DNA of 64,000 nucleotides from the NCBI RefSeq assembly GCF_003130255.1, contig NZ_NRCN01000001.1, forward strand, positions 248,001 to 312,000, in the 5' to 3' direction. Within the stretch, counting starts at the first letter, position 1, and each line of letters begins with the position of its first letter. Under the pieces are notes generated by a model, which saw only the letters and a list, made by a program, of their open reading frames with translations, was not told the origin of the DNA and did not search any database. The DNA comes from Aggregatibacter kilianii (GTDB taxonomy: Bacteria > Pseudomonadota > Gammaproteobacteria > Enterobacterales > Pasteurellaceae). A program made the translations under genes and the position numbers. This document shows, one piece after another, positions 1 to 64,000 of the stretch.

Positions 1-555
1 GCGATAATGTCCAACAATTTGATATTTAAATAAAATATCCTCTTCTTGCGTGCCACTTCCAATGTTGTGAATAATCAACGGTACACCATCACTGCTCTTC
101 TTATCGGAAACGATACCAATATGCGGTAAGTTACGCGGTAAACGCCAAGTGACGATATCCCCTGCTTTGAAATCTGCCACATCAGTTAACGAAAGCGATT
201 TACCATGACGTTTAAAGAAATTTTCTAAATTTGGCACTCGACGGTGATCAATATTTGTATCGGTACCTTTATTTCCCCAACGTTTAGGATAAGTATTCCA
301 CGCCTTTTTCATATCGTTGTGCACTAACTGCTGTAAATCAATTTGTTGATGACGGTAAGCGCGCACAACAACATCGGTACACACGCCGGTATGCAACGGC
401 ACATCTCCCATAGGAAAAGCTAGTTTACGATAGGCCGGATCATAGCTTGTTGTTACATTAATTTGCTGCTTAGCATCGTCCACCAGTTGCTGCGGGTTAA
501 TTGCAAAAAGAGGGAGCGAAATAAAAGTAAGAAGAAAAGAAAATAATGTTTTCAT
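1..555 (-). CDS. DUF1287 family exported protein (3' end cut by window)
   Basis: Reading leftward from the ATG at 555, an open frame of 185 codons runs off the window start. It begins with a Sec signal peptide (MKTLFSFLLTFISLPLFA) and continues with features of the DUF1287 family (relatives of E. coli YijF): a TGVCTDVVVRAYR segment, a DHRRVPNLENFF segment and a GDIVTWRLPRNLPHIGIVSD segment. This resembles an NlpC/P60-like fold, with the Cys and His that would form the active site, so a periplasmic hydrolase acting on wall material is possible but unproven. An alternative in-frame ATG lies at 567, but the signal peptide fits 555 better. The last visible residues (GHYR) are close to the usual family C-terminus, so little is missing. 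Confidence 0.75.
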   Translation of the reverse strand, partial: MKTLFSFLLTFISLPLFAINPQQLVDDAKQQINVTTSYDPAYRKLAFPMGDVPLHTGVCTDVVVRAYRHQQIDLQQLVHNDMKKAWNTYPKRWGNKGTDTNIDHRRVPNLENFFKRHGKSLSLTDVADFKAGDIVTWRLPRNLPHIGIVSDKKSSDGVPLIIHNIGSGTQEEDILFKYQIVGHYR

Positions 556-740
556 GTTAATTTCCATAGAGTTAAGGCGTGGCTATTTTTATCATACCAA
601 CATGGAAATAGCGAGCAAAAATCGTTTTTCAAGGAAAAGTGCGGTGGAAAAAATAATGTTTTTTAGTGTTAATTATGCCAATGACTATGGCGGATCTGAT
701 GAATGTTATGAGTAAATTTTAATGCCATTTTCAATCCATT

Positions 741-772
741 AAAAAAGGACGCTCAAGAGCGTCCTAATTTTT
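741..772 (-). terminator. Terminator of the infC-rpmI-rplT operon
   Basis: The arms GGACGCT and AGCGTCC enclose a CAAG tetraloop. On the minus strand the hairpin is followed by a T run (the A6 at 741-746), just downstream of the rplT stop. A T-rich run on the other side could also let it work toward the DUF1287 gene. Confidence 0.85.
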
Positions 773-788
773 ATCTAAACTTTAATAA

Positions 789-1145
<357 letters not shown>

Positions 1146-1197
1146 TTAATCTCCTATGTAATATTTTTAACTAAAATGAACTGACGTACGTTTGTGC

Positions 1198-1395
1198 TTA
1201 TGCGTATGGCAAGCACGCTACTACTAATACTAAGTCGGACTTAGCAACCATGGATTTATGGCGTAGGTGACGTTTACGTTTTGTTGTTTTCTTAGTCAAA
1301 ATATGACGTAAGTGAGATTGTTTACGCTTGAAACCACCGGAAGCAGTTTTTTTGAAACGCTTAGCAGCACCGCGTACTGTTTTAATTTTAGGCAT
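1198..1395 (-). CDS. rpmI: 50S ribosomal protein L35
   Basis: The 65-residue protein [20 protein letters not shown]... is the canonical L35 size. An upstream in-frame ATG at 1413 would add six residues not found in L35, so the start is placed at 1395. It lies between infC and rplT on the same strand. A hairpin of paired uptake signals (1511-1554) lies between infC and this gene, so rpmI-rplT may be partly uncoupled from infC transcription. Confidence 0.97.
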
Positions 1396-1510
1396 TGTTT
1401 GATAACTCCGCATTGTTTGAGATTTTAAACTGCCACAATCTTTAATGTAATTACTATGTTGTTCTCACACCAAATCTTTGTGGCTCACATCATATAATAA
1501 TCAGGCGAAT

Positions 1511-1554
1511 AAAAGTGCGGTTGAAAAAACATTTAAATTTTTCACCGCACTTTT
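1511..1554. terminator. Uptake-signal inverted pair between infC and rpmI
   Basis: AAAAGTGCGGT at 1511-1521 and ACCGCACTTTT at 1544-1554 are perfect inverted copies of the Hin-type uptake signal, with a 22-nt loop and T/A runs. Such paired signals commonly serve as Rho-independent terminators in Pasteurellaceae. Its position inside an operon suggests partial termination or attenuation. Confidence 0.6.
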
Positions 1555-1573
1555 GTTACTTGAAATGCACTGA

Positions 1574-2116
1574 TTATTTCTTTTTAGGGGCAAGAACCAT
1601 CACCATTTGGCGACCTTCAAGTTTTCCCGGTGCCGACTCGACCACTGAAATTTCAGCCAAATCGTTTTTAATCCGTTCTAACATTTCGGTACCAATTTGT
1701 TGATGTGCCATTTCACGACCACGGAAACGCAGTGTAATTTTGGCTTTATCCCCATCTTCCAAAAAGCGAATCAGGCTGCGTAGTTTTACCTGATAGTCGC
1801 CTTCGTCTGTGCCGGGACGGAATTTAATTTCCTTCACCTGCACAACTTTCTGCTTTTTCTTCTGCTCTTTGGCAGTTTTGCTCTTTTCATAAAGGAACTT
1901 ACCGTAGTTCATAATACGACAAACAGGCGGTTCCGCATTCGGACTGATTTCAACTAAATCTAAAGCGGCAGCTTCTGCCATCTCTAATGCTTGTTGAATT
2001 GGAACAATACCAACTTGCTCACCTTCTTGGTCAATCAAGCGGACTTCTTTCACTCTAATTTCATCATTAATGCGATTAGGGCGATTTACTGCTGGTGCGC
2101 GTTTTACGGTTTTAAT
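1574..2116 (-). CDS. infC: Translation initiation factor IF-3, probable AUU start
   Basis: IF-3 binds the 30S subunit, prevents premature 50S joining and proofreads start codons. The first ATG in frame (2053) gives only 159 residues, beginning inside the N-terminal domain. Upstream, the frame stays open and reads [21 protein letters not shown], the expected IF-3 N-terminus, back to an ATT codon at 2116 (another ATT is at 2119) preceded by AGAGGA. Starting at 2116 gives 180 residues, the same length as E. coli IF-3, whose gene also starts with AUU for autoregulation. The C-terminal RNA-binding domain ([18 protein letters not shown]) and the terminal APKKK are intact. Unlike E. coli, thrS is not directly upstream; it lies about 7 kb away at 9295-11226. 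Confidence 0.93.
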
Positions 2117-2192
2117 AATGACATTCCTCTATTAATTAAGTCACAAAACTATTATTCTTGTTGCCAAGAACAGAAGTTAGATTCATATTTAA

Positions 2193-2211
2193 TTGCTCTG
2201 ATAATGAGCAA
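2193..2211 (-). promoter_or_regulatory. Hairpin in the infC mRNA leader
   Basis: TTGCTC and GAGCAA form a perfect 6-bp stem with a 7-nt loop, within the roughly 100-nt leader between the predicted promoter (2223-2251) and the AUU start. A second small hairpin (TTCTTG/CAAGAA, 2155-2170) follows it. Roles are unknown. Confidence 0.35.
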
Positions 2212-2222
2212 AAACGGGGCGT

Positions 2223-2251
2223 ATTTTACAGAATTTTACCTTGTTAAGCAA
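2223..2251 (-). promoter_or_regulatory. Predicted sigma-70 promoter of infC-rpmI-rplT
   Basis: On the minus strand TTGCTT (2251-2246) and TAAAAT (2228-2223) are separated by 17 bp. This would give a leader of about 100 nt before the infC start. Confidence 0.55.
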
Positions 2252-2419
2252 TAGTCGAATGCTTAGGAAAATTGATTTTAAAACCTTTTACGACAATCAA
2301 TTACCTACTCCGAAAAAGCATAACAAGATTTGTCCAAGTCGTATAAAATATCACCTACCTAACGATTGGCGCCTTTGCCGTTTTACTTTTATTTTTAATT
2401 CAGGAATCAGGAGCTATTT

Positions 2420-3199
2420 ATGAACGAGCACAAAAAAGAATATTCTTTTACCGAACAGAAAGTGCGTTGGGTTAAAAAACACACACCCAAGCTACTTTCT
2501 TTCAGTATCACTCGCCCGAAGGACTTTGATTTTATTGCCGGTCAATTTGCCAAATTAGGGTTTATGCAAGGAGATGAATACATTTCCCGTGCCTATTCCA
2601 TGATTTCTACCGAAAATGCGGATCATCTGGATTTTTACGCCATCCTCATTGAAGACGGCATCATGTCAGGGCATTTTAACCAAATGCAAGCAGGCGACAG
2701 CTTATTATTAGAGAAAAAACCTATCGGGTTCTTTACCGTTAGCCGCATTCCTCAGGGTAAAGAACTTGTTTTACTCGCCACCGGTTCAGGCATTGCGCCG
2801 TTTTTGTCGATGTTAGAAAACGAAACATTATGGCAAAAAGCCGATAAAGTCGTCTTAGTGCATTCCGTTTCTTATGTAGATGATTTGGTATTTGAACAGT
2901 ATTTAGCCGACTTAAAAGACCACGCTATAGTGGGGAAATATGCCAACAAATTCATCTATCAACCGGTCATTACCCGAGAGAAAATTGACGGCGCATTAAA
3001 CCAAAGAATTCCGCAATTATTAGAAAACGGCGAACTAGAAAACGCGTTAAATATCACCTTTACTAAAGCCGATACCCGTTTCTTAATTTGTGGCAACCCG
3101 AATATGGTAAAAGAAAGTTACGAGAAATTAAAAGCTAAAGGCTTCGCACTTCATCGGGTACATAAAGACGGTGAAATTATGATGGAAAACGCCTTTTAA
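2420..3199 (+). CDS. fpr: Ferredoxin/flavodoxin-NADP+ reductase
   Basis: The 259-residue FAD enzyme moves electrons between NADPH and flavodoxin or ferredoxin. The FAD-binding motif RAYSM (about residue 58) and the NADP-binding segment LLATGSGIAPFLSML (about 115-130) are both present, followed by CGNPNMV near the C-terminus. It starts at an ATG 6 nt after AGGAGC. The C-terminus ends ENAF rather than in the aromatic Tyr/Trp tail of many Fpr proteins. It stands alone between the divergent infC operon and the convergent sulfatase-maturase operon. Confidence 0.93.
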   Translation: MNEHKKEYSFTEQKVRWVKKHTPKLLSFSITRPKDFDFIAGQFAKLGFMQGDEYISRAYSMISTENADHLDFYAILIEDGIMSGHFNQMQAGDSLLLEKKPIGFFTVSRIPQGKELVLLATGSGIAPFLSMLENETLWQKADKVVLVHSVSYVDDLVFEQYLADLKDHAIVGKYANKFIYQPVITREKIDGALNQRIPQLLENGELENALNITFTKADTRFLICGNPNMVKESYEKLKAKGFALHRVHKDGEIMMENAF

Positions 3200-3232
3200 G
3201 CGTTAAAAGTGCGGTCGTTTTTTAAAGCGTTT

Positions 3233-4378
3233 TTAAGCAGAATTGCCGGCGCGAATCTGCCGGCACATTTGTTGCATATCGGCGGCGGTTTGATGGAAAA
3301 AATAGCGGTATGATGCGCATAAATAATTATGTTTTATGGTCTCATTCGGCAGCGAAACAAAGCGATGTTTAGGACAACCGCCCTGACAAAAATGTCGCAC
3401 ATCGCACTGCTGACAAATTGACGTAAGCAGTGTGAGCTTTTCCATGCCGAATTGTTGCTGCCGAGGCGATAACACAATATCTTCCAGAGATTGTTTATTT
3501 AAATTGCCGATTTTATATTCCGGATAAACATAATGATCGCAGGAATATACGTCGCCATTGGCTTCGACCACCAGAGACTTGCCACAAGTAGGCTGATGTA
3601 CGCAACTGCTTGAGGGATACCCCAACCACTGCCCGAGCAAATTATCAAACTCCAACACGAAAATCTGTCCTACATCTTCTTTTTTCCATTCCTGAAAGAC
3701 GTCTACCAAAAAATGCCCAAAACCGTCGCTCGGAACGGAAAAATGCGTAGTCTCGGCGGTTGCTCTATTCTTACGTTCTACTACCGGGATGAATTGCATA
3801 AACCTTGAGCCGAGCGTTTTCAGCGCTAAATACGTCTCTTTCCCTTTATGCCAGTTTTGATCGTTTACGACAGTCAGCGTATTAAAATCCACCTGATAGG
3901 TTTTCAGCAATTCCAATGCATTCACCACTTTATCAAAAGTCGGGTTGCCATTGCTTGAAATGCGATAACGATTATGTACGGCACTCAGCCCATCGATGGA
4001 TAAACCAATAAGGAATTGATGTTGTTTAAAAAATTCCGCCCATTGACGATTGAGTGCCAGTCCATTAGTTTGAAAGGCATTTGTGATGGTTTTACCGTTA
4101 GCAAATTCATGTTGAAAATCCACCGCACTTTTAAAGAAATCCAACCCAAGCAATGTCGGCTCCCCGCCCTGCCAAGCAAACTCAACCCGATTTCCGGCGT
4201 GGGCTTCAATGTAATTTTTCACATAATTTCGCAAGGTGTTTCGGGACATAAAAGGCGCTTTCGACCCCAATTCATGTTCCTTCGACAAATAAAAGCAGTA
4301 TTCACATTGAATATTGCAATGGAAACTGCTTGGCTTGGCCATAAGATGAAAATGTGCTTGAGGAGAGAAAAACGACAT
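3233..4378 (-). CDS. Anaerobic sulfatase-maturating enzyme (radical SAM/SPASM)
   Basis: A 381-residue radical S-adenosylmethionine enzyme that would convert the active-site Cys of a sulfatase to formylglycine without oxygen. The radical-SAM cluster motif Cx3Cx2C is at Cys21, Cys25 and Cys28. The C-terminal half has the SPASM cysteines, including CGKS, SCDHY, CQQCDVRHFC and GGCPKHRF. It belongs to the AslB/YidF/anSME group. It lies 9 bp downstream of a Crp-fold regulator gene, so the two are cotranscribed, and 0.7 kb from the sulfatase that has a matching CxPxR motif (Cys49). The substrate pairing is inferred from that proximity. Confidence 0.9.
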   Translation of the reverse strand: MSFFSPQAHFHLMAKPSSFHCNIQCEYCFYLSKEHELGSKAPFMSRNTLRNYVKNYIEAHAGNRVEFAWQGGEPTLLGLDFFKSAVDFQHEFANGKTITNAFQTNGLALNRQWAEFFKQHQFLIGLSIDGLSAVHNRYRISSNGNPTFDKVVNALELLKTYQVDFNTLTVVNDQNWHKGKETYLALKTLGSRFMQFIPVVERKNRATAETTHFSVPSDGFGHFLVDVFQEWKKEDVGQIFVLEFDNLLGQWLGYPSSSCVHQPTCGKSLVVEANGDVYSCDHYVYPEYKIGNLNKQSLEDIVLSPRQQQFGMEKLTLLTSICQQCDVRHFCQGGCPKHRFVSLPNETIKHNYLCASYRYFFHQTAADMQQMCRQIRAGNSA

Positions 4379-4387
4379 AACCTGCCT

Positions 4388-4987
4388 CTATTTTCCTTTG
4401 TGAGAAGGCAATAAATCGATAAATAAGCCGCTTTTCTTGAGTTCTTTGGCAATACGAATCGCCGTTTCCGTTTCACAGCCGGCATACTCGGCGATTTCAC
4501 GATAAGTCCAATTATAATAAGGGAAATTTTTTGTTAGAAAGCACAGGCTATCAATCACTCGGTCAAGAGTATGCAAATAAGCACTTTTCGCTAAACGTTG
4601 CTCCGCATCTCGTAATTCATTAGCGATGGTTTGCAAAAGGAGCTTACTCATGTGCAAATTGTCGGTCAGAAAACGATCGATATTTCCCGGTTTTATTCTG
4701 ATGATTTCCGCTTCGATCAGTACCTTGGCATTGCAGTGATAGCGACAATCATCAAAGTCAAACAACGTGCGAAAGCCAAAATAATCACCTTGTTTATATA
4801 AGCGGGCAAGGCTTTCTTTACCATTATTCAGAGTATGATACAGCCCGATTAACCCCTGTTTGACGTAATAAAACTCTTGCGCCTTTTCCCCTTGGTTATA
4901 AACGGTCATGCCTTTGGCAAGTTGGTGCAAATAGGTTAATTGGCAGCCTTTTAAATCCATTGGTAGGATTGCTTTAGTTTCCGTCAT
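4388..4987 (-). CDS. Crp/Fnr-family transcriptional regulator of the sulfatase island
   Basis: The 199-residue protein has an N-terminal cyclic-nucleotide-binding-like beta roll (about 20-110), a dimerisation helix (about 110-140) and a C-terminal winged helix-turn-helix. The start at 4987 (MTETKAIL) is preferred over 4996 because AGGAAG then sits 9 nt upstream. The Fnr N-terminal cysteine cluster is absent, so an iron-sulfur sensor is unlikely; the ligand is unknown. The recognition helix reads CETETAIRI, aligning with CRP CSRETVGRI: E181 and R185 equivalents are kept (E174, R178), while R180 becomes T173. Three TATGA-N6-TCATA-like palindromes occur at this gene's promoter and at the yidK/exporter promoter, which suggests autoregulation and control of the island. 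Confidence 0.85.
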   Translation of the reverse strand: MTETKAILPMDLKGCQLTYLHQLAKGMTVYNQGEKAQEFYYVKQGLIGLYHTLNNGKESLARLYKQGDYFGFRTLFDFDDCRYHCNAKVLIEAEIIRIKPGNIDRFLTDNLHMSKLLLQTIANELRDAEQRLAKSAYLHTLDRVIDSLCFLTKNFPYYNWTYREIAEYAGCETETAIRIAKELKKSGLFIDLLPSHKGK

Positions 4988-5035
4988 ATCAATCATCTTC
5001 CTTGAAAGTGCGGTCTGTTTTTGAATTGTTTTTTG

Positions 5036-5053
5036 TTATGACGCTTATTATAA
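5036..5053. promoter_or_regulatory. Candidate autoregulatory operator (TTATGA-N6-TTATAA)
   Basis: TTATGA-CGCTTA-TTATAA differs by one base from a perfect TTATGA-N6-TCATAA palindrome, the motif seen twice at 8283-8363. It lies about 50 bp upstream of the Crp-fold regulator start, where an autoregulatory site would be expected. Confidence 0.5.
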
Positions 5054-5079
5054 AAGAAGGCGAATAAACTCGCCTTCTT
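5054..5079 (-). terminator. Terminator of the symporter-sulfatase operon
   Basis: A perfect 10-bp stem (AAGAAGGCGA/TCGCCTTCTT) with a 6-nt loop lies 20 bp beyond the sulfatase stop codon. Confidence 0.8.
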
Positions 5080-5098
5080 AAAATTAAACTTTCTTTTA

Positions 5099-6544
5099 TT
5101 AAATTTCATCAATAATGCGATAGACCCAGTTTTCCAATGGATCGCCAAGCCGTTGCATTTCCGCCCGCATTTCTTCCAGCATTTCTTTTTTCACTTCCCG
5201 ATAATTCGGATCATAGAATAAATTGTGCATTTCGCCCGGATCTTTGCGCACATCATATAGTTCGCACACATCGGAGGCATTAAAGACCAACTTGTAATCT
5301 TTGCGGTGCCACATACGTTGTTCAAAATACACGAAATGGCCGGCGAGTTGCGCTAACACGCCTTTACGCTCGTTATCTTTATTATCCCGCACAATCGGCA
5401 AAATACTCTCCCCTTCAAATTCCTTCGGAACCGGTTGATTGGCTAAATCGTACACGGTGGAAGTTAAGTCGTGCAAATAAACCAAGTTGTCGTCTTGCTG
5501 ATTAACCCGATTAGAGCGCGGATCTTTGATGATCATCGGAATGTTGTAGGTGGTATCAAACATGAACTCGCCTTTTTCAATCATGCGGTGCGCGCCCATG
5601 GCATCACCGTGATCAGCGGTTGCCACCATAAAAGTGCGGTCATAAATTTGATTGTTTTCCAAGAACGCAAATAGCTCGCCAATGGCGTCATCAATGAGCG
5701 TAATGTAGCCCCAGAACTTGGTAATCACCTTTTTCCAATGATCTTCGCTGGCTTCCCACATTCCCCACATTTTGGAAATAGTGCGGTAATGTCCCGGTTT
5801 GCCTTCTAGCGGTTTGAAGAAACTTTCATCTAACACCACATCTTCTTTGCGGTACATGGAATAATAAGGCTCCGGCACGATACAAGGAGTGTGCGGGCCC
5901 CAGAAGTTGATCCACGCGAAGAACGGTTTACCTTCATCCAGAGATTGTTGAAGGTATTTTTTCGCTTCATCAATGATGAAATAAGGAATGGTTTGTTCTT
6001 TGCTACCGGAAAGTAAACCACACAGTTCTTGTACACGCAAATGCGGGTTATCGCCGAAATACGCACGACTTACTTCAGGAATTTCATAGCCTTTTTCTTC
6101 CAACCATTCTTTGTAACGGTTGGAATGTGTCGGCGGTTGGTTGAATACTAAGTTTTTATACACACCACTGCCCGGGTAGCCGTAGCCGTCAAAGTTATGT
6201 CCTTGAATGCCGTAATCTTCCGGCACGGATTTGGTGCCGACATGCCATTTCCCCAAGACATAAGTGTTGTATCCGCTCAGTTTGCCGATATTCGGCGCTT
6301 CTCGGCTAACCTCACCGGTTCCGCCTTTTTCACCGTTACGAATAATGCCGTGGGAAGACGGCATTAAACCCGTAAATAAAGACGTACGTGCCGGCCCACA
6401 AACCGATGCAGGCGTGAAGGCGTTATTAAAACGAATGCCGTCTTTCGCTAAGCGATCTAAGTTTGGGGTTTTGACGATTTGGTGCCCGTAAGCACCAATC
6501 ATATCTTTACGAACCTGATCCAATAGAATATAGATAATGTTCAT
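5099..6544 (-). CDS. yidJ: Formylglycine-dependent sulfatase, YidJ-like
   Basis: The 481-residue alkaline-phosphatase-superfamily protein hydrolyses sulfate esters. The formylglycine motif CGPAR begins at Cys49 within SVCGPARTSLFTG. Metal ligands are visible in the N-terminal LLDQVRKDMIG (Asp9) and in the later ATADHGD segment, and GKWHVG carries the catalytic Lys/His pair. There is no signal peptide, so it should act in the cytoplasm, like E. coli YidJ. Its ATG overlaps the symporter stop codon by one base (TAATG), which indicates translational coupling. Cys-type sulfatases need a maturase, and an anSME-like gene is encoded nearby. The natural substrate, probably a sulfated sugar, cannot be read from the sequence. 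Confidence 0.9.
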   Translation of the reverse strand: MNIIYILLDQVRKDMIGAYGHQIVKTPNLDRLAKDGIRFNNAFTPASVCGPARTSLFTGLMPSSHGIIRNGEKGGTGEVSREAPNIGKLSGYNTYVLGKWHVGTKSVPEDYGIQGHNFDGYGYPGSGVYKNLVFNQPPTHSNRYKEWLEEKGYEIPEVSRAYFGDNPHLRVQELCGLLSGSKEQTIPYFIIDEAKKYLQQSLDEGKPFFAWINFWGPHTPCIVPEPYYSMYRKEDVVLDESFFKPLEGKPGHYRTISKMWGMWEASEDHWKKVITKFWGYITLIDDAIGELFAFLENNQIYDRTFMVATADHGDAMGAHRMIEKGEFMFDTTYNIPMIIKDPRSNRVNQQDDNLVYLHDLTSTVYDLANQPVPKEFEGESILPIVRDNKDNERKGVLAQLAGHFVYFEQRMWHRKDYKLVFNASDVCELYDVRKDPGEMHNLFYDPNYREVKKEMLEEMRAEMQRLGDPLENWVYRIIDEI

Positions 6545-8223
6545 TATTTAACCTCTTTATTCCGTACAACCAACAACACGATAATTTGCAATACTGCCCA
6601 CACGCCTAACACCATTAACGGATTACCGCTTTCGGAAGCCATGCCGATTGGAGAGAGGAAAGTATAAAGGGCAAGCAAACCTAAGATTAAAGATACGCTG
6701 GTGACTTTCAAATATTTCCAGTTAGTTAAATCCACGTTGCCCAAGTTTTCTTTGTTTTCTACATAAGGCTCGCGACGTAAGAATTGGCCTAAGAAAAGCA
6801 TCAATACGACATCAAATACAAACAAGCCACCCATAACATACACGAAGTTAATTTTAACATTGAAAACCCAAACAATGCAGAAATACAGAATAACGTGAGC
6901 AAGTAAGGCAATACGTGCAGCTTTGCCGGAAACGGTTTTGTTAAACATCCCCACCGCGAATAAAGCCACAATCGGAATGTTCACGAAACCGGCAAAACGT
7001 TTGGTGATCAAGAAAATACCATCTGTACCGAACATCAATAACGGTGCGAAAACCATAGTCACAATCGCCATAATAGTAGAGACTTTTTTCGCATACACAA
7101 TGAGCTCTTGTTCTGACCGCTCTTTTTTGCTGATAGAAGGCAGTAAGTCTTTACAATAAATAGTCGCTGCAGAGTTTAAGAAGGAGTTGAAAGTACTCAA
7201 AATTGCCCCGAACAACGCTGCAATGAAGAAACCTTGCAACCACGTCGGCAACACTTTATTTACCAACAATGGATAAGAGGCGTCTATCGGATTCACACTA
7301 TCACCCAAAATATGGAAACTTAATAAGCCCGGTAAGTTTAAGATGATCGGTAAGGTCAATAAAAATAATGCCGCAATTAAAATCCCTTTTTGACCGGATT
7401 TTAAATCTTTCGCCCCCAAACAACGCTGAACGATGGCTTGGTTAGTTGTCCAGTAGAAGAAGTGTACCACCATAATACCCGTAAAAATGGTCGGCCAAGG
7501 TGTGGCATCGGTTTCACTCCCTATGGCATTCCATTTTTCAATGTGGCTCGTCGTGATGGTATTTAAACCTGCAGTAAAACTGCCTTCTCCTAAATACATC
7601 AATGCAAAGAATGGCACCAGCAACGCGCCGACAACCAAAATCACCGCATTAATCGTATCGGACACCGCAACCGCCTTCAAACCGCCGAAAATGGCATAAA
7701 TCGCGCCAACCACACCAATGGCAATCACCGTATAGGTAATCGCTGCACCGTAACTCAAGCCGAATGCAGTTTCCAAATTGAAGATTTTATTAAACGCAAT
7801 GGCACCGGTATAAAGTGCGGTCGGAATGACGATTAAAAGATAGAAGATTAAGAAAAGCGTGGACATGATCAAACGTGTCTGGCGGTCGAAACGGCTTTCA
7901 AAAAATTCGGGCACCGTGGTATAACCGTTACGCAAATATTTCGGCAACATATAAATCGCCAGGAAACAAAGCGGAATCACCGTCGGTACGGTCCACGCAA
8001 TAATGGAAAAATTGCCTTTATAAGATACGGCATTCACGCCGATTAATTGTTCCGTAGAAAGCGAGGTCAACACCATAGAACAACCGATGACCAAACCGCT
8101 TAATCCGCGTCCTGCTAAAAAATACCCCTTGGAGGTGCTAAGGTCATCTCCCTTTGTTTTTAACCAAGAGATATACGCCACAAGCCCTGTGACCAGTAAG
8201 AAAGAAACGATCGTAACTAACAT
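6544..8223 (-). CDS. yidK: Sodium:solute symporter, YidK-like
   Basis: The 559-residue SSS-family (SLC5) inner-membrane protein has about 14 hydrophobic helices. Typical elements include the N-terminal [20 protein letters not shown], the Na+ symporter signature region around [19 protein letters not shown], and ATIYCKDL. The start at 8223 ([11 protein letters not shown]) follows AAAGGGGAT; the longer frame upstream adds a non-conserved hydrophilic stretch. Translational coupling to the sulfatase suggests that it imports the sulfated substrate using the sodium gradient. The order symporter-sulfatase matches E. coli yidKJ. Its promoter region carries a CRP site and palindromes for the island's own regulator. 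Confidence 0.9.
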
Positions 8224-8282
8224 ATTATTATCCCCTTTATTATTAGATACGCCGTTAGAGTAATACACCAAAATTCAAAAAA

Positions 8283-8300
8283 CTATGATAGTTGTCATAG
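8283..8300. promoter_or_regulatory. Candidate operator of the island regulator (yidK side)
   Basis: CTATGA-TAGTTG-TCATAG is a perfect palindrome with 6-bp arms and a 6-bp spacer, 60 bp upstream of the yidK start. It shares the TATGA-N6-TCATA core with 8344-8363 and nearly with 5036-5053. Confidence 0.55.
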
Positions 8301-8306
8301 AGATAG

Positions 8307-8322
8307 CGTGAGGTTGATCACA
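8307..8322. promoter_or_regulatory. Predicted CRP-cAMP binding site
   Basis: CGTGAGGTTGATCACA matches nine of the ten conserved positions of TGTGA-N6-TCACA. It sits between the two TATGA palindromes in the divergent yidK/exporter region, implying catabolite control. Confidence 0.65.
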
Positions 8323-8343
8323 AATTCAAAAAGAATTATAAAA

Positions 8344-8363
8344 ATTATGAGCACGATCATAAT
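8344..8363. promoter_or_regulatory. Candidate operator of the island regulator (exporter side)
   Basis: ATTATGA-GCACGA-TCATAAT is a perfect palindrome with 7-bp arms, 53 bp upstream of the TauE/SafE gene. Its centre lies 62 bp (about six helical turns) from the palindrome at 8283-8300. Confidence 0.55.
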
Positions 8364-8416
8364 CCGTCGAATTTATACCACACCATAATACGCAAAAAAA
8401 TGAAGGGGGTTGTATT

Positions 8417-9217
8417 ATGGCGTTGGAACTTATTGTTATTTTGATCTTTTGTGGCATGCTGACGAATTTAATGTCAGCCATCTTTGGCATTGGCGGTGGG
8501 GTGCTGATGGTGCCTATCCTCTATACCCTGTTCCCTGACTTTCCCCTTCAAATGGTCGCGGCAACATCCCTCACAATTGTGATTGGTTCATCACTGATTA
8601 ATCTTTTTTATTTCTACAAACAAAAAATTCAAATCAATTACAAAGCCATGTTGTTATGGTCTCTAGGTATGATTGTAGGCGTACAACTGGGTTTTGAAGC
8701 CAGCTTTTATCTGCACGACACCATTATTATCAGTATTTTTATCATTACCTTAACGATTTTGGCACTCAGAACCTTTTTCCGTAACTCGAGTGTTAGCAAT
8801 GACAACTCTGCCTCAAATGAAAATCTTAAAGGTATCGGCTTGTGCTTTTTTGGCGGCAGCATTGCCGGCATGACAGGCATCGGTGGCGGTTCCATTATGG
8901 CGCCGCTAATCGCGCAACTACGTAGTGTCTCGGCATATCAAATCGCCCCTTATACCAACTACATGATGGTGATCGGCGGGCTAGGCAGTCTGTACGGTTA
9001 CTTATCAAAAAACCCACCATTCCACATTCAATACGGTTGGCAAATCGGATACGTAAATTTCACTATCGTGCTCATCGTGGTGCTAAGTTCCTTTGCAACC
9101 AGTTTTCTTTCCATGAAAATTCGCGGCATTTTACATCCTGATATTGCGAGAAAATTGCTTGGTTTGATTTTGCTGAGTATTGCGGCTTATATGTTAATTG
9201 TGCATTGGGGGAAATAG
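8417..9217 (+). CDS. TauE/SafE (TSUP) family anion exporter
   Basis: The 266-residue membrane protein has about eight hydrophobic segments arranged as two repeats, each with the family's glycine-rich motif: GIGGGVLMVPIL (about residue 24) and GIGGGSIMAPLI (about 154). TSUP proteins move sulfite, sulfoacetate or other sulfur anions. It is divergent from yidK and shares its control region, so it may export a sulfur-containing product of sulfated-sugar breakdown. That role is inferred from context only. Its start follows GAAGGGGG. The gene ends before a strong uptake-signal hairpin. Confidence 0.85.
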   Translation: MALELIVILIFCGMLTNLMSAIFGIGGGVLMVPILYTLFPDFPLQMVAATSLTIVIGSSLINLFYFYKQKIQINYKAMLLWSLGMIVGVQLGFEASFYLHDTIIISIFIITLTILALRTFFRNSSVSNDNSASNENLKGIGLCFFGGSIAGMTGIGGGSIMAPLIAQLRSVSAYQIAPYTNYMMVIGGLGSLYGYLSKNPPFHIQYGWQIGYVNFTIVLIVVLSSFATSFLSMKIRGILHPDIARKLLGLILLSIAAYMLIVHWGK

Positions 9218-9245
9218 GATTTTTAACATCTAGTGGAACGGATAA

Positions 9246-9275
9246 AAAAGTGCGGTCATTTTTGACCGCACTTTT
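9246..9275. terminator. Bidirectional uptake-signal terminator
   Basis: A perfect 13-bp stem (AAAAGTGCGGTCA/TGACCGCACTTTT) with a TTTT loop lies between the convergent exporter gene and thrS, and can serve both. Confidence 0.85.
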
Positions 9276-9294
9276 ATGTTTTTAGCAAAGAAAA

Positions 9295-11226
9295 CTACTC
9301 TTCACCCAACAATTTCAAATCACGATTTCTCACTTGTTTTTTCAGAATGTCTAAAAATTCTTCCACAGTGAATGTACCGAGATCTTGACCTTTACGGGTA
9401 CGCACTGCCACTTTGCCGGTTTCAATTTCTTTATCACCGCAAACCAGCATATAAGGCACACGGCGTAAGGTATGTTCGCGGATTTTGAAACCGACTTTTT
9501 CGTTACGCAAATCGGTTTTCACGCGTAAACCTGCATCAGATAACTGTTTCGCCACCTTTTGCACATACTCGGATTGAGAATCGGTGATGTTCATCACAAC
9601 CGCTTGTGTTGGCGCCAACCATGCAGGGAAGAAACCTGCGTATTCTTCGGTGATGATACCGATGAAACGTTCAATAGAACCTAAAATCGCACGGTGAATC
9701 ATTACCGGCGTACGGCGATCATTATCTTCCGCCACATAAGAGGCGTTTAAACGGCCCGGTAGCGCAAAGTCTAATTGAATAGTACCGCACTGCCATTCAC
9801 GATCTAAGCAATCGCGTAAAGCAAATTCAATTTTCGGACCGTAGAACGCGCCTTCGCCTTCTTGAATTTCATATTCAAGACCATTGTGTTTTAACGCATT
9901 CGCCAAACCTTCTTCCGCGCGATCCCACATATCATCGGCACCGATACGTTTTTCCGGACGGGTTGAAAGTTTAACGAAGATATTGGTAAAGCCAAAGGTG
10001 CTGTAAATATCGTAAACCATGCGAATACAGCTCGTCACTTCGCTTTCAATTTGATCTTCGGTACAGAAAATATGTGCATCGTCTTGGGTGAAACCGCGTA
10101 CACGCATTAAACCGTGTAAAGAACCGGAAGGCTCATTACGGTGGCAAGAACCGAATTCCGCCATACGAATTGGTAAATCACGATAAGATTTTAACCCTTG
10201 GTTAAAGATTTGAACGTGTCCCGGGCAGTTCATTGGTTTAATGGCGTATTCACGGTTTTCCGATTGTGTGGTAAACATCAAATCGCCGTAGTTTTGCCAG
10301 TGGCCGGTTTTTTCCCACAACACGCGGTCCATCATGAACGGACCTTTCACTTCTTGATAATCGTATTGTTTTAATTTGGTACGTACGAAGGTTTCCAATT
10401 CGCGGAAAATGGTCCAACCATCGTTGTGCCAAAACACCATGCCCGGCGCTTCTTCTTGCATGTGGTATAAATCAAGCGCTTTACCGATTTTACGGTGGTC
10501 ACGTTTCGCCGCTTCTTCCAAACGTTGCAAATAGGCATCCAGTTGTTTTTTATCTGCCCACGCCGTGCCGTAAATACGTTGCAACATTTTATTTTTGCTG
10601 TCACCGCGCCAGTAGGCTCCGGCAATTTTTTGTAATTTGAAATGATGGCAGAAACGCATATTCGGTACATGCGGGCCACGACACATATCAACATATTCTT
10701 GGTGGTGGTAAAGCGCAGGCGTAGCGGTACGTTCAATGTTTTCATCTAGAATCGCCATTTTGTACGGCTCGCCACGTTTTTCAAAAGTATCTTTTGCTTC
10801 TTGCCAACTTACCGGCGTTTTAATCACGTCGTAATTGGTTTTCGCCAATTCCAACATGCGTTTTTCAAGGGCATCAATATCTTCTTGGGTTAAAGAGCGG
10901 TCTAAATCCACGTCATAATAGAAACCGTTGTCAATCGTCGGGCCGATGGCCATTTTGACATTTGGGAACAATTGTTTAATCGCATGACCGAGCAAGTGCG
11001 CCGTGGAGTGGCGGATAATTTCCAAGCCGTCTTCATCTTTGGCGGTAATAATTTCAAGTGAGCTATCTTCGGTAATCAGATCGCAGGCATCTTTACGCTC
11101 GCCGTTAACACGACCGGCAATGGTCGCTTTGGCAAGTCCTGCGCCAATATTTTGCGCAACTTCTAATACGGTAACAGGTTTATCGAATTGACGTTGTGAA
11201 CCGTCAGGTAAAGTAATAATAGGCAT
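9295..11226 (-). CDS. thrS: Threonyl-tRNA synthetase
   Basis: The 643-residue class II enzyme charges tRNA-Thr. An N-terminal TGS domain ([14 protein letters not shown]) is followed by the editing domain with [10 protein letters not shown] (about residue 73), then the catalytic core with zinc-ligand regions ([21 protein letters not shown]) and a C-terminal anticodon-binding domain. Length matches E. coli ThrRS (642). It is not joined to infC as in E. coli. No ThrS autoregulatory tRNA-like leader was identified by eye in the 238 bp upstream, which hold uptake-signal-like sequences and A/T-rich DNA. Confidence 0.98.
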
Positions 11227-11464
11227 ACATTTTCCTTATACAGTGGTCGCCCATACGCAAGGCAACTTGTTTCATTTCATTAAAAAACATTTTAAAAAAG
11301 CATCGCACTTTTATCATCCTTACAAGCGGACAAATCAAGTGCGGTGCGAAATTCTAGCATATTTTAAAATGACAACCAAATGTCCAAATTTTGACTTGAG
11401 TCACAGTAATTTTTTCCTAATCTTTTACACTATCCCTATGATTAACTAGCAAAAGGAACAAGGT

Positions 11465-12340
11465 ATGTGGAAGTCTATTTCTCAAGTCTTAGCTGATCAA
11501 TTTGGTGCTTATTATTCCATTAAAAGCAAAACCAAAATTCACACCGGTGAAATGCATGAATCTTGGATTATTGATGATGGGATTCAACCTGTTTTTGTGA
11601 AAATGAATGAAAAATCCTACCGCTCTATGTTCCGTGCCGAAGCAGATCAGTTAATCATGTTGGCTAAAACCAATACTATTCACGTACCTGAGGTGTATGG
11701 TGTAGGATGTTCGCAAAATCATAGTTTTTTGTTGCTTGAAGGCCTCAATATGCAACCCAATAATGCACAAAATATGGCAGAATTTGGTAAGCAACTTGCC
11801 CGTTTACACCAATATCAAGGCTCTGATAATTACGGTTTATCGTTCGACACTTGGCTTGGCCCACAATATCAGCCGAACGATTGGTGCAATCATTGGGGGA
11901 AATTCTTCAGTGAGCAACGTATTGGTTGGCAATTACAACTTTGTTCAGAAAAACAACTTCAATTTGGTGACACAGAAGAAATAATCAAAGCCGTAGCTGC
12001 ATTATTGGCAAAACATCAGCCCAAACCATCGCTTTTACATGGCAATTTATGGATTGAAAATTGCGCGAATATTGACGAGCATACGGTCACTTATGATCCA
12101 GCTTGCTATTGGGGAGATCGGGAATGTGATTTAGCCTTTACCGAATTATTTGAACCGTTCCCAAAAGAATTCTATAAAAATTATGACCGCACTTTTCCAT
12201 TAGAAGAAGGTTATCAGGAGCGAAAAATCGTTTATCAACTTTATCATCTACTTAACTTCAGTAGTCGTTTCCACGGCAATTATGTGGCATTAGCAAATAA
12301 GTTGGTAAATGATGTGTTACAACGTTATGAAAATCTTTAA
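11465..12340 (+). CDS. Fructosamine-kinase-family protein with Asp-to-Asn at the catalytic loop
   Basis: The 291-residue protein belongs to the fructosamine-3-kinase/YniA family (aminoglycoside-phosphotransferase fold), which in active members phosphorylates ketosamines on glycated amines. An N-lobe Lys (FVKMNEK), LLLEGLN hinge and the metal-binding DPACYWGDRECDLAFTELF are present. The catalytic loop reads LLHGNLWIEN, whereas active homologues such as E. coli YniA have HGDLW; the codon is AAT. Loss of the catalytic Asp suggests reduced activity or a non-kinase role, unless another residue substitutes. It is monocistronic and ends at a hairpin terminator. Confidence 0.85.
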   Translation: MWKSISQVLADQFGAYYSIKSKTKIHTGEMHESWIIDDGIQPVFVKMNEKSYRSMFRAEADQLIMLAKTNTIHVPEVYGVGCSQNHSFLLLEGLNMQPNNAQNMAEFGKQLARLHQYQGSDNYGLSFDTWLGPQYQPNDWCNHWGKFFSEQRIGWQLQLCSEKQLQFGDTEEIIKAVAALLAKHQPKPSLLHGNLWIENCANIDEHTVTYDPACYWGDRECDLAFTELFEPFPKEFYKNYDRTFPLEEGYQERKIVYQLYHLLNFSSRFHGNYVALANKLVNDVLQRYENL

Positions 12341-12353
12341 AAGCAGATAAAAA

Positions 12354-12381
12354 AAAGAAAGGGCTTACATGCCCTTTCTTT
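12354..12381. terminator. Terminator between convergent genes
   Basis: A perfect 11-bp stem (AAAGAAAGGGC/GCCCTTTCTTT) with a 6-nt loop is flanked by A and T runs. It serves the fructosamine-kinase-like gene and probably also the convergent lipoprotein gene. Confidence 0.85.
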
Positions 12382-12393
12382 GTATTTATTAAT

Positions 12394-13215
12394 CTATTTT
12401 TGATATAGTGGCGCAGGTCCCATTTGACCGCCAGTTGTTTTTTCTTCTTTTAGTGCAGAACCGGAAGATGAAATTTCAACACGACGATTTGGACGTAAGC
12501 AACTAATTAACTGATTACCCTTCTCGTTGCTACAAGCCTTAACTTGGTGAGCTTCACCATAGCCTACAGCCGAAATTTGTGCATCAACACCTTTCTCTGC
12601 TAAACGTGCTTTAACACGATCTGCTCGACGTTGAGAAAGATCCATATTATAGGCTTCAGAACCTAAACGATCGGTATAACCCGCAACATTCACTTCTGTT
12701 GCTTTAGATTCCTTTAATTGTGCAGCAACTTTATCAACAACTTCTTTACCTTTTGCAGTTAATGTATATTTATCAAAATCGAATAAGAAATCTGCAGTTA
12801 AGGAGTAAGAAGAATTACCGTTACAGCCGTTTGGATACCAATAGAAATTTTGTGCATTCATATCAGAATCAAATAGGATTTTGTATTGGCATACTTTGTG
12901 TTCGCCGTTTTCGCGATAATTGAATACATAATCCCATTCACGCACGCCGAATAAACCCTCACCAAAGTGTGGACGACCAATCAAGTTATAAAGTTGGTCT
13001 TTATTCATGCCTTTTTCAATCATACGAACGTTATCCCAGTTCGGCCAAGAACCGAATTGGCTACCATCGTGATTAAATTTAGATTTTTCAAGATTTGGCC
13101 ATACTAATTCGGAGCCATCAACCGGAGCACCTTCTTTAGATACTTTGCTCAAGTTACCACAAGCAACGAGAGTTGTTGCAGCGATTGCTGATAATAAAAA
13201 ATGTGATAATTTCAT
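12394..13215 (-). CDS. Outer-membrane lipoprotein with BamE-like and OmpA domains
   Basis: The 273-residue lipoprotein has a signal peptide ending in LVAC (lipidated Cys19). Residues about 60-135 resemble the SmpA/OmlA (BamE) fold: MIEKGMNKDQLYNLIGRPHF followed by REWDYVFNY. Residues about 138-250 form an OmpA-type peptidoglycan-binding domain with FLFDFDKYTLT and GYTDRLGSEAYN..LSQRRADRV, including the Asp and Arg that contact diaminopimelate. It probably tethers the outer membrane to peptidoglycan. The tail after 250 is Gly/Ser/Lys-rich. No partner gene is adjacent. The 230 bp upstream (13216-13445) hold its promoter region; no further gene is seen there. Confidence 0.85.
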   Translation of the reverse strand: MKLSHFLLSAIAATTLVACGNLSKVSKEGAPVDGSELVWPNLEKSKFNHDGSQFGSWPNWDNVRMIEKGMNKDQLYNLIGRPHFGEGLFGVREWDYVFNYRENGEHKVCQYKILFDSDMNAQNFYWYPNGCNGNSSYSLTADFLFDFDKYTLTAKGKEVVDKVAAQLKESKATEVNVAGYTDRLGSEAYNMDLSQRRADRVKARLAEKGVDAQISAVGYGEAHQVKACSNEKGNQLISCLRPNRRVEISSSGSALKEEKTTGGQMGPAPLYQK

Positions 13216-13445
13216 GTGTTTACCTTTATTAGGTTAGTTAAATAAGAATCCAAGTGAACTATAGATATAATAAAAAAGCGCTATCGTTAGCTGCATCTTT
13301 CTTATCTACATAAAGAGAAGGCCTAAATAAAGCAATAAAGCAACTTCAATTTCAGGTGGATATGGTAATTGCAAAATGGATTAAAGTAAATCTGAGATTT
13401 ATATTTTTTAGTCAATTTATGTAAAGAGATTATTAAAACCACGTA

Positions 13446-14507
13446 TTACATCAAACCATTTTCATTTCTGTTTAACAGACGTAACAATAAGTTATCGGAA
13501 CTCTCCTCTACTTGCTTGCCAAATTTTTGTAATAACGATTTCTTAACCGAATATTTAATTCCAATAACACGTTTTTCTTTCATTGCCTGCAATAACACAT
13601 CATCACTTGTCATGATTTCATCTACCAGGTTTAAATGTAGCGCCTGTTGACCAAACCAATGTTCTCCGGTGGCAACACTATCCACATCCAAGTGCGGTCG
13701 ATTTTGCGAAACAAATTGTTTGAAAAGTTGATGTATTTCCTCCAATTCTTGTTGGAATTTTTGTTTCCCTTTTTCGGTATTTTCCCCCAAGATGGTCATG
13801 GTGCGTTTATATTCGCCTGCCGTCATCACATCTACATCTACATCATGTTTTTTCAACAAACGATGAACATTTGGAATTTGCGCTACCACACCGATAGAAC
13901 CGATCATTGCAAAAGGTGCTGAAATAATTTTATCGGCAACACAAGCCATCATATAACCGCCACTGGCGGCAACTTTATCCACCGCCACCGTTAATTTAAT
14001 GCCATGTTGTTTTAACCGCGCCAATTGTGATGCCGCTAATCCATAACCATGCACCATACCACCGGGGCTTTCCAAACATAGCAATACTTCATCATCGTTT
14101 TTTGCCGTTTGAATAATGGCACTAATCTCCTCCCGTAATGCGGCAGTTTCTGTTGCGGCAATATCGCCTTTAAAATTTAACACATAAAGGGTTGGTTTCT
14201 GTTCATTTTCCATACCGCCTTCGCCTTTTTTACGTTGTGCTTTTAAGGCTTTTGCTTTCGCTTTTTCAGCTTTTTTCTCGACTTTTTCCGCCTCTTTCAA
14301 TTCTTCTTCGGTTAAATGAAAATCCCGCAGTTTCTTACTATTTTCTTCAAATTCTTTTGATAAATCGGTAATCACCAATTCACCATGAATATGATCTTTT
14401 TTCTGTTTCATAGCCAAAATCATGGCAACTACAGCGGCAATAATCAGTAACAATGTAATCACTTCCAAAATGAATACACCATAGCCGATAAAAATATCTG
14501 ACCACAT
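13446..14507 (-). CDS. sohB: Inner-membrane serine protease SohB
   Basis: The 353-residue S49-family (signal-peptide-peptidase-like) protein has an N-terminal membrane anchor (residues about 8-32), a charged Lys/Ala-rich coiled segment (about 70-95) and a ClpP-like protease domain. The nucleophile Ser lies in VAASGGYMMACVADK, followed by PFAMIGSIGVV; the Lys of the Ser-Lys dyad should lie further on, in the YKRTMTILGENTEKGKQKF region. The protease domain probably faces the periplasm. It is transcribed alone. Confidence 0.93.
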   Translation of the reverse strand: MWSDIFIGYGVFILEVITLLLIIAAVVAMILAMKQKKDHIHGELVITDLSKEFEENSKKLRDFHLTEEELKEAEKVEKKAEKAKAKALKAQRKKGEGGMENEQKPTLYVLNFKGDIAATETAALREEISAIIQTAKNDDEVLLCLESPGGMVHGYGLAASQLARLKQHGIKLTVAVDKVAASGGYMMACVADKIISAPFAMIGSIGVVAQIPNVHRLLKKHDVDVDVMTAGEYKRTMTILGENTEKGKQKFQQELEEIHQLFKQFVSQNRPHLDVDSVATGEHWFGQQALHLNLVDEIMTSDDVLLQAMKEKRVIGIKYSVKKSLLQKFGKQVEESSDNLLLRLLNRNENGLM

Positions 14508-14738
14508 AATTTTTCCTTAATTTAATACAATGCATGGAAGCCGAATTATAGAAGAACAAAGCGTTGAAAGCTATCTTCACAATAAAATGTTATTGGATTA
14601 TTAACTCATTGTTGATACTGCTTTTCAGAAAATCGGCTTTATCTTTCACGAGATTTCACTAAAATCATTAGCACTGACAAGGTAAAAAACATTACGATTT
14701 TTGACCGCACTTTATTCATTACAACAAAAGGAAAAAGC

Positions 14739-15329
14739 ATGAGCAACGTTTTAGTTTTAAAATCCAGTATTTTGGGCACTCACTCTCAAACCAACCAATT
14801 ATCTGATTATTTCCTCAGCAAATTAGCCAAAGCCAATGTGATACAACGCGATTTGGCGACCAATCCATTACCTCATTTTGATAGCACCGCAACCACAGCA
14901 TTACGTGGTCAACCTGCTACTGCTGAAGAAAAAGCGTTATTGGCGTTATCCGATGAATTGGTTAGCGAAATAAAAAATGCAGACCTCATCGTGATTAATG
15001 CGCCTATGTATAACTTCGGTGTACCAACACAACTAAAAAGTTATTTTGATTTTATCGCCCGCCCTCGCATCACGTTTCAATATACAGAAAAAGGGCCGGA
15101 AGGTTTGTTAAGCGGTAAAAAAGCTGTTGTCTTAGTTGCATTTGGCGGTTTCCACCAAAATCAACCAACGGATCTTGTGACGGCGTATGTAAAAACGATT
15201 TTGGTCTTTGTCGGTATTACTGACGTGCAGTTCGTTTATGTTGAAGGAATCGGCTTCGGACCTGAAGCTACTGCCAAAGCACAAAACCAGGCAAAAGCAG
15301 AAATAGATAAAATTGTGACCGCACTTTAA
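14739..15329 (+). CDS. azoR: FMN-dependent NADH-azoreductase
   Basis: The 196-residue flavodoxin-fold enzyme (formerly AcpD) reduces quinones and azo compounds with NADH. The N-terminal [17 protein letters not shown] is the FMN phosphate-binding region; [19 protein letters not shown] and LVAFGGFH are typical of the family. The ATG follows AAAGGAAAA. A hairpin terminator follows 20 bp after the stop. An uptake signal (ACCGCACTT) overlaps the end of the coding region. Confidence 0.93.
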
Positions 15330-15348
15330 GGGTTATGATAGATAAACG

Positions 15349-15370
15349 AAAAGCACCAAAAGGTGCTTTT
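15349..15370 (+). terminator. Terminator of azoR
   Basis: The 9-bp stem AAAAGCACC/GGTGCTTTT with an AAAA loop and trailing Ts lies just after the azoR stop. Confidence 0.85.
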
Positions 15371-15446
15371 TGCATTTTAAAGTGCGGTCACTTTTTCTGT
15401 TGTTTTTTACAGAGAAAAGCGATGTATGAGATACACCGCTGTCTGA

Positions 15447-16784
15447 TTAATGTAATTTTAATGATGGACGTAAAAAGCGATTCAAGTGACCGACCACAAT
15501 GATTAAACCGGTTTTAAAACAACCATGTAAAGCCGCTTGGTGCATACGATAAAGGGAAACATACATCCATTGTGCAATTTTGCCTTCAATAGTCATCGAA
15601 GAACCGCCTGTTAATTTGCCACCTAATGCGCCAAATGCCGTAAATTCAGACAATGAAACTAATGATCCTTTATCATTATATTTAAATTCTTTTAGCGGTT
15701 TTCCCTCAAATAAAGCAATGATATTTTTTGCACAGAAACCGGCCATTTGGTGCGCTGCTTGAGCCTTTGGCGGAACGGGCTTACCATCCTCTTGCATAAA
15801 GAAACAACAGTCACCCATAGCAAAAATCGTATCATCTTCCGTAGTTTGCAGGGTTTTCTTGACAACTAATTGGTTAATTCGATTAACTTCTAAGCCATCA
15901 AAATTCTGGGTAATAGACGAAGTGCGAATACCTGCCGACCACACAATTAAATCAGCCGGAATTTGGCTGCCATCTTTGGTTATCAAACATTTTTTGTTCG
16001 CCTCAACGATCATGGTATTGGTTTTTACCTTTACCCCTAATTTACTTAATTCTTCCGTTGCGTCATTAGAAATGCGCTCCGGTAACGCCGGTAAAATACG
16101 CGGCCCCGCCTCAACCAAGGTGACTTTTAAACAACTGCTATCAATTTCGCCATAACCATAAGAAGAAAGATGCTCTGCGGCATTATACAGCTCGGCAGAA
16201 AGCTCCACGCCCGTCGCCCCCGCGCCCACAATGGCAATATTAATGTGACCGTCTTCGGCTAATTGTTGTTTGCTTTCTCCTTCCCCAATATCATCCAAGG
16301 CTTGGTTTTCACGGAATTTAAGGAATAACTCCAACATTTTGTGTTGAAAGCGCATGGCTTGTGCCGAACTATCTAAAAAGATGCAGTTTTCCGCTACACC
16401 TTTGGTATTGAAATCATTGGATTTACTGCCAATGGCAATCACTAAATAATCATAGGGAATTCGGCGGGATACAACGATAGTATCGCCATCTTCACCATAC
16501 ACCGGTGCCAGTTCTACATATTTGTGCTGACGGTTTAAACCAACCATAGCACCTTGCTCGAAATGAAAATGATGGTTGTGCGCATGTGCACGATAGCTTA
16601 ATGCCTCTACGCCATCATCCAACGCACCAGTGGCCAATTCGTGTAATAACGGTTTCCATAAATGGGTCTGGTTACGATCAATTAACGTCACATTAGCGCG
16701 TTTTTTACGTCCTAACTTGTTTCCTAAATAAGTTGCCAACTCTAAACCGCCGGCTCCACCGCCTACAACAACGATGTTTTTCAT
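15447..16784 (-). CDS. ndh: Type II NADH:quinone oxidoreductase
   Basis: The 445-residue flavoprotein passes electrons from NADH to quinone without pumping protons. Two nucleotide-binding motifs are visible: [14 protein letters not shown] at the N-terminus (FAD) and [17 protein letters not shown] near residue 180 (NADH). The FAD-contact GDCCFF lies near residue 324 and [10 protein letters not shown] follows. The C-terminal amphipathic region would attach it to the inner membrane. It is monocistronic, with about 180 bp upstream separating it from glpD. Confidence 0.95.
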
Positions 16785-16922
16785 AAATACCTCTAAACAA
16801 AAATAATAAAATCATGTAATTTTTAATTAACAATATTTTAACACTTGTTTATGTTTGTTGTTTAGCGATGATTTGTGAAAAACAACAAAATAACTCATTA
16901 CAGTTAAATAAGAGGAATAAAA

Positions 16923-16945
16923 AAAGGCAACTTAACGCTGCCTTT
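16923..16945 (-). terminator. Terminator of glpD
   Basis: The 7-bp stem AAAGGCA/TGCCTTT with a 9-nt loop is followed on the minus strand by a T7 run, 20 bp beyond the glpD stop. Confidence 0.75.
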
Positions 16946-16966
16946 GATTTCAGGAGATGGAGATAA

Positions 16967-18559
16967 TTAAGCGACTTGTGGTGCGTAATCAACAAGTAAA
17001 TAGTGTTTAGCAATATCTAAGAATTTTGCCGTTTGTTCGCGTTCCCATTGCGCATCTTTGTTCAATTCTTTTGCCATGATATTCGCGACTTTTGCGGCAC
17101 TATCAATAGCTGCTCGCGCGTCTAAGAACAACAAGCGAACACGGCGGGCTAACACATCTTCCACTGATTCAGCCATTTCTTCACGCACGGCCCAAACCAC
17201 CTCAGCGACCGTATTCGGATGACGAGGATGAATCTTCGCGGCAAATTCCGGATTTTCGGTTTCTAATGCTTTAATTGCCGGAATATCAGATCCGTAAATA
17301 TAAAGGTGATTTTTTAGATCCACCTGCTCTGCCGGGATTTTGCCGTGAATAGCCAAATTAGTTGTCATGCAAGCTTTTTTCACTAATTGCGAATGCGCTT
17401 TCAAGGCTTCGTCAACTGTATCTTCGGACATTTGACGATAAGTCGTCCATTTACCGCCGGTAATTGTGACCAAACCACTATCACTTACGACAACTTTATG
17501 GCTACGGGAAACTTCTTTAGTGCTTTGACCGGCTTTTTCCGGCGCCGCTAACGGACGAAGACCGGCAAAAATACTCAACACATCATCGCTCGTCGGTTTT
17601 TTCGTTAAATATTGACCGGCAGTATCCAAAATGAACTGAATTTCTTGCTCTAAGGCAATCGGCTCATAAGACGGTTCTTTAACTAAAGTATCCGTTGTAC
17701 CCACTACCAGTCTTTCATGCCATGGCACGGCAAACAACACACGACCATCGGAGGTTTTTGGAATCATTAATGCATCATCACTTGGCAAGAAAGATTTATC
17801 CAAAACAAGGTGAACCCCTTGGCTTGGTACCACGAATTTTTTATCGGTGCCGTGATCCATGGATAGAATATCGTTCATAAACACACCGGTAGCATTAATC
17901 ACCGCTGTACCTTGTACGCTGTATTGTTCGCCACTTAATTCGTCAGTAAATTTAACGCCGTTAACTTTGCCTTGCTGATCTTTAAGCAATTCGGTTACTT
18001 TCGCATAATTCAACACAGTGCCGCCTTGTTCTACCACAGTTTGCGCAATATTAATTGCTAAACGGGAATCATCAAACTGACCATCTTTATATACGACCCC
18101 GTTTTTCAAACCAGTGCCATTTAACGTAGGCAAACGTTCCATTGTGGTGTCTTTATTAATCGCAATCGTTTTACCCAAACTTAAATCGGCGGATAAATAA
18201 TCATATAAACCTAAACCAATGCGGTATTTCACACTATCTACAAAATTATAATTAGGAATAATAAAGTTTTGATTTTTAAATAAATGTGAAGCGTTTTTTG
18301 ACAAACGACCACGTTCACGTAAGGCTTCTTTTACTAAAGCAACATCACCGGCGGCCAAATAACGAACCCCCCCGTGTACTAATTTTGTACTACGACTTGA
18401 TGTACCTTTAGCAAAGTCATACCCTTCCAACAAAAGTGTTTTATAGCCACGTGAAGCCGCGTCCAACGCAATACCCAAACCACTGGCACCACCGCCGATA
18501 ACAATAAAATCCCATTTTTCAGTATTTTTAACTTTTTCAAGTTCTGTATTTCTTTGCAT
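16967..18559 (-). CDS. glpD: Aerobic glycerol-3-phosphate dehydrogenase, FAD-dependent
   Basis: The 530-residue enzyme oxidises sn-glycerol-3-phosphate to dihydroxyacetone phosphate, passing electrons to quinone. The dinucleotide-binding motif IVIGGGASGLGIALDAASRG is followed by the GlpD signature GTSSRSTKLVHGGVRYL. The substrate and FAD-binding segment FAGLRPL and ITGGKWTTYR appear later, with a C-terminal GlpD domain. The start follows GAGGTGG. It is divergent from glpFK across a 366-bp region with two CRP sites, forming a complete glycerol uptake and oxidation unit. Database matches could also name it GlpO/GlpA-like, but no glpB/glpC genes are adjacent. Confidence 0.9.
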   Translation of the reverse strand: MQRNTELEKVKNTEKWDFIVIGGGASGLGIALDAASRGYKTLLLEGYDFAKGTSSRSTKLVHGGVRYLAAGDVALVKEALRERGRLSKNASHLFKNQNFIIPNYNFVDSVKYRIGLGLYDYLSADLSLGKTIAINKDTTMERLPTLNGTGLKNGVVYKDGQFDDSRLAINIAQTVVEQGGTVLNYAKVTELLKDQQGKVNGVKFTDELSGEQYSVQGTAVINATGVFMNDILSMDHGTDKKFVVPSQGVHLVLDKSFLPSDDALMIPKTSDGRVLFAVPWHERLVVGTTDTLVKEPSYEPIALEQEIQFILDTAGQYLTKKPTSDDVLSIFAGLRPLAAPEKAGQSTKEVSRSHKVVVSDSGLVTITGGKWTTYRQMSEDTVDEALKAHSQLVKKACMTTNLAIHGKIPAEQVDLKNHLYIYGSDIPAIKALETENPEFAAKIHPRHPNTVAEVVWAVREEMAESVEDVLARRVRLLFLDARAAIDSAAKVANIMAKELNKDAQWEREQTAKFLDIAKHYLLVDYAPQVA

Positions 18560-18679
18560 TTTCCACCTCGAAGATTGAAGTTAAATTTGGTTACTTTTAA
18601 AACTAAATGCTCGTTTATGCTCATAGTACCACATTAAACGAAAATAAAGGAAACAAAAGCTCTCATAAGTTTTCGATAT

Positions 18680-18695
18680 TGTGATCCTGATCACG
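18680..18695. promoter_or_regulatory. CRP site 1 in the glp control region
   Basis: TGTGATCCTGATCACG matches nine of ten conserved CRP positions. It lies nearer glpD, about 120 bp upstream of its start. Confidence 0.7.
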
Positions 18696-18743
18696 CTTAA
18701 CGTAAAGTTATAAGCAAACGTTTGCTGAAACGATAAAATATTC

Positions 18744-18759
18744 TGTGATCACACTCACA
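18744..18759. promoter_or_regulatory. CRP site 2 in the glp control region (perfect core)
   Basis: TGTGATCACACTCACA matches all ten conserved positions of TGTGA-N6-TCACA. Its centre is 64 bp from site 1. Confidence 0.8.
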
Positions 18760-18925
18760 ATTTGTGAATTTTCCGTTTGCGAGAGGAAATTTTATTCATT
18801 AACTTGGCATTCCATTTTGTTATATAGCCTGCTCAATTTTTCCAAAAACAAGTTGTTTGCGAAAGATAATTGCGCGGTAATGAAAACAAAATGCTCACCA
18901 TGTTCCATTATAGCAAGGAGAAAAT

Positions 18926-19720
18926 ATGGCTTTAAGTCAATCATTAAAAGGCGCTTGTATCGCCGAATTTTTAGGTACAGGGTTGCTTATCTTTTTCGGT
19001 TGTGGCTGTGTCGCCGCCGCCAAATTAGCCGGAGCAGCATTTGGTTTATGGGAAATCTCCATTGTGTGGGGGATCGGTGTCGCCATGGCGGTATATTGCA
19101 CTGCCGGCGTATCGGGCGCCCACTTAAATCCTGCTGTCACTCTTGCGTTATGGAAATTCGCCTGTTTTGACGGTAAAAAAGTACTCCCTTATATCATCTC
19201 GCAAATTGCCGGTGCGTTTGTCGCCGCGGCACTAATCTATTTGCTTTACCAAGATCTTTTTGCTGCAACGGAAGCCGCACAAAATATCGTACGCGGTGAA
19301 ACCGTTGGTGTTGCCAATGTTTTCTCAACCTATCCTCATCCAAATATTAGTATTTATAAAGCCTTTTTGGTAGAAATGGTGATTACCGCGATTTTAATGG
19401 GATTGATCCTAGCCCTAACTGATGATGGAAATGGCGTACCTAAAGGACCAATGGCACCATTATTAATCGGCTTGCTTATTGCCGTAATCGGTGGTGCAAC
19501 CGGTCCATTAACCGGATTTGCTATGAACCCGGCGCGTGATTTCGGCCCTAAATTATTGGCCTATTTCGCAGGTTGGGGAGAGATTGCACTTACCGGCGGA
19601 CGAGATATTCCTTATTTCCTTGTGCCTTTAATTGCACCAATGATTGGTGGTTTACTCGGTGCTTGGGGCTACCAACGCTTTATCGGCAAACATTTGCCAT
19701 GTAATTGTTCCAATTCATAA
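18926..19720 (+). CDS. glpF: Glycerol uptake facilitator
   Basis: The 264-residue aquaglyceroporin has six membrane helices plus the two half-helices that carry the pore motifs: [11 protein letters not shown] (about residue 65) and [13 protein letters not shown] (about 200). The Asp after the second NPAR is typical of glycerol-conducting members. It passively admits glycerol, which GlpK then traps. The ATG follows AAGGAGAAAAT, and glpK starts 26 bp downstream, so the two form an operon. Confidence 0.97.
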
Positions 19721-19746
19721 TTTTTTCATATCGTAAGGAGATTCAC

Positions 19747-21246
19747 ATGACCCAAGAATACATTATCGCTCTCGACCAAGGTACCACAAGCTCCCGTGCG
19801 GTTTTATTAGATAAAAATGCCAACATCATCGAAGTGGCGCAACGCGAATTCACCCAAATTTACCCGCAAGCCGGTTGGGTTGAACATAACCCAATGGAGA
19901 TTTGGGCCAGCCAAAGCTCTACGTTAAATGAAGTCGTTGCTAAAGCAGGCATTACCTCCGATAAAATTGCCGCTATCGGGATTACTAACCAACGTGAAAC
20001 AACCATCGTATGGGAAAAAGAAACGGGTAAACCGATTTATAACGCTATCGTTTGGCAATGTCGTCGTACTGCCGATATTTGTACCCAATTAAAAGCTGAT
20101 GGACACGAAAGCTATATTCGTAAAACCACCGGACTCGTGGTTGACCCTTACTTTTCGGGGACAAAAATTAAATGGATTTTGGATCACGTAGAAGGCGCCA
20201 GAGAACGTGCTGAAAAAGGCGAATTATTATTCGGCACCGTGGATACATGGTTAGTTTGGAAACTCACCCAAGGTCGTGCCCATGTCACCGACTACACCAA
20301 CGCATCCCGTACTATGCTATTTAATATCCATACCAAACAATGGGATGACAAAATGCTTGAGTTGTTGGATATTCCAAAAGCTATGTTGCCGAAAGTATGT
20401 AACTCCTCCGAAATTTACGGACAAACCAACATTGGGGGTAAAGGCGGTGTACGGATTCCGGTAGCAGGTATTGCCGGTGACCAACAAGCGGCACTTTATG
20501 GTCATTTATGCGTAGATGCCGGCATGGCGAAAAACACCTACGGTACCGGTTGCTTTATGTTGATGAACACGGGTGACAGAGCTGTCGAATCTAAAAACGG
20601 ATTGCTCACCACCATCGCATGTAATGCCAAAGGCCAACCTTGCTATGCCTTAGAGGGTTCCATTTTTATGGGCGGCGCCTCTATCCAATGGTTGCGTGAC
20701 GAATTACGTTTAATCCACGACAGCGCCGATTCCGAATATTTCGCCACTAAAGTGCAAGATACCAATGGCGTGTATGTCGTTCCTGCCTTTACAGGCTTAG
20801 GCGCACCATATTGGGATCCGTATGCACGCGGTGCGATTGTCGGCTTATCCCGTGGTGTCAACCGCAACCACATCGTTCGCGCAACGCTGGAAGCCATCGC
20901 CTACCAAACCCGTGAAGTGTTAGATTCGATGCAATCGGACAGTGGCGAAAAACTAGCGACTTTACGAGTAGACGGTGGTGCCGTTGCGAATAACTTCTTA
21001 ATGCAATTCCAAGCAGATATTCTTGATGTGAAAGTAGAACGACCAAAAGTGCGCGAAGTTACTGCACTAGGCGCCGCCTATTTGGCAGGACTTGCTGTAG
21101 GATTCTGGAAGGATTTGGAAGAATTGCGTGGCAAGGCTATTGTTGAACGGACATTTGAACCGAAACAAACAGCGGAAAAACGCACCGCACTTTATCAAGG
21201 TTGGAAAAAAGCGGTTCAGCGTGCATTGGCGTGGGAAGAGGAATAA
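19747..21246 (+). CDS. glpK: Glycerol kinase
   Basis: The 499-residue FGGY-family kinase makes sn-glycerol-3-phosphate from glycerol and ATP. The N-terminus [15 protein letters not shown] is the phosphate-binding loop, with the catalytic-region Asp in [12 protein letters not shown] (about 246) and the adenosine-binding [18 protein letters not shown] (about 411). The start is placed at 19747 because AAGGAG lies 6 nt upstream; a longer frame begins in the glpF tail. The length equals the usual 500 residues. Its product feeds GlpD, encoded divergently. Confidence 0.98.
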
Positions 21247-21278
21247 AAAATTTAACCTTCCTACACCTTTTATATATG

Positions 21279-21300
21279 GGCGAGAGATTTTCCTCTCGCC
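21279..21300 (+). terminator. Terminator of glpFK
   Basis: The stem GGCGAGAG/CTCTCGCC with a 6-nt loop is followed by TTATTTAT, 32 bp after the glpK stop. Confidence 0.85.
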
Positions 21301-21377
21301 TTATTTATATGGAAGAAAGCGAAAATAGCATTTAGCGATTTCCGAGATAAAAAACACGTTGAAAACCGACCGCACTT

Positions 21378-22226
21378 TTAACTCAAAAACTCCAATCCGA
21401 ACTGATACAACTGATTTTTCTTATAGCCGTAAAGCTCCGCTACAATGGCCGCCGCTTTCTTCAATGGCAATTCTTGACTAATCAATTCAAGGGCTTTTAC
21501 CGCTTGCGGGGAGATTTCTTCGCTGTTGTCTTCTTTTGTATCGCCTTCAACAATAACGACCATTTCTCCTTTAGTACGATTCGGATCTTGTGCCAACCAA
21601 GCGATTAAATCGGCTAATTTGTCGCCATGGATCGTTTCCCATGTTTTGGTAATTTCACGCGCCAGCACCACATAACGCTCAGCGCCAAACACAGTTTGCA
21701 TATCCGCAAGGCTATCTAAAATACGATGGGTAGATTCATAGAAAATCAAAGTGCGGTCTTCTTTTGCCACGTTTTTTAATCTATCTAAGCGGGCTTTACT
21801 TTTTGCCGACAAGAACCCTTCAAAACAAAAACGATCGGAAGCTATGCCGGAAGCGCATAATGCCGTAATCGCCGCACAGGCCCCCGGCAACGGCACAACC
21901 TGAATTCCTGCCTGACGACATTGACGCACCACATGAAATCCGGGATCGCTGATTAATGGCGTACCGGCATCGGAAATCAACGCAATATTGACGCCTTGTA
22001 AGAGTTTTTCTACCAACGCGCCGGCTTTTTGCTGTTCATTATGATCATGCAAGGCAAAAAACGGTTTTTTAATGCCGTAATGACTTAATAATAAACCGCT
22101 GTGACGGGTGTCTTCTGCGGCAATGAGATCAACTTGCTGAAAGGTCTCCAATGCCCGTTGGGTAATGTCCAGCAAATTGCCGATAGGCGTTGCGACGATA
22201 TATAAAATTCCGTTTGAATTGCTCAT
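21378..22226 (-). CDS. rsmI: 16S rRNA (cytidine-1402 2'-O)-methyltransferase
   Basis: The 282-residue SAM-dependent enzyme (tetrapyrrole-methylase fold) methylates the ribose of C1402 in 16S rRNA. Family motifs are clear: [16 protein letters not shown] at the N-terminus, [28 protein letters not shown] and [12 protein letters not shown]. It is divergent from lpoA across 77 bp. The same rsmI/lpoA/yraN/diaA/dolP neighbourhood is conserved in gamma-proteobacteria, including H. influenzae. Confidence 0.96.
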
Positions 22227-22303
22227 TTACGATTTCTTTTTATTTGATTTTAGTTAGGGAGATAAGTAAGATCGCTCCTATTGTTTCAACCAATGGAGTA
22301 ATT

Positions 22304-24022
22304 ATGTCTATTCTATTACAACGCATTAATTTAAAAAATCGATTAATGCCTTTTTTATTCACGCTGTTTTTAGCCGGCTGTACTACCAACTTTTTTGGTA
22401 GTAGTTTCACCGATGAACTAAAAAAAGACGCGTACGCCAGTTCTGAATTTTATATGAATAAAATTGGGCAAACACAAAATATTGAAGACCAACAAACCTA
22501 TAAACTTTTAGCCGCCCGCGTATTAGTCTCCGAAAATAAAGTGGCACAAGCCCAGTCCTTATTAAATGAATTAACTGAATTAAATCCGGAGCAATTATTA
22601 GATAAATCCCTTATTGATGCGCACATTGCGGCAGTGAAAGGGAAAAACCAAGAAGCGGAAAATTTATTGCGCTCCATTAATTTAACCCAATTAAGCGCTT
22701 CCCAAGTAGGTCGTTATTATGCCGTTCAAGCCCGTGTAGCAGAAAATAAAAATGCGATTATTGATGCCGTAAAAGCTCGCATTCAAATGGATCAAGTACT
22801 CACCGACGTACAACGAAAACAAGAAAATAACGACCGCACTTGGGCGTTATTACGTCGTGCAAATCGTGGTTTGTTAAACAATACATCGGATGAAGGTAAT
22901 TTGGCGTTAGCAGGTTGGTTGGCATTATCCCGCGCCTATAACGACAACTTAAATCAACCGGCACAATTAAGCCAAGCATTACAAAATTGGAAATCGTCTT
23001 ATCCGAATCACTCTGCAGCCTACCTGTTCCCAACCGAATTACAAGGCTTATTTAATTTCCAACAAACATCCCTTTCTCAAGTGGCATTACTTTTACCATT
23101 AAGCGGCAACGGTCAGATTTTGGGTAACACCATCAAATCCGGTTTCGATGCGGCCAAAGGTGATAACACCTCCATTCAAGTTCAGGTTTACGACACTGTC
23201 ACCACCCCGGTGAATGAGATTATCGAACAAGCCAAACAAGCAGGGGTTCGCGCGCTTATCGGTCCATTATTGAAACAAAACGTTGACAACGTATTAAGCA
23301 ATCCGTCCGCAATTCAAGGCATTGATGTACTCGCCTTAAATTCCACACCAAATGCCCGTGCTATCGGTCAAGTTTGCTACTACGGTTTATCTCCTGAAGA
23401 TGAAGCGGAATCAGCGGCGAACAAAATGTGGAAAGACGGCATCCGCGATCCGATGGTTGCAGTTCCGCAAGGTGACTTAGGTCAACGCACCGCCACCGCA
23501 TTTAACATTCGTTGGCAACAACTTGCCGGTACCGACGCTAACATTAAATATTACCACCAAGCCGGTGATGTGGGCGTAGCATTGCAAGGTCAGAATGTAC
23601 AAGGCCTTTACATTGTGGCAAAAAGTGAAGAATTGGCCGATGTAAAATCCGTCATTGATAATAGCGGCAATAACGTTAAATTGTATGCCAGCTCCCGTAG
23701 CAACTCATCCAACAACGGGCCGGAATACCGCTTGTTAATGAACGGCTTGCAATTTAGTGACATCCCGTTCTTCAAAGACACGGATTCCGCGCAATATCAA
23801 AAAATCTCAACCAATACTAACAGCGACTACTCTTTAATGCGTTTATACGCCATGGGTGCCGACGCTTGGTTGTTAATCAATCACTTCAATGAACTGCGCC
23901 AAGTGCCCGGTTATCAAATTGACGGTTTAACCGGTAAATTAAGCGCAGGCCCGAACTGCAACATCGAACGTGATATGACTTGGTTCCAATACCAAAATGG
24001 TGGCATTCAGGTATTAAACTAA
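22304..24022 (+). CDS. lpoA: Penicillin-binding protein activator LpoA
   Basis: The 572-residue outer-membrane lipoprotein spans the periplasm and stimulates PBP1a. The start at 22304 (MSILLQRINL) gives a signal peptide ending FLAGC, lipidated at Cys26; the frame extends upstream to 22190 only through non-conserved sequence. An N-terminal TPR-like helical domain (about 30-255) precedes a periplasmic-binding-protein-like C-terminal domain beginning near VALLLPLSGNGQILG. The size matches H. influenzae LpoA. yraN follows 9 bp later. Confidence 0.94.
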   Translation: MSILLQRINLKNRLMPFLFTLFLAGCTTNFFGSSFTDELKKDAYASSEFYMNKIGQTQNIEDQQTYKLLAARVLVSENKVAQAQSLLNELTELNPEQLLDKSLIDAHIAAVKGKNQEAENLLRSINLTQLSASQVGRYYAVQARVAENKNAIIDAVKARIQMDQVLTDVQRKQENNDRTWALLRRANRGLLNNTSDEGNLALAGWLALSRAYNDNLNQPAQLSQALQNWKSSYPNHSAAYLFPTELQGLFNFQQTSLSQVALLLPLSGNGQILGNTIKSGFDAAKGDNTSIQVQVYDTVTTPVNEIIEQAKQAGVRALIGPLLKQNVDNVLSNPSAIQGIDVLALNSTPNARAIGQVCYYGLSPEDEAESAANKMWKDGIRDPMVAVPQGDLGQRTATAFNIRWQQLAGTDANIKYYHQAGDVGVALQGQNVQGLYIVAKSEELADVKSVIDNSGNNVKLYASSRSNSSNNGPEYRLLMNGLQFSDIPFFKDTDSAQYQKISTNTNSDYSLMRLYAMGADAWLLINHFNELRQVPGYQIDGLTGKLSAGPNCNIERDMTWFQYQNGGIQVLN

Positions 24023-24031
24023 GTTGAACTC

Positions 24032-24391
24032 ATGTTCTCTCTAAAACGTCAACAAGGGGCGAGATTTGAACACAAAGCTCGCCTCTTTTTAGAATCTCAA
24101 GGCTTAACTTTTATCGCAGCCAATCAAACTTTCAAATGTGGTGAACTGGATCTGATTATGTTGGATCAAGGCACCATTGTGTTTGTGGAAGTCCGCCAGC
24201 GTAAAAATGATCATTTCGGTTCCGCCGTCGAAAGTGTGGATTGGAAAAAACAACAACGTTGGCTGGATGCAGCCGCCCTTTGGTTGGCACAGCGGGAACA
24301 AAGTTTAGAAGATACGGATTGCCGTTTCGATTTAATCGCTTTCGGCAAAACGGAACAAGATATTCAATGGTTTCCTAATTTTCTTGATTAA
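24032..24391 (+). CDS. yraN: UPF0102 family nuclease-like protein YraN
   Basis: The 119-residue protein has a small endonuclease-like fold with the family motif [19 protein letters not shown], in which Glu/Asp and the EVR triad resemble a PD-(D/E)XK active site. It sits between lpoA and diaA in the conserved order. Its exact substrate is not established. The spacing of 9 bp to lpoA and 5 bp to diaA indicates a single transcript. Confidence 0.9.
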
Positions 24392-24396
24392 TCACT

Positions 24397-24981
24397 ATGC
24401 TAAATAAACTCAATGACTTATATGAGGAAAATATCAAAACTCATATTTACGCCAAAAGCCTGTTAAGCGCACAAATTGTCGAAGCAGCACAACGCATGAT
24501 TAGCTGTCTATTACAAGGCAATAAAGTGATTGTCTGTGGAGACGGACGTTCTTATATTAATGCTCAATGTTTAGTCGCGAATTTATTAAATCGCTACGAA
24601 TTAAAACGTCCCAGCTTTCCTTCCGTATTGTTGAGCTTAGATAGTGCGGTCGGTTCCACCTTCATTTCTGACAACTGCCCGGAAAAGTTATATCAACACC
24701 AATTTAATGCCCTTGCTCAAAAAGGCGATATGCTGGTGGCACTTGCGCCGTTAGGCAATGAAAATAATGTATTAAATATCATCACCCATGCGGTGAACAA
24801 AGAGATTAATGTCATTGTCTTAACGGGTAACAGTAACGATCATATTCAAGGTATTTTGGCGGAAAAGGATTTACACATTGCCGTGCCGAGTGCTAAGGAA
24901 AGTCGACTACTGGAAAATCACTTGTTTATCATTAATAGCATTTGCGAACTCATTGATTTTCAATTATTTTCGCATTCATAA
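24397..24981 (+). CDS. diaA: DnaA initiator-associating protein DiaA (SIS domain)
   Basis: The 194-residue SIS-domain protein resembles phosphoheptose isomerase, but in E. coli it binds DnaA and promotes its assembly at oriC. KVIVCGDGRSYINAQCLVANLLN and GDMLVALAPLGNENNVLN are typical phosphosugar-binding loops. Its place before dolP identifies it as DiaA rather than GmhA. No gmhA-type heptose genes are nearby. Confidence 0.9.
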   Translation: MLNKLNDLYEENIKTHIYAKSLLSAQIVEAAQRMISCLLQGNKVIVCGDGRSYINAQCLVANLLNRYELKRPSFPSVLLSLDSAVGSTFISDNCPEKLYQHQFNALAQKGDMLVALAPLGNENNVLNIITHAVNKEINVIVLTGNSNDHIQGILAEKDLHIAVPSAKESRLLENHLFIINSICELIDFQLFSHS

Positions 24982-25045
24982 CTTGACAAAAACAAACAAT
25001 CCAAGCCACACTAGCGCCCGATTGTCAAACATAAAGGAGATGACT

Positions 25046-25633
25046 ATGTTAACAAGCCCATTCAAGAAACTTGTGTTCGTATTAGGTAGTGCCATGTTAC
25101 TGCAAGGTTGCGTTGCAGCCGCTATCGGTGGTGCTGCCGTTGCAGGCGCCACCAAAGTCGCCACCGACCCACGTTCAATGGGAACCCAACTTGATGATGA
25201 AACCTTGGAATCCAAAGTAAATTCTGCCATCAAAAAAGATCAACAAATCAAATCTGAAGCCCGCATTAGCGTCACGTCTTACAGCGGTCGCATTTTATTA
25301 ACCGGTCAAGTACCAAATGAGAATTTGCGTGAAGTGGCGAGTAGCTTAGCCAAAGGTGTACAAAATGTGAACGATGTTTACAATGAAGTACGCGTCGGAC
25401 CAAAAGTCGATTTTGCTCAAATCAGCAAAGACAGTTGGATCACCAGCCAAATTAAATCCAAAATGTTATTAGACTCCAAAGTAAAAACCAGCGATGTAAA
25501 AGTCGTCACTGAAAATAATGAAGTGTTCTTAATGGGAAATGTCACCCAAGACCAAGGCAATGCCGCTGCAGAAATCGCGCGTAACGTGGCCGGCGTAACG
25601 AAAGTAATCAAAGTGTTCAATTATTTGAACTAA
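25046..25633 (+). CDS. dolP: BON-domain outer-membrane lipoprotein DolP
   Basis: The 195-residue lipoprotein (formerly YraP) starts at 25046, 6 nt after AAGGAG, with a signal peptide ending LLQGC, lipidated at Cys22. Two BON domains follow (about 55-120 and 130-192), each with a Gly-containing strand such as RILLTGQVPNENLREVA and EVFLMGNVTQDQGNAAAEIA. In E. coli it localises to division-site outer membrane and supports envelope integrity. A longer frame from 24878 overlaps diaA and is not the real start. Confidence 0.93.
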   Translation: MLTSPFKKLVFVLGSAMLLQGCVAAAIGGAAVAGATKVATDPRSMGTQLDDETLESKVNSAIKKDQQIKSEARISVTSYSGRILLTGQVPNENLREVASSLAKGVQNVNDVYNEVRVGPKVDFAQISKDSWITSQIKSKMLLDSKVKTSDVKVVTENNEVFLMGNVTQDQGNAAAEIARNVAGVTKVIKVFNYLN

Positions 25634-25651
25634 TCACATCAGCTTAAACAT

Positions 25652-25677
25652 AAGGGCGGATCAATATATCCGCCCTT
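25652..25677 (+). terminator. Terminator of the lpoA-dolP operon
   Basis: A 10-bp stem AAGGGCGGAT/ATCCGCCCTT with a 6-nt loop is followed by TCTTAT. Confidence 0.85.
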
Positions 25678-25781
25678 TCTTATAAAAACGTTCTAAAAAA
25701 CGACCGCACTTTGGTTCTTCCAAGCAAAGCACGGTCGTTTTTTTTGAAATGTTTCGTAGAGACTCCGCCACCCAGCCAAAC

Positions 25782-25797
25782 TGTGAGCCAAATCACA
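25782..25797. promoter_or_regulatory. Predicted CRP site upstream of receptor 1
   Basis: TGTGAGCCAAATCACA matches all ten conserved CRP positions. The corresponding site in copy 2 is at 31732-31747. Confidence 0.75.
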
Positions 25798-25869
25798 ATT
25801 TGGCAATTTCTTAATAAAGTTTATTGAACTTATCGCCAACTAGCGTAATGATATCGTCAATTATGCAAA

Positions 25870-25884
25870 TAATAACCATTATTA
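25870..25884. promoter_or_regulatory. Predicted Fur box of receptor 1
   Basis: TAATAACCATTATTA matches 11 of 14 positions of the 7-1-7 Fur motif TGATAAT-N-ATTATCA and lies 18 bp before the start codon. It predicts iron repression. Confidence 0.65.
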
Positions 25885-25901
25885 ATATCATGGAGGAATA
25901 T

Positions 25902-28900
25902 ATGGCGACTAAAAGCAAATTATCACTACTCATCTGCCCGATCGCATTGTTGGTTCACCAATCACTTTACGCCGAAGAACAAACCACGGAAAAATTAGAC
26001 ACCATTGTTGTCAGCGGTCAAGCGGAACAAAAAGCGCAACAAGGCAAAGATGAGGTGTTTCTTAAAGATCAAGTCACTGAATATAAAAGCAAAAAAGAAA
26101 TTGAAACTTATAAAGGGCATTCCGTGGGGGAATTGTTTAACGGAATTAATGGTGTGTATAGCAGTGATGCCCGTAATGCCGGGGCGTTAACGCCGAATAT
26201 TCGTGGTATTCAGGGGCAAGGCAGAATTCCCGTGATTACCGATAACACCGAGCAGGAAGTTACGGTTTGGCGAGGTTATGCCGGGGTGCAAAATCGTAAC
26301 TATATTGATCCCTTTTTAATCAGCAGTATTAGTGCAGAAAAAGGGCCTGCCTTAGGGAGAGATCTAAGTAACGGCGTGGGCGGAACCATCAGAATGACCA
26401 CATTGGAACCGAGCGACATTGTTAAACCGGGACAAAAATTCGGTTTTGAATTTAAAGCAGAAACCGCCAATAATTCGGTAAATAAGCGCCCTCATCCTTA
26501 TGAGGTTGGGGTTGATTCCCGTACATTACCTGATTACGGCAAAACCCAATTAGGTGAATGGGCAATGTATTTTCGCCCAGGTGATGAGCGTTATAAACCG
26601 AGAACGCATGGTCGCAACAAATTCTTCAAAGACAAGGCATATCGGATTGCCGGTGCAGTAAAAGAAGATAACTATGAGTTTCTTGCCGCCTATGCTTATC
26701 GAAGTAAAGGCAATTATTTTGCCGGTAGAAAGGGGGCGGATAAATATGGAGCGAATTTAACTAAAAAGGAAATAGATCAAATAACTAGTGATAGTGGTTA
26801 TGCTAATCAGTTACAAGATCCTTTTGTTCCTTGGATTGGGTTTATTTACCCTCCGGCAACAGAAATTCCAAATACCTCTATGGAAACCAAATCTACTTTA
26901 TTAAAAGGTAGCATTAAATTACCGCATAATCAAAAAATCAGCACGGGTTTTCGCCAATCTAATATTGTCTATGGCGAAATTATGCCTTCTCGTTTAGAGC
27001 CAATATTAGAGCATGCCGGAACGATTTTAGAATGGCCGGAAGCGGAGGTAAAACAAAAAGCGTTTAGTCTTGGATATGATTTTAATCCTGAGAATAATAA
27101 GTGGATCAATTTTAATGCCAATGCCTATTATGTAGAAAATAAAGCCCGTACTAATACGGGATATGGCTCACCCGGTGATATTTTGTTTCAAGATCCGATC
27201 TTTAACGAAGAATATGGGAAGGCTCGTAGTGAATATATTCAAGCATCAATGTATGGCTCTGCGGCAGATTATGGCATGACCGAAGAACAGTTTGCTCAGT
27301 ATCTCGTTCAACTAAAACGTCAAGCGGACGAAGCTTTCAGTAAGATTAAATTGACGACACCAAATATCGACGGGCTACTTAATACTATGCCGGCACAAGC
27401 ACAGTGGACCACAGATAAACACTGGGGGATAAATGCTAGCAATAAATTTGAACTTACACCTAAACTATCTTTGACTGTGATGGCAAATTATAAACGAGAA
27501 AATCTGCATTCTTATAATGTCTTTAAACTCTGGGAAGATTATCGCCATTTACTAGGCAGAAAACCTTATGACATGGCATTAAATAGTATTGCGGATAATG
27601 CCGATGCCAATCGCTGGGGAAAGCGTAATGAATTTAACACCGGTTTTAAATTTGATTATCAACCGTTAGATTGGCTACTACTTTCTGCCGGTGCACGTTA
27701 TACCCACTATAAATCAGTGGATAAAGGATTGCAGTATCGTTTGCGGAACGCTAATCGGGAAGATACGCGGATCAGAGAGTATCAGATTAAGGTTGAACGT
27801 CTTGCTACGCAGGAAGAGTTGGATAAATATTATCAACTCCAAACGACAATGATTTATGATGATCAAGGGCAAGGTAAATTACCGGCAAGTACAACATTGG
27901 AAGATAAAGAGTTTTATCGAAAAATGGAGTATGCAAGTAGCGGATATATCTTACAAGATCCCATTGCGTGGCAACCTGATGAATTCGGACGCTATTCTTT
28001 AAGAAATTATCCCTACTATGATGGACGTGCTTATCAATATAACGACAAATTAACTCAAACCGGAACAAATCTTATTACAGAAGAAACTGATGTGCCGGTT
28101 TATAAGATTGACGACTCGTTACGTAGAGTAATTAGAACAGTTACGGCAGAAGAATGGGCACGCCTGAAAAAAGCCGAACGTACCGCTCATGCTTGGGCGC
28201 CATCTTTTGGTATCACCGTTTTCCCAACGGAAAATACCCGATTCTATGTGCGATATGATGAAGTGAAACGGATGCCGAGTATCTATGAAGATACTTCGGG
28301 TTATGCCAGTATGGAACTCTTCCTACTCACAGAGCGTAAGCCGGAACACAGCAAAAATATTGAAGTCGGTTATATTCATGATTTACACGGATTCCTCCCA
28401 AGTTCACGACGCGCAGATATTAAGTTGAATTATTTCCATAATGTGACCCGTAATGTGTATGACCGCGATATTTTCTATCGCATCACACAGTTTGATAAAC
28501 GCACCTTATCCGGCGTTGAACTGCAAGCCCGTTATGATCAAGGGCGTTTCTTCGCCGATCTTGCATTGACCTATAATATTAAAAATAAATTCTGTGATGC
28601 GGCAACAGCATTAATTGAAACAGGTAGTAATAGTGAGATTATCGTTAACGATTCACCGGCTTATCCAACTTGTGTCAATGGTGGCAATTATGGCGGCTTT
28701 TTAAAAAATACTATCGCTCCGAAATATTCTATTACGGGTAACTTAGGTTTACGGTTCTTTGATGAGCGTTTGCAAATCGGCACCCGTCTACAGTATCACT
28801 CCAATGTAAAAGAATCCCGTTTACGCTCCTTAAAAGAAGCCGGTTTTAGCGAGCTGGGTAATGAACGTCGTTGGCACCCAGTTTTTGTGGTAGATGCCTA

Positions 28901-29045
28901 TGCAAGCTATGCGTTTAACGACAATTTATCTGTCGAGTTGGTCGGTAGCAATATTACTGACCGCTATTATCTCGACCCAATGGCTCGCTCCTCTATGCCG
29001 GCACCGGGTAGAACCATTAAATTAGGATTAACGGCAAGCTTTTAA
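25902..29045 (+). CDS. TonB-dependent outer-membrane receptor 1, probable heme/hemophore receptor
   Basis: The 1047-residue protein starts at 25902 after GGAGGAA. A Sec signal peptide (ending SLYA, about residue 25) is followed by a TonB-box-like EKLDTIVVSG, a plug domain with LTPNIRGIQGQGRIPV, and a large 22-strand barrel ending in LGLTASF with the terminal Phe expected for BamA insertion. The segment RYDEVKRMPSIYEDT is typical of TonB receptors. It precedes a hemophilin-like gene and its Slam translocon, the arrangement described for HphR-type receptors, so heme taken from the hemophore is the likely cargo. The longer open frame from 25824 runs through the Fur box and is rejected. A paralogue lies at 31852-35105. 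Confidence 0.88.
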   Translation: MATKSKLSLLICPIALLVHQSLYAEEQTTEKLDTIVVSGQAEQKAQQGKDEVFLKDQVTEYKSKKEIETYKGHSVGELFNGINGVYSSDARNAGALTPNIRGIQGQGRIPVITDNTEQEVTVWRGYAGVQNRNYIDPFLISSISAEKGPALGRDLSNGVGGTIRMTTLEPSDIVKPGQKFGFEFKAETANNSVNKRPHPYEVGVDSRTLPDYGKTQLGEWAMYFRPGDERYKPRTHGRNKFFKDKAYRIAGAVKEDNYEFLAAYAYRSKGNYFAGRKGADKYGANLTKKEIDQITSDSGYANQLQDPFVPWIGFIYPPATEIPNTSMETKSTLLKGSIKLPHNQKISTGFRQSNIVYGEIMPSRLEPILEHAGTILEWPEAEVKQKAFSLGYDFNPENNKWINFNANAYYVENKARTNTGYGSPGDILFQDPIFNEEYGKARSEYIQASMYGSAADYGMTEEQFAQYLVQLKRQADEAFSKIKLTTPNIDGLLNTMPAQAQWTTDKHWGINASNKFELTPKLSLTVMANYKRENLHSYNVFKLWEDYRHLLGRKPYDMALNSIADNADANRWGKRNEFNTGFKFDYQPLDWLLLSAGARYTHYKSVDKGLQYRLRNANREDTRIREYQIKVERLATQEELDKYYQLQTTMIYDDQGQGKLPASTTLEDKEFYRKMEYASSGYILQDPIAWQPDEFGRYSLRNYPYYDGRAYQYNDKLTQTGTNLITEETDVPVYKIDDSLRRVIRTVTAEEWARLKKAERTAHAWAPSFGITVFPTENTRFYVRYDEVKRMPSIYEDTSGYASMELFLLTERKPEHSKNIEVGYIHDLHGFLPSSRRADIKLNYFHNVTRNVYDRDIFYRITQFDKRTLSGVELQARYDQGRFFADLALTYNIKNKFCDAATALIETGSNSEIIVNDSPAYPTCVNGGNYGGFLKNTIAPKYSITGNLGLRFFDERLQIGTRLQYHSNVKESRLRSLKEAGFSELGNERRWHPVFVVDAYASYAFNDNLSVELVGSNITDRYYLDPMARSSMPAPGRTIKLGLTASF

Positions 29046-29050
29046 TTAAA

Positions 29051-29065
29051 TGATAAGAATTATCA
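29051..29065. promoter_or_regulatory. Predicted Fur box before the hemophilin-like gene
   Basis: TGATAAGAATTATCA matches 13 of 14 positions of the 7-1-7 Fur motif, right after the receptor 1 stop and 108 bp before the next start. The palindrome could also form a weak hairpin. Confidence 0.7.
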
Positions 29066-29172
29066 TTTGTATTAAATAAGCCTTTAGTCTATAGTTAATC
29101 TGTCGTTAATAAGATGTTATGCGACAAAAGGTAGTAGTTCGTTTTTAATCAATTTTATAAAAGGAATAGTCT

Positions 29173-30018
29173 ATGAGTATTTTAACTAAAACTACAATTG
29201 CTGTTGCTGTATTCTCTATGATTGGAGCTGCAGGTGCTGCAACTATAGGTGGAGTAAGTCGTTCAAATGCCGATCCACAAAATAATGGGAAATACAATCA
29301 AGCGATAAAGCATGTAGAAATTGGTACGACAGATAATAAAGCAGGGATTAATATTGCACAAACGGGTCTTAAAGGTGTAAATAATAAAGTTCAAACATTT
29401 AATAAGATTTCTTCCATGAATGGAAAATGGTTTGCTTCTAAAGATGTAATCACCAAGGACAGTAATCAAGTCTATGTAGCTCGTATGTATAATTTTTCTA
29501 AAGTTATTGCTTTAATACCTGGCGTTCCTGAACACCGAGATCTCGGCAGAATGTCCTTCAAACAAGTAGGCAATCAAGATGTTTGGTTCGGTGACTGGGA
29601 AGATGTACCACGTAATAGTAAAAATGCAGCTGCACAATCCTCTAAATACACAGTCTACTATGCAGGTTCTAACCCTACAACTGCCGCACAATTACCAAAA
29701 TCCGGACAAGCCACTTACACTGTGGTCGGTATCAACAAACATCGTGATCCGAACACTGCCGTGTTGAAAGGTGAAATGAAAGCTGATTTTGGTGCTAAGA
29801 CTTTGAACGGCACGATTACCAGAACCGACTTATCCGTTATAGTGAACTCCAAAATCAATGCTGACGCGTCATTTAATGGTACGGCAAAAGCCAATAATAG
29901 CGTGAACGGTATCTCAAAAGGTCACTTTTACGGCAACCAAGCTGCCGCTTTAGCCGGTATTGCGGACTTTGGTGCACATAACCAATACAACACAGCCTTT
30001 GGCGGTACGAAAAAATAA
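29173..30018 (+). CDS. Hemophilin-like secreted hemophore, Slam-dependent
   Basis: The 281-residue protein has a signal peptide (MSILTKTTIAVAVFSMIGAA, cleavage near residue 22) with no lipobox Cys, so it should be released rather than anchored. The C-terminal half carries features of the TbpB-like eight-strand barrel recognised by Slam translocons: TYTVVGINKHRD, GEMKADFGAKTLNGTITRTDL and GHFYGNQAAALAGIADFG before FGGTKK. The N-terminal part is lineage-specific and would hold the ligand site; His47 and His121 (in VPEHRDLG) are candidate heme ligands. Hemophilin (Hpl/HphA) of H. haemolyticus and Acinetobacter has this size and neighbourhood. Naming rests on architecture and context; another Slam substrate is possible. 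The ATG follows AAAGGAAT. Confidence 0.8.
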   Translation: MSILTKTTIAVAVFSMIGAAGAATIGGVSRSNADPQNNGKYNQAIKHVEIGTTDNKAGINIAQTGLKGVNNKVQTFNKISSMNGKWFASKDVITKDSNQVYVARMYNFSKVIALIPGVPEHRDLGRMSFKQVGNQDVWFGDWEDVPRNSKNAAAQSSKYTVYYAGSNPTTAAQLPKSGQATYTVVGINKHRDPNTAVLKGEMKADFGAKTLNGTITRTDLSVIVNSKINADASFNGTAKANNSVNGISKGHFYGNQAAALAGIADFGAHNQYNTAFGGTKK

Positions 30019-30105
30019 GGATAGCTATTTATGAATAGTGACTCGAATTAGCCCTTTTCATCTGTCGGTGGAAAGGGCTTTTAATTTATACATTACGGAG
30101 AGATT

Positions 30106-31548
30106 ATGCGTTATCAATTAGCATTATTATTGGGTTTGAGTATCAACAGTGTCTTGTGGGCTGCGGAGGTTGATACGGATGTGAAATTGCGTCAACAGGC
30201 AGAGTTACAGCGCCAGCAACAGGAGCAACAAATTGTTAACGACGATAATTTCTTCAGCGGGCAACAACAAGAAGAACAATTTGAAATTAATACCTTTGCA
30301 GATCTAACACTCGCGTTGCTTACATCGATTAATAACAAGGATACGCAGGTAATTCAGCAACTGCTAGAATTCTACCGTATTCAACCACAGGCAGAAGAAG
30401 GGATGATCTTATTCGCCGAAGCCAATATCGATCTCAATCAGAATCGCTGGACGCAAGCCATCGACAAGTATAAAAAACTCGTGGAAAACGAACCGCACTT
30501 TTCACGTGGTAAGCTGGATTTAGCACGTCTTTATTTTGCCGATTATCAATTGAAAAACTCTCGTCGCTTATTTGCCGAAATCGACTTGCCTGATAATCCG
30601 AATGTGATGGAAAAAGTAAAAACCTATCAAGCAGAGTTGGATAACCGTGAAATTTGGCATGGTTCTTTTGCATTAGGTTTTGGCTATACACGCAACCTCA
30701 ATCAGACTTCCCGTAAAAAAGTTGAATTAACCGTTTCTGATCCGCTGTTTGGTTTTGAATATCAGTACACCCGTGAAGCGCAGCCAATGCGCTCTGCCGC
30801 GAGTTTAAAATATGAAGCGACGTTGGACAAATATCACAATCTCATTGGTCATCACGGTTTAAGTTTCAAAGCGTCCGGATACGGTGATATTTATCGTAAT
30901 AACTCTACTGATACCGAGCATAATTTCTCACTTGGTCTGGGCTACGGCTACCGTGATCGACATCACAACTTAAGCTTATTACCCGTGTTTGAAAGTGTTC
31001 ATTATGGTAATCATTTATATCTCACGCGAAAAGGAGCTCGTTTAGAATATGCTTTCAATAACTTAGAACGGCTGTATTCTATGGTGACTCTAGAGTATAA
31101 AAATGAGCGTTATAAAGACAAGAAATTTAACCATTACGATGGGCAACTCTTTTCATTGTTTGGAACACAAGTATTTGCACTTAGTAATAAGGTCACTTTA
31201 TTTGGTGGAGTAAATTATTCACGCAAAGGCGGCACAGCATTAGACGCAAACAAATATCAACGCTATGGAGTTTATATCGGTACTGATTTAAGCAGTGATA
31301 TGGGCGTAGATCTCAATGTATCTGCCAATTTACGCCAAACCCACTATCGTGGTTATGATTCTTTGCTTAATGCAAAGCGTAAGGATAATGAACAAATTTA
31401 CAATATCTCCTTAAAGATTCCACACTGGGAATTCTGGGGTTTTGTACCAAGTGTTAATTATAAACACACAAAAGTTCGTAGTAATGTGGATTGGTTATAT
31501 TCCTATAACAAAAATGAAACCTACTTCAAACTTGAGAAGTTTTTCTAA
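30106..31548 (+). CDS. Surface lipoprotein assembly modifier (Slam) translocon
   Basis: The 480-residue outer-membrane protein has a signal peptide ending LWA, a Gln-rich linker, a periplasmic TPR domain (about 65-185, including NRWTQAIDKYKKLVENEPHFSRGKLDLARLYF) and a C-terminal barrel of about 14 strands (about 190-480) ending in Phe. This is the DUF560/Slam architecture. Slam proteins move substrates with TbpB-like barrels across the outer membrane. The gene follows the hemophilin-like gene by 87 bp, so that protein is its probable client. In Acinetobacter the equivalent gene is called hsmA. Confidence 0.9.
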   Translation: MRYQLALLLGLSINSVLWAAEVDTDVKLRQQAELQRQQQEQQIVNDDNFFSGQQQEEQFEINTFADLTLALLTSINNKDTQVIQQLLEFYRIQPQAEEGMILFAEANIDLNQNRWTQAIDKYKKLVENEPHFSRGKLDLARLYFADYQLKNSRRLFAEIDLPDNPNVMEKVKTYQAELDNREIWHGSFALGFGYTRNLNQTSRKKVELTVSDPLFGFEYQYTREAQPMRSAASLKYEATLDKYHNLIGHHGLSFKASGYGDIYRNNSTDTEHNFSLGLGYGYRDRHHNLSLLPVFESVHYGNHLYLTRKGARLEYAFNNLERLYSMVTLEYKNERYKDKKFNHYDGQLFSLFGTQVFALSNKVTLFGGVNYSRKGGTALDANKYQRYGVYIGTDLSSDMGVDLNVSANLRQTHYRGYDSLLNAKRKDNEQIYNISLKIPHWEFWGFVPSVNYKHTKVRSNVDWLYSYNKNETYFKLEKFF

Positions 31549-31851
31549 ACCTTATAAGGTGATTAATTTGTTAAATTAATATTAATTTAAGAATGTACTC
31601 TATATGGACATTTTCCTCTTTCTTTGAGGATAAAACCATCTAAAAAAAATCGACCGCACTTTGGTTCTTCCGATCAAAGTGCGGTCGATTTTTTTGAAAT
31701 GTTTCGTAGAGATTCCGCCACCCAGCCAAACCGTGAGCTAAATCACAATTTGGCAATTTCTTAATAAAGTTTATTGAACTTATCACCAACTCGCGTAATT
31801 ATACCTCCAATCACGCAAATAATAATCATTATTAATATGATAGAGGAATAT
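31549..31851. promoter_or_regulatory. Control region of receptor 2
   Basis: This 303-bp gap holds no gene. It contains an uptake-signal inverted pair at about 31649-31692, a CRP-like site (31732-31747, CGTGAGCTAAATCACA, nine of ten positions) and a Fur box (31820-31834), all aligned with the region before receptor 1. Confidence 0.7.
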
Positions 31852-32095
31852 ATGGCGACTAAAAGCAAATTATCACTACTCATCTGCCCGATCGCATTGT
31901 TGGTTCACCAATCACTTTACGCCGAAGAACAAACCACGGAAAAATTAGACACCATTGTTGTCAGCGGTCAAGCGGAACAAAAAGCGCAACAAGGCAAAGA
32001 TGAGGTGTTTCTTAAAGATCAAGTCACTGAATATAAAAGCAAAAAAGAAATTGAAATTTATAAAGGGCATTCCGTGGGGGAATTATTTAATGGGA
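31640..32095. repeat. Direct repeat copy 2: promoter and N-terminus of receptor 2
   Basis: Second copy of the repeat at 25691-26145, same orientation, offset by about 5.95 kb. Recombination between the copies would delete or duplicate receptor 1, the hemophilin-like gene and Slam. Confidence 0.85.
31820..31834. promoter_or_regulatory. Predicted Fur box of receptor 2
   Basis: TAATAATCATTATTA is a perfect 7-1-7 palindrome and matches 12 of 14 Fur consensus positions, 17 bp before the start codon. It is a closer match than the copy at receptor 1. Confidence 0.7.
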
Positions 32096-35000
32096 TTAAT
32101 GGCGTATATAGTGGTGATACCCGTAATAGTGGCGCCTTAGATCCGAATATTCGCGGCGTTTCGGGACAAGGAAGGATTCCGGTTATTATCGATGGCACGG
32201 AGCAATCAATTACCGTTTGGCGGGGATTTGCGGGAATACAGAATCGTAACTATATTGACCCGTTTTTAATTAGCAGCATTAGTGTAGAAAAAGGGCCTGC
32301 GTTAACATCGGATTTGCACAATGGAACCGGCGGTGCGGTGAAAATGAAAACGTTAGAAGTTGATGATATTGTAAAACCGGGCGAAAAATTTGGCTTTGAA
32401 CTTAAAACAGAAACCGCCAATAATTCCATTAAACGCCGCCCTCACCCCTTCCCAATAGGCGTGGACTATCGCACTTTACCAAATGCTGGTGAGGTTCAAC
32501 TGGGCGATTATGCTATATATTTCCGTGATAATGAAGGTTTACCTCCACGTTCTCATGGGCGTAATCACTTTTTTAACGACAATGCCTATCGTTTTGCAGC
32601 AGCGGTGAAAGAAGACAAATTTGATTTTTTGGCAGCTTACGCTTACCGCAATAAAGGTAATTATTTCTCTGGTAAAAAAGGGGCGGAGAAATATGGTAGA
32701 TATGTTACTTGGAAAGATGTTGAAAAAATGAATCTTGATAAGTTAGATGACCCATATATTCCAATTATCGGTGCTATATATAAGCCCGGAGATGAAATGC
32801 CGAATACTTCCATTGAAACTAAATCCTATTTGTTTAAGACCTCAATTAAGCCTACCCCGACACAAAAATTTAATTTGGGTTATCGACAAAGTGAAATTAA
32901 CTACGGGGAAATTATGCCCTCACGTTTGGGAAAACAAAGAAATCTCTTGGGACAGTATTAGAATGGCCATTATCGGAAGTAAAACAAAAAGCGGTAAATT
33001 TTGATTACGAATATAATCCGGAAGATAACCGTTGGATTAACTTAAAGGTTGGTGCTTGGGCAGTGTTTAATAAAGGTGTGACGAATACCTCTAACGGCTC
33101 GCCGGGAGATGTATTATTTGGTGACACCGCTTTTGATATGGCTTGGGGGCAATGGCATAAAGCAAATACAGAATATGAAGGTGCATTAACCCGCTCTTCA
33201 TTTGCGGAATGGCGTGAAAATCCTTATACAAATAATATATTAAACAAAGAAGAAAATGAAAGATACTTAAATGGACAAATGTCTGAAGCCGAATTTATAT
33301 CTAAAATGGAAGCTCGTCGTACTGAAATTATAAATAAATTAAAAGATGTGGTTCCTGAGTTAAAAAAACAAATTAAACAGACCGTGCCTAATATCAATGG
33401 TATTTTTAATACGGTACCGGCGCAAGCACAATTTTCTAAAGATAAACACTGGGGAATTAATTTTAGTAATCGTCTAACTATTACTCCTAAACTTAATTTG
33501 ACTATAATGACTAACTATAAACGAGAAACGTTGGATTCCACTAGCATATTTCCAATCTGGGATGATTATAAATATTTAACTAATAATCCTGATTCAGGTT
33601 ACCGTGAAGTTTCCAATTTTTCCTCAGAGTATAATGGACGTCGTTACGGTAACCGCAATGAATTCAACGCTGGTTTTAGGTTTGATTATCAGGCTACCGA
33701 TTGGTTGTTATTATCTGCTGGTGCCCGTTATACACATTATAAATCTAAAGATAATACACTAAGTATGCAAACAGCCAATACGGATAGAAAAAATATTAGA
33801 CTTAGTCAAGGTAAGCGTTTCACGATGGGACGTCTTGCTACAAAAGCAGAAAGAGACTTTTTTACTTCTATTCCTGAGATGATTGAAGATCCTAACGGTG
33901 GCGGGATACTTAACGTTGATGAACATTGGGAGGCCTACTACAATCTTTCTGAAGAAGAACAAGCCAGATATGATTTAATGACGAGAACGGAAGATAATGA
34001 AATTAGAGTCAAGGATGTAATTATTGATTGGCGACGGGAACCCGGAAGAGAAGGGTTACCTATTGAGAAATTACCGTATTATGACGGACGAATCAGTTCT
34101 GAAATGTTAAATCGAAAGGTTATCTCCGAAATAAGTGGTAAAGACGTATATTATTATTCACTACCGGGAGTCACCGAGCTTGACCAAGAGGCCATTTCTG
34201 AAGAAGAGTATCAAGAAATGCTTAAAGCTGAACGCAAAGATCATGCATGGGCGCCTTCTTTTGGTGCAACTATCTTTATCACACCCAACAGCCGTGTTTA
34301 TGTACGTTATGATGAAGTTAAACGGATGCCAAGTATCTATGAAGATACTATTGGTTACTCTAATGTGACTGTGAGACCAATATATCGACACAAACCCGAA
34401 CATAGCAAAAACTGGGAGATAGGTTATGTGCATGATTTGCGTGGCATCTTCCCAAGATTGCGTGCCGCTGATGTAAAATTAAATTATTTCCATAATGTGA
34501 CCCGCAATATTTTTGATCGCTCTTCGGACTATACCATTTCCCAATTTGATAAACGCATTTTATCCGGACTTGAATTACAAACCCGCTATGATTTTGGGCG
34601 TATTTTTGCCGATCTTGGTGTGGTATATAACATTAAAAATAAATTCTGTGATCGTTACAGTGCGGTAATGGATTATGGTGTGTTTACTGTTGATCCGGAT
34701 ACCCGCAGTTTTAGAACTCACCCAACTTGTGTCAACGGGGGTAACAAAAATGGTTTTTTGAAGAATACTATTGCACCGAAATATTCTATTACGGCAAATT
34801 TCGGTATGCGTTTCTTTGATGAAAAACTGGAAATCGGTGCCCGTTGGCAATATCACAGCAGAGTAAAAAACAGTTATATGCGCTCATTACGTAAAGCAGG
34901 ATTTTATGAGTATGGTAGTAATGAAGTGCGTTGGCAACCGGTATCCGTATTTGATGCGTATATCAATTACAAAGTGAATAGCAACCTGTCCTTAGAAATT

Positions 35001-35105
35001 GTCGGCACAAACTTAACCGACCGTTATTATTTGGATCCGCTTGCTCGTTCCTCCATGCCTGCACCGGGTAGAACCATTAAGTTAGGGTTAACGGCTAGTT
35101 TTTAA
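31852..35105 (+). pseudogene. TonB-dependent receptor 2, interrupted by a one-base frameshift
   Basis: A paralogue of receptor 1 with an almost identical first 80 codons. The first frame (31852-32961) stops at TAG after MPSRLGKQRNLLGQY. The homologous sequence resumes in another frame from about 32943 (GTVLEWPLSEVKQKA) and stays open to 35105, ending in the same LGLTASF. Adding one base in the A-rich stretch 32931-32942 restores a 1084-residue receptor with exactly seven residues between MPSRL and GTVLEW, as in receptor 1 (EPILEHA). So a single base was lost, either a real inactivation or an assembly error. No other disruption was noticed, which suggests the lesion is recent. Loops in the barrel differ strongly from receptor 1, suggesting a different ligand. 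Confidence 0.85.
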
Positions 35106-35130
35106 TAAATTAAAACTCCCAAAAATGTAA

Positions 35131-35177
35131 CCGCACTTTGATCTGTTTTCTGCTTTTGAGACTAGATCAAAGTGCGG
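35131..35177. terminator. Uptake-signal hairpin after receptor 2
   Basis: A perfect 14-bp inverted repeat (CCGCACTTTGATCT/AGATCAAAGTGCGG) with a 19-nt loop contains two uptake signals in opposite orientation. Confidence 0.75.
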
Positions 35178-35230
35178 TCATAAAAAACAACGTTTTTTAA
35201 ACGCTGGCTTTGCAAATGCGAGGGGTGGAA

Positions 35231-35250
35231 TAAATCACGCAAGTGATTTA
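35231..35250 (+). repeat. Small perfect hairpin beside the IS element
   Basis: TAAATCAC-GCAA-GTGATTTA, followed by AATTTTT, looks like a terminator whose T tract (TAATTTTT) became the insertion target of the IS element at 35263. Confidence 0.5.
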
Positions 35251-35254
35251 TGAA

Positions 35255-35262
35255 TAATTTTT
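35255..35262. repeat. Target-site duplication, left copy
   Basis: TAATTTTT directly abuts the left inverted repeat and recurs at 35982-35989. Confidence 0.85.
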
Positions 35263-35981
35263 GGGGCTGTACTAGATAACTAGACCAGAATCTCTTTAAC
35301 CAATTGTTTTAGAATGGAAATTTGAGATTTTATTTCACTATTGTTAAGGCGCCATTTGCATTCCTTCAAATACAGCTCAAAATGCGCTTTGGGAATGCCA
35401 TTAAACTTGTGCAAATGACGTTTTGCTTGGTTCCAAAAATTCTCAATTCCGTTTATATGGTTATGATTTTCAGCAAAATGCGTACTGTGATTGATGCGGA
35501 AATGACTAAATTCGCTGACATCAAGCACATCATAACTACGGTAAGTGTCAGTGTAAACAATGCTGTCAGGCTTAACTTTCTCACGAATAATTGGCAATAG
35601 TGTTGCTGATTGAGCATTTGGTACAACTACGGTATAAACTTTACCATTTCTCTTGAGAAGTCCGAATACCGCGACTTTGCCTGCTGCGCCACGACCACGC
35701 TTACCTTTGCGAATACCGCCGAAATAGCTTTCATCGGCTTCAATTTCTCCTTCAAACATTTCCAAATGCAGGCTTGTTTGATAAATGAGTAAACGTAATC
35801 GGTGAAAGTAATAAGCGGCTGTATTTTTGTTTACATTTACCAACTCACTTGCTGTTCTAGCCGTAACACCTGCGACAAACAGTTCAATGAGTTTATTTTG
35901 TTTATGCTGACTTAAGCGACTTTTTCTCATTTAAGCATTCTAATCTAAATGAAAGATTTAGTCGTTATCTAGTACAGCCCC
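35263..35981. mobile_element. Intact IS1016-type element (IS1595 family)
   Basis: The 719-bp element has perfect 18-bp terminal inverted repeats, GGGGCTGTACTAGATAAC at 35263-35280 and its complement at 35964-35981. It is flanked by an 8-bp duplication (TAATTTTT) and holds one full transposase gene. Intact ends, gene and duplication indicate a complete and fairly recent insertion. IS1016 elements are known in Haemophilus, including at capsule loci. Confidence 0.95.
35280..35930 (-). CDS. IS1016-type transposase
   Basis: The 216-residue protein has an N-terminal helix-turn-helix and zinc-free N-domain (residues 1-55), then the IS1595-type catalytic core: EADESYFGGIRKGKRGRG (Asp), IVYTDTYRSYDVL (Asp) and HINGIENFWNQAKRHL (Asn-Glu region). 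The frame is uninterrupted and nearly fills the element, its stop overlapping the terminal inverted repeat. Confidence 0.95.
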   Translation of the reverse strand: MRKSRLSQHKQNKLIELFVAGVTARTASELVNVNKNTAAYYFHRLRLLIYQTSLHLEMFEGEIEADESYFGGIRKGKRGRGAAGKVAVFGLLKRNGKVYTVVVPNAQSATLLPIIREKVKPDSIVYTDTYRSYDVLDVSEFSHFRINHSTHFAENHNHINGIENFWNQAKRHLHKFNGIPKAHFELYLKECKWRLNNSEIKSQISILKQLVKEILV

Positions 35982-35989
35982 TAATTTTT
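35982..35989. repeat. Target-site duplication, right copy
   Basis: TAATTTTT, identical to the left copy at 35255-35262. Confidence 0.85.
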
Positions 35990-36040
35990 TTCCACATTTT
36001 TCGGGGCATGAAAGGACGTCCAAATAACAAAAGAAGTTTT

Positions 36041-36733
36041 CTATTCATCTTCCTGCTTATGTGATTTTTTCAGCATTTCCTCTTCATTTAGTTTTAACAG
36101 GCGGGAAATCGCATTGCGGTAAGAAATTTCTAAGGATTCCCGACTGGTAGCGGCAACCCCTTGATCGACCAGGAATCCGTCGTTTACATCATAAACCCAA
36201 CCGTGCAGCGATAATTTTTTACCGTTTTTCCATGCGTTTTTCACAATGGAGGTGCGCCCTAAATTATATACCTGCTCCGCCACATTTAACTTAGTCAACA
36301 TATCGGCACGGCGTTCCGGCGAAAGGTTACCAAGTAAGTGGCTGTGTTTGAACCAAATATCCCGAATATGCAATAACCAGTTATTAATTAAGCCTAAATC
36401 ATTATCGCTCATGGCGGCGTGAATACCGCCACAGTTGGTATGGCCACAAATAATAATATGTTCAATATTCAATACATCCACAGCATATTGCACTACGGAT
36501 AAGCAGTTAAAATCCGTGTGAATCACCTGATTAGCCACATTACGATGGACAAATAATTCCCCCGGCCCTAAATTCGTCAACTTTTCTGCCGGCACGCGAC
36601 TATCCGAGCAACCGATCCATAAATAATGTGGCTGTTGATGCTCTGCCAGTTCCTGAAAGTAAGTGGAATTTTCCTCTTTCATTTGCATTGCCCACTTGTA
36701 ATTGTTGGCAAACAGCGCTTCGATTCTTTTCAT
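36041..36733 (-). CDS. can: Type II beta-carbonic anhydrase
   Basis: The 230-residue enzyme interconverts CO2 and bicarbonate. The zinc ligands fall at Cys42, Asp44, His98 and Cys101, the same numbering as the H. influenzae enzyme. The residues of its bicarbonate regulatory site (Trp39, Arg64, Tyr181) are also present, so allosteric inhibition by bicarbonate at low pH is likely. The start is 36733 (MKRIEALF), preceded by AGGATTAG; the frame extending to 36781 is unsupported. It is monocistronic and lies between the IS element and the divergent msrAB operon. Confidence 0.97.
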
Positions 36734-36950
36734 CGCTAATCCTTTTCCTACAAAAATCAAAAGGTGCTCAGTATAGCCCAATTGTTTTTTCGATAAAATT
36801 TCTTTTTATAATTACCTCTTCTTTCTATTCATGCTTTAATCGTTATAGTTAAGTTCATGAAAAAATTTTTGTAAGAAATATGAATCAACTGCGTCTAATA
36901 AACATAAAGAAGTCGGCGTTCCATTATTCTAAGATTATGAAGGAGTTATC

Positions 36951-38021
36951 ATGAAGAAATCAAAATTAGTCTTGATTTTGACCGCACTTTTATCCTGTGC
37001 GGCAATCCCGACAAGGGTTATGGCAGAAAATCGCATTCAATCAACCATGGAGAAAAACAACATGTCCGAAGCAACAAAAGATATTCACGAAATTTATTTG
37101 GCCGGTGGCTGTTTCTGGGGTATTGAAGCTTATATGGAGCGCATTTACGGCGTAGAAGATGCCGTATCCGGCTATGCCAACGGCAAAAACAATGCGACCA
37201 GTTACCAAATGATTAGCATTACGGATCATGCGGAAACGGTAAAGGTGACGTATGACCGCAATAAAATTTCGTTAGATAAGTTACTGAAATATTATTTTCA
37301 AGTTATTGATCCGACCAGTGTAAACAAACAAGGCAACGATCGCGGCAGACAATATCGTACCGGTATTTATTATCAGGATACGGCGGATAAGGCACTGATA
37401 GACAAAGAAATTGCCGCACTGCAAGAAAAATACAAAAATAAAATTCAAATTGAAGTGGAACCGTTACGCAATTATGTCTTGGCGGAGGATTACCATCAGG
37501 ATTATTTAAAGAAAAATCCAAACGGCTATTGCCACATCGATTTGGAACAAGCCAATAACGTCATCATTGATGAGAAAGATTACCCAAAACCAAGCGATGC
37601 GGAACTCAAAGCAAAATTAACACCGTTACAATATAGCGTGACGCAAAACAAAAATACCGAACATTCTTTCAGCAATGAATATTGGGATAACTTCAAACCG
37701 GGTATTTATGTGGATATAACCACCGGCGAACCGCTGTTCTCCTCTAAAGATAAATTTGAGTCCGGTTGCGGTTGGCCAAGTTTCACTAAACCGATTGCAA
37801 AAGAGGTAGTGACTTATCAGGAAGATCACAGCTTTAATATGCTCAGAACGGAAGTCATTAGCCGTAGCGGAAAAGCCCATTTAGGTCATGTATTTGACGA
37901 TGGCCCGAAAGATAAAGGCGGTTTACGCTATTGCATTAACAGCGCCTCCATCAAATTCATTCCATTGGAAGACATGGCAAAAGAAAACTATGGCTATCTG
38001 AGCAATGCAGTAAAGGAGTAA
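36951..38021 (+). CDS. msrAB: Bifunctional periplasmic methionine sulfoxide reductase MsrAB
   Basis: The 356-residue fusion repairs both S- and R-methionine sulfoxide. It has an N-terminal signal peptide ([20 protein letters not shown]...), an MsrA domain with nucleophile Cys54 in [20 protein letters not shown], and a C-terminal MsrB domain with SGCGWPSF and the catalytic [11 protein letters not shown]. The next two genes encode a CcdA-like membrane carrier and a thioredoxin-like protein that would supply electrons. An uptake signal (ACCGCACTT) lies inside the signal-peptide codons. Confidence 0.96.
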
Positions 38022-38024
38022 AGG

Positions 38025-38666
38025 ATGTTTGATCAGCAGTTATTGATTGGCACAGTTTTCCTTGCAGGTCTTGCCTCCTTTTTGTCACCTTGTATCTTCC
38101 CCATTATTCCTATTTATTTTGGCATTTTGGCGAAAGGTGGCAGAAAAATTCTGAATACTTTTTTGTTCATTGCTGGCTTATCCTTAACCTTTGTGAGCCT
38201 TGGATTTAGCTTCGGTTTTCTAGGCAATTTGTTCTTTAATGATAACGTCAGAATCATTGCCGGCATTATCGTCATTATTTTAGGGATTCACCAATTAGGC
38301 ATTATCAAGTTGAATTTCTTAGAAAGAACCAAAGTGGTAGAAGTGAAAACCGAAGGTAAAAGTGCCTCCTTTGAAGCCTTTTTCCTCGGATTGACATTTA
38401 GTCTTGGCTGGACACCTTGTATTGGACCGATTTTAGCATCCGTACTGGCATTGTCCGGAGACGAAGGTTCTGCCCTCTATGGCGCTTCTATGATGTTGGT
38501 TTATGTATTAGGTTTGGCAACGCCGTTCGTGCTCTTCTCTTTATTCTCACAAGAGCTACTAAAACGCACCAAAGCGCTCAACAAACACTTAGGCAAATTC
38601 AAAATTATCGGTGGTTTACTCATTATCGTCATGGGCATTTTACTCATCACCAATAATTTACAATAA
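38025..38666 (+). CDS. CcdA/DsbD-type transmembrane thiol carrier
   Basis: The 213-residue protein has six predicted membrane helices and the two family cysteines, in FLSPCIFPIIPIYFG and in GWTPCIGPILAS. It would pass reducing power from cytoplasmic thioredoxin to periplasmic acceptors. It begins 3 bp after msrAB and is followed 15 bp later by the thioredoxin-like gene, so the operon forms a complete electron path to MsrAB. Confidence 0.92.
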   Translation: MFDQQLLIGTVFLAGLASFLSPCIFPIIPIYFGILAKGGRKILNTFLFIAGLSLTFVSLGFSFGFLGNLFFNDNVRIIAGIIVIILGIHQLGIIKLNFLERTKVVEVKTEGKSASFEAFFLGLTFSLGWTPCIGPILASVLALSGDEGSALYGASMMLVYVLGLATPFVLFSLFSQELLKRTKALNKHLGKFKIIGGLLIIVMGILLITNNLQ

Positions 38667-38681
38667 AAGGAAATATCAACT

Positions 38682-39164
38682 ATGAAAAAAATCATTGCAT
38701 TATTATTAATGGCATTCAGCGTAAATAGCTTTGCCGAAGGAGAAAACTCATTGAAAGACGTTCAATTTAAAGACTTAAATAATAACGTGGTAACACTCGA
38801 TCAAGTGACAACTAAAGGCAAACCTGTTTACGTCAAAATGTGGGCGTCTTGGTGTCCGATTTGTCTTGCCGGTTTGGCGGAAATTAACGAACTCAGTGCC
38901 GATCAAAGCAAAAACTTTGACGTTATCACGATCGTTTCTCCGGAAGCCAAAGGCGAAAAAGAAACCCAAGATTTCATTGAGTGGTACAAAGGGTTGGATT
39001 ACAAAAACATCATTGTATTATTAGATGAAAAAGGCGAAACCCTCAAACGTGCCAAAGTGCGGGGCTACCCTTCCAGCGTATTGCTTGATGCAGATTTAAA
39101 TATCCTAAAAACTGTCCCCGGGCATTTAGGTACGGCACAAATTAAGCAGTTGGCAGGGAATTGA
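38682..39164 (+). CDS. Periplasmic thioredoxin-like protein (TlpA type)
   Basis: The 160-residue protein has a signal peptide (MKKIIALLLMAFSVNSFA) and a thioredoxin fold with the redox motif WCPIC (Cys58, Cys61) and a cis-Pro in GYPSSVLL. It probably carries electrons from the CcdA-like protein to MsrAB. In Neisseria an equivalent thioredoxin domain is fused to MsrA-MsrB (PilB), which supports this role. A double uptake-signal hairpin ends the operon. Confidence 0.93.
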   Translation: MKKIIALLLMAFSVNSFAEGENSLKDVQFKDLNNNVVTLDQVTTKGKPVYVKMWASWCPICLAGLAEINELSADQSKNFDVITIVSPEAKGEKETQDFIEWYKGLDYKNIIVLLDEKGETLKRAKVRGYPSSVLLDADLNILKTVPGHLGTAQIKQLAGN

Positions 39165-39175
39165 TAAACTGAAAT

Positions 39176-39209
39176 AAAAAAGTGCGGTGAATTTCTACCG
39201 CACTTTTTT
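39176..39209. terminator. Uptake-signal terminator after the msr operon
   Basis: The 13-bp perfect stem AAAAAAGTGCGGT/ACCGCACTTTTTT with an 8-nt loop lies between convergent genes and has T runs on both strands. Confidence 0.85.
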
Positions 39210-39233
39210 GTTTTCTTGCTACTGCAAATTGCA

Positions 39234-39863
39234 TTAAGGCTGATTAAACCACGCCACATAATCAAACTGATCGTAATACTTCGCCCCATTCCAACCGGAA
39301 AAGGCAAACAAATCCCCCACGTGAGTTTCTTGTTCAAACCCCTTGATATAAAAAGCAGATGCCAATTCAGGGTAAGGCTTATTGGTAAACACGACTTTAT
39401 TTTTAAACGGCAGATTATCAAAATCGACAAGATCCTCATAAGGCACGCCAGCAGGCTCGTCTCTATCCGTCATGATAATAAACAGGTTATCCAAATTCAC
39501 CCGTTTTAAACGGTTTTCCCATTTTTCTTGAGCATCTCGCGCACTGTCATAATGCATAAAATGGATCAAAATATCCCCTAATTTTCCGACAGGATAAGGC
39601 TTATTTGTCGGCTCGAAAACTAACGTTTGCTGATCATAATGCGCCATATTTTGCAAATAACGAATAAAATCCCGCGGTTTCATATATAAATTCACAAAGG
39701 GTGAATTAAAAGGCTCATCTAAATCATGCAACATAAATGCGCCAACGCAATTGGCGGAAATCACTGACATATTGTGGTTGGTTAAGCGATTTTTTAATTC
39801 TTGATTAATGGATTTTCTGTGAAATTTATTTACTGCTCTTTTGATTTTTGAAAATAAAGTCAT
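39234..39863 (-). CDS. DUF1919-family protein
   Basis: The 209-residue soluble protein has features of the DUF1919 family, often found in polysaccharide or surface-glycan clusters: NMSVISANCVGAFMLHDL, NSPFVNLYMKPRDFIRYLQNM, a KWENRLKRVNLDNLFIIMTDRD segment and a C-terminal AFSGWNGAKYYDQFDYVAWFN. No signal peptide or membrane segment is seen. No other glycan gene is adjacent, so it looks like an isolated member. The biochemical activity of the family is not known to me. Confidence 0.75.
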   Translation of the reverse strand: MTLFSKIKRAVNKFHRKSINQELKNRLTNHNMSVISANCVGAFMLHDLDEPFNSPFVNLYMKPRDFIRYLQNMAHYDQQTLVFEPTNKPYPVGKLGDILIHFMHYDSARDAQEKWENRLKRVNLDNLFIIMTDRDEPAGVPYEDLVDFDNLPFKNKVVFTNKPYPELASAFYIKGFEQETHVGDLFAFSGWNGAKYYDQFDYVAWFNQP

Positions 39864-39916
39864 AATTTACTCCGAGTTTAGTAACAGGATATAGGTGAAT
39901 TTACCCGCTCTATACC

Positions 39917-40888
39917 TTAATACCCTTTTTGGTACACCAATTCCGCCAATTTGACGCCTAACAAGGCAATGTCAAAACGTTGCTCGTCCGCCACCAACCA
40001 GAATTGCACGCCATTTTCTACCGCAGTTAACCCACCGATATGTAATTTGGCAGATTCACCCGCTTCCGCTTCGCCGTTGGTTACTGGAGTGAATAATTGG
40101 GTTTCATTGAAATCCACCAATTCATTACCCTGCCATGCACTAATTTGTGATTGCATATCCAACTCATAGTCGGATAACAATGTCACTGTTTGCGCCATGC
40201 CATAAAACACCGGCACTTGCACTTGATGGAAAATCACATTTGGCAATTGCGGGAAGATTTTTTCCACTTGCGCCGCCAAATTTACGGTGTGTTTTGTAGA
40301 TGGAAACACATCAAAAGCCAAGCGCTGCTGTTCTTCGTCGAGCGGAATGCCGTTTAACAATTGTGCCGTTTGACCGGCAAGTTTTGAGACGGTTTCGCTA
40401 TCAATATAAGAGGCCGGTAATAATGATGTGACTAACACTTGTGATAAGTTTGCTTCACGTGCTAATTGTGACACGGAGAAAATGAATTGCGTTACTTGCG
40501 GATCAGGTAATGAGACAATGTTACGTTGTAGTGAAAGCAACTGTTCGTTGTTAACACTTGGCACAATCACCGGCACATCATTTAACGTGGCGCATACGCC
40601 TTTCAAGTCAATGACCATACAACCTGCGCTAGCGGCTTTGGCAATGTGTGTAGCATGAGTTAACTCGCCGGCGAAAAAAACGTAATCGAAATCCGACCAT
40701 TCGGTTTCATCTAAACTGAGTTGTGCTACGCTTTTATTGTTAAAACGAATGCCTTGTTCTTCGGCGAAAGGGAAAAGCTCGACAACGGATAATTTTTCAA
40801 TTTCTAAACAACTCTGCTCTAATGCTTCTGCCAATTTCTCACATAAATCGAATTCGGCTACCAGGGCGACATTTAATCTTGTACTCAT
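39917..40888 (-). CDS. USG-1-like protein, semialdehyde dehydrogenase homologue without the catalytic Cys
   Basis: The 323-residue protein is related to aspartate-semialdehyde dehydrogenase (Asd) and resembles the USG-1 family. The N-terminal cofactor domain is degenerate: the usual GxxGxxG is replaced by [13 protein letters not shown]. Where Asd has its nucleophile (NCST), this protein reads [11 protein letters not shown], without Cys. The C-terminal domain retains the substrate-like fold ([19 protein letters not shown]). It is likely a pseudo-enzyme of unknown role. Confidence 0.8.
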
Positions 40889-40948
40889 TTTTCTCTCCGC
40901 AGTAAAATAAACGCGCTACATTTTACTGAATTATCACAAGGAAATACA

Positions 40949-41428
40949 ATGACGCCGGCAATTGATTTACTCAAAAAGCAAAAAGTCTCTTTCACATTAC
41001 ATCACTACGATCACGACCCTGACAATACTCACTTTGGCGACGAGGCCGCCGAAAAATTAGGTATAAACCCTGACCAATCCTTCAAAACTTTATTGGTCGC
41101 CGAAAACGGCGATCAGAAAAAACTTGCTTGTTTCGTGTTGCCGACCAGCCATATGTTAAGCTTAAAAAAAGCCGCCAAAGCCTTAGGTGTGAAAAAAGTG
41201 GAAATGGCAGATAAAGATGCCGCACAGAAAAGCACGGGTTATTTGGTCGGTGGCATCAGTCCGCTAGGCCAAAAGAAACGTGTCGCCACCGTCATTGAAC
41301 AATCCGCCCTCAATTTTGAGAAGATTTTCGTTTCCGGCGGCAAACGCGGGTTAAGCGTGGAAATCGCCCCGCAGGACTTGGCAAAAATATTGAATGCGCA
41401 GTTTATCGATATTGTGGATGACGTGTAG
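40949..41428 (+). CDS. ybaK: Cys-tRNA(Pro) deacylase YbaK
   Basis: The 159-residue editing-domain protein hydrolyses Cys mischarged on tRNA-Pro. The catalytic Lys lies in the segment [23 protein letters not shown], and the [17 protein letters not shown] loop is typical. It matches the length of the H. influenzae protein (HI1434). It ends at a bidirectional uptake-signal hairpin shared with afuC. Confidence 0.95.
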
Positions 41429-41451
41429 GAATATCCGCAGAAGAGAAAGGA

Positions 41452-41493
41452 AAAGTGCGGTGGAAAAAATATCTGTTTTTTTGACCGCACTTT
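41452..41493. terminator. Uptake-signal hairpin between ybaK and afuC
   Basis: AAAGTGCGGT at 41452-41461 and ACCGCACTTT at 41484-41493 form a stem between convergent genes. Confidence 0.75.
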
Positions 41494-41502
41494 GAATTCC
41501 AT

Positions 41503-42543
41503 TTACGCCGCCATGTGCAGCACAAACCAACCAATTGGACGCAGTTGCACGAAATAATGCGACTGATTCGGAACATAATCATTTGGATTCAAGTGCACCA
41601 ACAACGGCATCCCATGCCACAGTACATTAATTTCCCAATAATTCCCCATAAAGACCGCCGTTTGAATATCACAACGGGCGGAAGGCTCGCCATTGGCCGC
41701 AAGCAACACACCTTCCGGACGAATGCCTAAATGATAATCGCCGTCCGTTAATGGTTCTTGCAAACTAATCGGCAAGGGACTTTCTCCCATAAACAGTTTG
41801 CCCGCCTTGGCTTTCACCGGGAAGAACGACGCATCGCCCATAAATGTCGCGGTAAAGCAGGAGCTTGGCGAGCGATAAAGATGATTCGGCGTGCCGATTT
41901 GATCCACTTTGCCTTGATTCATCACGACCACCTCATCAGATACGGCAAAAGCTTCGCTTTGATCGTGGGTAACATATAGCGCCGTAATCCCCAATTGTTG
42001 TTGCAAATGACGAATCATTTCGCGCATGGTTCGACGCAAATTAGTATCCAAATTACTCAAAGGCTCATCGAAAAGCAGAATTTGCGGTGCAATCACCAAT
42101 GCCCGTGCGAGTGCAACGCGCTGTTGTTGTCCGCCGGAAAGTTGCTCGATACCGCGTTGTTCAAAGCCTTCTAATTCCACCATTTTTAGGGCATTTTTGA
42201 CTTTTTCGGCAATATTGGTGGGGTTTTCTTCTTGCATTTTTAACCCGAACGCAACATTTTCACCCACGCTAAGATGAGGAAACAGCGCATAAGATTGAAA
42301 TACAATGCCGACGCCACGTTGTTGTGGTGGCAACAAACTAATATCCCGTCCATCACATAAAATCTGTCCTTGATCGAGCTCCTCCAGGCCGGCAATTAAG
42401 CGTAAAATCGTGGTTTTACCGCAACCTGACGCACCAAGCAACGTGGTGAACTTGCTCTTTTGAAAGGTCAGATTAAAATCCTGCAACACTTTCGTTTGGC
42501 CGAAAGATTTATAAATATTTTTTAATTCAATATGTTGTGTCAT
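41503..42543 (-). CDS. afuC: AfuC-like ABC transporter ATPase
   Basis: The 346-residue ATPase has Walker A GASGCGKTT (about residue 37), Q-loop FQSYALFPHLSVGENVAFG, signature LSGGQQQRVALARAL, Walker B ILLFDEPLSNLD and switch His in YVTHDQSEA, followed by a C-terminal TOBE-like regulatory domain. It starts directly at the stop of the permease gene (TAA then ATG). Annotations usually call this family iron(III) transporters, but AfuABC of Actinobacillus pleuropneumoniae was later shown to import hexose phosphates, so iron specificity should not be assumed. Confidence 0.92.
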   Translation of the reverse strand: MTQHIELKNIYKSFGQTKVLQDFNLTFQKSKFTTLLGASGCGKTTILRLIAGLEELDQGQILCDGRDISLLPPQQRGVGIVFQSYALFPHLSVGENVAFGLKMQEENPTNIAEKVKNALKMVELEGFEQRGIEQLSGGQQQRVALARALVIAPQILLFDEPLSNLDTNLRRTMREMIRHLQQQLGITALYVTHDQSEAFAVSDEVVVMNQGKVDQIGTPNHLYRSPSSCFTATFMGDASFFPVKAKAGKLFMGESPLPISLQEPLTDGDYHLGIRPEGVLLAANGEPSARCDIQTAVFMGNYWEINVLWHGMPLLVHLNPNDYVPNQSHYFVQLRPIGWFVLHMAA

Positions 42544-44568
42544 TTATCGTCTCTGTGGCAACGGTGTATTGCCAATCCAACGGCTAAATACACCAATAAT
42601 CAGCATCATAATCACAATTAAACTGGCGCCGTAGGCCACCGCCAAGCCATAATCGCCGTCTTCCACGCGATTTAAAATAAACGAAGTCGCTACGCGGGTA
42701 CTTGGTGTAACCAAGAAAATAATCGCGCTGATGGTTGTCATCGCACGCACAAAACTGGTCACCAATGCAGACAATAGCGCCGGTTTTAATAAGGGCAACG
42801 TGATAAAACGTAGCACCTTAAAACTGCTCGCTTTTAGTGAATAAGCCGCTTCGTCTAAAGAGGGATCCAGTTGTTTGAAATTTACCAATGCTGCGCGCAA
42901 TCCAATGGGCATATTGCGGGTAATCATGGAAAGCACAATAATCACGCCCGTGCCGGTTAAATATAAAGGTACATTATTAAACGCCAGAATATAAGACACC
43001 CCGGCCACCGTACCCGGCACCGCAAAACTCAGCAAGGTTAAAAATTCAATATGCTTTTTGCCGAAAAAACGCCGACGTGAGAAAAAATACGCCAATAAAA
43101 AGCCGCTAATAGCCGTAAAAGGCGCGGCAATGACGGCAAATAACACAGTTTGCACCAAGGACGGAATGGCGCCGTTTTTCCAGCCCTGCCCAAATAACAT
43201 GATGTAATGCCGGAAAGTAAACGTATTATCCACGCCCCAATTTTGCATAAAGCTGCCATAGAAAATACTGCCGTACAACAAGGCGTTAAAACCGACCCAA
43301 AGTATAAAAATGGCGATAACCAACGTTTTCAAACCGAAGGATAACGGCGTTGCTCTGCCCTCAAAGCCTTTACCGGATAAAGTGACATAATTTTGTTGCC
43401 CGATAAAACGGTATTGCAACCAGAAAATACCGAGGGAAATACTCAACAAAATAATGCCTAAGGTGCTGGCAGATAAATAATCATTTTGCGCGCCCACAAT
43501 ATAAAAATAAATTTGCGTCGCCAATACGTCAAAATTTCCACCCAATACAAAAGGCGAACTGAAATCCGCCAAGGATTGCACCATCACAATTAAAAACGCA
43601 TTGGCCAATGCAGGTTTTAATAAGGGCAACACAATAAAACGAAAACTTTGCCAACGGCTTGCACCAAGCATGACTCCCGCTTCTTCCAATTTGGGCGAAA
43701 GATTTTTTAAGGCACCCTCAATGAGCATAAAAGCCATGGGCGTGAGCGCTAAGGTGTGGGAAATTAAAATGCCGTTAAAGCCGTATAACCAGTTGGTATT
43801 GATACCAAAATATTGCACGAAAAATTGCGTCACATAGCCGGAACGGCCAAACATTAACATCACACCAAGGCTCACGACAAAAGGAGGCGTCACCATCGGC
43901 AAAATGGCAAAAACTTTGCTAACAAACAAACTGCGTTTGGCAATGCGCGTGGTGTAAAGAGCAAAAATGAGCGCAAAGATAACGGAGAAAAGCCCAACAG
44001 AAGCAGAGACCGCCAACGAATTTCCCACTACCTTCCACAAGGCAGAATGGCCTAATAATTCGGTTACGGTATGCCAATCGCCTTCTTCTCCGCTGAAGAA
44101 AATCGTAAATAATTTGCTGATAGGATAAAAAATAAACCCGACCACTAACACAACTAATCCGATAGCCGTAGCCAGCAAGAAACGATCGCCTTGCATAACA
44201 CGTAAGCGGGCTAACGCATCGGTTAATATTGCCCATAATGCAATAAACAGAAAAATGACCGCATAGCCAAAACGAAAACGGAAAAACTCGGCAGAAAACC
44301 AAATAAATAAAGCAACAAGTGCGGTCAGAATTACTGTTGTTTTAGCTAATGAAGGGTTGTCGGAATGACGTTGAAGCCAGGGAAAAATCAATAAAGAGGA
44401 AAACCAAAGCCAACTGATATTTATCTTTGACCATCCCATCGCGGCTAAATATTCCGAGGAAGTCGCGCCGAAAATACCATAATCCAAGGCGCGCGCAGGT
44501 AAAAATGCGAACGCCAAAAACGCGGGCAAAATCCAAGTGATATTGTGATGGAACAGGTTTTTAAACAT
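42544..44568 (-). CDS. afuB: AfuB-like ABC transporter permease, two-domain form
   Basis: The protein (674 residues from 44568, MFKNLFHHNITW; 683 if 44595 is used) has about twelve membrane helices in two halves, each with a binding-protein-dependent transport EAA-like loop: LEEAGVMLGASRWQSFRFIVLPLLKPA and LDEAAYSLKASSFKVLRFITLPLLKPA. This double-length form corresponds to AfuB (about 687 residues), not the shorter FbpB/HitB permeases. Neither start has a strong ribosome-binding site. Two inverted repeats separate it from afuA. Confidence 0.9.
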   Translation of the reverse strand: MFKNLFHHNITWILPAFLAFAFLPARALDYGIFGATSSEYLAAMGWSKINISWLWFSSLLIFPWLQRHSDNPSLAKTTVILTALVALFIWFSAEFFRFRFGYAVIFLFIALWAILTDALARLRVMQGDRFLLATAIGLVVLVVGFIFYPISKLFTIFFSGEEGDWHTVTELLGHSALWKVVGNSLAVSASVGLFSVIFALIFALYTTRIAKRSLFVSKVFAILPMVTPPFVVSLGVMLMFGRSGYVTQFFVQYFGINTNWLYGFNGILISHTLALTPMAFMLIEGALKNLSPKLEEAGVMLGASRWQSFRFIVLPLLKPALANAFLIVMVQSLADFSSPFVLGGNFDVLATQIYFYIVGAQNDYLSASTLGIILLSISLGIFWLQYRFIGQQNYVTLSGKGFEGRATPLSFGLKTLVIAIFILWVGFNALLYGSIFYGSFMQNWGVDNTFTFRHYIMLFGQGWKNGAIPSLVQTVLFAVIAAPFTAISGFLLAYFFSRRRFFGKKHIEFLTLLSFAVPGTVAGVSYILAFNNVPLYLTGTGVIIVLSMITRNMPIGLRAALVNFKQLDPSLDEAAYSLKASSFKVLRFITLPLLKPALLSALVTSFVRAMTTISAIIFLVTPSTRVATSFILNRVEDGDYGLAVAYGASLIVIMMLIIGVFSRWIGNTPLPQRR

Positions 44569-44593
44569 GAAATATTGAAATAAACCGTTAGGC

Positions 44594-44648
44594 AAGGCTG
44601 AAATTACGGCTGATGAACTTGTTGCAAACCATACGTAATTTCAGCCTT
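44594..44648 (-). repeat. Inverted repeat between afuA and afuB
   Basis: A perfect 15-bp inverted repeat (AAGGCTGAAATTACG and its complement) encloses a 25-nt loop, covering the region just upstream of afuB. It lacks a T run, so it looks more like an RNA-stabilising or attenuating stem than a classical terminator. Confidence 0.6.
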
Positions 44649-44656
44649 CCAAAAAA

Positions 44657-44717
44657 ACAAGACTCTTGCTTCGGATAGTGCCACTAGTTCACTACGCTCA
44701 AGCTCAAATCGTCTTGT
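44657..44717 (-). repeat. Second inverted repeat between afuA and afuB
   Basis: ACAAGAC at 44657 pairs with GTCTTGT ending at 44717. Inside, GGATAGTG and CACTACG, and GCTT and AAGC, can also pair, giving a long imperfect hairpin with an internal palindrome ACTAGT. It may be a small dispersed repeat. Confidence 0.4.
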
Positions 44718-44731
44718 AAAAGAATGACATA

Positions 44732-45760
44732 CTATTTCGCCAATTTAATTTCTGCAAGCCATTTATTAATTAACCGCTTACCTTCGTCTTTAGAACCAAA
44801 TTTGACGAAATCAAAATCCAATAATTGTAACGTTTTCGGATCGACTGATTTTGGCGAGGCTTGCGCATTGGCATTGCTCGGGATTTGATATAACCCAAAT
44901 TCACGCCATGGAATTTCCTGCACCTCTTTGGAAAGCACAAAATCCATAAATAATTTGGCATTATCTAAATTACGCGTCCCTTTAATAATGCTTGCACCGC
45001 CTAATGCATAGCCGGTTTTGCCTTCAGGAATTACGGTTTCCACCGGCGCGCCTTTTTCTTTCTCGGTGGCATAGGCATGCACAAAACCGACACTCACCGC
45101 ACTTTCACCGCGAGACAAATTCGCTGTGACTAAATTACTTTTCACATATTGGGATACGTTTTCATTGAGTTTTTTCAGATAATCAAAGGCTTTTTCTTCA
45201 CCCAAAAGTTGAATTAACGTCGCCATAATTGTGTAAGTGGTGCCGGAAGCACGTGGATCAGGCAGTTGAATTTCACCTTTGTATTCCGGTTTGAGTAAAT
45301 CTTCCCAGGTTTTCGGTGTTGGCAAACCAAGTTGTGCTAATTTCTGTGTATTCACGCCAAAGCCCAGCACCAACATATATGCCACGGAAGTGAATTCGCC
45401 TTTTTGCTCCATGAGTGATTTAAACTGCGGTAGGATTTCTGCCTGTTTTGGCGAACGGTAGGCTTCCAATAAGCCTAACTCACCGGCCTGAAAATGCGGT
45501 TCAATAGTGCCGCCATACCAAAAATCCGCTTGCGGGTTGTCTTTTTCCGCTTTGATCTTGCCAAAAATAGTTTCCGTGCCACCATGCACGAACTCGCTTT
45601 TGACATTATATTTTTCACCAAATAAGGTAGTGACTTTTTCACACAAAGCATTTTGCACCGTGCAATACACGGTCAAACGCCCTTCTGCGGAAGCCTGTTG
45701 ACTTAATAATAACGGTGTAAGACAAACTAAACCTAAACTGCGTTTAAACCATTTTTTCAT
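44732..45760 (-). CDS. afuA: AfuA-like periplasmic substrate-binding protein
   Basis: The 342-residue protein has a signal peptide ending in QASA and a two-lobed binding fold with RLTVYCTVQNALCEKVTTLFGEKYNV, the hinge-region PDPRASGTTYTIMATLI and VGFVHAYATEKEKGAPVETVIPEGKTGYALGG. FbpA-type iron binders use paired adjacent tyrosines near the C-lobe (YYN); no such pair is evident here. With the AfuB-sized permease, this favours the hexose-phosphate AfuA type. The assignment is an inference from motifs. Confidence 0.87.
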   Translation of the reverse strand: MKKWFKRSLGLVCLTPLLLSQQASAEGRLTVYCTVQNALCEKVTTLFGEKYNVKSEFVHGGTETIFGKIKAEKDNPQADFWYGGTIEPHFQAGELGLLEAYRSPKQAEILPQFKSLMEQKGEFTSVAYMLVLGFGVNTQKLAQLGLPTPKTWEDLLKPEYKGEIQLPDPRASGTTYTIMATLIQLLGEEKAFDYLKKLNENVSQYVKSNLVTANLSRGESAVSVGFVHAYATEKEKGAPVETVIPEGKTGYALGGASIIKGTRNLDNAKLFMDFVLSKEVQEIPWREFGLYQIPSNANAQASPKSVDPKTLQLLDFDFVKFGSKDEGKRLINKWLAEIKLAK

Positions 45761-46130
45761 TTTGGATCCCTCTTTTTAAGTTAGTATCATCATTGATGTC
45801 GGCGATTATATGCTATTGAATACAAAATACTAAATGGATTACGTTAAATTTTTTCCCGGAAAAGAAACAGGTACAACCAATAATTTATTAAAAACACTGA
45901 AGAAATAGCGCGACTAGGGCTTTTCTCTCCTATTAAAATCCATCATAAAATTATTCATAGGCTAACCCATTCGCTTATTTTCCCCTTTAAGGCCACTGGC
46001 TACACAACATTCCTAAAAAACGCGATATTTTTCGACCGCACTTTACCCTTCAATTTGCATTTTCCCTTTGATTTTCTTTATAATTCGCTGCTCAAAAATA
46101 AATCATAAACATTCAAGGAGGTCTATATTC
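45761..46130. promoter_or_regulatory. Divergent region between afuA and the SpecificRecomb gene
   Basis: This 370-bp gap holds no gene. It contains a promoter on each strand: for afuA, TATAAT at 45810-45805 with a weak TTTAGT 18 bp upstream; for the membrane-protein gene, TTGCAT (46055-46060) and TATAAT (46079-46084) 18 bp apart. One uptake signal (ACCGCACTT) lies near 46035. No CRP or Fur match was seen. Confidence 0.5.
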
Positions 46131-48098
46131 GTGAAATATTCATCATTTACACCAGAAACCTTAAACACATTTTTACAACAACACACCGCGACAAATAATA
46201 CGTTCGAGCTGTTAGAAGGACTTTGTTATTGGTTGCGTCAATGTGAATCACAACAAGTGGTGCCTGCCTTACGCCTCATTAAGTACAACTTAAAAGAAAA
46301 TAAACCCCTAGCCCGCGCACTTAGTACAATGCTTTGTCGTTGGTTGTGCAGTATGCGTTTATATCCCTTATTTATTAGCAGTGGCATTTTGGCACGGGAA
46401 GGTTTCGGGCGTGAAATGAAGAATCGTTTATACGAACGGATTAATCCTTCTTTTAAAGACGTTAATGATCTGCGCGATGTGTTTTATTTGTTATTCAGTG
46501 ATAAAAACGACGCCCGTTGGATTAATGCCGTCCCATTAAAAGAATGGTGTGGTTTGATCCGTTTATTACGTCGTTATGCCACTGACAGCGATAAACAGCG
46601 GGTACATCAACACTTTCAAGCAGAAGGACTATTTGCTATTGAGATGCTCTCAATTTGGATCGCCGCTGAAGACATGGAACCGGAACTCATGCGAATGGAA
46701 CCCACATTACTCAATGCCGATTCGCCTTTTGTTGCGCTACACCGTGAAGTGGTGGACTGGTTACAGGCCCGTCGCGCTCAACACGCTTTTGATGACAGCC
46801 ATTTACAGGTCATGATAGAACAATGTCGCGAATTAATTGATCGCCTGCAAAAACGCGGTACGGTTGTCGGCACCTCATTCAATGTCACTTATTTACTGGA
46901 ACGTCTCGAACAAACCTTAGAACGTTTAGAAAAACTCATGGCGATTTTTGCGTCTAACCGTTATTTGCCACGTCGAATTCTCTTATTAGCCGGTAGCATT
47001 GCCGGTGCGTCCGCCGAGCAACACAGCATTTCCCGATTATGGAAACAGAGCAACAAACTGGTAGCGCGAAGCATTACGCAAAATGCGGGGGACCACGGCG
47101 AACATTACATCACACGTAACCGAAAAGAATATTTCGCCATGTTTTATTCCGCTGCGGGGGGCGGAATCTTAATCGCCTTAATGGCCTTATTTAAAATTTA
47201 TTTAGGCACGGTCATTGACGACAAAGTGTGGAAAGGTATCGTAGAAGGATTAAATTATGGCTTCGGCTTCACCTTAATTTTTATGTTGCACTTCACTGTT
47301 GCCACCAAACAGCCTGCCATGACAGCGGCCCGCTTTGCCGACGCGGTGGAACGTAATCCGCAAGACCGCAACTTAAACATGAAATTGGCTCAATTATTGG
47401 TGGACGTATTTCGGTCACAAAGTGTTGCCGTGTTAGGCAACGTGATGGTTGCCATCAGCTTAGCCGCACTGATTGCTTTTGTTGTGGAACACCAAACAGG
47501 AACACCATTATTAAACAAAGCGATGATCGAGTATCAATTACACAGCATTGATCCGTTGGCAGGAAGTTTATGGTTTGCCGCTATTGCCGGTGTATGGCTA
47601 TTCTGCTCAGGTATTATTTCGGGTTTCTTCGACAACCGCAGCAATTATCTCAACCTCAAAATGCGCTTACGCCAGCATCCACTGCTCAAACGTATATTAA
47701 GTAGTCAATGCCGCACCAAATTTGCTGATTATATGCACGATAATTATGGCTCCATCATGGGAAATTTGTGCTTCGGTATGTTGCTCGGCTTAACCGGTGT
47801 CATTGGCTATTTAACCGGTCTTCCACTGGATATTCGTCATGTTGCCTTCTCCTCTGCTAACGTAGGCTACATCGCTGTCAGCGGAGATTTCGGCTGGTCA
47901 TTATTAACGCAAAGCATTGTCTTCGTCTTGCTCATCGGTTTGGTCAATCTTATCGTCAGCTTTGCCCTCACCTTATGGATTGCCCTCCGCTCCCTCAACA
48001 CCGAAGTGGATAATTGGTGCGATATTTGGATCTGTGTCTGGCAAATCCTCAAACAACGTCCATTGAGCTTGTTCCTACCTGTACAGTTGGAAAAGTAA
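46131..48098 (+). CDS. SpecificRecomb-family membrane protein, GTG start
   Basis: The 655-residue protein belongs to the family annotated as 'site-specific recombinase' (SpecificRecomb). The GTG at 46131 is chosen because AAGGAGG ends 9 nt upstream; the ATG at 46068 lies within the likely promoter. The N-terminal half (about 1-330) is helical and soluble with coiled segments such as YLLERLEQTLERLEKLM. The C-terminal half has six or more membrane helices (for example YSAAGGGILIALMALFKIYL, LCFGMLLGLTGVIGYLTGLP, LLTQSIVFVLLIGLVNLIVS). No tyrosine- or serine-recombinase motif is visible, so the recombinase name is doubtful. Confidence 0.8.
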   Translation: MKYSSFTPETLNTFLQQHTATNNTFELLEGLCYWLRQCESQQVVPALRLIKYNLKENKPLARALSTMLCRWLCSMRLYPLFISSGILAREGFGREMKNRLYERINPSFKDVNDLRDVFYLLFSDKNDARWINAVPLKEWCGLIRLLRRYATDSDKQRVHQHFQAEGLFAIEMLSIWIAAEDMEPELMRMEPTLLNADSPFVALHREVVDWLQARRAQHAFDDSHLQVMIEQCRELIDRLQKRGTVVGTSFNVTYLLERLEQTLERLEKLMAIFASNRYLPRRILLLAGSIAGASAEQHSISRLWKQSNKLVARSITQNAGDHGEHYITRNRKEYFAMFYSAAGGGILIALMALFKIYLGTVIDDKVWKGIVEGLNYGFGFTLIFMLHFTVATKQPAMTAARFADAVERNPQDRNLNMKLAQLLVDVFRSQSVAVLGNVMVAISLAALIAFVVEHQTGTPLLNKAMIEYQLHSIDPLAGSLWFAAIAGVWLFCSGIISGFFDNRSNYLNLKMRLRQHPLLKRILSSQCRTKFADYMHDNYGSIMGNLCFGMLLGLTGVIGYLTGLPLDIRHVAFSSANVGYIAVSGDFGWSLLTQSIVFVLLIGLVNLIVSFALTLWIALRSLNTEVDNWCDIWICVWQILKQRPLSLFLPVQLEK

Positions 48099-48157
48099 AT
48101 TTGAGATAAAAGTGCGGTCATTTTTTACGGCATTTTTATCATTATTCAGATAATCTG

Positions 48158-48189
48158 AAATCCCCATGAATTTATTTCCATGGGGATTT
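48158..48189 (+). terminator. Terminator after the SpecificRecomb gene
   Basis: The 11-bp stem AAATCCCCATG/CATGGGGATTT with a 10-nt loop is followed by T-rich sequence. Confidence 0.85.
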
Positions 48190-48285
48190 TTATTATACGA
48201 ACCGCCTTATTGATGTTTATAAATGATCTAGCGAAAGGTAGAATAGCGCCTTAACTTAATACTCTATTCTCCAAAGGAGCTTTTA

Positions 48286-49830
48286 ATGGCAGCTGCAATT
48301 CAACAACGCGCCGAACTTCAACGCCGTATTTGGCAAATCGCTAATGATGTCCGCGGCTCTGTCGATGGTTGGGATTTTAAACAATACGTTTTGGGCTCAC
48401 TTTTCTATCGCTTTATTAGCGAAAACTTTGCTAATTATATTGAAGGTGGTGATAAAAGCGTGAACTATGCCGGTTTATCTGATGACATCATCACGCCAGA
48501 AATTAAAGCAGATGCGGTAAAAACCAAGGGTTATTTTATTTACCCAAGCCAATTATTTAAAAATGTGGTGGCAAATGCCAACACCAATCCAAATCTTAAT
48601 ACCGAATTAAAACAAATCTTTAATGATATTGAAAACTCCGCCATAGGCTACCCTTCAGAGCAGGATATCAAAGGCTTATTTGCCGATTTTGATACCACCA
48701 GCAACCGCTTGGGTAATACCGTTGCCGACAAAAATAGCCGTCTAGCCGCCGTATTAAAAGGCGTTGCCGAGTTAGATTTTGGTGACTTTGAAGATAATCA
48801 TATCGATTTATTCGGTGATGCTTACGAATTTTTAATTTCTAACTATGCCGCTAATGCCGGTAAATCAGGTGGCGAGTTTTTTACACCACAATGCGTTTCC
48901 AAGCTGATTGCTCGACTGGCTTTATATGGACAAGACAAAGTTAATAAAATTTACGACCCGGCTGCTGGTTCTGGTTCTTTATTATTGCAAGCGAAAAAAC
49001 AATTTGATGAACACATCATTGAAGAAGGATTCTTCGGGCAGGAAATCAATCACACCACTTACAACCTTGCCCGTATGAATATGTTTTTGCATAACATCAA
49101 CTACGACAAGTTTGATATCGCCCTTGGCAACACCTTAATGAATCCGCAATTTGGTGAGGATAAACCCTTCGATGCTATCGTTTCTAACCCGCCTTACTCC
49201 GTGAAATGGATTGGTTCGGATGATCCAACGCTAATTAACGATGAACGCTTTGCCCCTGCTGGCGTGCTTGCACCAAAATCCAAAGCGGACTTTGCCTTTA
49301 TTTTGCATGCATTAAGTTATCTTTCAGCAAAAGGTCGCGCGGCGATTGTCTCTTTCCCCGGCATTTTTTACCGCGGCGGTGCGGAACAAAAAATTCGTCA
49401 ATATTTGGTCGATAATAACTATGTGGAAACGGTAATTGCCTTAGCGCCAAATCTATTTTTCGGCACCAGTATTGCAGTGAATATTTTGGTGCTTTCCAAA
49501 CATAAACCCAATACCCAAACCCAATTTATTGATGCCAGCGGTTTATTTAAATCCGCCACCAATAACAACCTTTTGGAAGAGGAACATATTGAGCAAATTC
49601 TCAAATTGTTTGCCTATAAAGAAGATGTGCCACATTTGGCAAAATCGGTTTCCCTTGAAGAAATCGCCCAAAATGACTACAACCTTGCGGTGAGTTCTTA
49701 TGTGGAACAAAAAGACACCCGAGAGGTGATTGATATCGATAAACTCAACGCTGAAATTAAACAAACCGTTGCCAACATCGACCGCTTGCGTGCAGAAATT
49801 GATAAAATTGTAGCAGAGATTGAAGCATAA
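48286..49830 (+). CDS. hsdM: Type I restriction-modification DNA methyltransferase subunit
   Basis: The 514-residue N6-adenine methyltransferase of the EcoR124 (type IC-like) group has an N-terminal HsdM helical domain, the SAM-binding motif [14 protein letters not shown] (about residue 224), the catalytic NPPYS motif in [13 protein letters not shown] (about 305) and a C-terminal coiled coil (about 485-514) for contact with HsdS. The start follows AAAGGAG. It opens the operon hsdM-hsdS-RAYT-rhuM-hsdR. A REP-like palindrome pair lies directly after its stop. Confidence 0.97.
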
Positions 49831-49833
49831 AAT

Positions 49834-49894
49834 GTAGGGTGGGCTTCAGCCCACCAATTTACGATAACACACGGTGGGCTAAAGCCCACCCTAC
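49834..49894. repeat. REP-like inverted pair between hsdM and hsdS
   Basis: GTAGGGTGGGCT leads into a hairpin (GGTGGGCT/AGCCCACC class) at 49834-49855, and an inverted copy ends in AGCCCACCCTAC at 49873-49894. This is the BIME-like architecture of REP elements. Other copies lie at 51165-51230, 51253-51274 and 51835-51895, around the RAYT transposase gene. Confidence 0.85.
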
Positions 49895-49913
49895 TAGGAA
49901 CAACAAAAACACA

Positions 49914-51161
49914 ATGAAAAATAACTGCACTTTTTTAGAAAAATTATTGGATGGGGCTGAGGTTGAGTGGGAGACGCTCGATGAAGTATTCCATTTAAAA
50001 AATGGCTACACCCCATCAAAAGGAATAAAAGAATATTGGGAAAATGGCTCAATTCCTTGGTTTAGAATGGAAGATATTCGAGAAAATGGACGCATTTTAA
50101 ATACAGCATTACAAAAGGTTTCAGAAAGTGCGGTTAAAGGCGGAAAACTTTTCCCCGCAAATTCAATTATTATTGCAACCTCTGCAACTATTGGTGAACA
50201 CGCTTTAATAACCATACCATTTTTAGCAAATCAAAGATTTACTGTTTTATCTTTAAAACCAGAATATATCGATAAATTTAATATTTATTTTCTATACCAT
50301 TACTGTTTTACGCTTGATGATTGGTGTCAAAAAAATACCACTATGTCTAGTTTTGCATCCGTTGATATGAATGGATTTAGGAGATTTCCAATCCCCATCC
50401 CCCCACTCCCCGTCCAAACCGAAATCGTAAAAATTTTGGATGCATTGACAGCGCTTACCAGCGAGCTTACCAGCGAGCTTACCAGCGAGCTTATACTACG
50501 CCGGAAGCAGTATGAATACTATCGGGAGAAATTGTTATCTTTCGATAGTCTAGAGCTATCGGGGGGGGCAATCCAATGGATAAAACTGATTGATTTGGGT
50601 GAGTTAATTCGTGGTAATGGGTTGCAGAAAAAAGATTTTACAGAAACAGGTGTTCCGGCCATTCATTATGGCCAAATTTATACTTACTACGGCACATTTG
50701 CTACTGAAACCAAATCTTTTGTTTCAGCTGAATTAGCTAAAAAATTAAAAAAAGCAAAATATGGTGATGTATTAATTGCTGGAACTAGTGAAAATGTAAA
50801 AGATGTAATGAAACCTCTTGGTTGGCTTGGTAGTGAAATAGCTTTTTCAGGTGATATGTTTGCATTTAGACCCAATAAAAAAGTGAATACGAAATACTTA
50901 ACGTATGTTTTACAAACAGAAAGATTTTATAAATTTAAGGAAAAATATGCCCAAGGCACAAAAGTAATTAGAATTAGAGTTGATAATTTTTTAAATTATG
51001 AAATCCCTCTTCCTCCATTTGAAGAACAACAACGCATCGTTTCAATCCTCGATAAATTTGAAACCCTCACAAACTCCATCACCGAAGGCTTACCTTTAGC
51101 GATTAAGCAAAGCCAAAAGCGGTATGAATATTATAGAGAATTGTTACTGAATTTCTCGTAA
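49914..51161 (+). CDS. hsdS: Type I restriction-modification specificity subunit, with G8 tract and TSEL repeats
   Basis: The 415-residue subunit picks the target sequence. It has two target-recognition domains (about 15-165 and 225-385), each followed by a conserved helix (VQTEIVKILDALTALTSEL... and QQRIVSILDKFETL), ending in the paired segments RRKQYEYYREKLLSF and SQKRYEYYRELLLNF. The start at 49914 follows TAGGAA; the longer frame upstream translates the REP element. In the central helix, TSEL is encoded three times by identical 12-bp units (50457-50492). A run of eight Gs lies at 50561-50568 just after it. Loss or gain of one G ends translation within about ten codons, leaving only the first domain. 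Confidence 0.93.
   Translation: MKNNCTFLEKLLDGAEVEWETLDEVFHLKNGYTPSKGIKEYWENGSIPWFRMEDIRENGRILNTALQKVSESAVKGGKLFPANSIIIATSATIGEHALITIPFLANQRFTVLSLKPEYIDKFNIYFLYHYCFTLDDWCQKNTTMSSFASVDMNGFRRFPIPIPPLPVQTEIVKILDALTALTSELTSELTSELILRRKQYEYYREKLLSFDSLELSGGAIQWIKLIDLGELIRGNGLQKKDFTETGVPAIHYGQIYTYYGTFATETKSFVSAELAKKLKKAKYGDVLIAGTSENVKDVMKPLGWLGSEIAFSGDMFAFRPNKKVNTKYLTYVLQTERFYKFKEKYAQGTKVIRIRVDNFLNYEIPLPPFEEQQRIVSILDKFETLTNSITEGLPLAIKQSQKRYEYYRELLLNFS
50457..50492 (+). repeat. Three tandem 12-bp repeats (TSEL) in hsdS
   Basis: ACCAGCGAGCTT is repeated three times exactly, encoding TSEL-TSEL-TSEL in the central spacer helix. It corresponds to the TAEL repeats of EcoR124/EcoR124-3, whose copy number sets the spacer length in the DNA target. 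Confidence 0.95.
50561..50568 (+). repeat. Homopolymer G8 in hsdS, candidate phase-variation tract
   Basis: Eight consecutive Gs encode part of S216-G-G-A. With seven Gs the frame reaches TAA after codon 222; with nine, TGA after codon 226. Confidence 0.9.
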
Positions 51162-51164
51162 CCT

Positions 51165-51230
51165 GTAGGGTGGGCTTCAGCCCACCAATTAACAACCATA
51201 AATAAAACGGTGTGCTAAAGCCCACCCTAC
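51165..51230. repeat. REP-like inverted pair between hsdS and the RAYT gene
   Basis: The forward unit (GTAGGGTGGGCT... 51165-51186) and its inverted partner (51209-51230, one mismatch in the stem) are separated by 22 bp. Confidence 0.85.
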
Positions 51231-51252
51231 AATGTAATGAGAATATTTTTAT

Positions 51253-51274
51253 GGTGGGCTAAACCCCACCCTAC
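51253..51274. repeat. Single REP-like unit upstream of the RAYT gene
   Basis: GGTGGGCTAAACCCCACCCTAC-type unit (given here as hyphen-free arms GGTGGGCT and CCACCCTAC), 23 bp before the RAYT start codon. Confidence 0.75.
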
Positions 51275-51296
51275 GAACTACAATTTGGAATAATAT

Positions 51297-51827
51297 ATGT
51301 CTAATTATCGTCGCGATTTTACTAAAGGTGGATTATATTTTTTCACAATTGTTTTACAAGATAGAACAAAATCTTATCTAACTGACTATATCAATGAATT
51401 TAGATCTGCATATAAACAAACTTGTGAACATTATCCATTCGAAACAGTAGCAATTTGTATTTTGCCCGATCATATTCATTTACTGATGCAATTACCTGAA
51501 AATGATGATAATTACGCAATACGCATCGCATATTTAAAAACACAATTTACACGACAACTTCCAAAAGAATGCCGACAATTTAATAAAAATAGACAAAAAT
51601 ATCGAGAATCAGGTATTTGGCAACGCCGATTTTGGGAGCATTTAATTCGTGATGATAAAGATTTAGCGAATCATTTAGATTATATTTATTACAATCCCGT
51701 GAAACACGGCTATGTTGAGGTAGTAAAAGATTGGCCGTATTCTTCCTTCCATCGTGATGTGAAAGCAGAGATTTATCCTGAAGATTGGGGAGGCAATCCA
51801 GATTTGAAAATTAAAGGTGATATATAA
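51297..51827 (+). CDS. REP-associated tyrosine transposase (RAYT)
   Basis: The 176-residue Y1/HUH protein has the metal-binding HxH motif in LPDHIHLLMQL (about residue 60) and the nucleophile Tyr in the C-terminal helix region LANHLDYIYYNPVKHGYV (about 125-142), with GIWQRRFWEHLIRD between. RAYTs are single-domain relatives of IS200/IS605 transposases associated with REP elements. Palindromic units flank this gene on both sides (51165-51274 and 51835-51895). It lies on the same strand inside the hsd operon, between hsdS and rhuM. There is no strong ribosome-binding site. Confidence 0.93.
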   Translation: MSNYRRDFTKGGLYFFTIVLQDRTKSYLTDYINEFRSAYKQTCEHYPFETVAICILPDHIHLLMQLPENDDNYAIRIAYLKTQFTRQLPKECRQFNKNRQKYRESGIWQRRFWEHLIRDDKDLANHLDYIYYNPVKHGYVEVVKDWPYSSFHRDVKAEIYPEDWGGNPDLKIKGDI

Positions 51828-51834
51828 CAATACC

Positions 51835-51895
51835 GTAGGGTGGGCTTCAGCCCGCCAATTAACTATAACAAACGGTGGGCTAAAGCCCACCCTAC
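51835..51895. repeat. REP-like inverted pair after the RAYT gene
   Basis: Forward unit at 51835-51856 (one stem mismatch, GCCCGCC) and inverted unit at 51874-51895 (perfect), immediately after the RAYT stop and before rhuM. Confidence 0.85.
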
Positions 51896-51912
51896 AAATT
51901 TGAGAAGAAATA

Positions 51913-52917
51913 ATGAACGACTTAATCATCTACAACACCGATGATGGTAAATCCCATGTTGCATTGCTTGTCGTAGAAAATGAAGCATGGCTAACCCAAA
52001 ATCAGCTTGCCGAACTTTTTGACACCTCTGTACAAAATATCGCCTTACATATAAAAAATATATTAGAAGACAATGAATTAGACGAAAATTCAGTTATCAA
52101 GGATTACTTGATAACTGCCCAAGATGGCAAGCAATATCAAGTAAAACATTATTCCCTTGATATGATTCTCGCCATCGGCTTCCGTGTGCGTAGCCCTCGT
52201 GGTGTACAGTTTCGCCGTTGGGCAAATACGCAATTACGTACTTATTTAGATAAAGGTTTTCTATTAGATAAAGAGCGGTTGAAAAATCCGCAAGGTCGAT
52301 TTGATCATTTTGATGAATTACTGGAACAAATTCGTGAAATTAGAGCCAGTGAATTGCGGTTTTATCAAAAAGTACGAGAGTTATTTAAATTATCCAGTGA
52401 CTACGATAAAACAGATAAAGTCACTCAAATGTTTTTTGCAGAAACACAAAATAAGTTGATCTATGCCATTACACAACAAACCGCCGCAGAGCTTATTTGT
52501 ACTCGTGCAAATGCTGAATTGCCTAATATGGGCCTCACCTATTGGAAAGGTACTGTTGTACGTAAAGGCGATATTATTACCGCTAAAAACTATTTAACCC
52601 ATGATGAATTAGATTCCTTGAATCGTCTAGTGATGATCTTTTTAGAAAGTGCCGAATTGCGCGTTAAAAACCGTCAAGATCTGACATTAAATTTCTGGCG
52701 TAATAATGTCGATAATTTAATTGAATTTAACGGTTTTCCGTTGCTTATCGGCAATGGAACCCGAACTTCAAAACAAATGGAAACCTTCACCAAAGAACAA
52801 TATGCCTTATTTGATCAAGTCAGAAAACAGCAAAAACGCATACAGGCTGATAATGAAGATTTAGAAATTTTAGAAAAATGGCAAAAAGATCTGAAAAAGC
52901 AAAAAATCAATAATTAA
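51913..52917 (+). CDS. RhuM-family protein within the hsd operon
   Basis: The 334-residue protein matches the RhuM family named from a Salmonella pathogenicity island: an N-terminal winged-helix-like DNA-binding region (LTQNQLAELFDTSVQNIALHIKNIL), then SLDMILAIGFRVRSPRGVQFRRWANTQLRTYL, and a charged C-terminal coiled coil (KQQKRIQADNEDLEILEKWQKDLKK). Such genes are often found in type I restriction loci, but their function is not known. It begins 17 bp after a REP unit and ends 9 bp before hsdR, so it is probably cotranscribed with it. Confidence 0.88.
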   Translation: MNDLIIYNTDDGKSHVALLVVENEAWLTQNQLAELFDTSVQNIALHIKNILEDNELDENSVIKDYLITAQDGKQYQVKHYSLDMILAIGFRVRSPRGVQFRRWANTQLRTYLDKGFLLDKERLKNPQGRFDHFDELLEQIREIRASELRFYQKVRELFKLSSDYDKTDKVTQMFFAETQNKLIYAITQQTAAELICTRANAELPNMGLTYWKGTVVRKGDIITAKNYLTHDELDSLNRLVMIFLESAELRVKNRQDLTLNFWRNNVDNLIEFNGFPLLIGNGTRTSKQMETFTKEQYALFDQVRKQQKRIQADNEDLEILEKWQKDLKKQKINN

Positions 52918-52926
52918 GGAAAATTC

Positions 52927-55900
52927 ATGATCCAATACAAAACCATCGCCGAATCCAACCACTTTATCGTTTTAGATCAGTACAAAAAGTTTGTGGAAGA
53001 ACCTAATGCAGGCTATCAAACGGAAGGGAGCCTTGAGCGTGAATTTATCCGTGATTTGCAGGCACAAGGCTATGAGTATTTGCAAGGACTCAATGGTCAT
53101 GATGCGTTGATTAAAAATTTACGGGCACAATTACAACGCTTAAATAACGTGGTTTTCTCCGATGCGGAATGGCGACGTTTTTTAGAGGAATATTTGGATA
53201 AACCCAGTGATAGCCTGATTGAGAAAACCCGTAAAATCCATGATGACTATATTTATGATTTTGTGTTTGATAATGGACGTATTCAGAATATTTATTTGTT
53301 AGATAAGAAAAATCTTGCCAATAACACCGTGCAAGTTATCAATCAATTTGAACAAACCGGCAACTATGACAATCGTTATGATGTGACAATTTTGGTCAAT
53401 GGTTTACCCCTTGTACATGTTGAATTGAAAAAACGCGGCGTAGCCATTCGTGAAGCCTTTAATCAAATTCATCGCTACAGCAAAGAAAGTTTTAATAAAG
53501 AAAATTCTCTCTTTAAATATATTCAGGTTTTTGTCATTTCTAATGGCACGGATACCCGCTATTTTGCCAATACCACCAAACGCGATAAGAACAGCTACGA
53601 CTTCACAATGAATTGGGCAACGGCAAAAAATACTCTGATTAAAGATTTAAAGGATTTTACGGCAACATTCTTGCAAAAACGTACTTTGCTTGATGTGCTG
53701 GCGAATTATTGCGTGTTTGATGTTTCCGACACCCTATTGATTATGCGTCCGTATCAAATTGCTGCAACCGAGCGTATTTTATGGAAAATTAAAAGTTCTT
53801 ATTTGGCTAAAAATTGGAGCAATAAAGAAAGCGGCGGCTATATTTGGCACACCACCGGTTCAGGCAAGACTTTAACCAGTTTTAAAGCGGCACGCCTTGC
53901 AACAGAATTAGACTTTATTGAAAAAGTATTCTTCGTAGTAGATAGAAAAGATTTGGACTATCAAACTATGAAAGAATACCAACGTTTTTCACCGGATAGC
54001 GTGAATGGTTCGGAAAGTACGGCAGGACTAAAACGCAATATCGAAAAAGATGACAATAAGATCATTGTCACCACCATTCAAAAACTCAATAACCTGATGA
54101 AATCGGAAGATAAATTACCGATTTACGATAAACAGGTTGTTTTTATCTTTGATGAATGCCATCGTTCTCAATTTGGTGAAGCTCAAAAAAATCTAACGAG
54201 AAAATTTAAAAAATACTATCAATTTGGTTTTACCGGCACACCAATTTTTGGCGATGACATTATTGATGGAAAATTAATTCGTAAAGGTAACGCCCTAGGT
54301 GCGGAAACTACAGAAAGCGTATTTGGAACCCAACTCCACTCTTACATTATCACCGATGCGATTCGTGATGAAAAAGTGCTGAAATTTAAAGTGGATTACA
54401 ATGATGTACGACCACAATTCAAGAGCATTGAAACTGAAAAGAATCTTGAAGAGCTAACAAAACTCGAGAAAAAACAAGCCTTTTTACAACCTAAACGTAT
54501 TGCGCAAATTGCCCAATATGTTCTAGATAATTTCAAACAAAAGACCCATCGCTTTAATGCTAGTAACAATGGCTTTAATGCCATGTTTGCAGTAAGTAGT
54601 GTCGATGCGGCTAAAATCTATTACGAAACGTTCAAACGGTTACAAAGTGCGGTCAAAAATCCACTTAAAATTGTAACAATTTTTTCGTTTGCAGCCAATG
54701 AAGAGCAAGACGCAATAGGAGATATTGCCGATGAAAGTTTTGAAGTTGAAGCGATGAATTCTACTGCCAAAGAATTTTTAAAATCGGCGATTGACGATTA
54801 CAACAACTATTTTGCGACAAATTACGATGTAGATGGTAAATCTTTCCAAAACTACTACCGTGATTTAGCTAAACGTGTCAAAAACAAAGAAGTGGATTTA
54901 TTGATTGTGGTTGGGATGTTTTTAACCGGTTTTGATGCGCCGACATTAAACACCTTATTCGTAGATAAAAACTTACGCTATCATGGTTTGATTCAAGCTT
55001 ATTCACGTACAAATCGCATTTATAACAGCACTAAAAGTTTTGGCAACATCGTGACCTTCCGCGATTTGGAACAAGACACCATTGATGCTATTACGCTTTT
55101 CGGTAAATCCAATACGCGCAATATCGTGTTAGAAAAAAGTTACCAAGAATATATGGAAGGCTTTACCGATGCAGGTGTCGCCCGTCGTGGGTATTTAGAG
55201 GTTATTGCTGAATTGCAAGAACGCTTCCCTGATCCTAATGAAATTCAAACAGAAAAAGACAAGAAAGACTTTGTAAAATTATTTGGTGAATATTTGCGGG
55301 TTGAAAACATTCTGCAAAACTATGATGAGTTCGCTGCTTTACAAGCATTTCAATCACTCGATACCAGCGATGAAAAAGCCGTTGAAGCCTTTAAAGAAAA
55401 ATATTATTTAACGGATGAAGCTTTTGCTGAAATGCAACCTATTGATATGCCGAGCAAACGTAGCATTCAAAATTACCGTTCAACTTACAACGATATTCGG
55501 GATTGGCTCCGTCGTCAAAAAGACGGCGAGGAAAAAGCAAAATCGACCATTGATTGGGACGATGTGGTGTTTGAAGTGGATTTATTAAAATCTCAAGAAA
55601 TCAATCTAGATTACATCTTAGAATTGATTTTTGAACACAATAAAAAAACGAAAAATAAATCTGAACTCATTGATGAAATTCGGTCTATCATCCGAGCAAG
55701 CCAAGGAAACCGAGCAAAAGAAAGTTTGATTGTGGATTTTATTAATCAAACTGACTTGGATAACATTGTCGACAAAGCTGGCATTATTGAGTCATTCTTC
55801 CAATTTGCCCAAAAAGAGCAACAACAAGAAGCCGATGAATTGATGTGCAGTGAAGGACTGAATATTGATGCCGCGAAACGTTATATTAACGTGTCCTTAA

Positions 55901-56055
55901 AACGAGGATATGCTAGCGAGCAAGGTACGGATTTAAATGATGTACTTCCTAAAATGAGTCCACTTAATCCGCAATACCTCACAACAAAACAACGTATATT
56001 CCAAAAAATAGCAGCATTTGTTGAGAAGTTTAAAGGGATTGGGGGAAGTATCTAG
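52927..56055 (+). CDS. hsdR: Type I restriction endonuclease subunit
   Basis: The 1042-residue EcoR124-type motor nuclease has an N-terminal PD-(D/E)XK nuclease domain ([21 protein letters not shown]; Asp about 151, Glu-x-Lys about 165-167), a superfamily 2 translocase with Walker [16 protein letters not shown] (about 310), a DECHRSQFG box (about 410), GFTGTPIF and a later [21 protein letters not shown] motif VI region, then a helical C-terminal HsdM-binding domain. All motifs appear intact. One uptake signal (AAGTGCGGT) lies inside the gene near 54647. It starts after AAGGAAA. Confidence 0.97.
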
Positions 56056-56072
56056 CCATATTGAAATCCTAG

Positions 56073-56112
56073 AAGTGCGGTCAAAATTTTAAGTGTTTTT
56101 TCGACCGCACTT
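56073..56112 (+). terminator. Uptake-signal terminator of the hsd operon
   Basis: AAGTGCGGTC (56073-56082) and GACCGCACTT (56103-56112) form a 10-bp stem followed by TT. Confidence 0.75.
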
Positions 56113-56281
56113 TTGCCCGAGCAACAATCCTCAAAATTATCATTTCATAAAAAATTCATGTGGTTACACAAAATTTACTTACGCAATATTCACCCTTCGA
56201 AAAATTCTTCCTTAATTTATAAGCAGTTATTTTATGTCAATAATTCAAACAAAAAATTTAGTGCTTGAATTTTCACTTTCA

Positions 56282-56297
56282 ACACATTATCTTGTGC
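56282..56297. promoter_or_regulatory. NrdR-like box 1
   Basis: ACACATTATCTTGTGC matches 13 of 16 positions of the consensus ACACWATATATWGTGT. Confidence 0.65.
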
Positions 56298-56312
56298 AAA
56301 AATTTTATGACA

Positions 56313-56328
56313 CAACTATATGTTGTGT
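56313..56328. promoter_or_regulatory. NrdR-like box 2
   Basis: CAACTATATGTTGTGT matches 13 of 16 consensus positions and starts exactly 31 bp after box 1, the usual helical phasing of paired NrdR boxes. It lies within the larger palindrome ACACAACTATATGTTGTGT (56310-56328). Confidence 0.65.
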
Positions 56329-56363
56329 TTTTTTCGTATCTTTCTAAGGAGTGAGTATCTTCC

Positions 56364-58634
56364 ATGAATAAGGCACTAATGGTCACCAAACGTGACGGAA
56401 AACTGGAACCAATCAATCTTGATAAAATTCACCGTGTGATCACCTGGGCGGCAGAAGGGCTAGACAATGTGTCCGTGTCGCAAGTGGAATTACGCTCACA
56501 CATTCAGTTTTACGAAGGTATTCGTACCTCTGATATTCACGAGACCATTATCAAAGCGGCTGCGGACTTAATCAGCAAAGATACGCCGGATTATCAATAT
56601 CTTGCTGCGCGCCTTGCGGTGTTCCATTTGCGTAAAAAAGCCTACGGCCATTTCGATCCGCCGCGTTTATACGATCATGTGAAGAAACTCGTGCGCATGG
56701 GTAAATACGATCATGCCTTATTGGATGATTACACCCGTGAAGAATGGGACGAAATGGACGGTTTTATCGACCATTGGCGCGACATGACCTTCTCTTATGC
56801 GGCAGTGAAACAATTAGAAGGCAAATATTTAGTCCAAAACCGCGTGACCGGTGAGATCTACGAATCCGCCCAATTCCTCTATTTATTAGTAGCGGCAAGC
56901 CTGTTCTCCAAATACCCGCAAGAAACCCGTTTGGATTATATCCGTCGCTTCTATGATGCGACCTCCACCTTCAAAATCTCCTTGCCAACCCCAATCATGG
57001 CAGGCGTACGTACGCCAACCCGTCAATTCAGCTCTTGCGTGTTGATTGAATGTGGCGATAGCTTAGATTCCATTAACGCCACCGCCTCTGCCATCGTGAA
57101 ATACGTTTCTCAACGTGCAGGTATCGGTGTGAATGCCGGTGCGATTCGTGCTCTTGGCAGCCAAATTCGTGGCGGCGAAGCGTTCCATACCGGTTGTATT
57201 CCGTTCTATAAATATTTCCAAACTGCCGTGAAATCTTGCTCCCAAGGCGGCGTGCGTGGCGGTGCGGCAACCGTGTACTACCCGATTTGGCACTTGGAAG
57301 TCGAAAGCCTGTTAGTATTGAAAAACAACCGTGGCGTGGAAGACAACCGCGTGCGTCACATGGACTACGGCGTACAACTTAACAAATTAATGTACCAACG
57401 CTTAATCAAAGGCGGCGACATTACCCTATTCAGTCCGTCCGATGTGCCGGGACTTTACGAAGCGTTCTTTGCGGATCAAGACAAGTTCGAACAACTTTAC
57501 GTGCAATACGAGCAGGATCCGTCCATTCGTAAACGTACCGTGAAAGCTGTGGAATTGTTCTCTTTATTAATGCAAGAACGTGCGTCCACCGGTCGTATTT
57601 ACATTCACAACGTGGATCACTGTAACACTCACTCACCGTTTGATCCAAAAGTCGCACCGGTGCGTCAATCCAACCTATGCTTAGAAATCGCTTTACCAAC
57701 CAAACCGTTAAGCCATATTAACGATGAAGAAGGTGAAATCGCCCTTTGTACCCTTTCCGCCTTCAACTTAGGCAAATTGGACAACTTAGACGAGCTAGAC
57801 AATCTGGCGGATCTTGCCGTTCGCGCATTAGATGCCTTATTGGATTACCAAGATTATCCGGTGATTGCAGCCAAACGCAGTTCCCTAGCCCGTCGTTCTT
57901 TAGGTATCGGCGTCATTAACTACGCGTACTACTTGGCGAAACACGGCGTGCGTTATTCCGATGGCAGCGCCAACGATTTAACTCACCGCACTTTCGAAGC
58001 CATTCAATATTACTTATTGAAAGCCTCCATGAACCTGGCGAAAGAACAAGGTGCGTGTGAATACTTCAATCAAACCACTTACGCGCAAGGCATTTTACCG
58101 ATCGATACATACAAAAAAGACATCGACAGCTTAACCTCCGAGCCGTTACATTACGACTGGGAAAGCCTACGCCGCGACATCCAAGAATTCGGCTTGCGCA
58201 ACTCTACCCTCACCGCCCTCATGCCGTCGGAAACCTCTTCACAGATTTCCAACGCCACCAACGGTATCGAACCGCCACGTGGCCATGTGAGCGTCAAAGC
58301 ATCGAAAGACGGTATTTTGAAACAAGTGGTGCCGGATTATGAAAACTTGGGTGAAAACTACGAATTGCTTTGGGACATCCCGGGTAACGACGGCTACTTG
58401 CACTTGGTTGGTATCATGCAAAAATTCGTTGACCAAGCCATCTCCGCCAACACCAACTACGATCCGAAACGTTTTGAAGACGGCAAAGTACCGATGAAAG
58501 TGTTGTTAAAAGATCTCTTAACCGCTTACAAATACGGCTTAAAAACCCTCTACTATCAAAACACCCGTGACGGTGCAGAAGACAGCCAAGAAGATTTGGA
58601 TGACGGCTGTGCAGGTGGAGCGTGTAAGATTTAG
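56364..58634 (+). CDS. nrdA: Class Ia ribonucleotide reductase, alpha subunit
   Basis: The 756-residue catalytic subunit reduces ribonucleoside diphosphates. An N-terminal ATP-cone (residues about 5-95, MVTKRDGKLEPINLDKIHRVI) indicates allosteric control by dATP/ATP. Active-site elements include FSSCVLIECGD, the NLCLEIALPT segment with its Cys/Glu, LTALMPSETSSQISNATNGIEPP and the C-terminal redox pair CAGGACKI. The length matches E. coli NrdA (761). It is separated from nrdB by 700 bp containing an unrelated gene. Confidence 0.98.
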   Translation: MNKALMVTKRDGKLEPINLDKIHRVITWAAEGLDNVSVSQVELRSHIQFYEGIRTSDIHETIIKAAADLISKDTPDYQYLAARLAVFHLRKKAYGHFDPPRLYDHVKKLVRMGKYDHALLDDYTREEWDEMDGFIDHWRDMTFSYAAVKQLEGKYLVQNRVTGEIYESAQFLYLLVAASLFSKYPQETRLDYIRRFYDATSTFKISLPTPIMAGVRTPTRQFSSCVLIECGDSLDSINATASAIVKYVSQRAGIGVNAGAIRALGSQIRGGEAFHTGCIPFYKYFQTAVKSCSQGGVRGGAATVYYPIWHLEVESLLVLKNNRGVEDNRVRHMDYGVQLNKLMYQRLIKGGDITLFSPSDVPGLYEAFFADQDKFEQLYVQYEQDPSIRKRTVKAVELFSLLMQERASTGRIYIHNVDHCNTHSPFDPKVAPVRQSNLCLEIALPTKPLSHINDEEGEIALCTLSAFNLGKLDNLDELDNLADLAVRALDALLDYQDYPVIAAKRSSLARRSLGIGVINYAYYLAKHGVRYSDGSANDLTHRTFEAIQYYLLKASMNLAKEQGACEYFNQTTYAQGILPIDTYKKDIDSLTSEPLHYDWESLRRDIQEFGLRNSTLTALMPSETSSQISNATNGIEPPRGHVSVKASKDGILKQVVPDYENLGENYELLWDIPGNDGYLHLVGIMQKFVDQAISANTNYDPKRFEDGKVPMKVLLKDLLTAYKYGLKTLYYQNTRDGAEDSQEDLDDGCAGGACKI

Positions 58635-58640
58635 TTTAAT

Positions 58641-58700
58641 AAAAGTGCGGTCAGATTTTTTTGAGTATTTAAAAATACTTTAAAAATTAGCCGCATTTTG
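58641..58700 (+). terminator. Imperfect uptake-signal hairpin after nrdA
   Basis: AAAAGTGCGGTCAGATTTTT and a degenerate partner (AAAAATTAGCCGCATTTT) can pair, with an internal AGTATTT/AAATACT stem. It may weaken read-through from nrdA toward nrdB. Confidence 0.4.
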
Positions 58701-58739
58701 TACTTTTTATTTTAAGAACATTTATTACAGGAGATTATT

Positions 58740-59180
58740 ATGGCAATTCAATATTGGCATATGCAAATGCACCCAGATGAAATGGACTTTTCAGGTGTTG
58801 AATATATTCTTGAACATAAAAAAATTATTGGCTTAGGGCATTGGGAAGAAAAATCAAACCAGATTTCTCAATTTATTGATGATATGAAAGTTAATGATAT
58901 TGTCGCGATTAAACAAGGTGCTCGCCTTATTGCATTAGTCCAGGTTATTGGTGGAAATTATGATGTAAATGATGATTCAGACTTAGATACCAAATGGATT
59001 ATTCATAGAAGACCAATTAGAGTTTTAGACTGGGCTTTAACAGAACGTACTATTCCACAACCTCGTGGCACATTAAGTCGTTGCACAGATCCAAACGTTG
59101 AAACAACTAAAATTATTAAAGAGTGGCATAAACAAGTCGAAGAATCATTCACGAAAAGAAAATTAGATCTAACCGTTTAA
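58740..59180 (+). CDS. Small orphan protein between nrdA and nrdB, possibly EVE/PUA-like
   Basis: The 146-residue protein is not recognised with certainty. It has a good ribosome-binding site (AGGAGA, 7 nt from the ATG), no signal peptide and no membrane segment. The pattern YWHMQMHPDE, a short GLGHW element, VNDIVAIKQGARLIALVQVIGG, then RPIRVLDWAL and LSRCTD resembles beta-barrel domains of the EVE/PUA-like group that read modified nucleobases. This is a weak similarity judged by eye. The gene is AT-rich compared with nrdA and nrdB, and a REP-like hairpin pair follows it, so it looks inserted into an ancestral nrdAB operon. Confidence 0.6.
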   Translation: MAIQYWHMQMHPDEMDFSGVEYILEHKKIIGLGHWEEKSNQISQFIDDMKVNDIVAIKQGARLIALVQVIGGNYDVNDDSDLDTKWIIHRRPIRVLDWALTERTIPQPRGTLSRCTDPNVETTKIIKEWHKQVEESFTKRKLDLTV

Positions 59181-59211
59181 AAATAGCGTAAGCATAGTAA
59201 GCCCATCCGAT

Positions 59212-59275
59212 AGCGCAAGCGTCCACGCTTGTGCTAAGTAAATAAACTAAAGGCACAAGCGAAGACGCTTGCGCC
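59212..59275. repeat. Second family of REP-like inverted hairpins
   Basis: AGCGCAAGCG/CGCTTGTGCT (59212-59235) and GGCACAAGCG/CGCTTGCGCC (59252-59275) are two hairpins, the second being nearly an inverted copy of the first. The sequence differs from the hsd-operon units, but the head-to-head layout is the same. Confidence 0.75.
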
Positions 59276-59335
59276 AGCATAAAAAAACATTTTAAAAACT
59301 GACCGCACTTTACTCATAAGATTAAAGGACAAAAA

Positions 59336-60466
59336 ATGGCATACACCACTTTCTCACAAAACAAAAACGACCAGTTAAAAGAACCGATGTTCTTTGGTCA
59401 AAACGTCAACGTGGCGCGTTACGATCAACAAAAATATGAGACGTTTGAAAAGCTCATTGAAAAACAACTTTCCTTCTTCTGGCGTCCGGAAGAAGTGGAT
59501 GTGTCACAAGACCGTATCGACTACGCGGCGTTGCCTGAGCATGAAAAGCACATTTTCATCAGCAACTTAAAATATCAAACCTTGCTGGATTCCATTCAAG
59601 GTCGTAGCCCGAACGTGGCGTTGTTGCCGTTGGTGTCTATTCCGGAATTGGAAACCTGGATCGAGACCTGGACGTTCTCCGAAACCATTCACTCACGTTC
59701 TTATACGCACATTATTCGTAACATTGTGAACGATCCGTCTATCGTGTTTGATGACATCGTGACCAACGAAGAAATCATCAAACGTGCACGCGATATTTCT
59801 TCTTACTACGACGATTTAATCCGCGACAGCCAACTTTACAGCCTGTACGGCGAAGGCACTTACACCGTGGATGGCAAAGAATGTGTCGTCACATTGCGTA
59901 ATTTGAAAAAACAACTTTACCTTTGCTTAATGAGCGTGAATGCGCTTGAAGCCATTCGTTTCTATGTGTCTTTCGCATGCTCCTTTGCCTTTGCTGAACG
60001 CCAATTAATGGAAGGCAACGCGAAAATTATTAAATTCATCGCCCGTGATGAAGCATTGCACTTAACCGGTACGCAGCATATTTTAAATATTATGGCAGCA
60101 GGTCAAGACGATCCGGAAATGGCTGAAATCGCGGAAGAATGTAAACAAGAAGCTTACGATTTATTCTTAGCGGCAGCAGAACAAGAAAAAGACTGGGCGG
60201 ATTATTTGTTTAAAGACGGTTCTATGATCGGCTTGAACAGAGACATTTTGGTGCAATACGTGGAATACATCACCAATATCCGTATGCAGGCGGTCGGTTT
60301 GCCATTGCCATTCCAAGCGCGCTCCAACCCGATTCCTTGGATCAACGCGTGGCTAGTTTCCGACAACGTACAAGTGGCGCCGCAAGAAGTGGAAGTGAGT
60401 TCTTATCTTGTGGGTCAAATTGACTCCAAAGTGGACACTAAAGATTTCGACGATTTCGATCTGTAA
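59336..60466 (+). CDS. nrdB: Class Ia ribonucleotide reductase, beta subunit
   Basis: The 376-residue diiron/tyrosyl-radical subunit supplies the radical to NrdA. Metal-ligand segments include [35 protein letters not shown] (Glu and His) and [15 protein letters not shown] (Glu and His); the radical Tyr should be in the SYTHI or adjacent helix. The C-terminal tail ending DFDDFDL is the NrdA-docking peptide. The length equals E. coli NrdB. The ATG follows AAAGGAC. An uptake signal lies in the short leader. Confidence 0.98.
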
Positions 60467-60481
60467 TCTTTGATGTCGCTA

Positions 60482-60539
60482 AAAGTGCGGTAGATTTTGT
60501 CAGCGTTTTTTAAAACACGCGGAAAACCCACCGCACTTT
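60482..60539 (+). terminator. Uptake-signal inverted pair after nrdB
   Basis: AAAGTGCGGT (60482-60491) and ACCGCACTTT (60530-60539) can form a stem with a 38-nt loop that itself contains GCG/CGC pairing. Confidence 0.55.
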
Positions 60540-60657
60540 CATTTCTACACAATACCTACACAAAATATAATTTGATAACCGTCACAATTTTGTTAAAAAG
60601 TTGTTTCTAGAACGTTTGAATAATGCTAATAAATAACCTCTGCGGAGGATGTCTATT

Positions 60658-62043
60658 ATGCAAACAAAAACAACGTTTTTTTCCAAATATAAAAGTCTTA
60701 CCATTCTTGTTTTAGATTTTATCTTGATGTTGGTGCTGATAAATACCCTACCTTTCTCACCACAAGAAAATCGCGGCCTTGCCTTACTCATCTTTATCGG
60801 TATTTTATGGCTGACGGAAGCCTTTAACATCACCGTCACGTCATTAATGGTACCGATTTTTGCCATTGCTTTAGGCCTGATTAATACACAAAAGGCGCTC
60901 TCGCCTTTTGCTACGCCGATTATTTATATGTTCTTCGGCGGCTTTGTGATTGCGGCGGTGTTACAAATTCAGCAGTTGGATAAAATCATCGCAAATTACA
61001 TCGTGCGCCTTGCCAAAGGGAATTTAAAACTCTCCGTGGCTTATTTATTCGGTGTCACGACTTTTTTATCCATGTGGATTAACAACACTGCCGTGGCTGC
61101 CATGATGTTGCCGTTAACCGTTGGGATGTTAAAAGGCATTGATGCCATGAAAAATTATCGCCTTTATGCGTTTACCTTATTAGGCATGGCCTTTTGCGCC
61201 AGTATCGGCGGCATCGGCACCTTGGTCGGCAGTGCACCAAATGCTATCTTGGCGTCTCAAATCCAAGTCACCTTCACTGAATGGCTGGGTTATGGCTTTC
61301 CGGTGATGTTGTTATTGTTGCCTTCCATGTTGTTCTCACTTTGGGTGATTTTGCGTCCGGATTTTAATATTGACTTCTCTCCTTCATTGGAAAAAGTCTC
61401 TTTCACGAAAAAGAACATCATCACCTTAATTATCTTCAGCGTGATGGCGTTATTGCTTCTTTTCAGCTCGCTTATCAACCCTTGGCTATCCGCCGCTTTG
61501 GGCTTGGCGAAAAAAATTGACAGCTTCGACAGTGTGATCGCCCTGAGCGTGGTGGTTATCATTGGCGTCACCGGGGTGGCAAAATGGAAAGAAATTCAGC
61601 AACGGGTGGAATGGGGCGTGTTGATGTTATTCGGTGGCGGTTTAACCCTAAGTATCGTCATGAAAGACTCCGGCGCCAGCAAAATTATGGCGGACAGTAT
61701 CGTGCAATTCACACATGAAAAGCCGTTATGGGTGTTATGTTTTGCCATTAGTGCCTTTATTATTTTCTTAACAGAATTCACCTCCAACACCGCCAGCGCG
61801 GCATTGATTATGCCGATTGTGATTTCGGTAGCGCAAACCTTGAATTTACCGCCAATCGCGCTCGCCGCCATCATCGCCTGTGGGGCAAGCTGTGCATTCA
61901 TGTTGCCAATCGCCACACCGCCGAATGCCATCGTGTTCGCAACCGGTCATGTAAAACAGGCAGACATGGCGAAAGTCGGCTTTATCTTGAATATGTTCTG
62001 CATAGCCATCATCGGCGGACTTACATATTTCGTCTGGATCTAA
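60658..62043 (+). CDS. DASS-family sodium:dicarboxylate (anion) symporter
   Basis: The 461-residue inner-membrane protein of the SLC13/DASS group has about twelve helices and the two SNT-type substrate/sodium motifs: MWINNTAVAAMMLP (about residue 140) and FTSNTASAALIMPI (about 375), plus the C-terminal ASCAFMLPIATPPNAIVFATG. The start at 60658 is chosen because GGAGG ends 9 nt upstream; ATG 60649 would abut it. Substrates are probably C4-dicarboxylates, but could be other anions. It separates nrdB from the YfaE-like ferredoxin gene. Confidence 0.9.
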   Translation: MQTKTTFFSKYKSLTILVLDFILMLVLINTLPFSPQENRGLALLIFIGILWLTEAFNITVTSLMVPIFAIALGLINTQKALSPFATPIIYMFFGGFVIAAVLQIQQLDKIIANYIVRLAKGNLKLSVAYLFGVTTFLSMWINNTAVAAMMLPLTVGMLKGIDAMKNYRLYAFTLLGMAFCASIGGIGTLVGSAPNAILASQIQVTFTEWLGYGFPVMLLLLPSMLFSLWVILRPDFNIDFSPSLEKVSFTKKNIITLIIFSVMALLLLFSSLINPWLSAALGLAKKIDSFDSVIALSVVVIIGVTGVAKWKEIQQRVEWGVLMLFGGGLTLSIVMKDSGASKIMADSIVQFTHEKPLWVLCFAISAFIIFLTEFTSNTASAALIMPIVISVAQTLNLPPIALAAIIACGASCAFMLPIATPPNAIVFATGHVKQADMAKVGFILNMFCIAIIGGLTYFVWI

Positions 62044-62072
62044 TTTTTATTACAATAATGTTAATGCTATTT

Positions 62073-62098
62073 AGAGCAGCCTCCTAACTGCTCTTTTT
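62073..62098 (+). terminator. Terminator of the DASS gene
   Basis: The stem AGAGCAG/CTGCTCT with an 8-nt loop is followed by T7. Confidence 0.85.
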
Positions 62099-62112
62099 TT
62101 ATTTTAAAAAGA

Positions 62113-62361
62113 ATGAAAATCCATTTATTACATCGCCAACAAACCATCGAACACGACAACCAAATTCCCTTGTTAAGCCGTTTGGAACAGCTTGGTATTC
62201 ATCATGAATACCAATGCCGTAGCGGCTATTGCGGCTCCTGCCGGGTAAAAATAAAAAAAGGCAAAGTGTCCTACGCGGAAACCCCTTTAGCCTTTTTACA
62301 ACAAGATGAGATTTTATTGTGTTGCTGTCGGGTGGAGGAAGATTTGGAGATTGAGGTGTAA
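62113..62361 (+). CDS. yfaE: YfaE-like [2Fe-2S] ferredoxin
   Basis: The 82-residue plant-type ferredoxin has the cluster motif Cx4Cx2C at Cys35, Cys40 and Cys43 and the distal ligand within the CCC at 70-72. E. coli YfaE, encoded next to nrdAB, maintains and rebuilds the diferric-tyrosyl cofactor of NrdB. Here the DASS gene and a terminator lie between nrdB and this gene, so it needs its own promoter or read-through. No clear ribosome-binding site other than AAAAAGA is seen. Confidence 0.88.
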   Translation: MKIHLLHRQQTIEHDNQIPLLSRLEQLGIHHEYQCRSGYCGSCRVKIKKGKVSYAETPLAFLQQDEILLCCCRVEEDLEIEV

Positions 62362-62434
62362 AAACAGCGAGAAAAATGACCGCACTTTGATCCGTTTGGT
62401 CGCAAGTAAGTTTATCGAACTATTAAATACAAAA

Positions 62435-62458
62435 AGGGGCGATCACACGCCCCTACTT

Positions 62459-62460
<2 letters not shown>
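62435..62460. terminator. Terminator between yfaE and dapB
   Basis: AGGGGCG/CGCCCCT with a 6-nt loop, flanked by an A run on the left and a T run on the right, serves the convergent genes. Confidence 0.8.
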
Positions 62461-63289
<829 letters not shown>

Positions 63290-63913
63290 CTAACCTAAAA
63301 TATTTAACGCGCCACCATAAATTAAGTAAGCGCCGAACAGAATAAAAATCACGCCCGAGGCATTGTCGATATAGCGACTGTATCGGCTATAAAAACGCTT
63401 GGCAAAGGAGCGTGAAAACAAGATGGAAATCACATAAAAATAAAGAAATGTTTCCACCGTGATAATCAAAAGTGCGGTCAAAATTTGCCGCGTTTCGGTG
63501 ATGTTCACTAATACAAAAGACACCACACTGCTGAAATAAATCACCACTTTGGCATTGGATAAATTCACCAATAAACCTTTGATAATTTCATGCTTGGACG
63601 CGCCATGTTTTCGCTCTTTCGCGGAATCATCAAACACCGCGTTGGTTTTGACACGCGCCATTTTTACCCCGAGATAAAATAAATAGCTGCCACCCAATAC
63701 CATTACGACACCCTGCAATGACGGCATCGTTTTGAATACAATCGCCAGTCCCAATACAGCCGCAGTCGCCCAAATGAACACGCCAATCGTAATGCCGATA
63801 ACACCATAAATCGCAGTGCGCCGTGAACTGATTGCCGCCACACGGCTCACATAGAAGAAATCCGGTCCGGGCGAAAGCAATCCCATCAAGTGTACGAACA
63901 TTAAATGTAACAT
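63290..63913 (-). CDS. LysE/RhtB-family amino-acid exporter
   Basis: The 207-residue inner-membrane protein has about six helices and the family signature LLSPGPDFFYVSR near the N-terminus, followed by GVIGITIGVFIWATAAVLGL and GGSYLFYLGVKMAR. It resembles RhtC-type threonine/homoserine exporters; the actual substrate cannot be told by sequence. It overlaps or nearly abuts the upstream pgpA gene and precedes dapB, so a shared transcript is likely. Confidence 0.88.
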   Translation of the reverse strand: MLHLMFVHLMGLLSPGPDFFYVSRVAAISSRRTAIYGVIGITIGVFIWATAAVLGLAIVFKTMPSLQGVVMVLGGSYLFYLGVKMARVKTNAVFDDSAKERKHGASKHEIIKGLLVNLSNAKVVIYFSSVVSFVLVNITETRQILTALLIITVETFLYFYVISILFSRSFAKRFYSRYSRYIDNASGVIFILFGAYLIYGGALNILG

Positions 63914-63921
63914 AGCATTGC

Positions 63922-64000
63922 CTAAATAAAATGCGCCAATGCAAAAATGACCAAGATGCTATAACCGGCTGCCAAAATGTCATCTGCCATAATGCCGAAA
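63922..64000 (-). CDS. pgpA: Phosphatidylglycerophosphatase A, 3' end
   Basis: The visible C-terminal 25 codons read FGIMADDILAAGYSILVIFA and on to a TAG, matching the end of PgpA (E. coli FGIMIDDIVAG...). The enzyme dephosphorylates phosphatidylglycerophosphate in the inner membrane. The rest lies beyond the window. Confidence 0.8.
   Translation of the reverse strand, partial: FGIMADDILAAGYSILVIFALAHFI

What the first reader, a model, noticed from the sequence alone, without database searches (positions are those of the whole stretch)
25691..35105. Hemophilin-like Slam secretion locus with two TonB receptors
The order is TonB receptor, signal-peptide protein with a TbpB-like barrel but no lipobox, Slam translocon, second TonB receptor, with Fur boxes at both receptors and before the secreted protein, and CRP sites at the receptors. 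This matches the architecture of hemophilin (Hpl/HphA) systems, where a soluble hemophore is exported by Slam and gives heme to its own receptor. The N-terminal domain looks lineage-specific, so the ligand could be heme or a new one. Two receptors for one hemophore is unusual.
Basis: partly seen in the sequence, partly recalled or inferred. Interest (0 to 1): 0.85.

Follow-up and report, generated by a model that had tools for sequence, protein, structure and literature searches.

The report
Hemophilin locus with broken spare receptor
This bacterium carries an inserted gene set that should make and export a heme-catching protein of a known kind, but its unusual second uptake receptor is broken and belongs to the version of the system found in a sister species, which suggests that receptor and heme-catcher are swapped together.

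Summary
29173-30018 encodes a soluble hemophilin: Pfam HphA_N and HphA_C, no cysteine, predicted fold closest to H. parainfluenzae HphA and H. haemolyticus Hpl. Slam (30106-31548) and an intact heme-type TonB receptor (TBDR1, 25902-29045) accompany it. The second receptor (31852-35105) is split by a frameshift, which the finding does not mention. Heme is the likely ligand: His121 aligns with Hpl position 119. Hemophilin systems are already described.

New here: (1) of 28 full-length hemophilin loci in 140 Pasteurellaceae genomes, only this one has a second receptor. (2) The broken receptor is the orthologue (81-89%) of the only receptor found beside the Aggregatibacter kilianii hemophilin. TBDR1 and the hemophilin N-domain diverge from that locus (56-58% and 44-53%), while the barrel is 97% alike. 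This fits joint exchange of receptor and heme-binding domain. (3) The locus is an islet between dolP and can, a junction without it in 6 of 8 other Aggregatibacter genomes.

Most likely: one working hemophilin-receptor pair plus the decaying receptor of the other allele. No expression, binding or secretion was tested.

The parts
25902..29045 (+). TBDR1: intact TonB-dependent receptor of heme/hemoglobin type; probable mate of the hemophilin. ATG at 25902 (the ORF opens at TTG 25824)
   Evidence: Plug E 4.5e-9 and barrel E 6.6e-24; TIGR01785 heme receptor E 1e-57, below its cut-off; start site read by eye
29173..30018 (+). Hemophilin: signal peptide (about 1-23, by eye), N-terminal heme-binding domain (about 24-120), pedestal and C-terminal barrel (121-281)
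29533..29535 (+). codon of His121, aligned with Hpl position 119
   Evidence: invariant in A1 (7 rows) and A2 (19 rows) and in 32 of 32 rows; H. quentini homologue is 272 aa with this His at 119
30050..30079 (+). terminator-like hairpin between hemophilin and Slam, possibly limiting Slam relative to hemophilin
   Evidence: 13 such sites in the region against 8.2 expected, sd 2.8, so weak evidence
30106..31548 (+). Slam (type XI) outer-membrane translocon
   Evidence: SlipAM E 1e-51, TPR_Slam E 3.7e-17
31852..32961 (+). TBDR2, first piece (signal peptide, plug, start of barrel), ends at a premature stop
   Evidence: 89% aa to the A. kilianii hemophilin receptor
33063..35105 (+). TBDR2, second piece (most of barrel), in another frame
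   Evidence: 81% aa to the A. kilianii receptor
25695..26132 (+). 5' module shared with 31645-32082 (417 of 438 bases identical, 214-base exact run): terminator with uptake signal, CRP-like and Fur-like sites, RBS, signal peptide, start of plug
31645..32082 (+). second copy of the shared 5' module
25782..25797 (+). CRP-like site, TBDR1
   Evidence: 0 mismatches
31732..31747 (+). CRP-like site, TBDR2
   Evidence: 1 mismatch
29051..29065 (+). Fur-like box before the hemophilin
   Evidence: 1 mismatch
31820..31834 (+). Fur-like box, TBDR2
   Evidence: 2 mismatches
25870..25884 (+). weak Fur-like box, TBDR1
   Evidence: 3 mismatches, not above chance on its own
25719..36029 (.). stretch absent at the same junction in relatives: the islet plus IS1595 (35280-35930)
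   Evidence: blastn to L081-L086, sequence of the L081 junction

Best explanation
This is a hemophilin heme-acquisition islet in an Aggregatibacter. The hemophilin enters the periplasm by its Sec signal peptide, leaves through the Slam translocon by its C-terminal barrel, binds heme in its N-terminal domain with His121 as a ligand, and delivers heme to TBDR1, which imports it with TonB energy; low iron (Fur) and CRP control it. The receptor and the hemophilin N-domain behave as a matched cassette that is exchanged between strains or species while the barrel and the front of Slam are kept. TBDR2 is the receptor of the other cassette type (A. kilianii type), kept behind Slam under a copied promoter module and now inactivated by a frameshift. 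Shown here: homology, predicted fold, frameshift, orthology of TBDR2, mosaic divergence, junction without the islet in relatives. Inferred: secretion, heme binding, pairing of TBDR1 with this hemophilin, regulation, and the order of events.
For: Hemophilin, Slam and receptor assignments. Frameshift in TBDR2; no other clearly split gene stood out by eye in the window's ORF list. Window against A. kilianii (L031): barrel 97%, Slam 88%, hemophilin N-domain 53% (44% in the tblastn), TBDR1 58% aa, but TBDR2 pieces 89% and 81%. Synonymous divergence: TBDR2 dS 1.07 and 0.99, inside the range of 9 flanking genes (0.80-3.56; fourfold-site identity 0.51 and 0.55 against 0.43-0.58); barrel 0.38 and Slam front 0.50, i.e. 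more recently shared; TBDR1 dS 2.1, dN 0.35. DNA identity along the hemophilin jumps from 63% to 97% at about 29534. Across 25 loci the receptor distance tracks the N-domain distance after removing barrel and Slam (partial rank r 0.52, 0 of 2000 permutations reach it; receptor-barrel 0.40, also 0 of 2000; receptor-Slam 0.31, 12 of 2000). 1 of 28 family loci has a second receptor. Receptors of this family that do not stand directly upstream of a hemophilin are more often broken: 4 of 11 against 2 of 28 without TBDR2 (Fisher p 0.042), 5 of 12 with it (p 0.017) (counts read; tests).
Against: The frameshift rests on one assembly without reads, so a sequencing error is possible. In the receptor tree TBDR1 is sister to TBDR2 plus the kilianii receptor (99/99, long branch), so TBDR1 could be a fast-evolving duplicate rather than an import, and no donor for TBDR1 or its N-domain was found in the genomes searched. 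The Slam rear is more divergent than background (aa 81%, fourfold identity 0.30), so the export module is a mosaic too. The receptor also tracks the barrel and Slam (0.40 and 0.31), so coupling is not exclusive to the N-domain. The broken-receptor comparison is not corrected for kinship and is weak without TBDR2. Only one close pair shows the swap cleanly. The model is poorly resolved (pLDDT under 50) at residues 33-43 and 115-120, the latter just before His121.
Confidence: 0.7

Rival explanations
1. Two working receptors for one hemophilin: the frameshift is an assembly error or is bypassed, and both receptors import heme from the same hemophilin.
For: TBDR2 keeps promoter module, CRP-like and Fur-like sites and constrained codons (dN/dS about 0.05 and 0.12); one disabling change was seen.
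Against: Two frames with a premature stop; no simple-sequence repeat at the break that would suggest phase switching (read by eye); no other clearly split gene noticed in the window; 27 of 28 family loci have one receptor.
Confidence: 0.15
2. Xeno-hemophore receptor: TBDR2 was kept to take heme from hemophilins secreted by other species (A. kilianii type), as siderophore pirates do, and was lost recently in this strain.
For: TBDR2 is the orthologue of a receptor that stands beside a different hemophilin N-domain and shows purifying selection. Receptors of this family occur without a neighbouring hemophilin in other genomes, and a third copy in this genome has none beside it.
Against: No binding data; broken here; lone receptors are broken in 4 of 11 cases, and they may simply take free heme or hemoglobin.
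Confidence: 0.1
3. The secreted protein binds something other than heme.
For: N-domain diverges from the closest relative (53%); NF041636 is a general Slam-cargo model; the N-domain is the least certain part of the model.
Against: HphA_N match, the histidine at the Hpl ligand position, receptors closest to the TIGR01785 heme-receptor model beside it.
Confidence: 0.05

Closest known systems
Hemophilin Hpl of Haemophilus haemolyticus (PDB 6OM5) and HphA of H. parainfluenzae (8GLO)
   Different: N-domain sequence; here an islet with an additional broken receptor
HphA/HsmA/HphR of Acinetobacter baumannii (7RE4)
   Same: receptor, hemophilin, Slam trio; reported Slam-dependent secretion and receptor-dependent heme uptake (PMC8560813, abstract and passages seen)
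   Different: HphA uses two His ligands, H43 and H106 (PMC8560813 passages); only one has an evident counterpart here; that locus includes hemO, while no heme oxygenase is among the 8 proteins scanned here
HrpA/HrpB/HrpC of Xenorhabdus nematophila (type XI secretion)
   Same: soluble TbpBBD cargo with DUF560 translocon and TonB receptor (PMC8406197 passages seen)
   Different: that locus also encodes TonB; no second receptor is described in the passages seen
A. kilianii PN_491 hemophilin locus (L031/L042)
   Same: hemophilin barrel 97%, Slam 88%, receptor orthologous to TBDR2
   Different: one intact receptor, upstream; other N-domain; other flanking genes

Membership tests
Hemophilin (Hpl/HphA) | N-terminal heme-binding domain plus C-terminal 8-stranded barrel | tested here: met
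   HphA_N and HphA_C above cut-off; predicted structure
Hemophilin (Hpl/HphA) | axial His ligand position kept | tested here: met
   H121 aligns with position 119 of a 272-aa Hpl homologue; His in 32 of 32 rows. That His119 is the Hpl ligand is recalled from Latham et al. 2020 (not read); a PMC8560813 passage says a single His
Hemophilin (Hpl/HphA) | signal peptide without lipobox, soluble | tested here: met
   no Cys in the protein; signal peptide read by eye, no signal-peptide program was run
Hemophilin (Hpl/HphA) | binds heme and feeds the cell through its receptor | not testable with these tools
   needs protein and growth assays
Slam / type XI translocon | SlipAM barrel with N-terminal TPR | tested here: met
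Slam / type XI translocon | exports the neighbouring cargo | not testable with these tools
   needs a secretion assay
TonB-dependent heme receptor (TBDR1) | plug plus barrel | tested here: met
   Plug and barrel above Pfam cut-off
TonB-dependent heme receptor (TBDR1) | NCBIfam heme-receptor subfamily score | tested here: inconclusive
   TIGR01785 is the best NCBIfam hit, E 1e-57, but 196 bits against a cut-off of 317
TonB-dependent heme receptor (TBDR2) | single open reading frame for plug and barrel | tested here: not met
   two frames
Two-receptor hemophore system | two intact receptors that use the same hemophore | tested here: not met
   second receptor frameshifted in this assembly; use itself not testable

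The most novel reading that the evidence does not exclude
Hemophilin systems evolve by swapping matched 'key and lock' cassettes (hemophilin N-domain plus receptor) onto a constant Slam-export module, so that strains own private heme. Displaced receptors are kept for a time as pirates of the neighbours' hemophilins, as in siderophore-receptor games.
Probability: 0.25. Interest if true: 0.68.

Novelty: new variant of a known kind. Interest (0 to 1): 0.45.

Why it matters
Hemophilin from H. haemolyticus starves non-typeable H. influenzae of heme and is discussed as a bacteriotherapy (PMC10964412 and PMC12119688, start of abstract and passages seen). Whether a hemophilin can be used only by its maker decides if it works as private goods. 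A natural pair of alleles, one with its receptor left behind, gives a direct way to test hemophilin-receptor specificity.

Tried and rejected
Tried without gain: 19-mer Fur consensus (0 matches); hemophilin in viral contigs (35 stretches matched a pattern, none a relative); plasmids (8 records, none covering 80% of the query); hemophilins in a sample of the class (3 of 369 genomes at E<=1e-18, this genome being one of the 3); promoter-like sites (23 against 30 expected). Papers: Shin et al. 2024 and Grossman et al. 2024, seen only as references in PMC12282271, are not held, so 'no second receptor described' reaches no further than the searches and the passages seen.

Considered and rejected: dS of whole Slam (0.93) as proof that Slam and TBDR2 were inherited together. 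Splitting Slam showed a mosaic (front 0.50; rear dS not computable, fourfold identity 0.30), so that argument was dropped. Phase variation at the TBDR2 break: no simple repeat seen there. Lipobox: no Cys.

Rows dropped: the distance test used 25 of 32 rows (left out L047, L048, L052, L056, L057, L058, L068: duplicates, near-duplicates or broken receptors). The receptor tree used 20 of 32 hemophilin-linked receptors, TBDR2's second piece and 7 intact lone receptors. The 32 rows contain some loci twice, under a named and an unnamed record. In the broken-receptor counts the decayed locus in G068 (L079) is left out. Gene names of flanking genes (dolP, can, diaA, lpoA, yraN, rsmI, msrAB, ccdA, trx) are recalled labels; only the BON and SIS domains were run.

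Full report
What is there. The window lies in a 2.46-Mb genome (3 contigs). Its genus is Aggregatibacter by inference: same-genus genome G006 has the contig length and position of A. kilianii PN_491. The locus runs TBDR1 (25902-29045), hemophilin (29173-30018), Slam (30106-31548), TBDR2 (31852-35105, split), then an IS1595 transposase (35280-35930).

The second receptor. Two frames, 31774-32961 and 33063-35105, give plug and barrel pieces. The pieces are 89% and 81% identical to the one intact receptor of the A. kilianii hemophilin locus, whereas TBDR1 is 56% identical to it. Synonymous divergence of TBDR2 from that receptor (1.07, 0.99) lies inside the range of nine flanking genes (0.80-3.56), with dN/dS of about 0.05 and 0.12, so it was under constraint until recently. 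Its 5' module, promoter included, matches that of TBDR1 at 417 of 438 positions, with a 214-base exact run: the two copies have exchanged sequence recently or one 5' end was copied.

The mosaic. Against A. kilianii the hemophilin barrel is 97% and its N-domain 53% identical (44% in the shorter tblastn match), with the DNA identity changing from 63% to 97% at about 29534. Barrel and Slam front have dS 0.38 and 0.50, below background; Slam rear is more divergent than background. Receptor and N-domain therefore differ together while barrel and Slam front are shared. In another genus, the two listed pairs among L065-L067 show a similar tendency: Slam 97 and 99%, N-domain 62 and 62%, receptor 68 and 70%, though there the barrel differs too (78 and 76%). 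Over 25 loci the partial rank correlation of receptor and N-domain distances is 0.52 (0 of 2000 permutations), above receptor-barrel (0.40, 0 of 2000) and receptor-Slam (0.31, 12 of 2000). A receptor tree puts TBDR1 as sister to TBDR2 plus the kilianii receptor (99/99) on a long branch, so the two receptor types are old alleles or paralogues of this lineage. No outside donor was found.

How unusual. In 140 Pasteurellaceae genomes, 28 full-length hemophilin matches (E<=1.6e-49; the next is 2.5e-19) in 27 genomes were found. All 28 have receptor, hemophilin and Slam in this order, and only the window has a second receptor of this family (profile scan of the fetched stretches, which reach at least 3.1 kb beyond Slam). 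Receptors of this family that do not stand directly upstream of a hemophilin number 12 at E<=1e-60, TBDR2 included. Without TBDR2, 4 of 11 are broken, against 2 of 28 linked ones (p 0.042); with it 5 of 12 (p 0.017). Kinship is not corrected for.

Origin. dolP (ends 25633) and can (begins 36041) are direct neighbours in 6 of 8 other Aggregatibacter genomes (L081-L086). In the closest (L081, 92% DNA identity on the dolP side) 82 bases separate the two aligned blocks. In the other two the junction cannot be compared: in G001 the block holding dolP lies the other way, with can beyond its far end, and in G006 the two genes are on different contigs. Only G006 among the eight also has a full-length hemophilin, between other genes. 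Terminators with uptake signals stand at the islet edges and before TBDR2 (25703, where only one arm is exact; 31653/31677; 35130/35170), and the L081 junction has one such terminator. This fits entry by natural transformation and recombination in the terminator. It is inference, since the signal occurs 47 times in the window.

Regulation. CRP-like sites before both receptors stand out. The Fur-like box before the hemophilin is good; those at the receptors are fair and weak.

Verdict. A real hemophilin locus, thus a known kind, in an unusual state: one probable working pair plus the broken receptor of the other allele. The strongest new point is the joint divergence of receptor and heme-binding domain over a shared barrel and Slam front, which is testable. 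Confidence 0.70 for this account as a whole (set slightly lower after the recount without TBDR2 gave p 0.042); about 0.95 for hemophilin identity alone.

Noticed in passing
L073 6170-9475 (own genome, C1 about 1118172-1121414): A third receptor of the same family without hemophilin or Slam beside it; in the tree it is close to a lone receptor of another genus (L077), suggesting transfer.
   Followed up: partly
L079 7634-8425 and the bases just after: Remains of a hemophilin locus: receptor fragment and a Slam fragment in a 93-aa open frame; no hemophilin match there.
   Followed up: no
L090 8509-10112: Converse case: two tandem hemophilin-like genes with one receptor and one Slam in a genome of another family.
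   Followed up: no
L087 2228-12829: In G001 the gene block with dolP lies the other way and is followed by genes that look by eye like an ABC transporter set, then can: a rearranged neighbourhood.
   Followed up: no
L070 5503-13815: Two lone receptors of this family separated by one gene, with no hemophilin or Slam beside them.
   Followed up: no
own genome C1 543341-543667 (L024, L041): Second Slam-cargo-like barrel protein, 37% identical to part of the hemophilin barrel.
   Followed up: no
48286-56055: Genes that look by eye like a type I restriction-modification system with a transposase-like gene among them.
   Followed up: no
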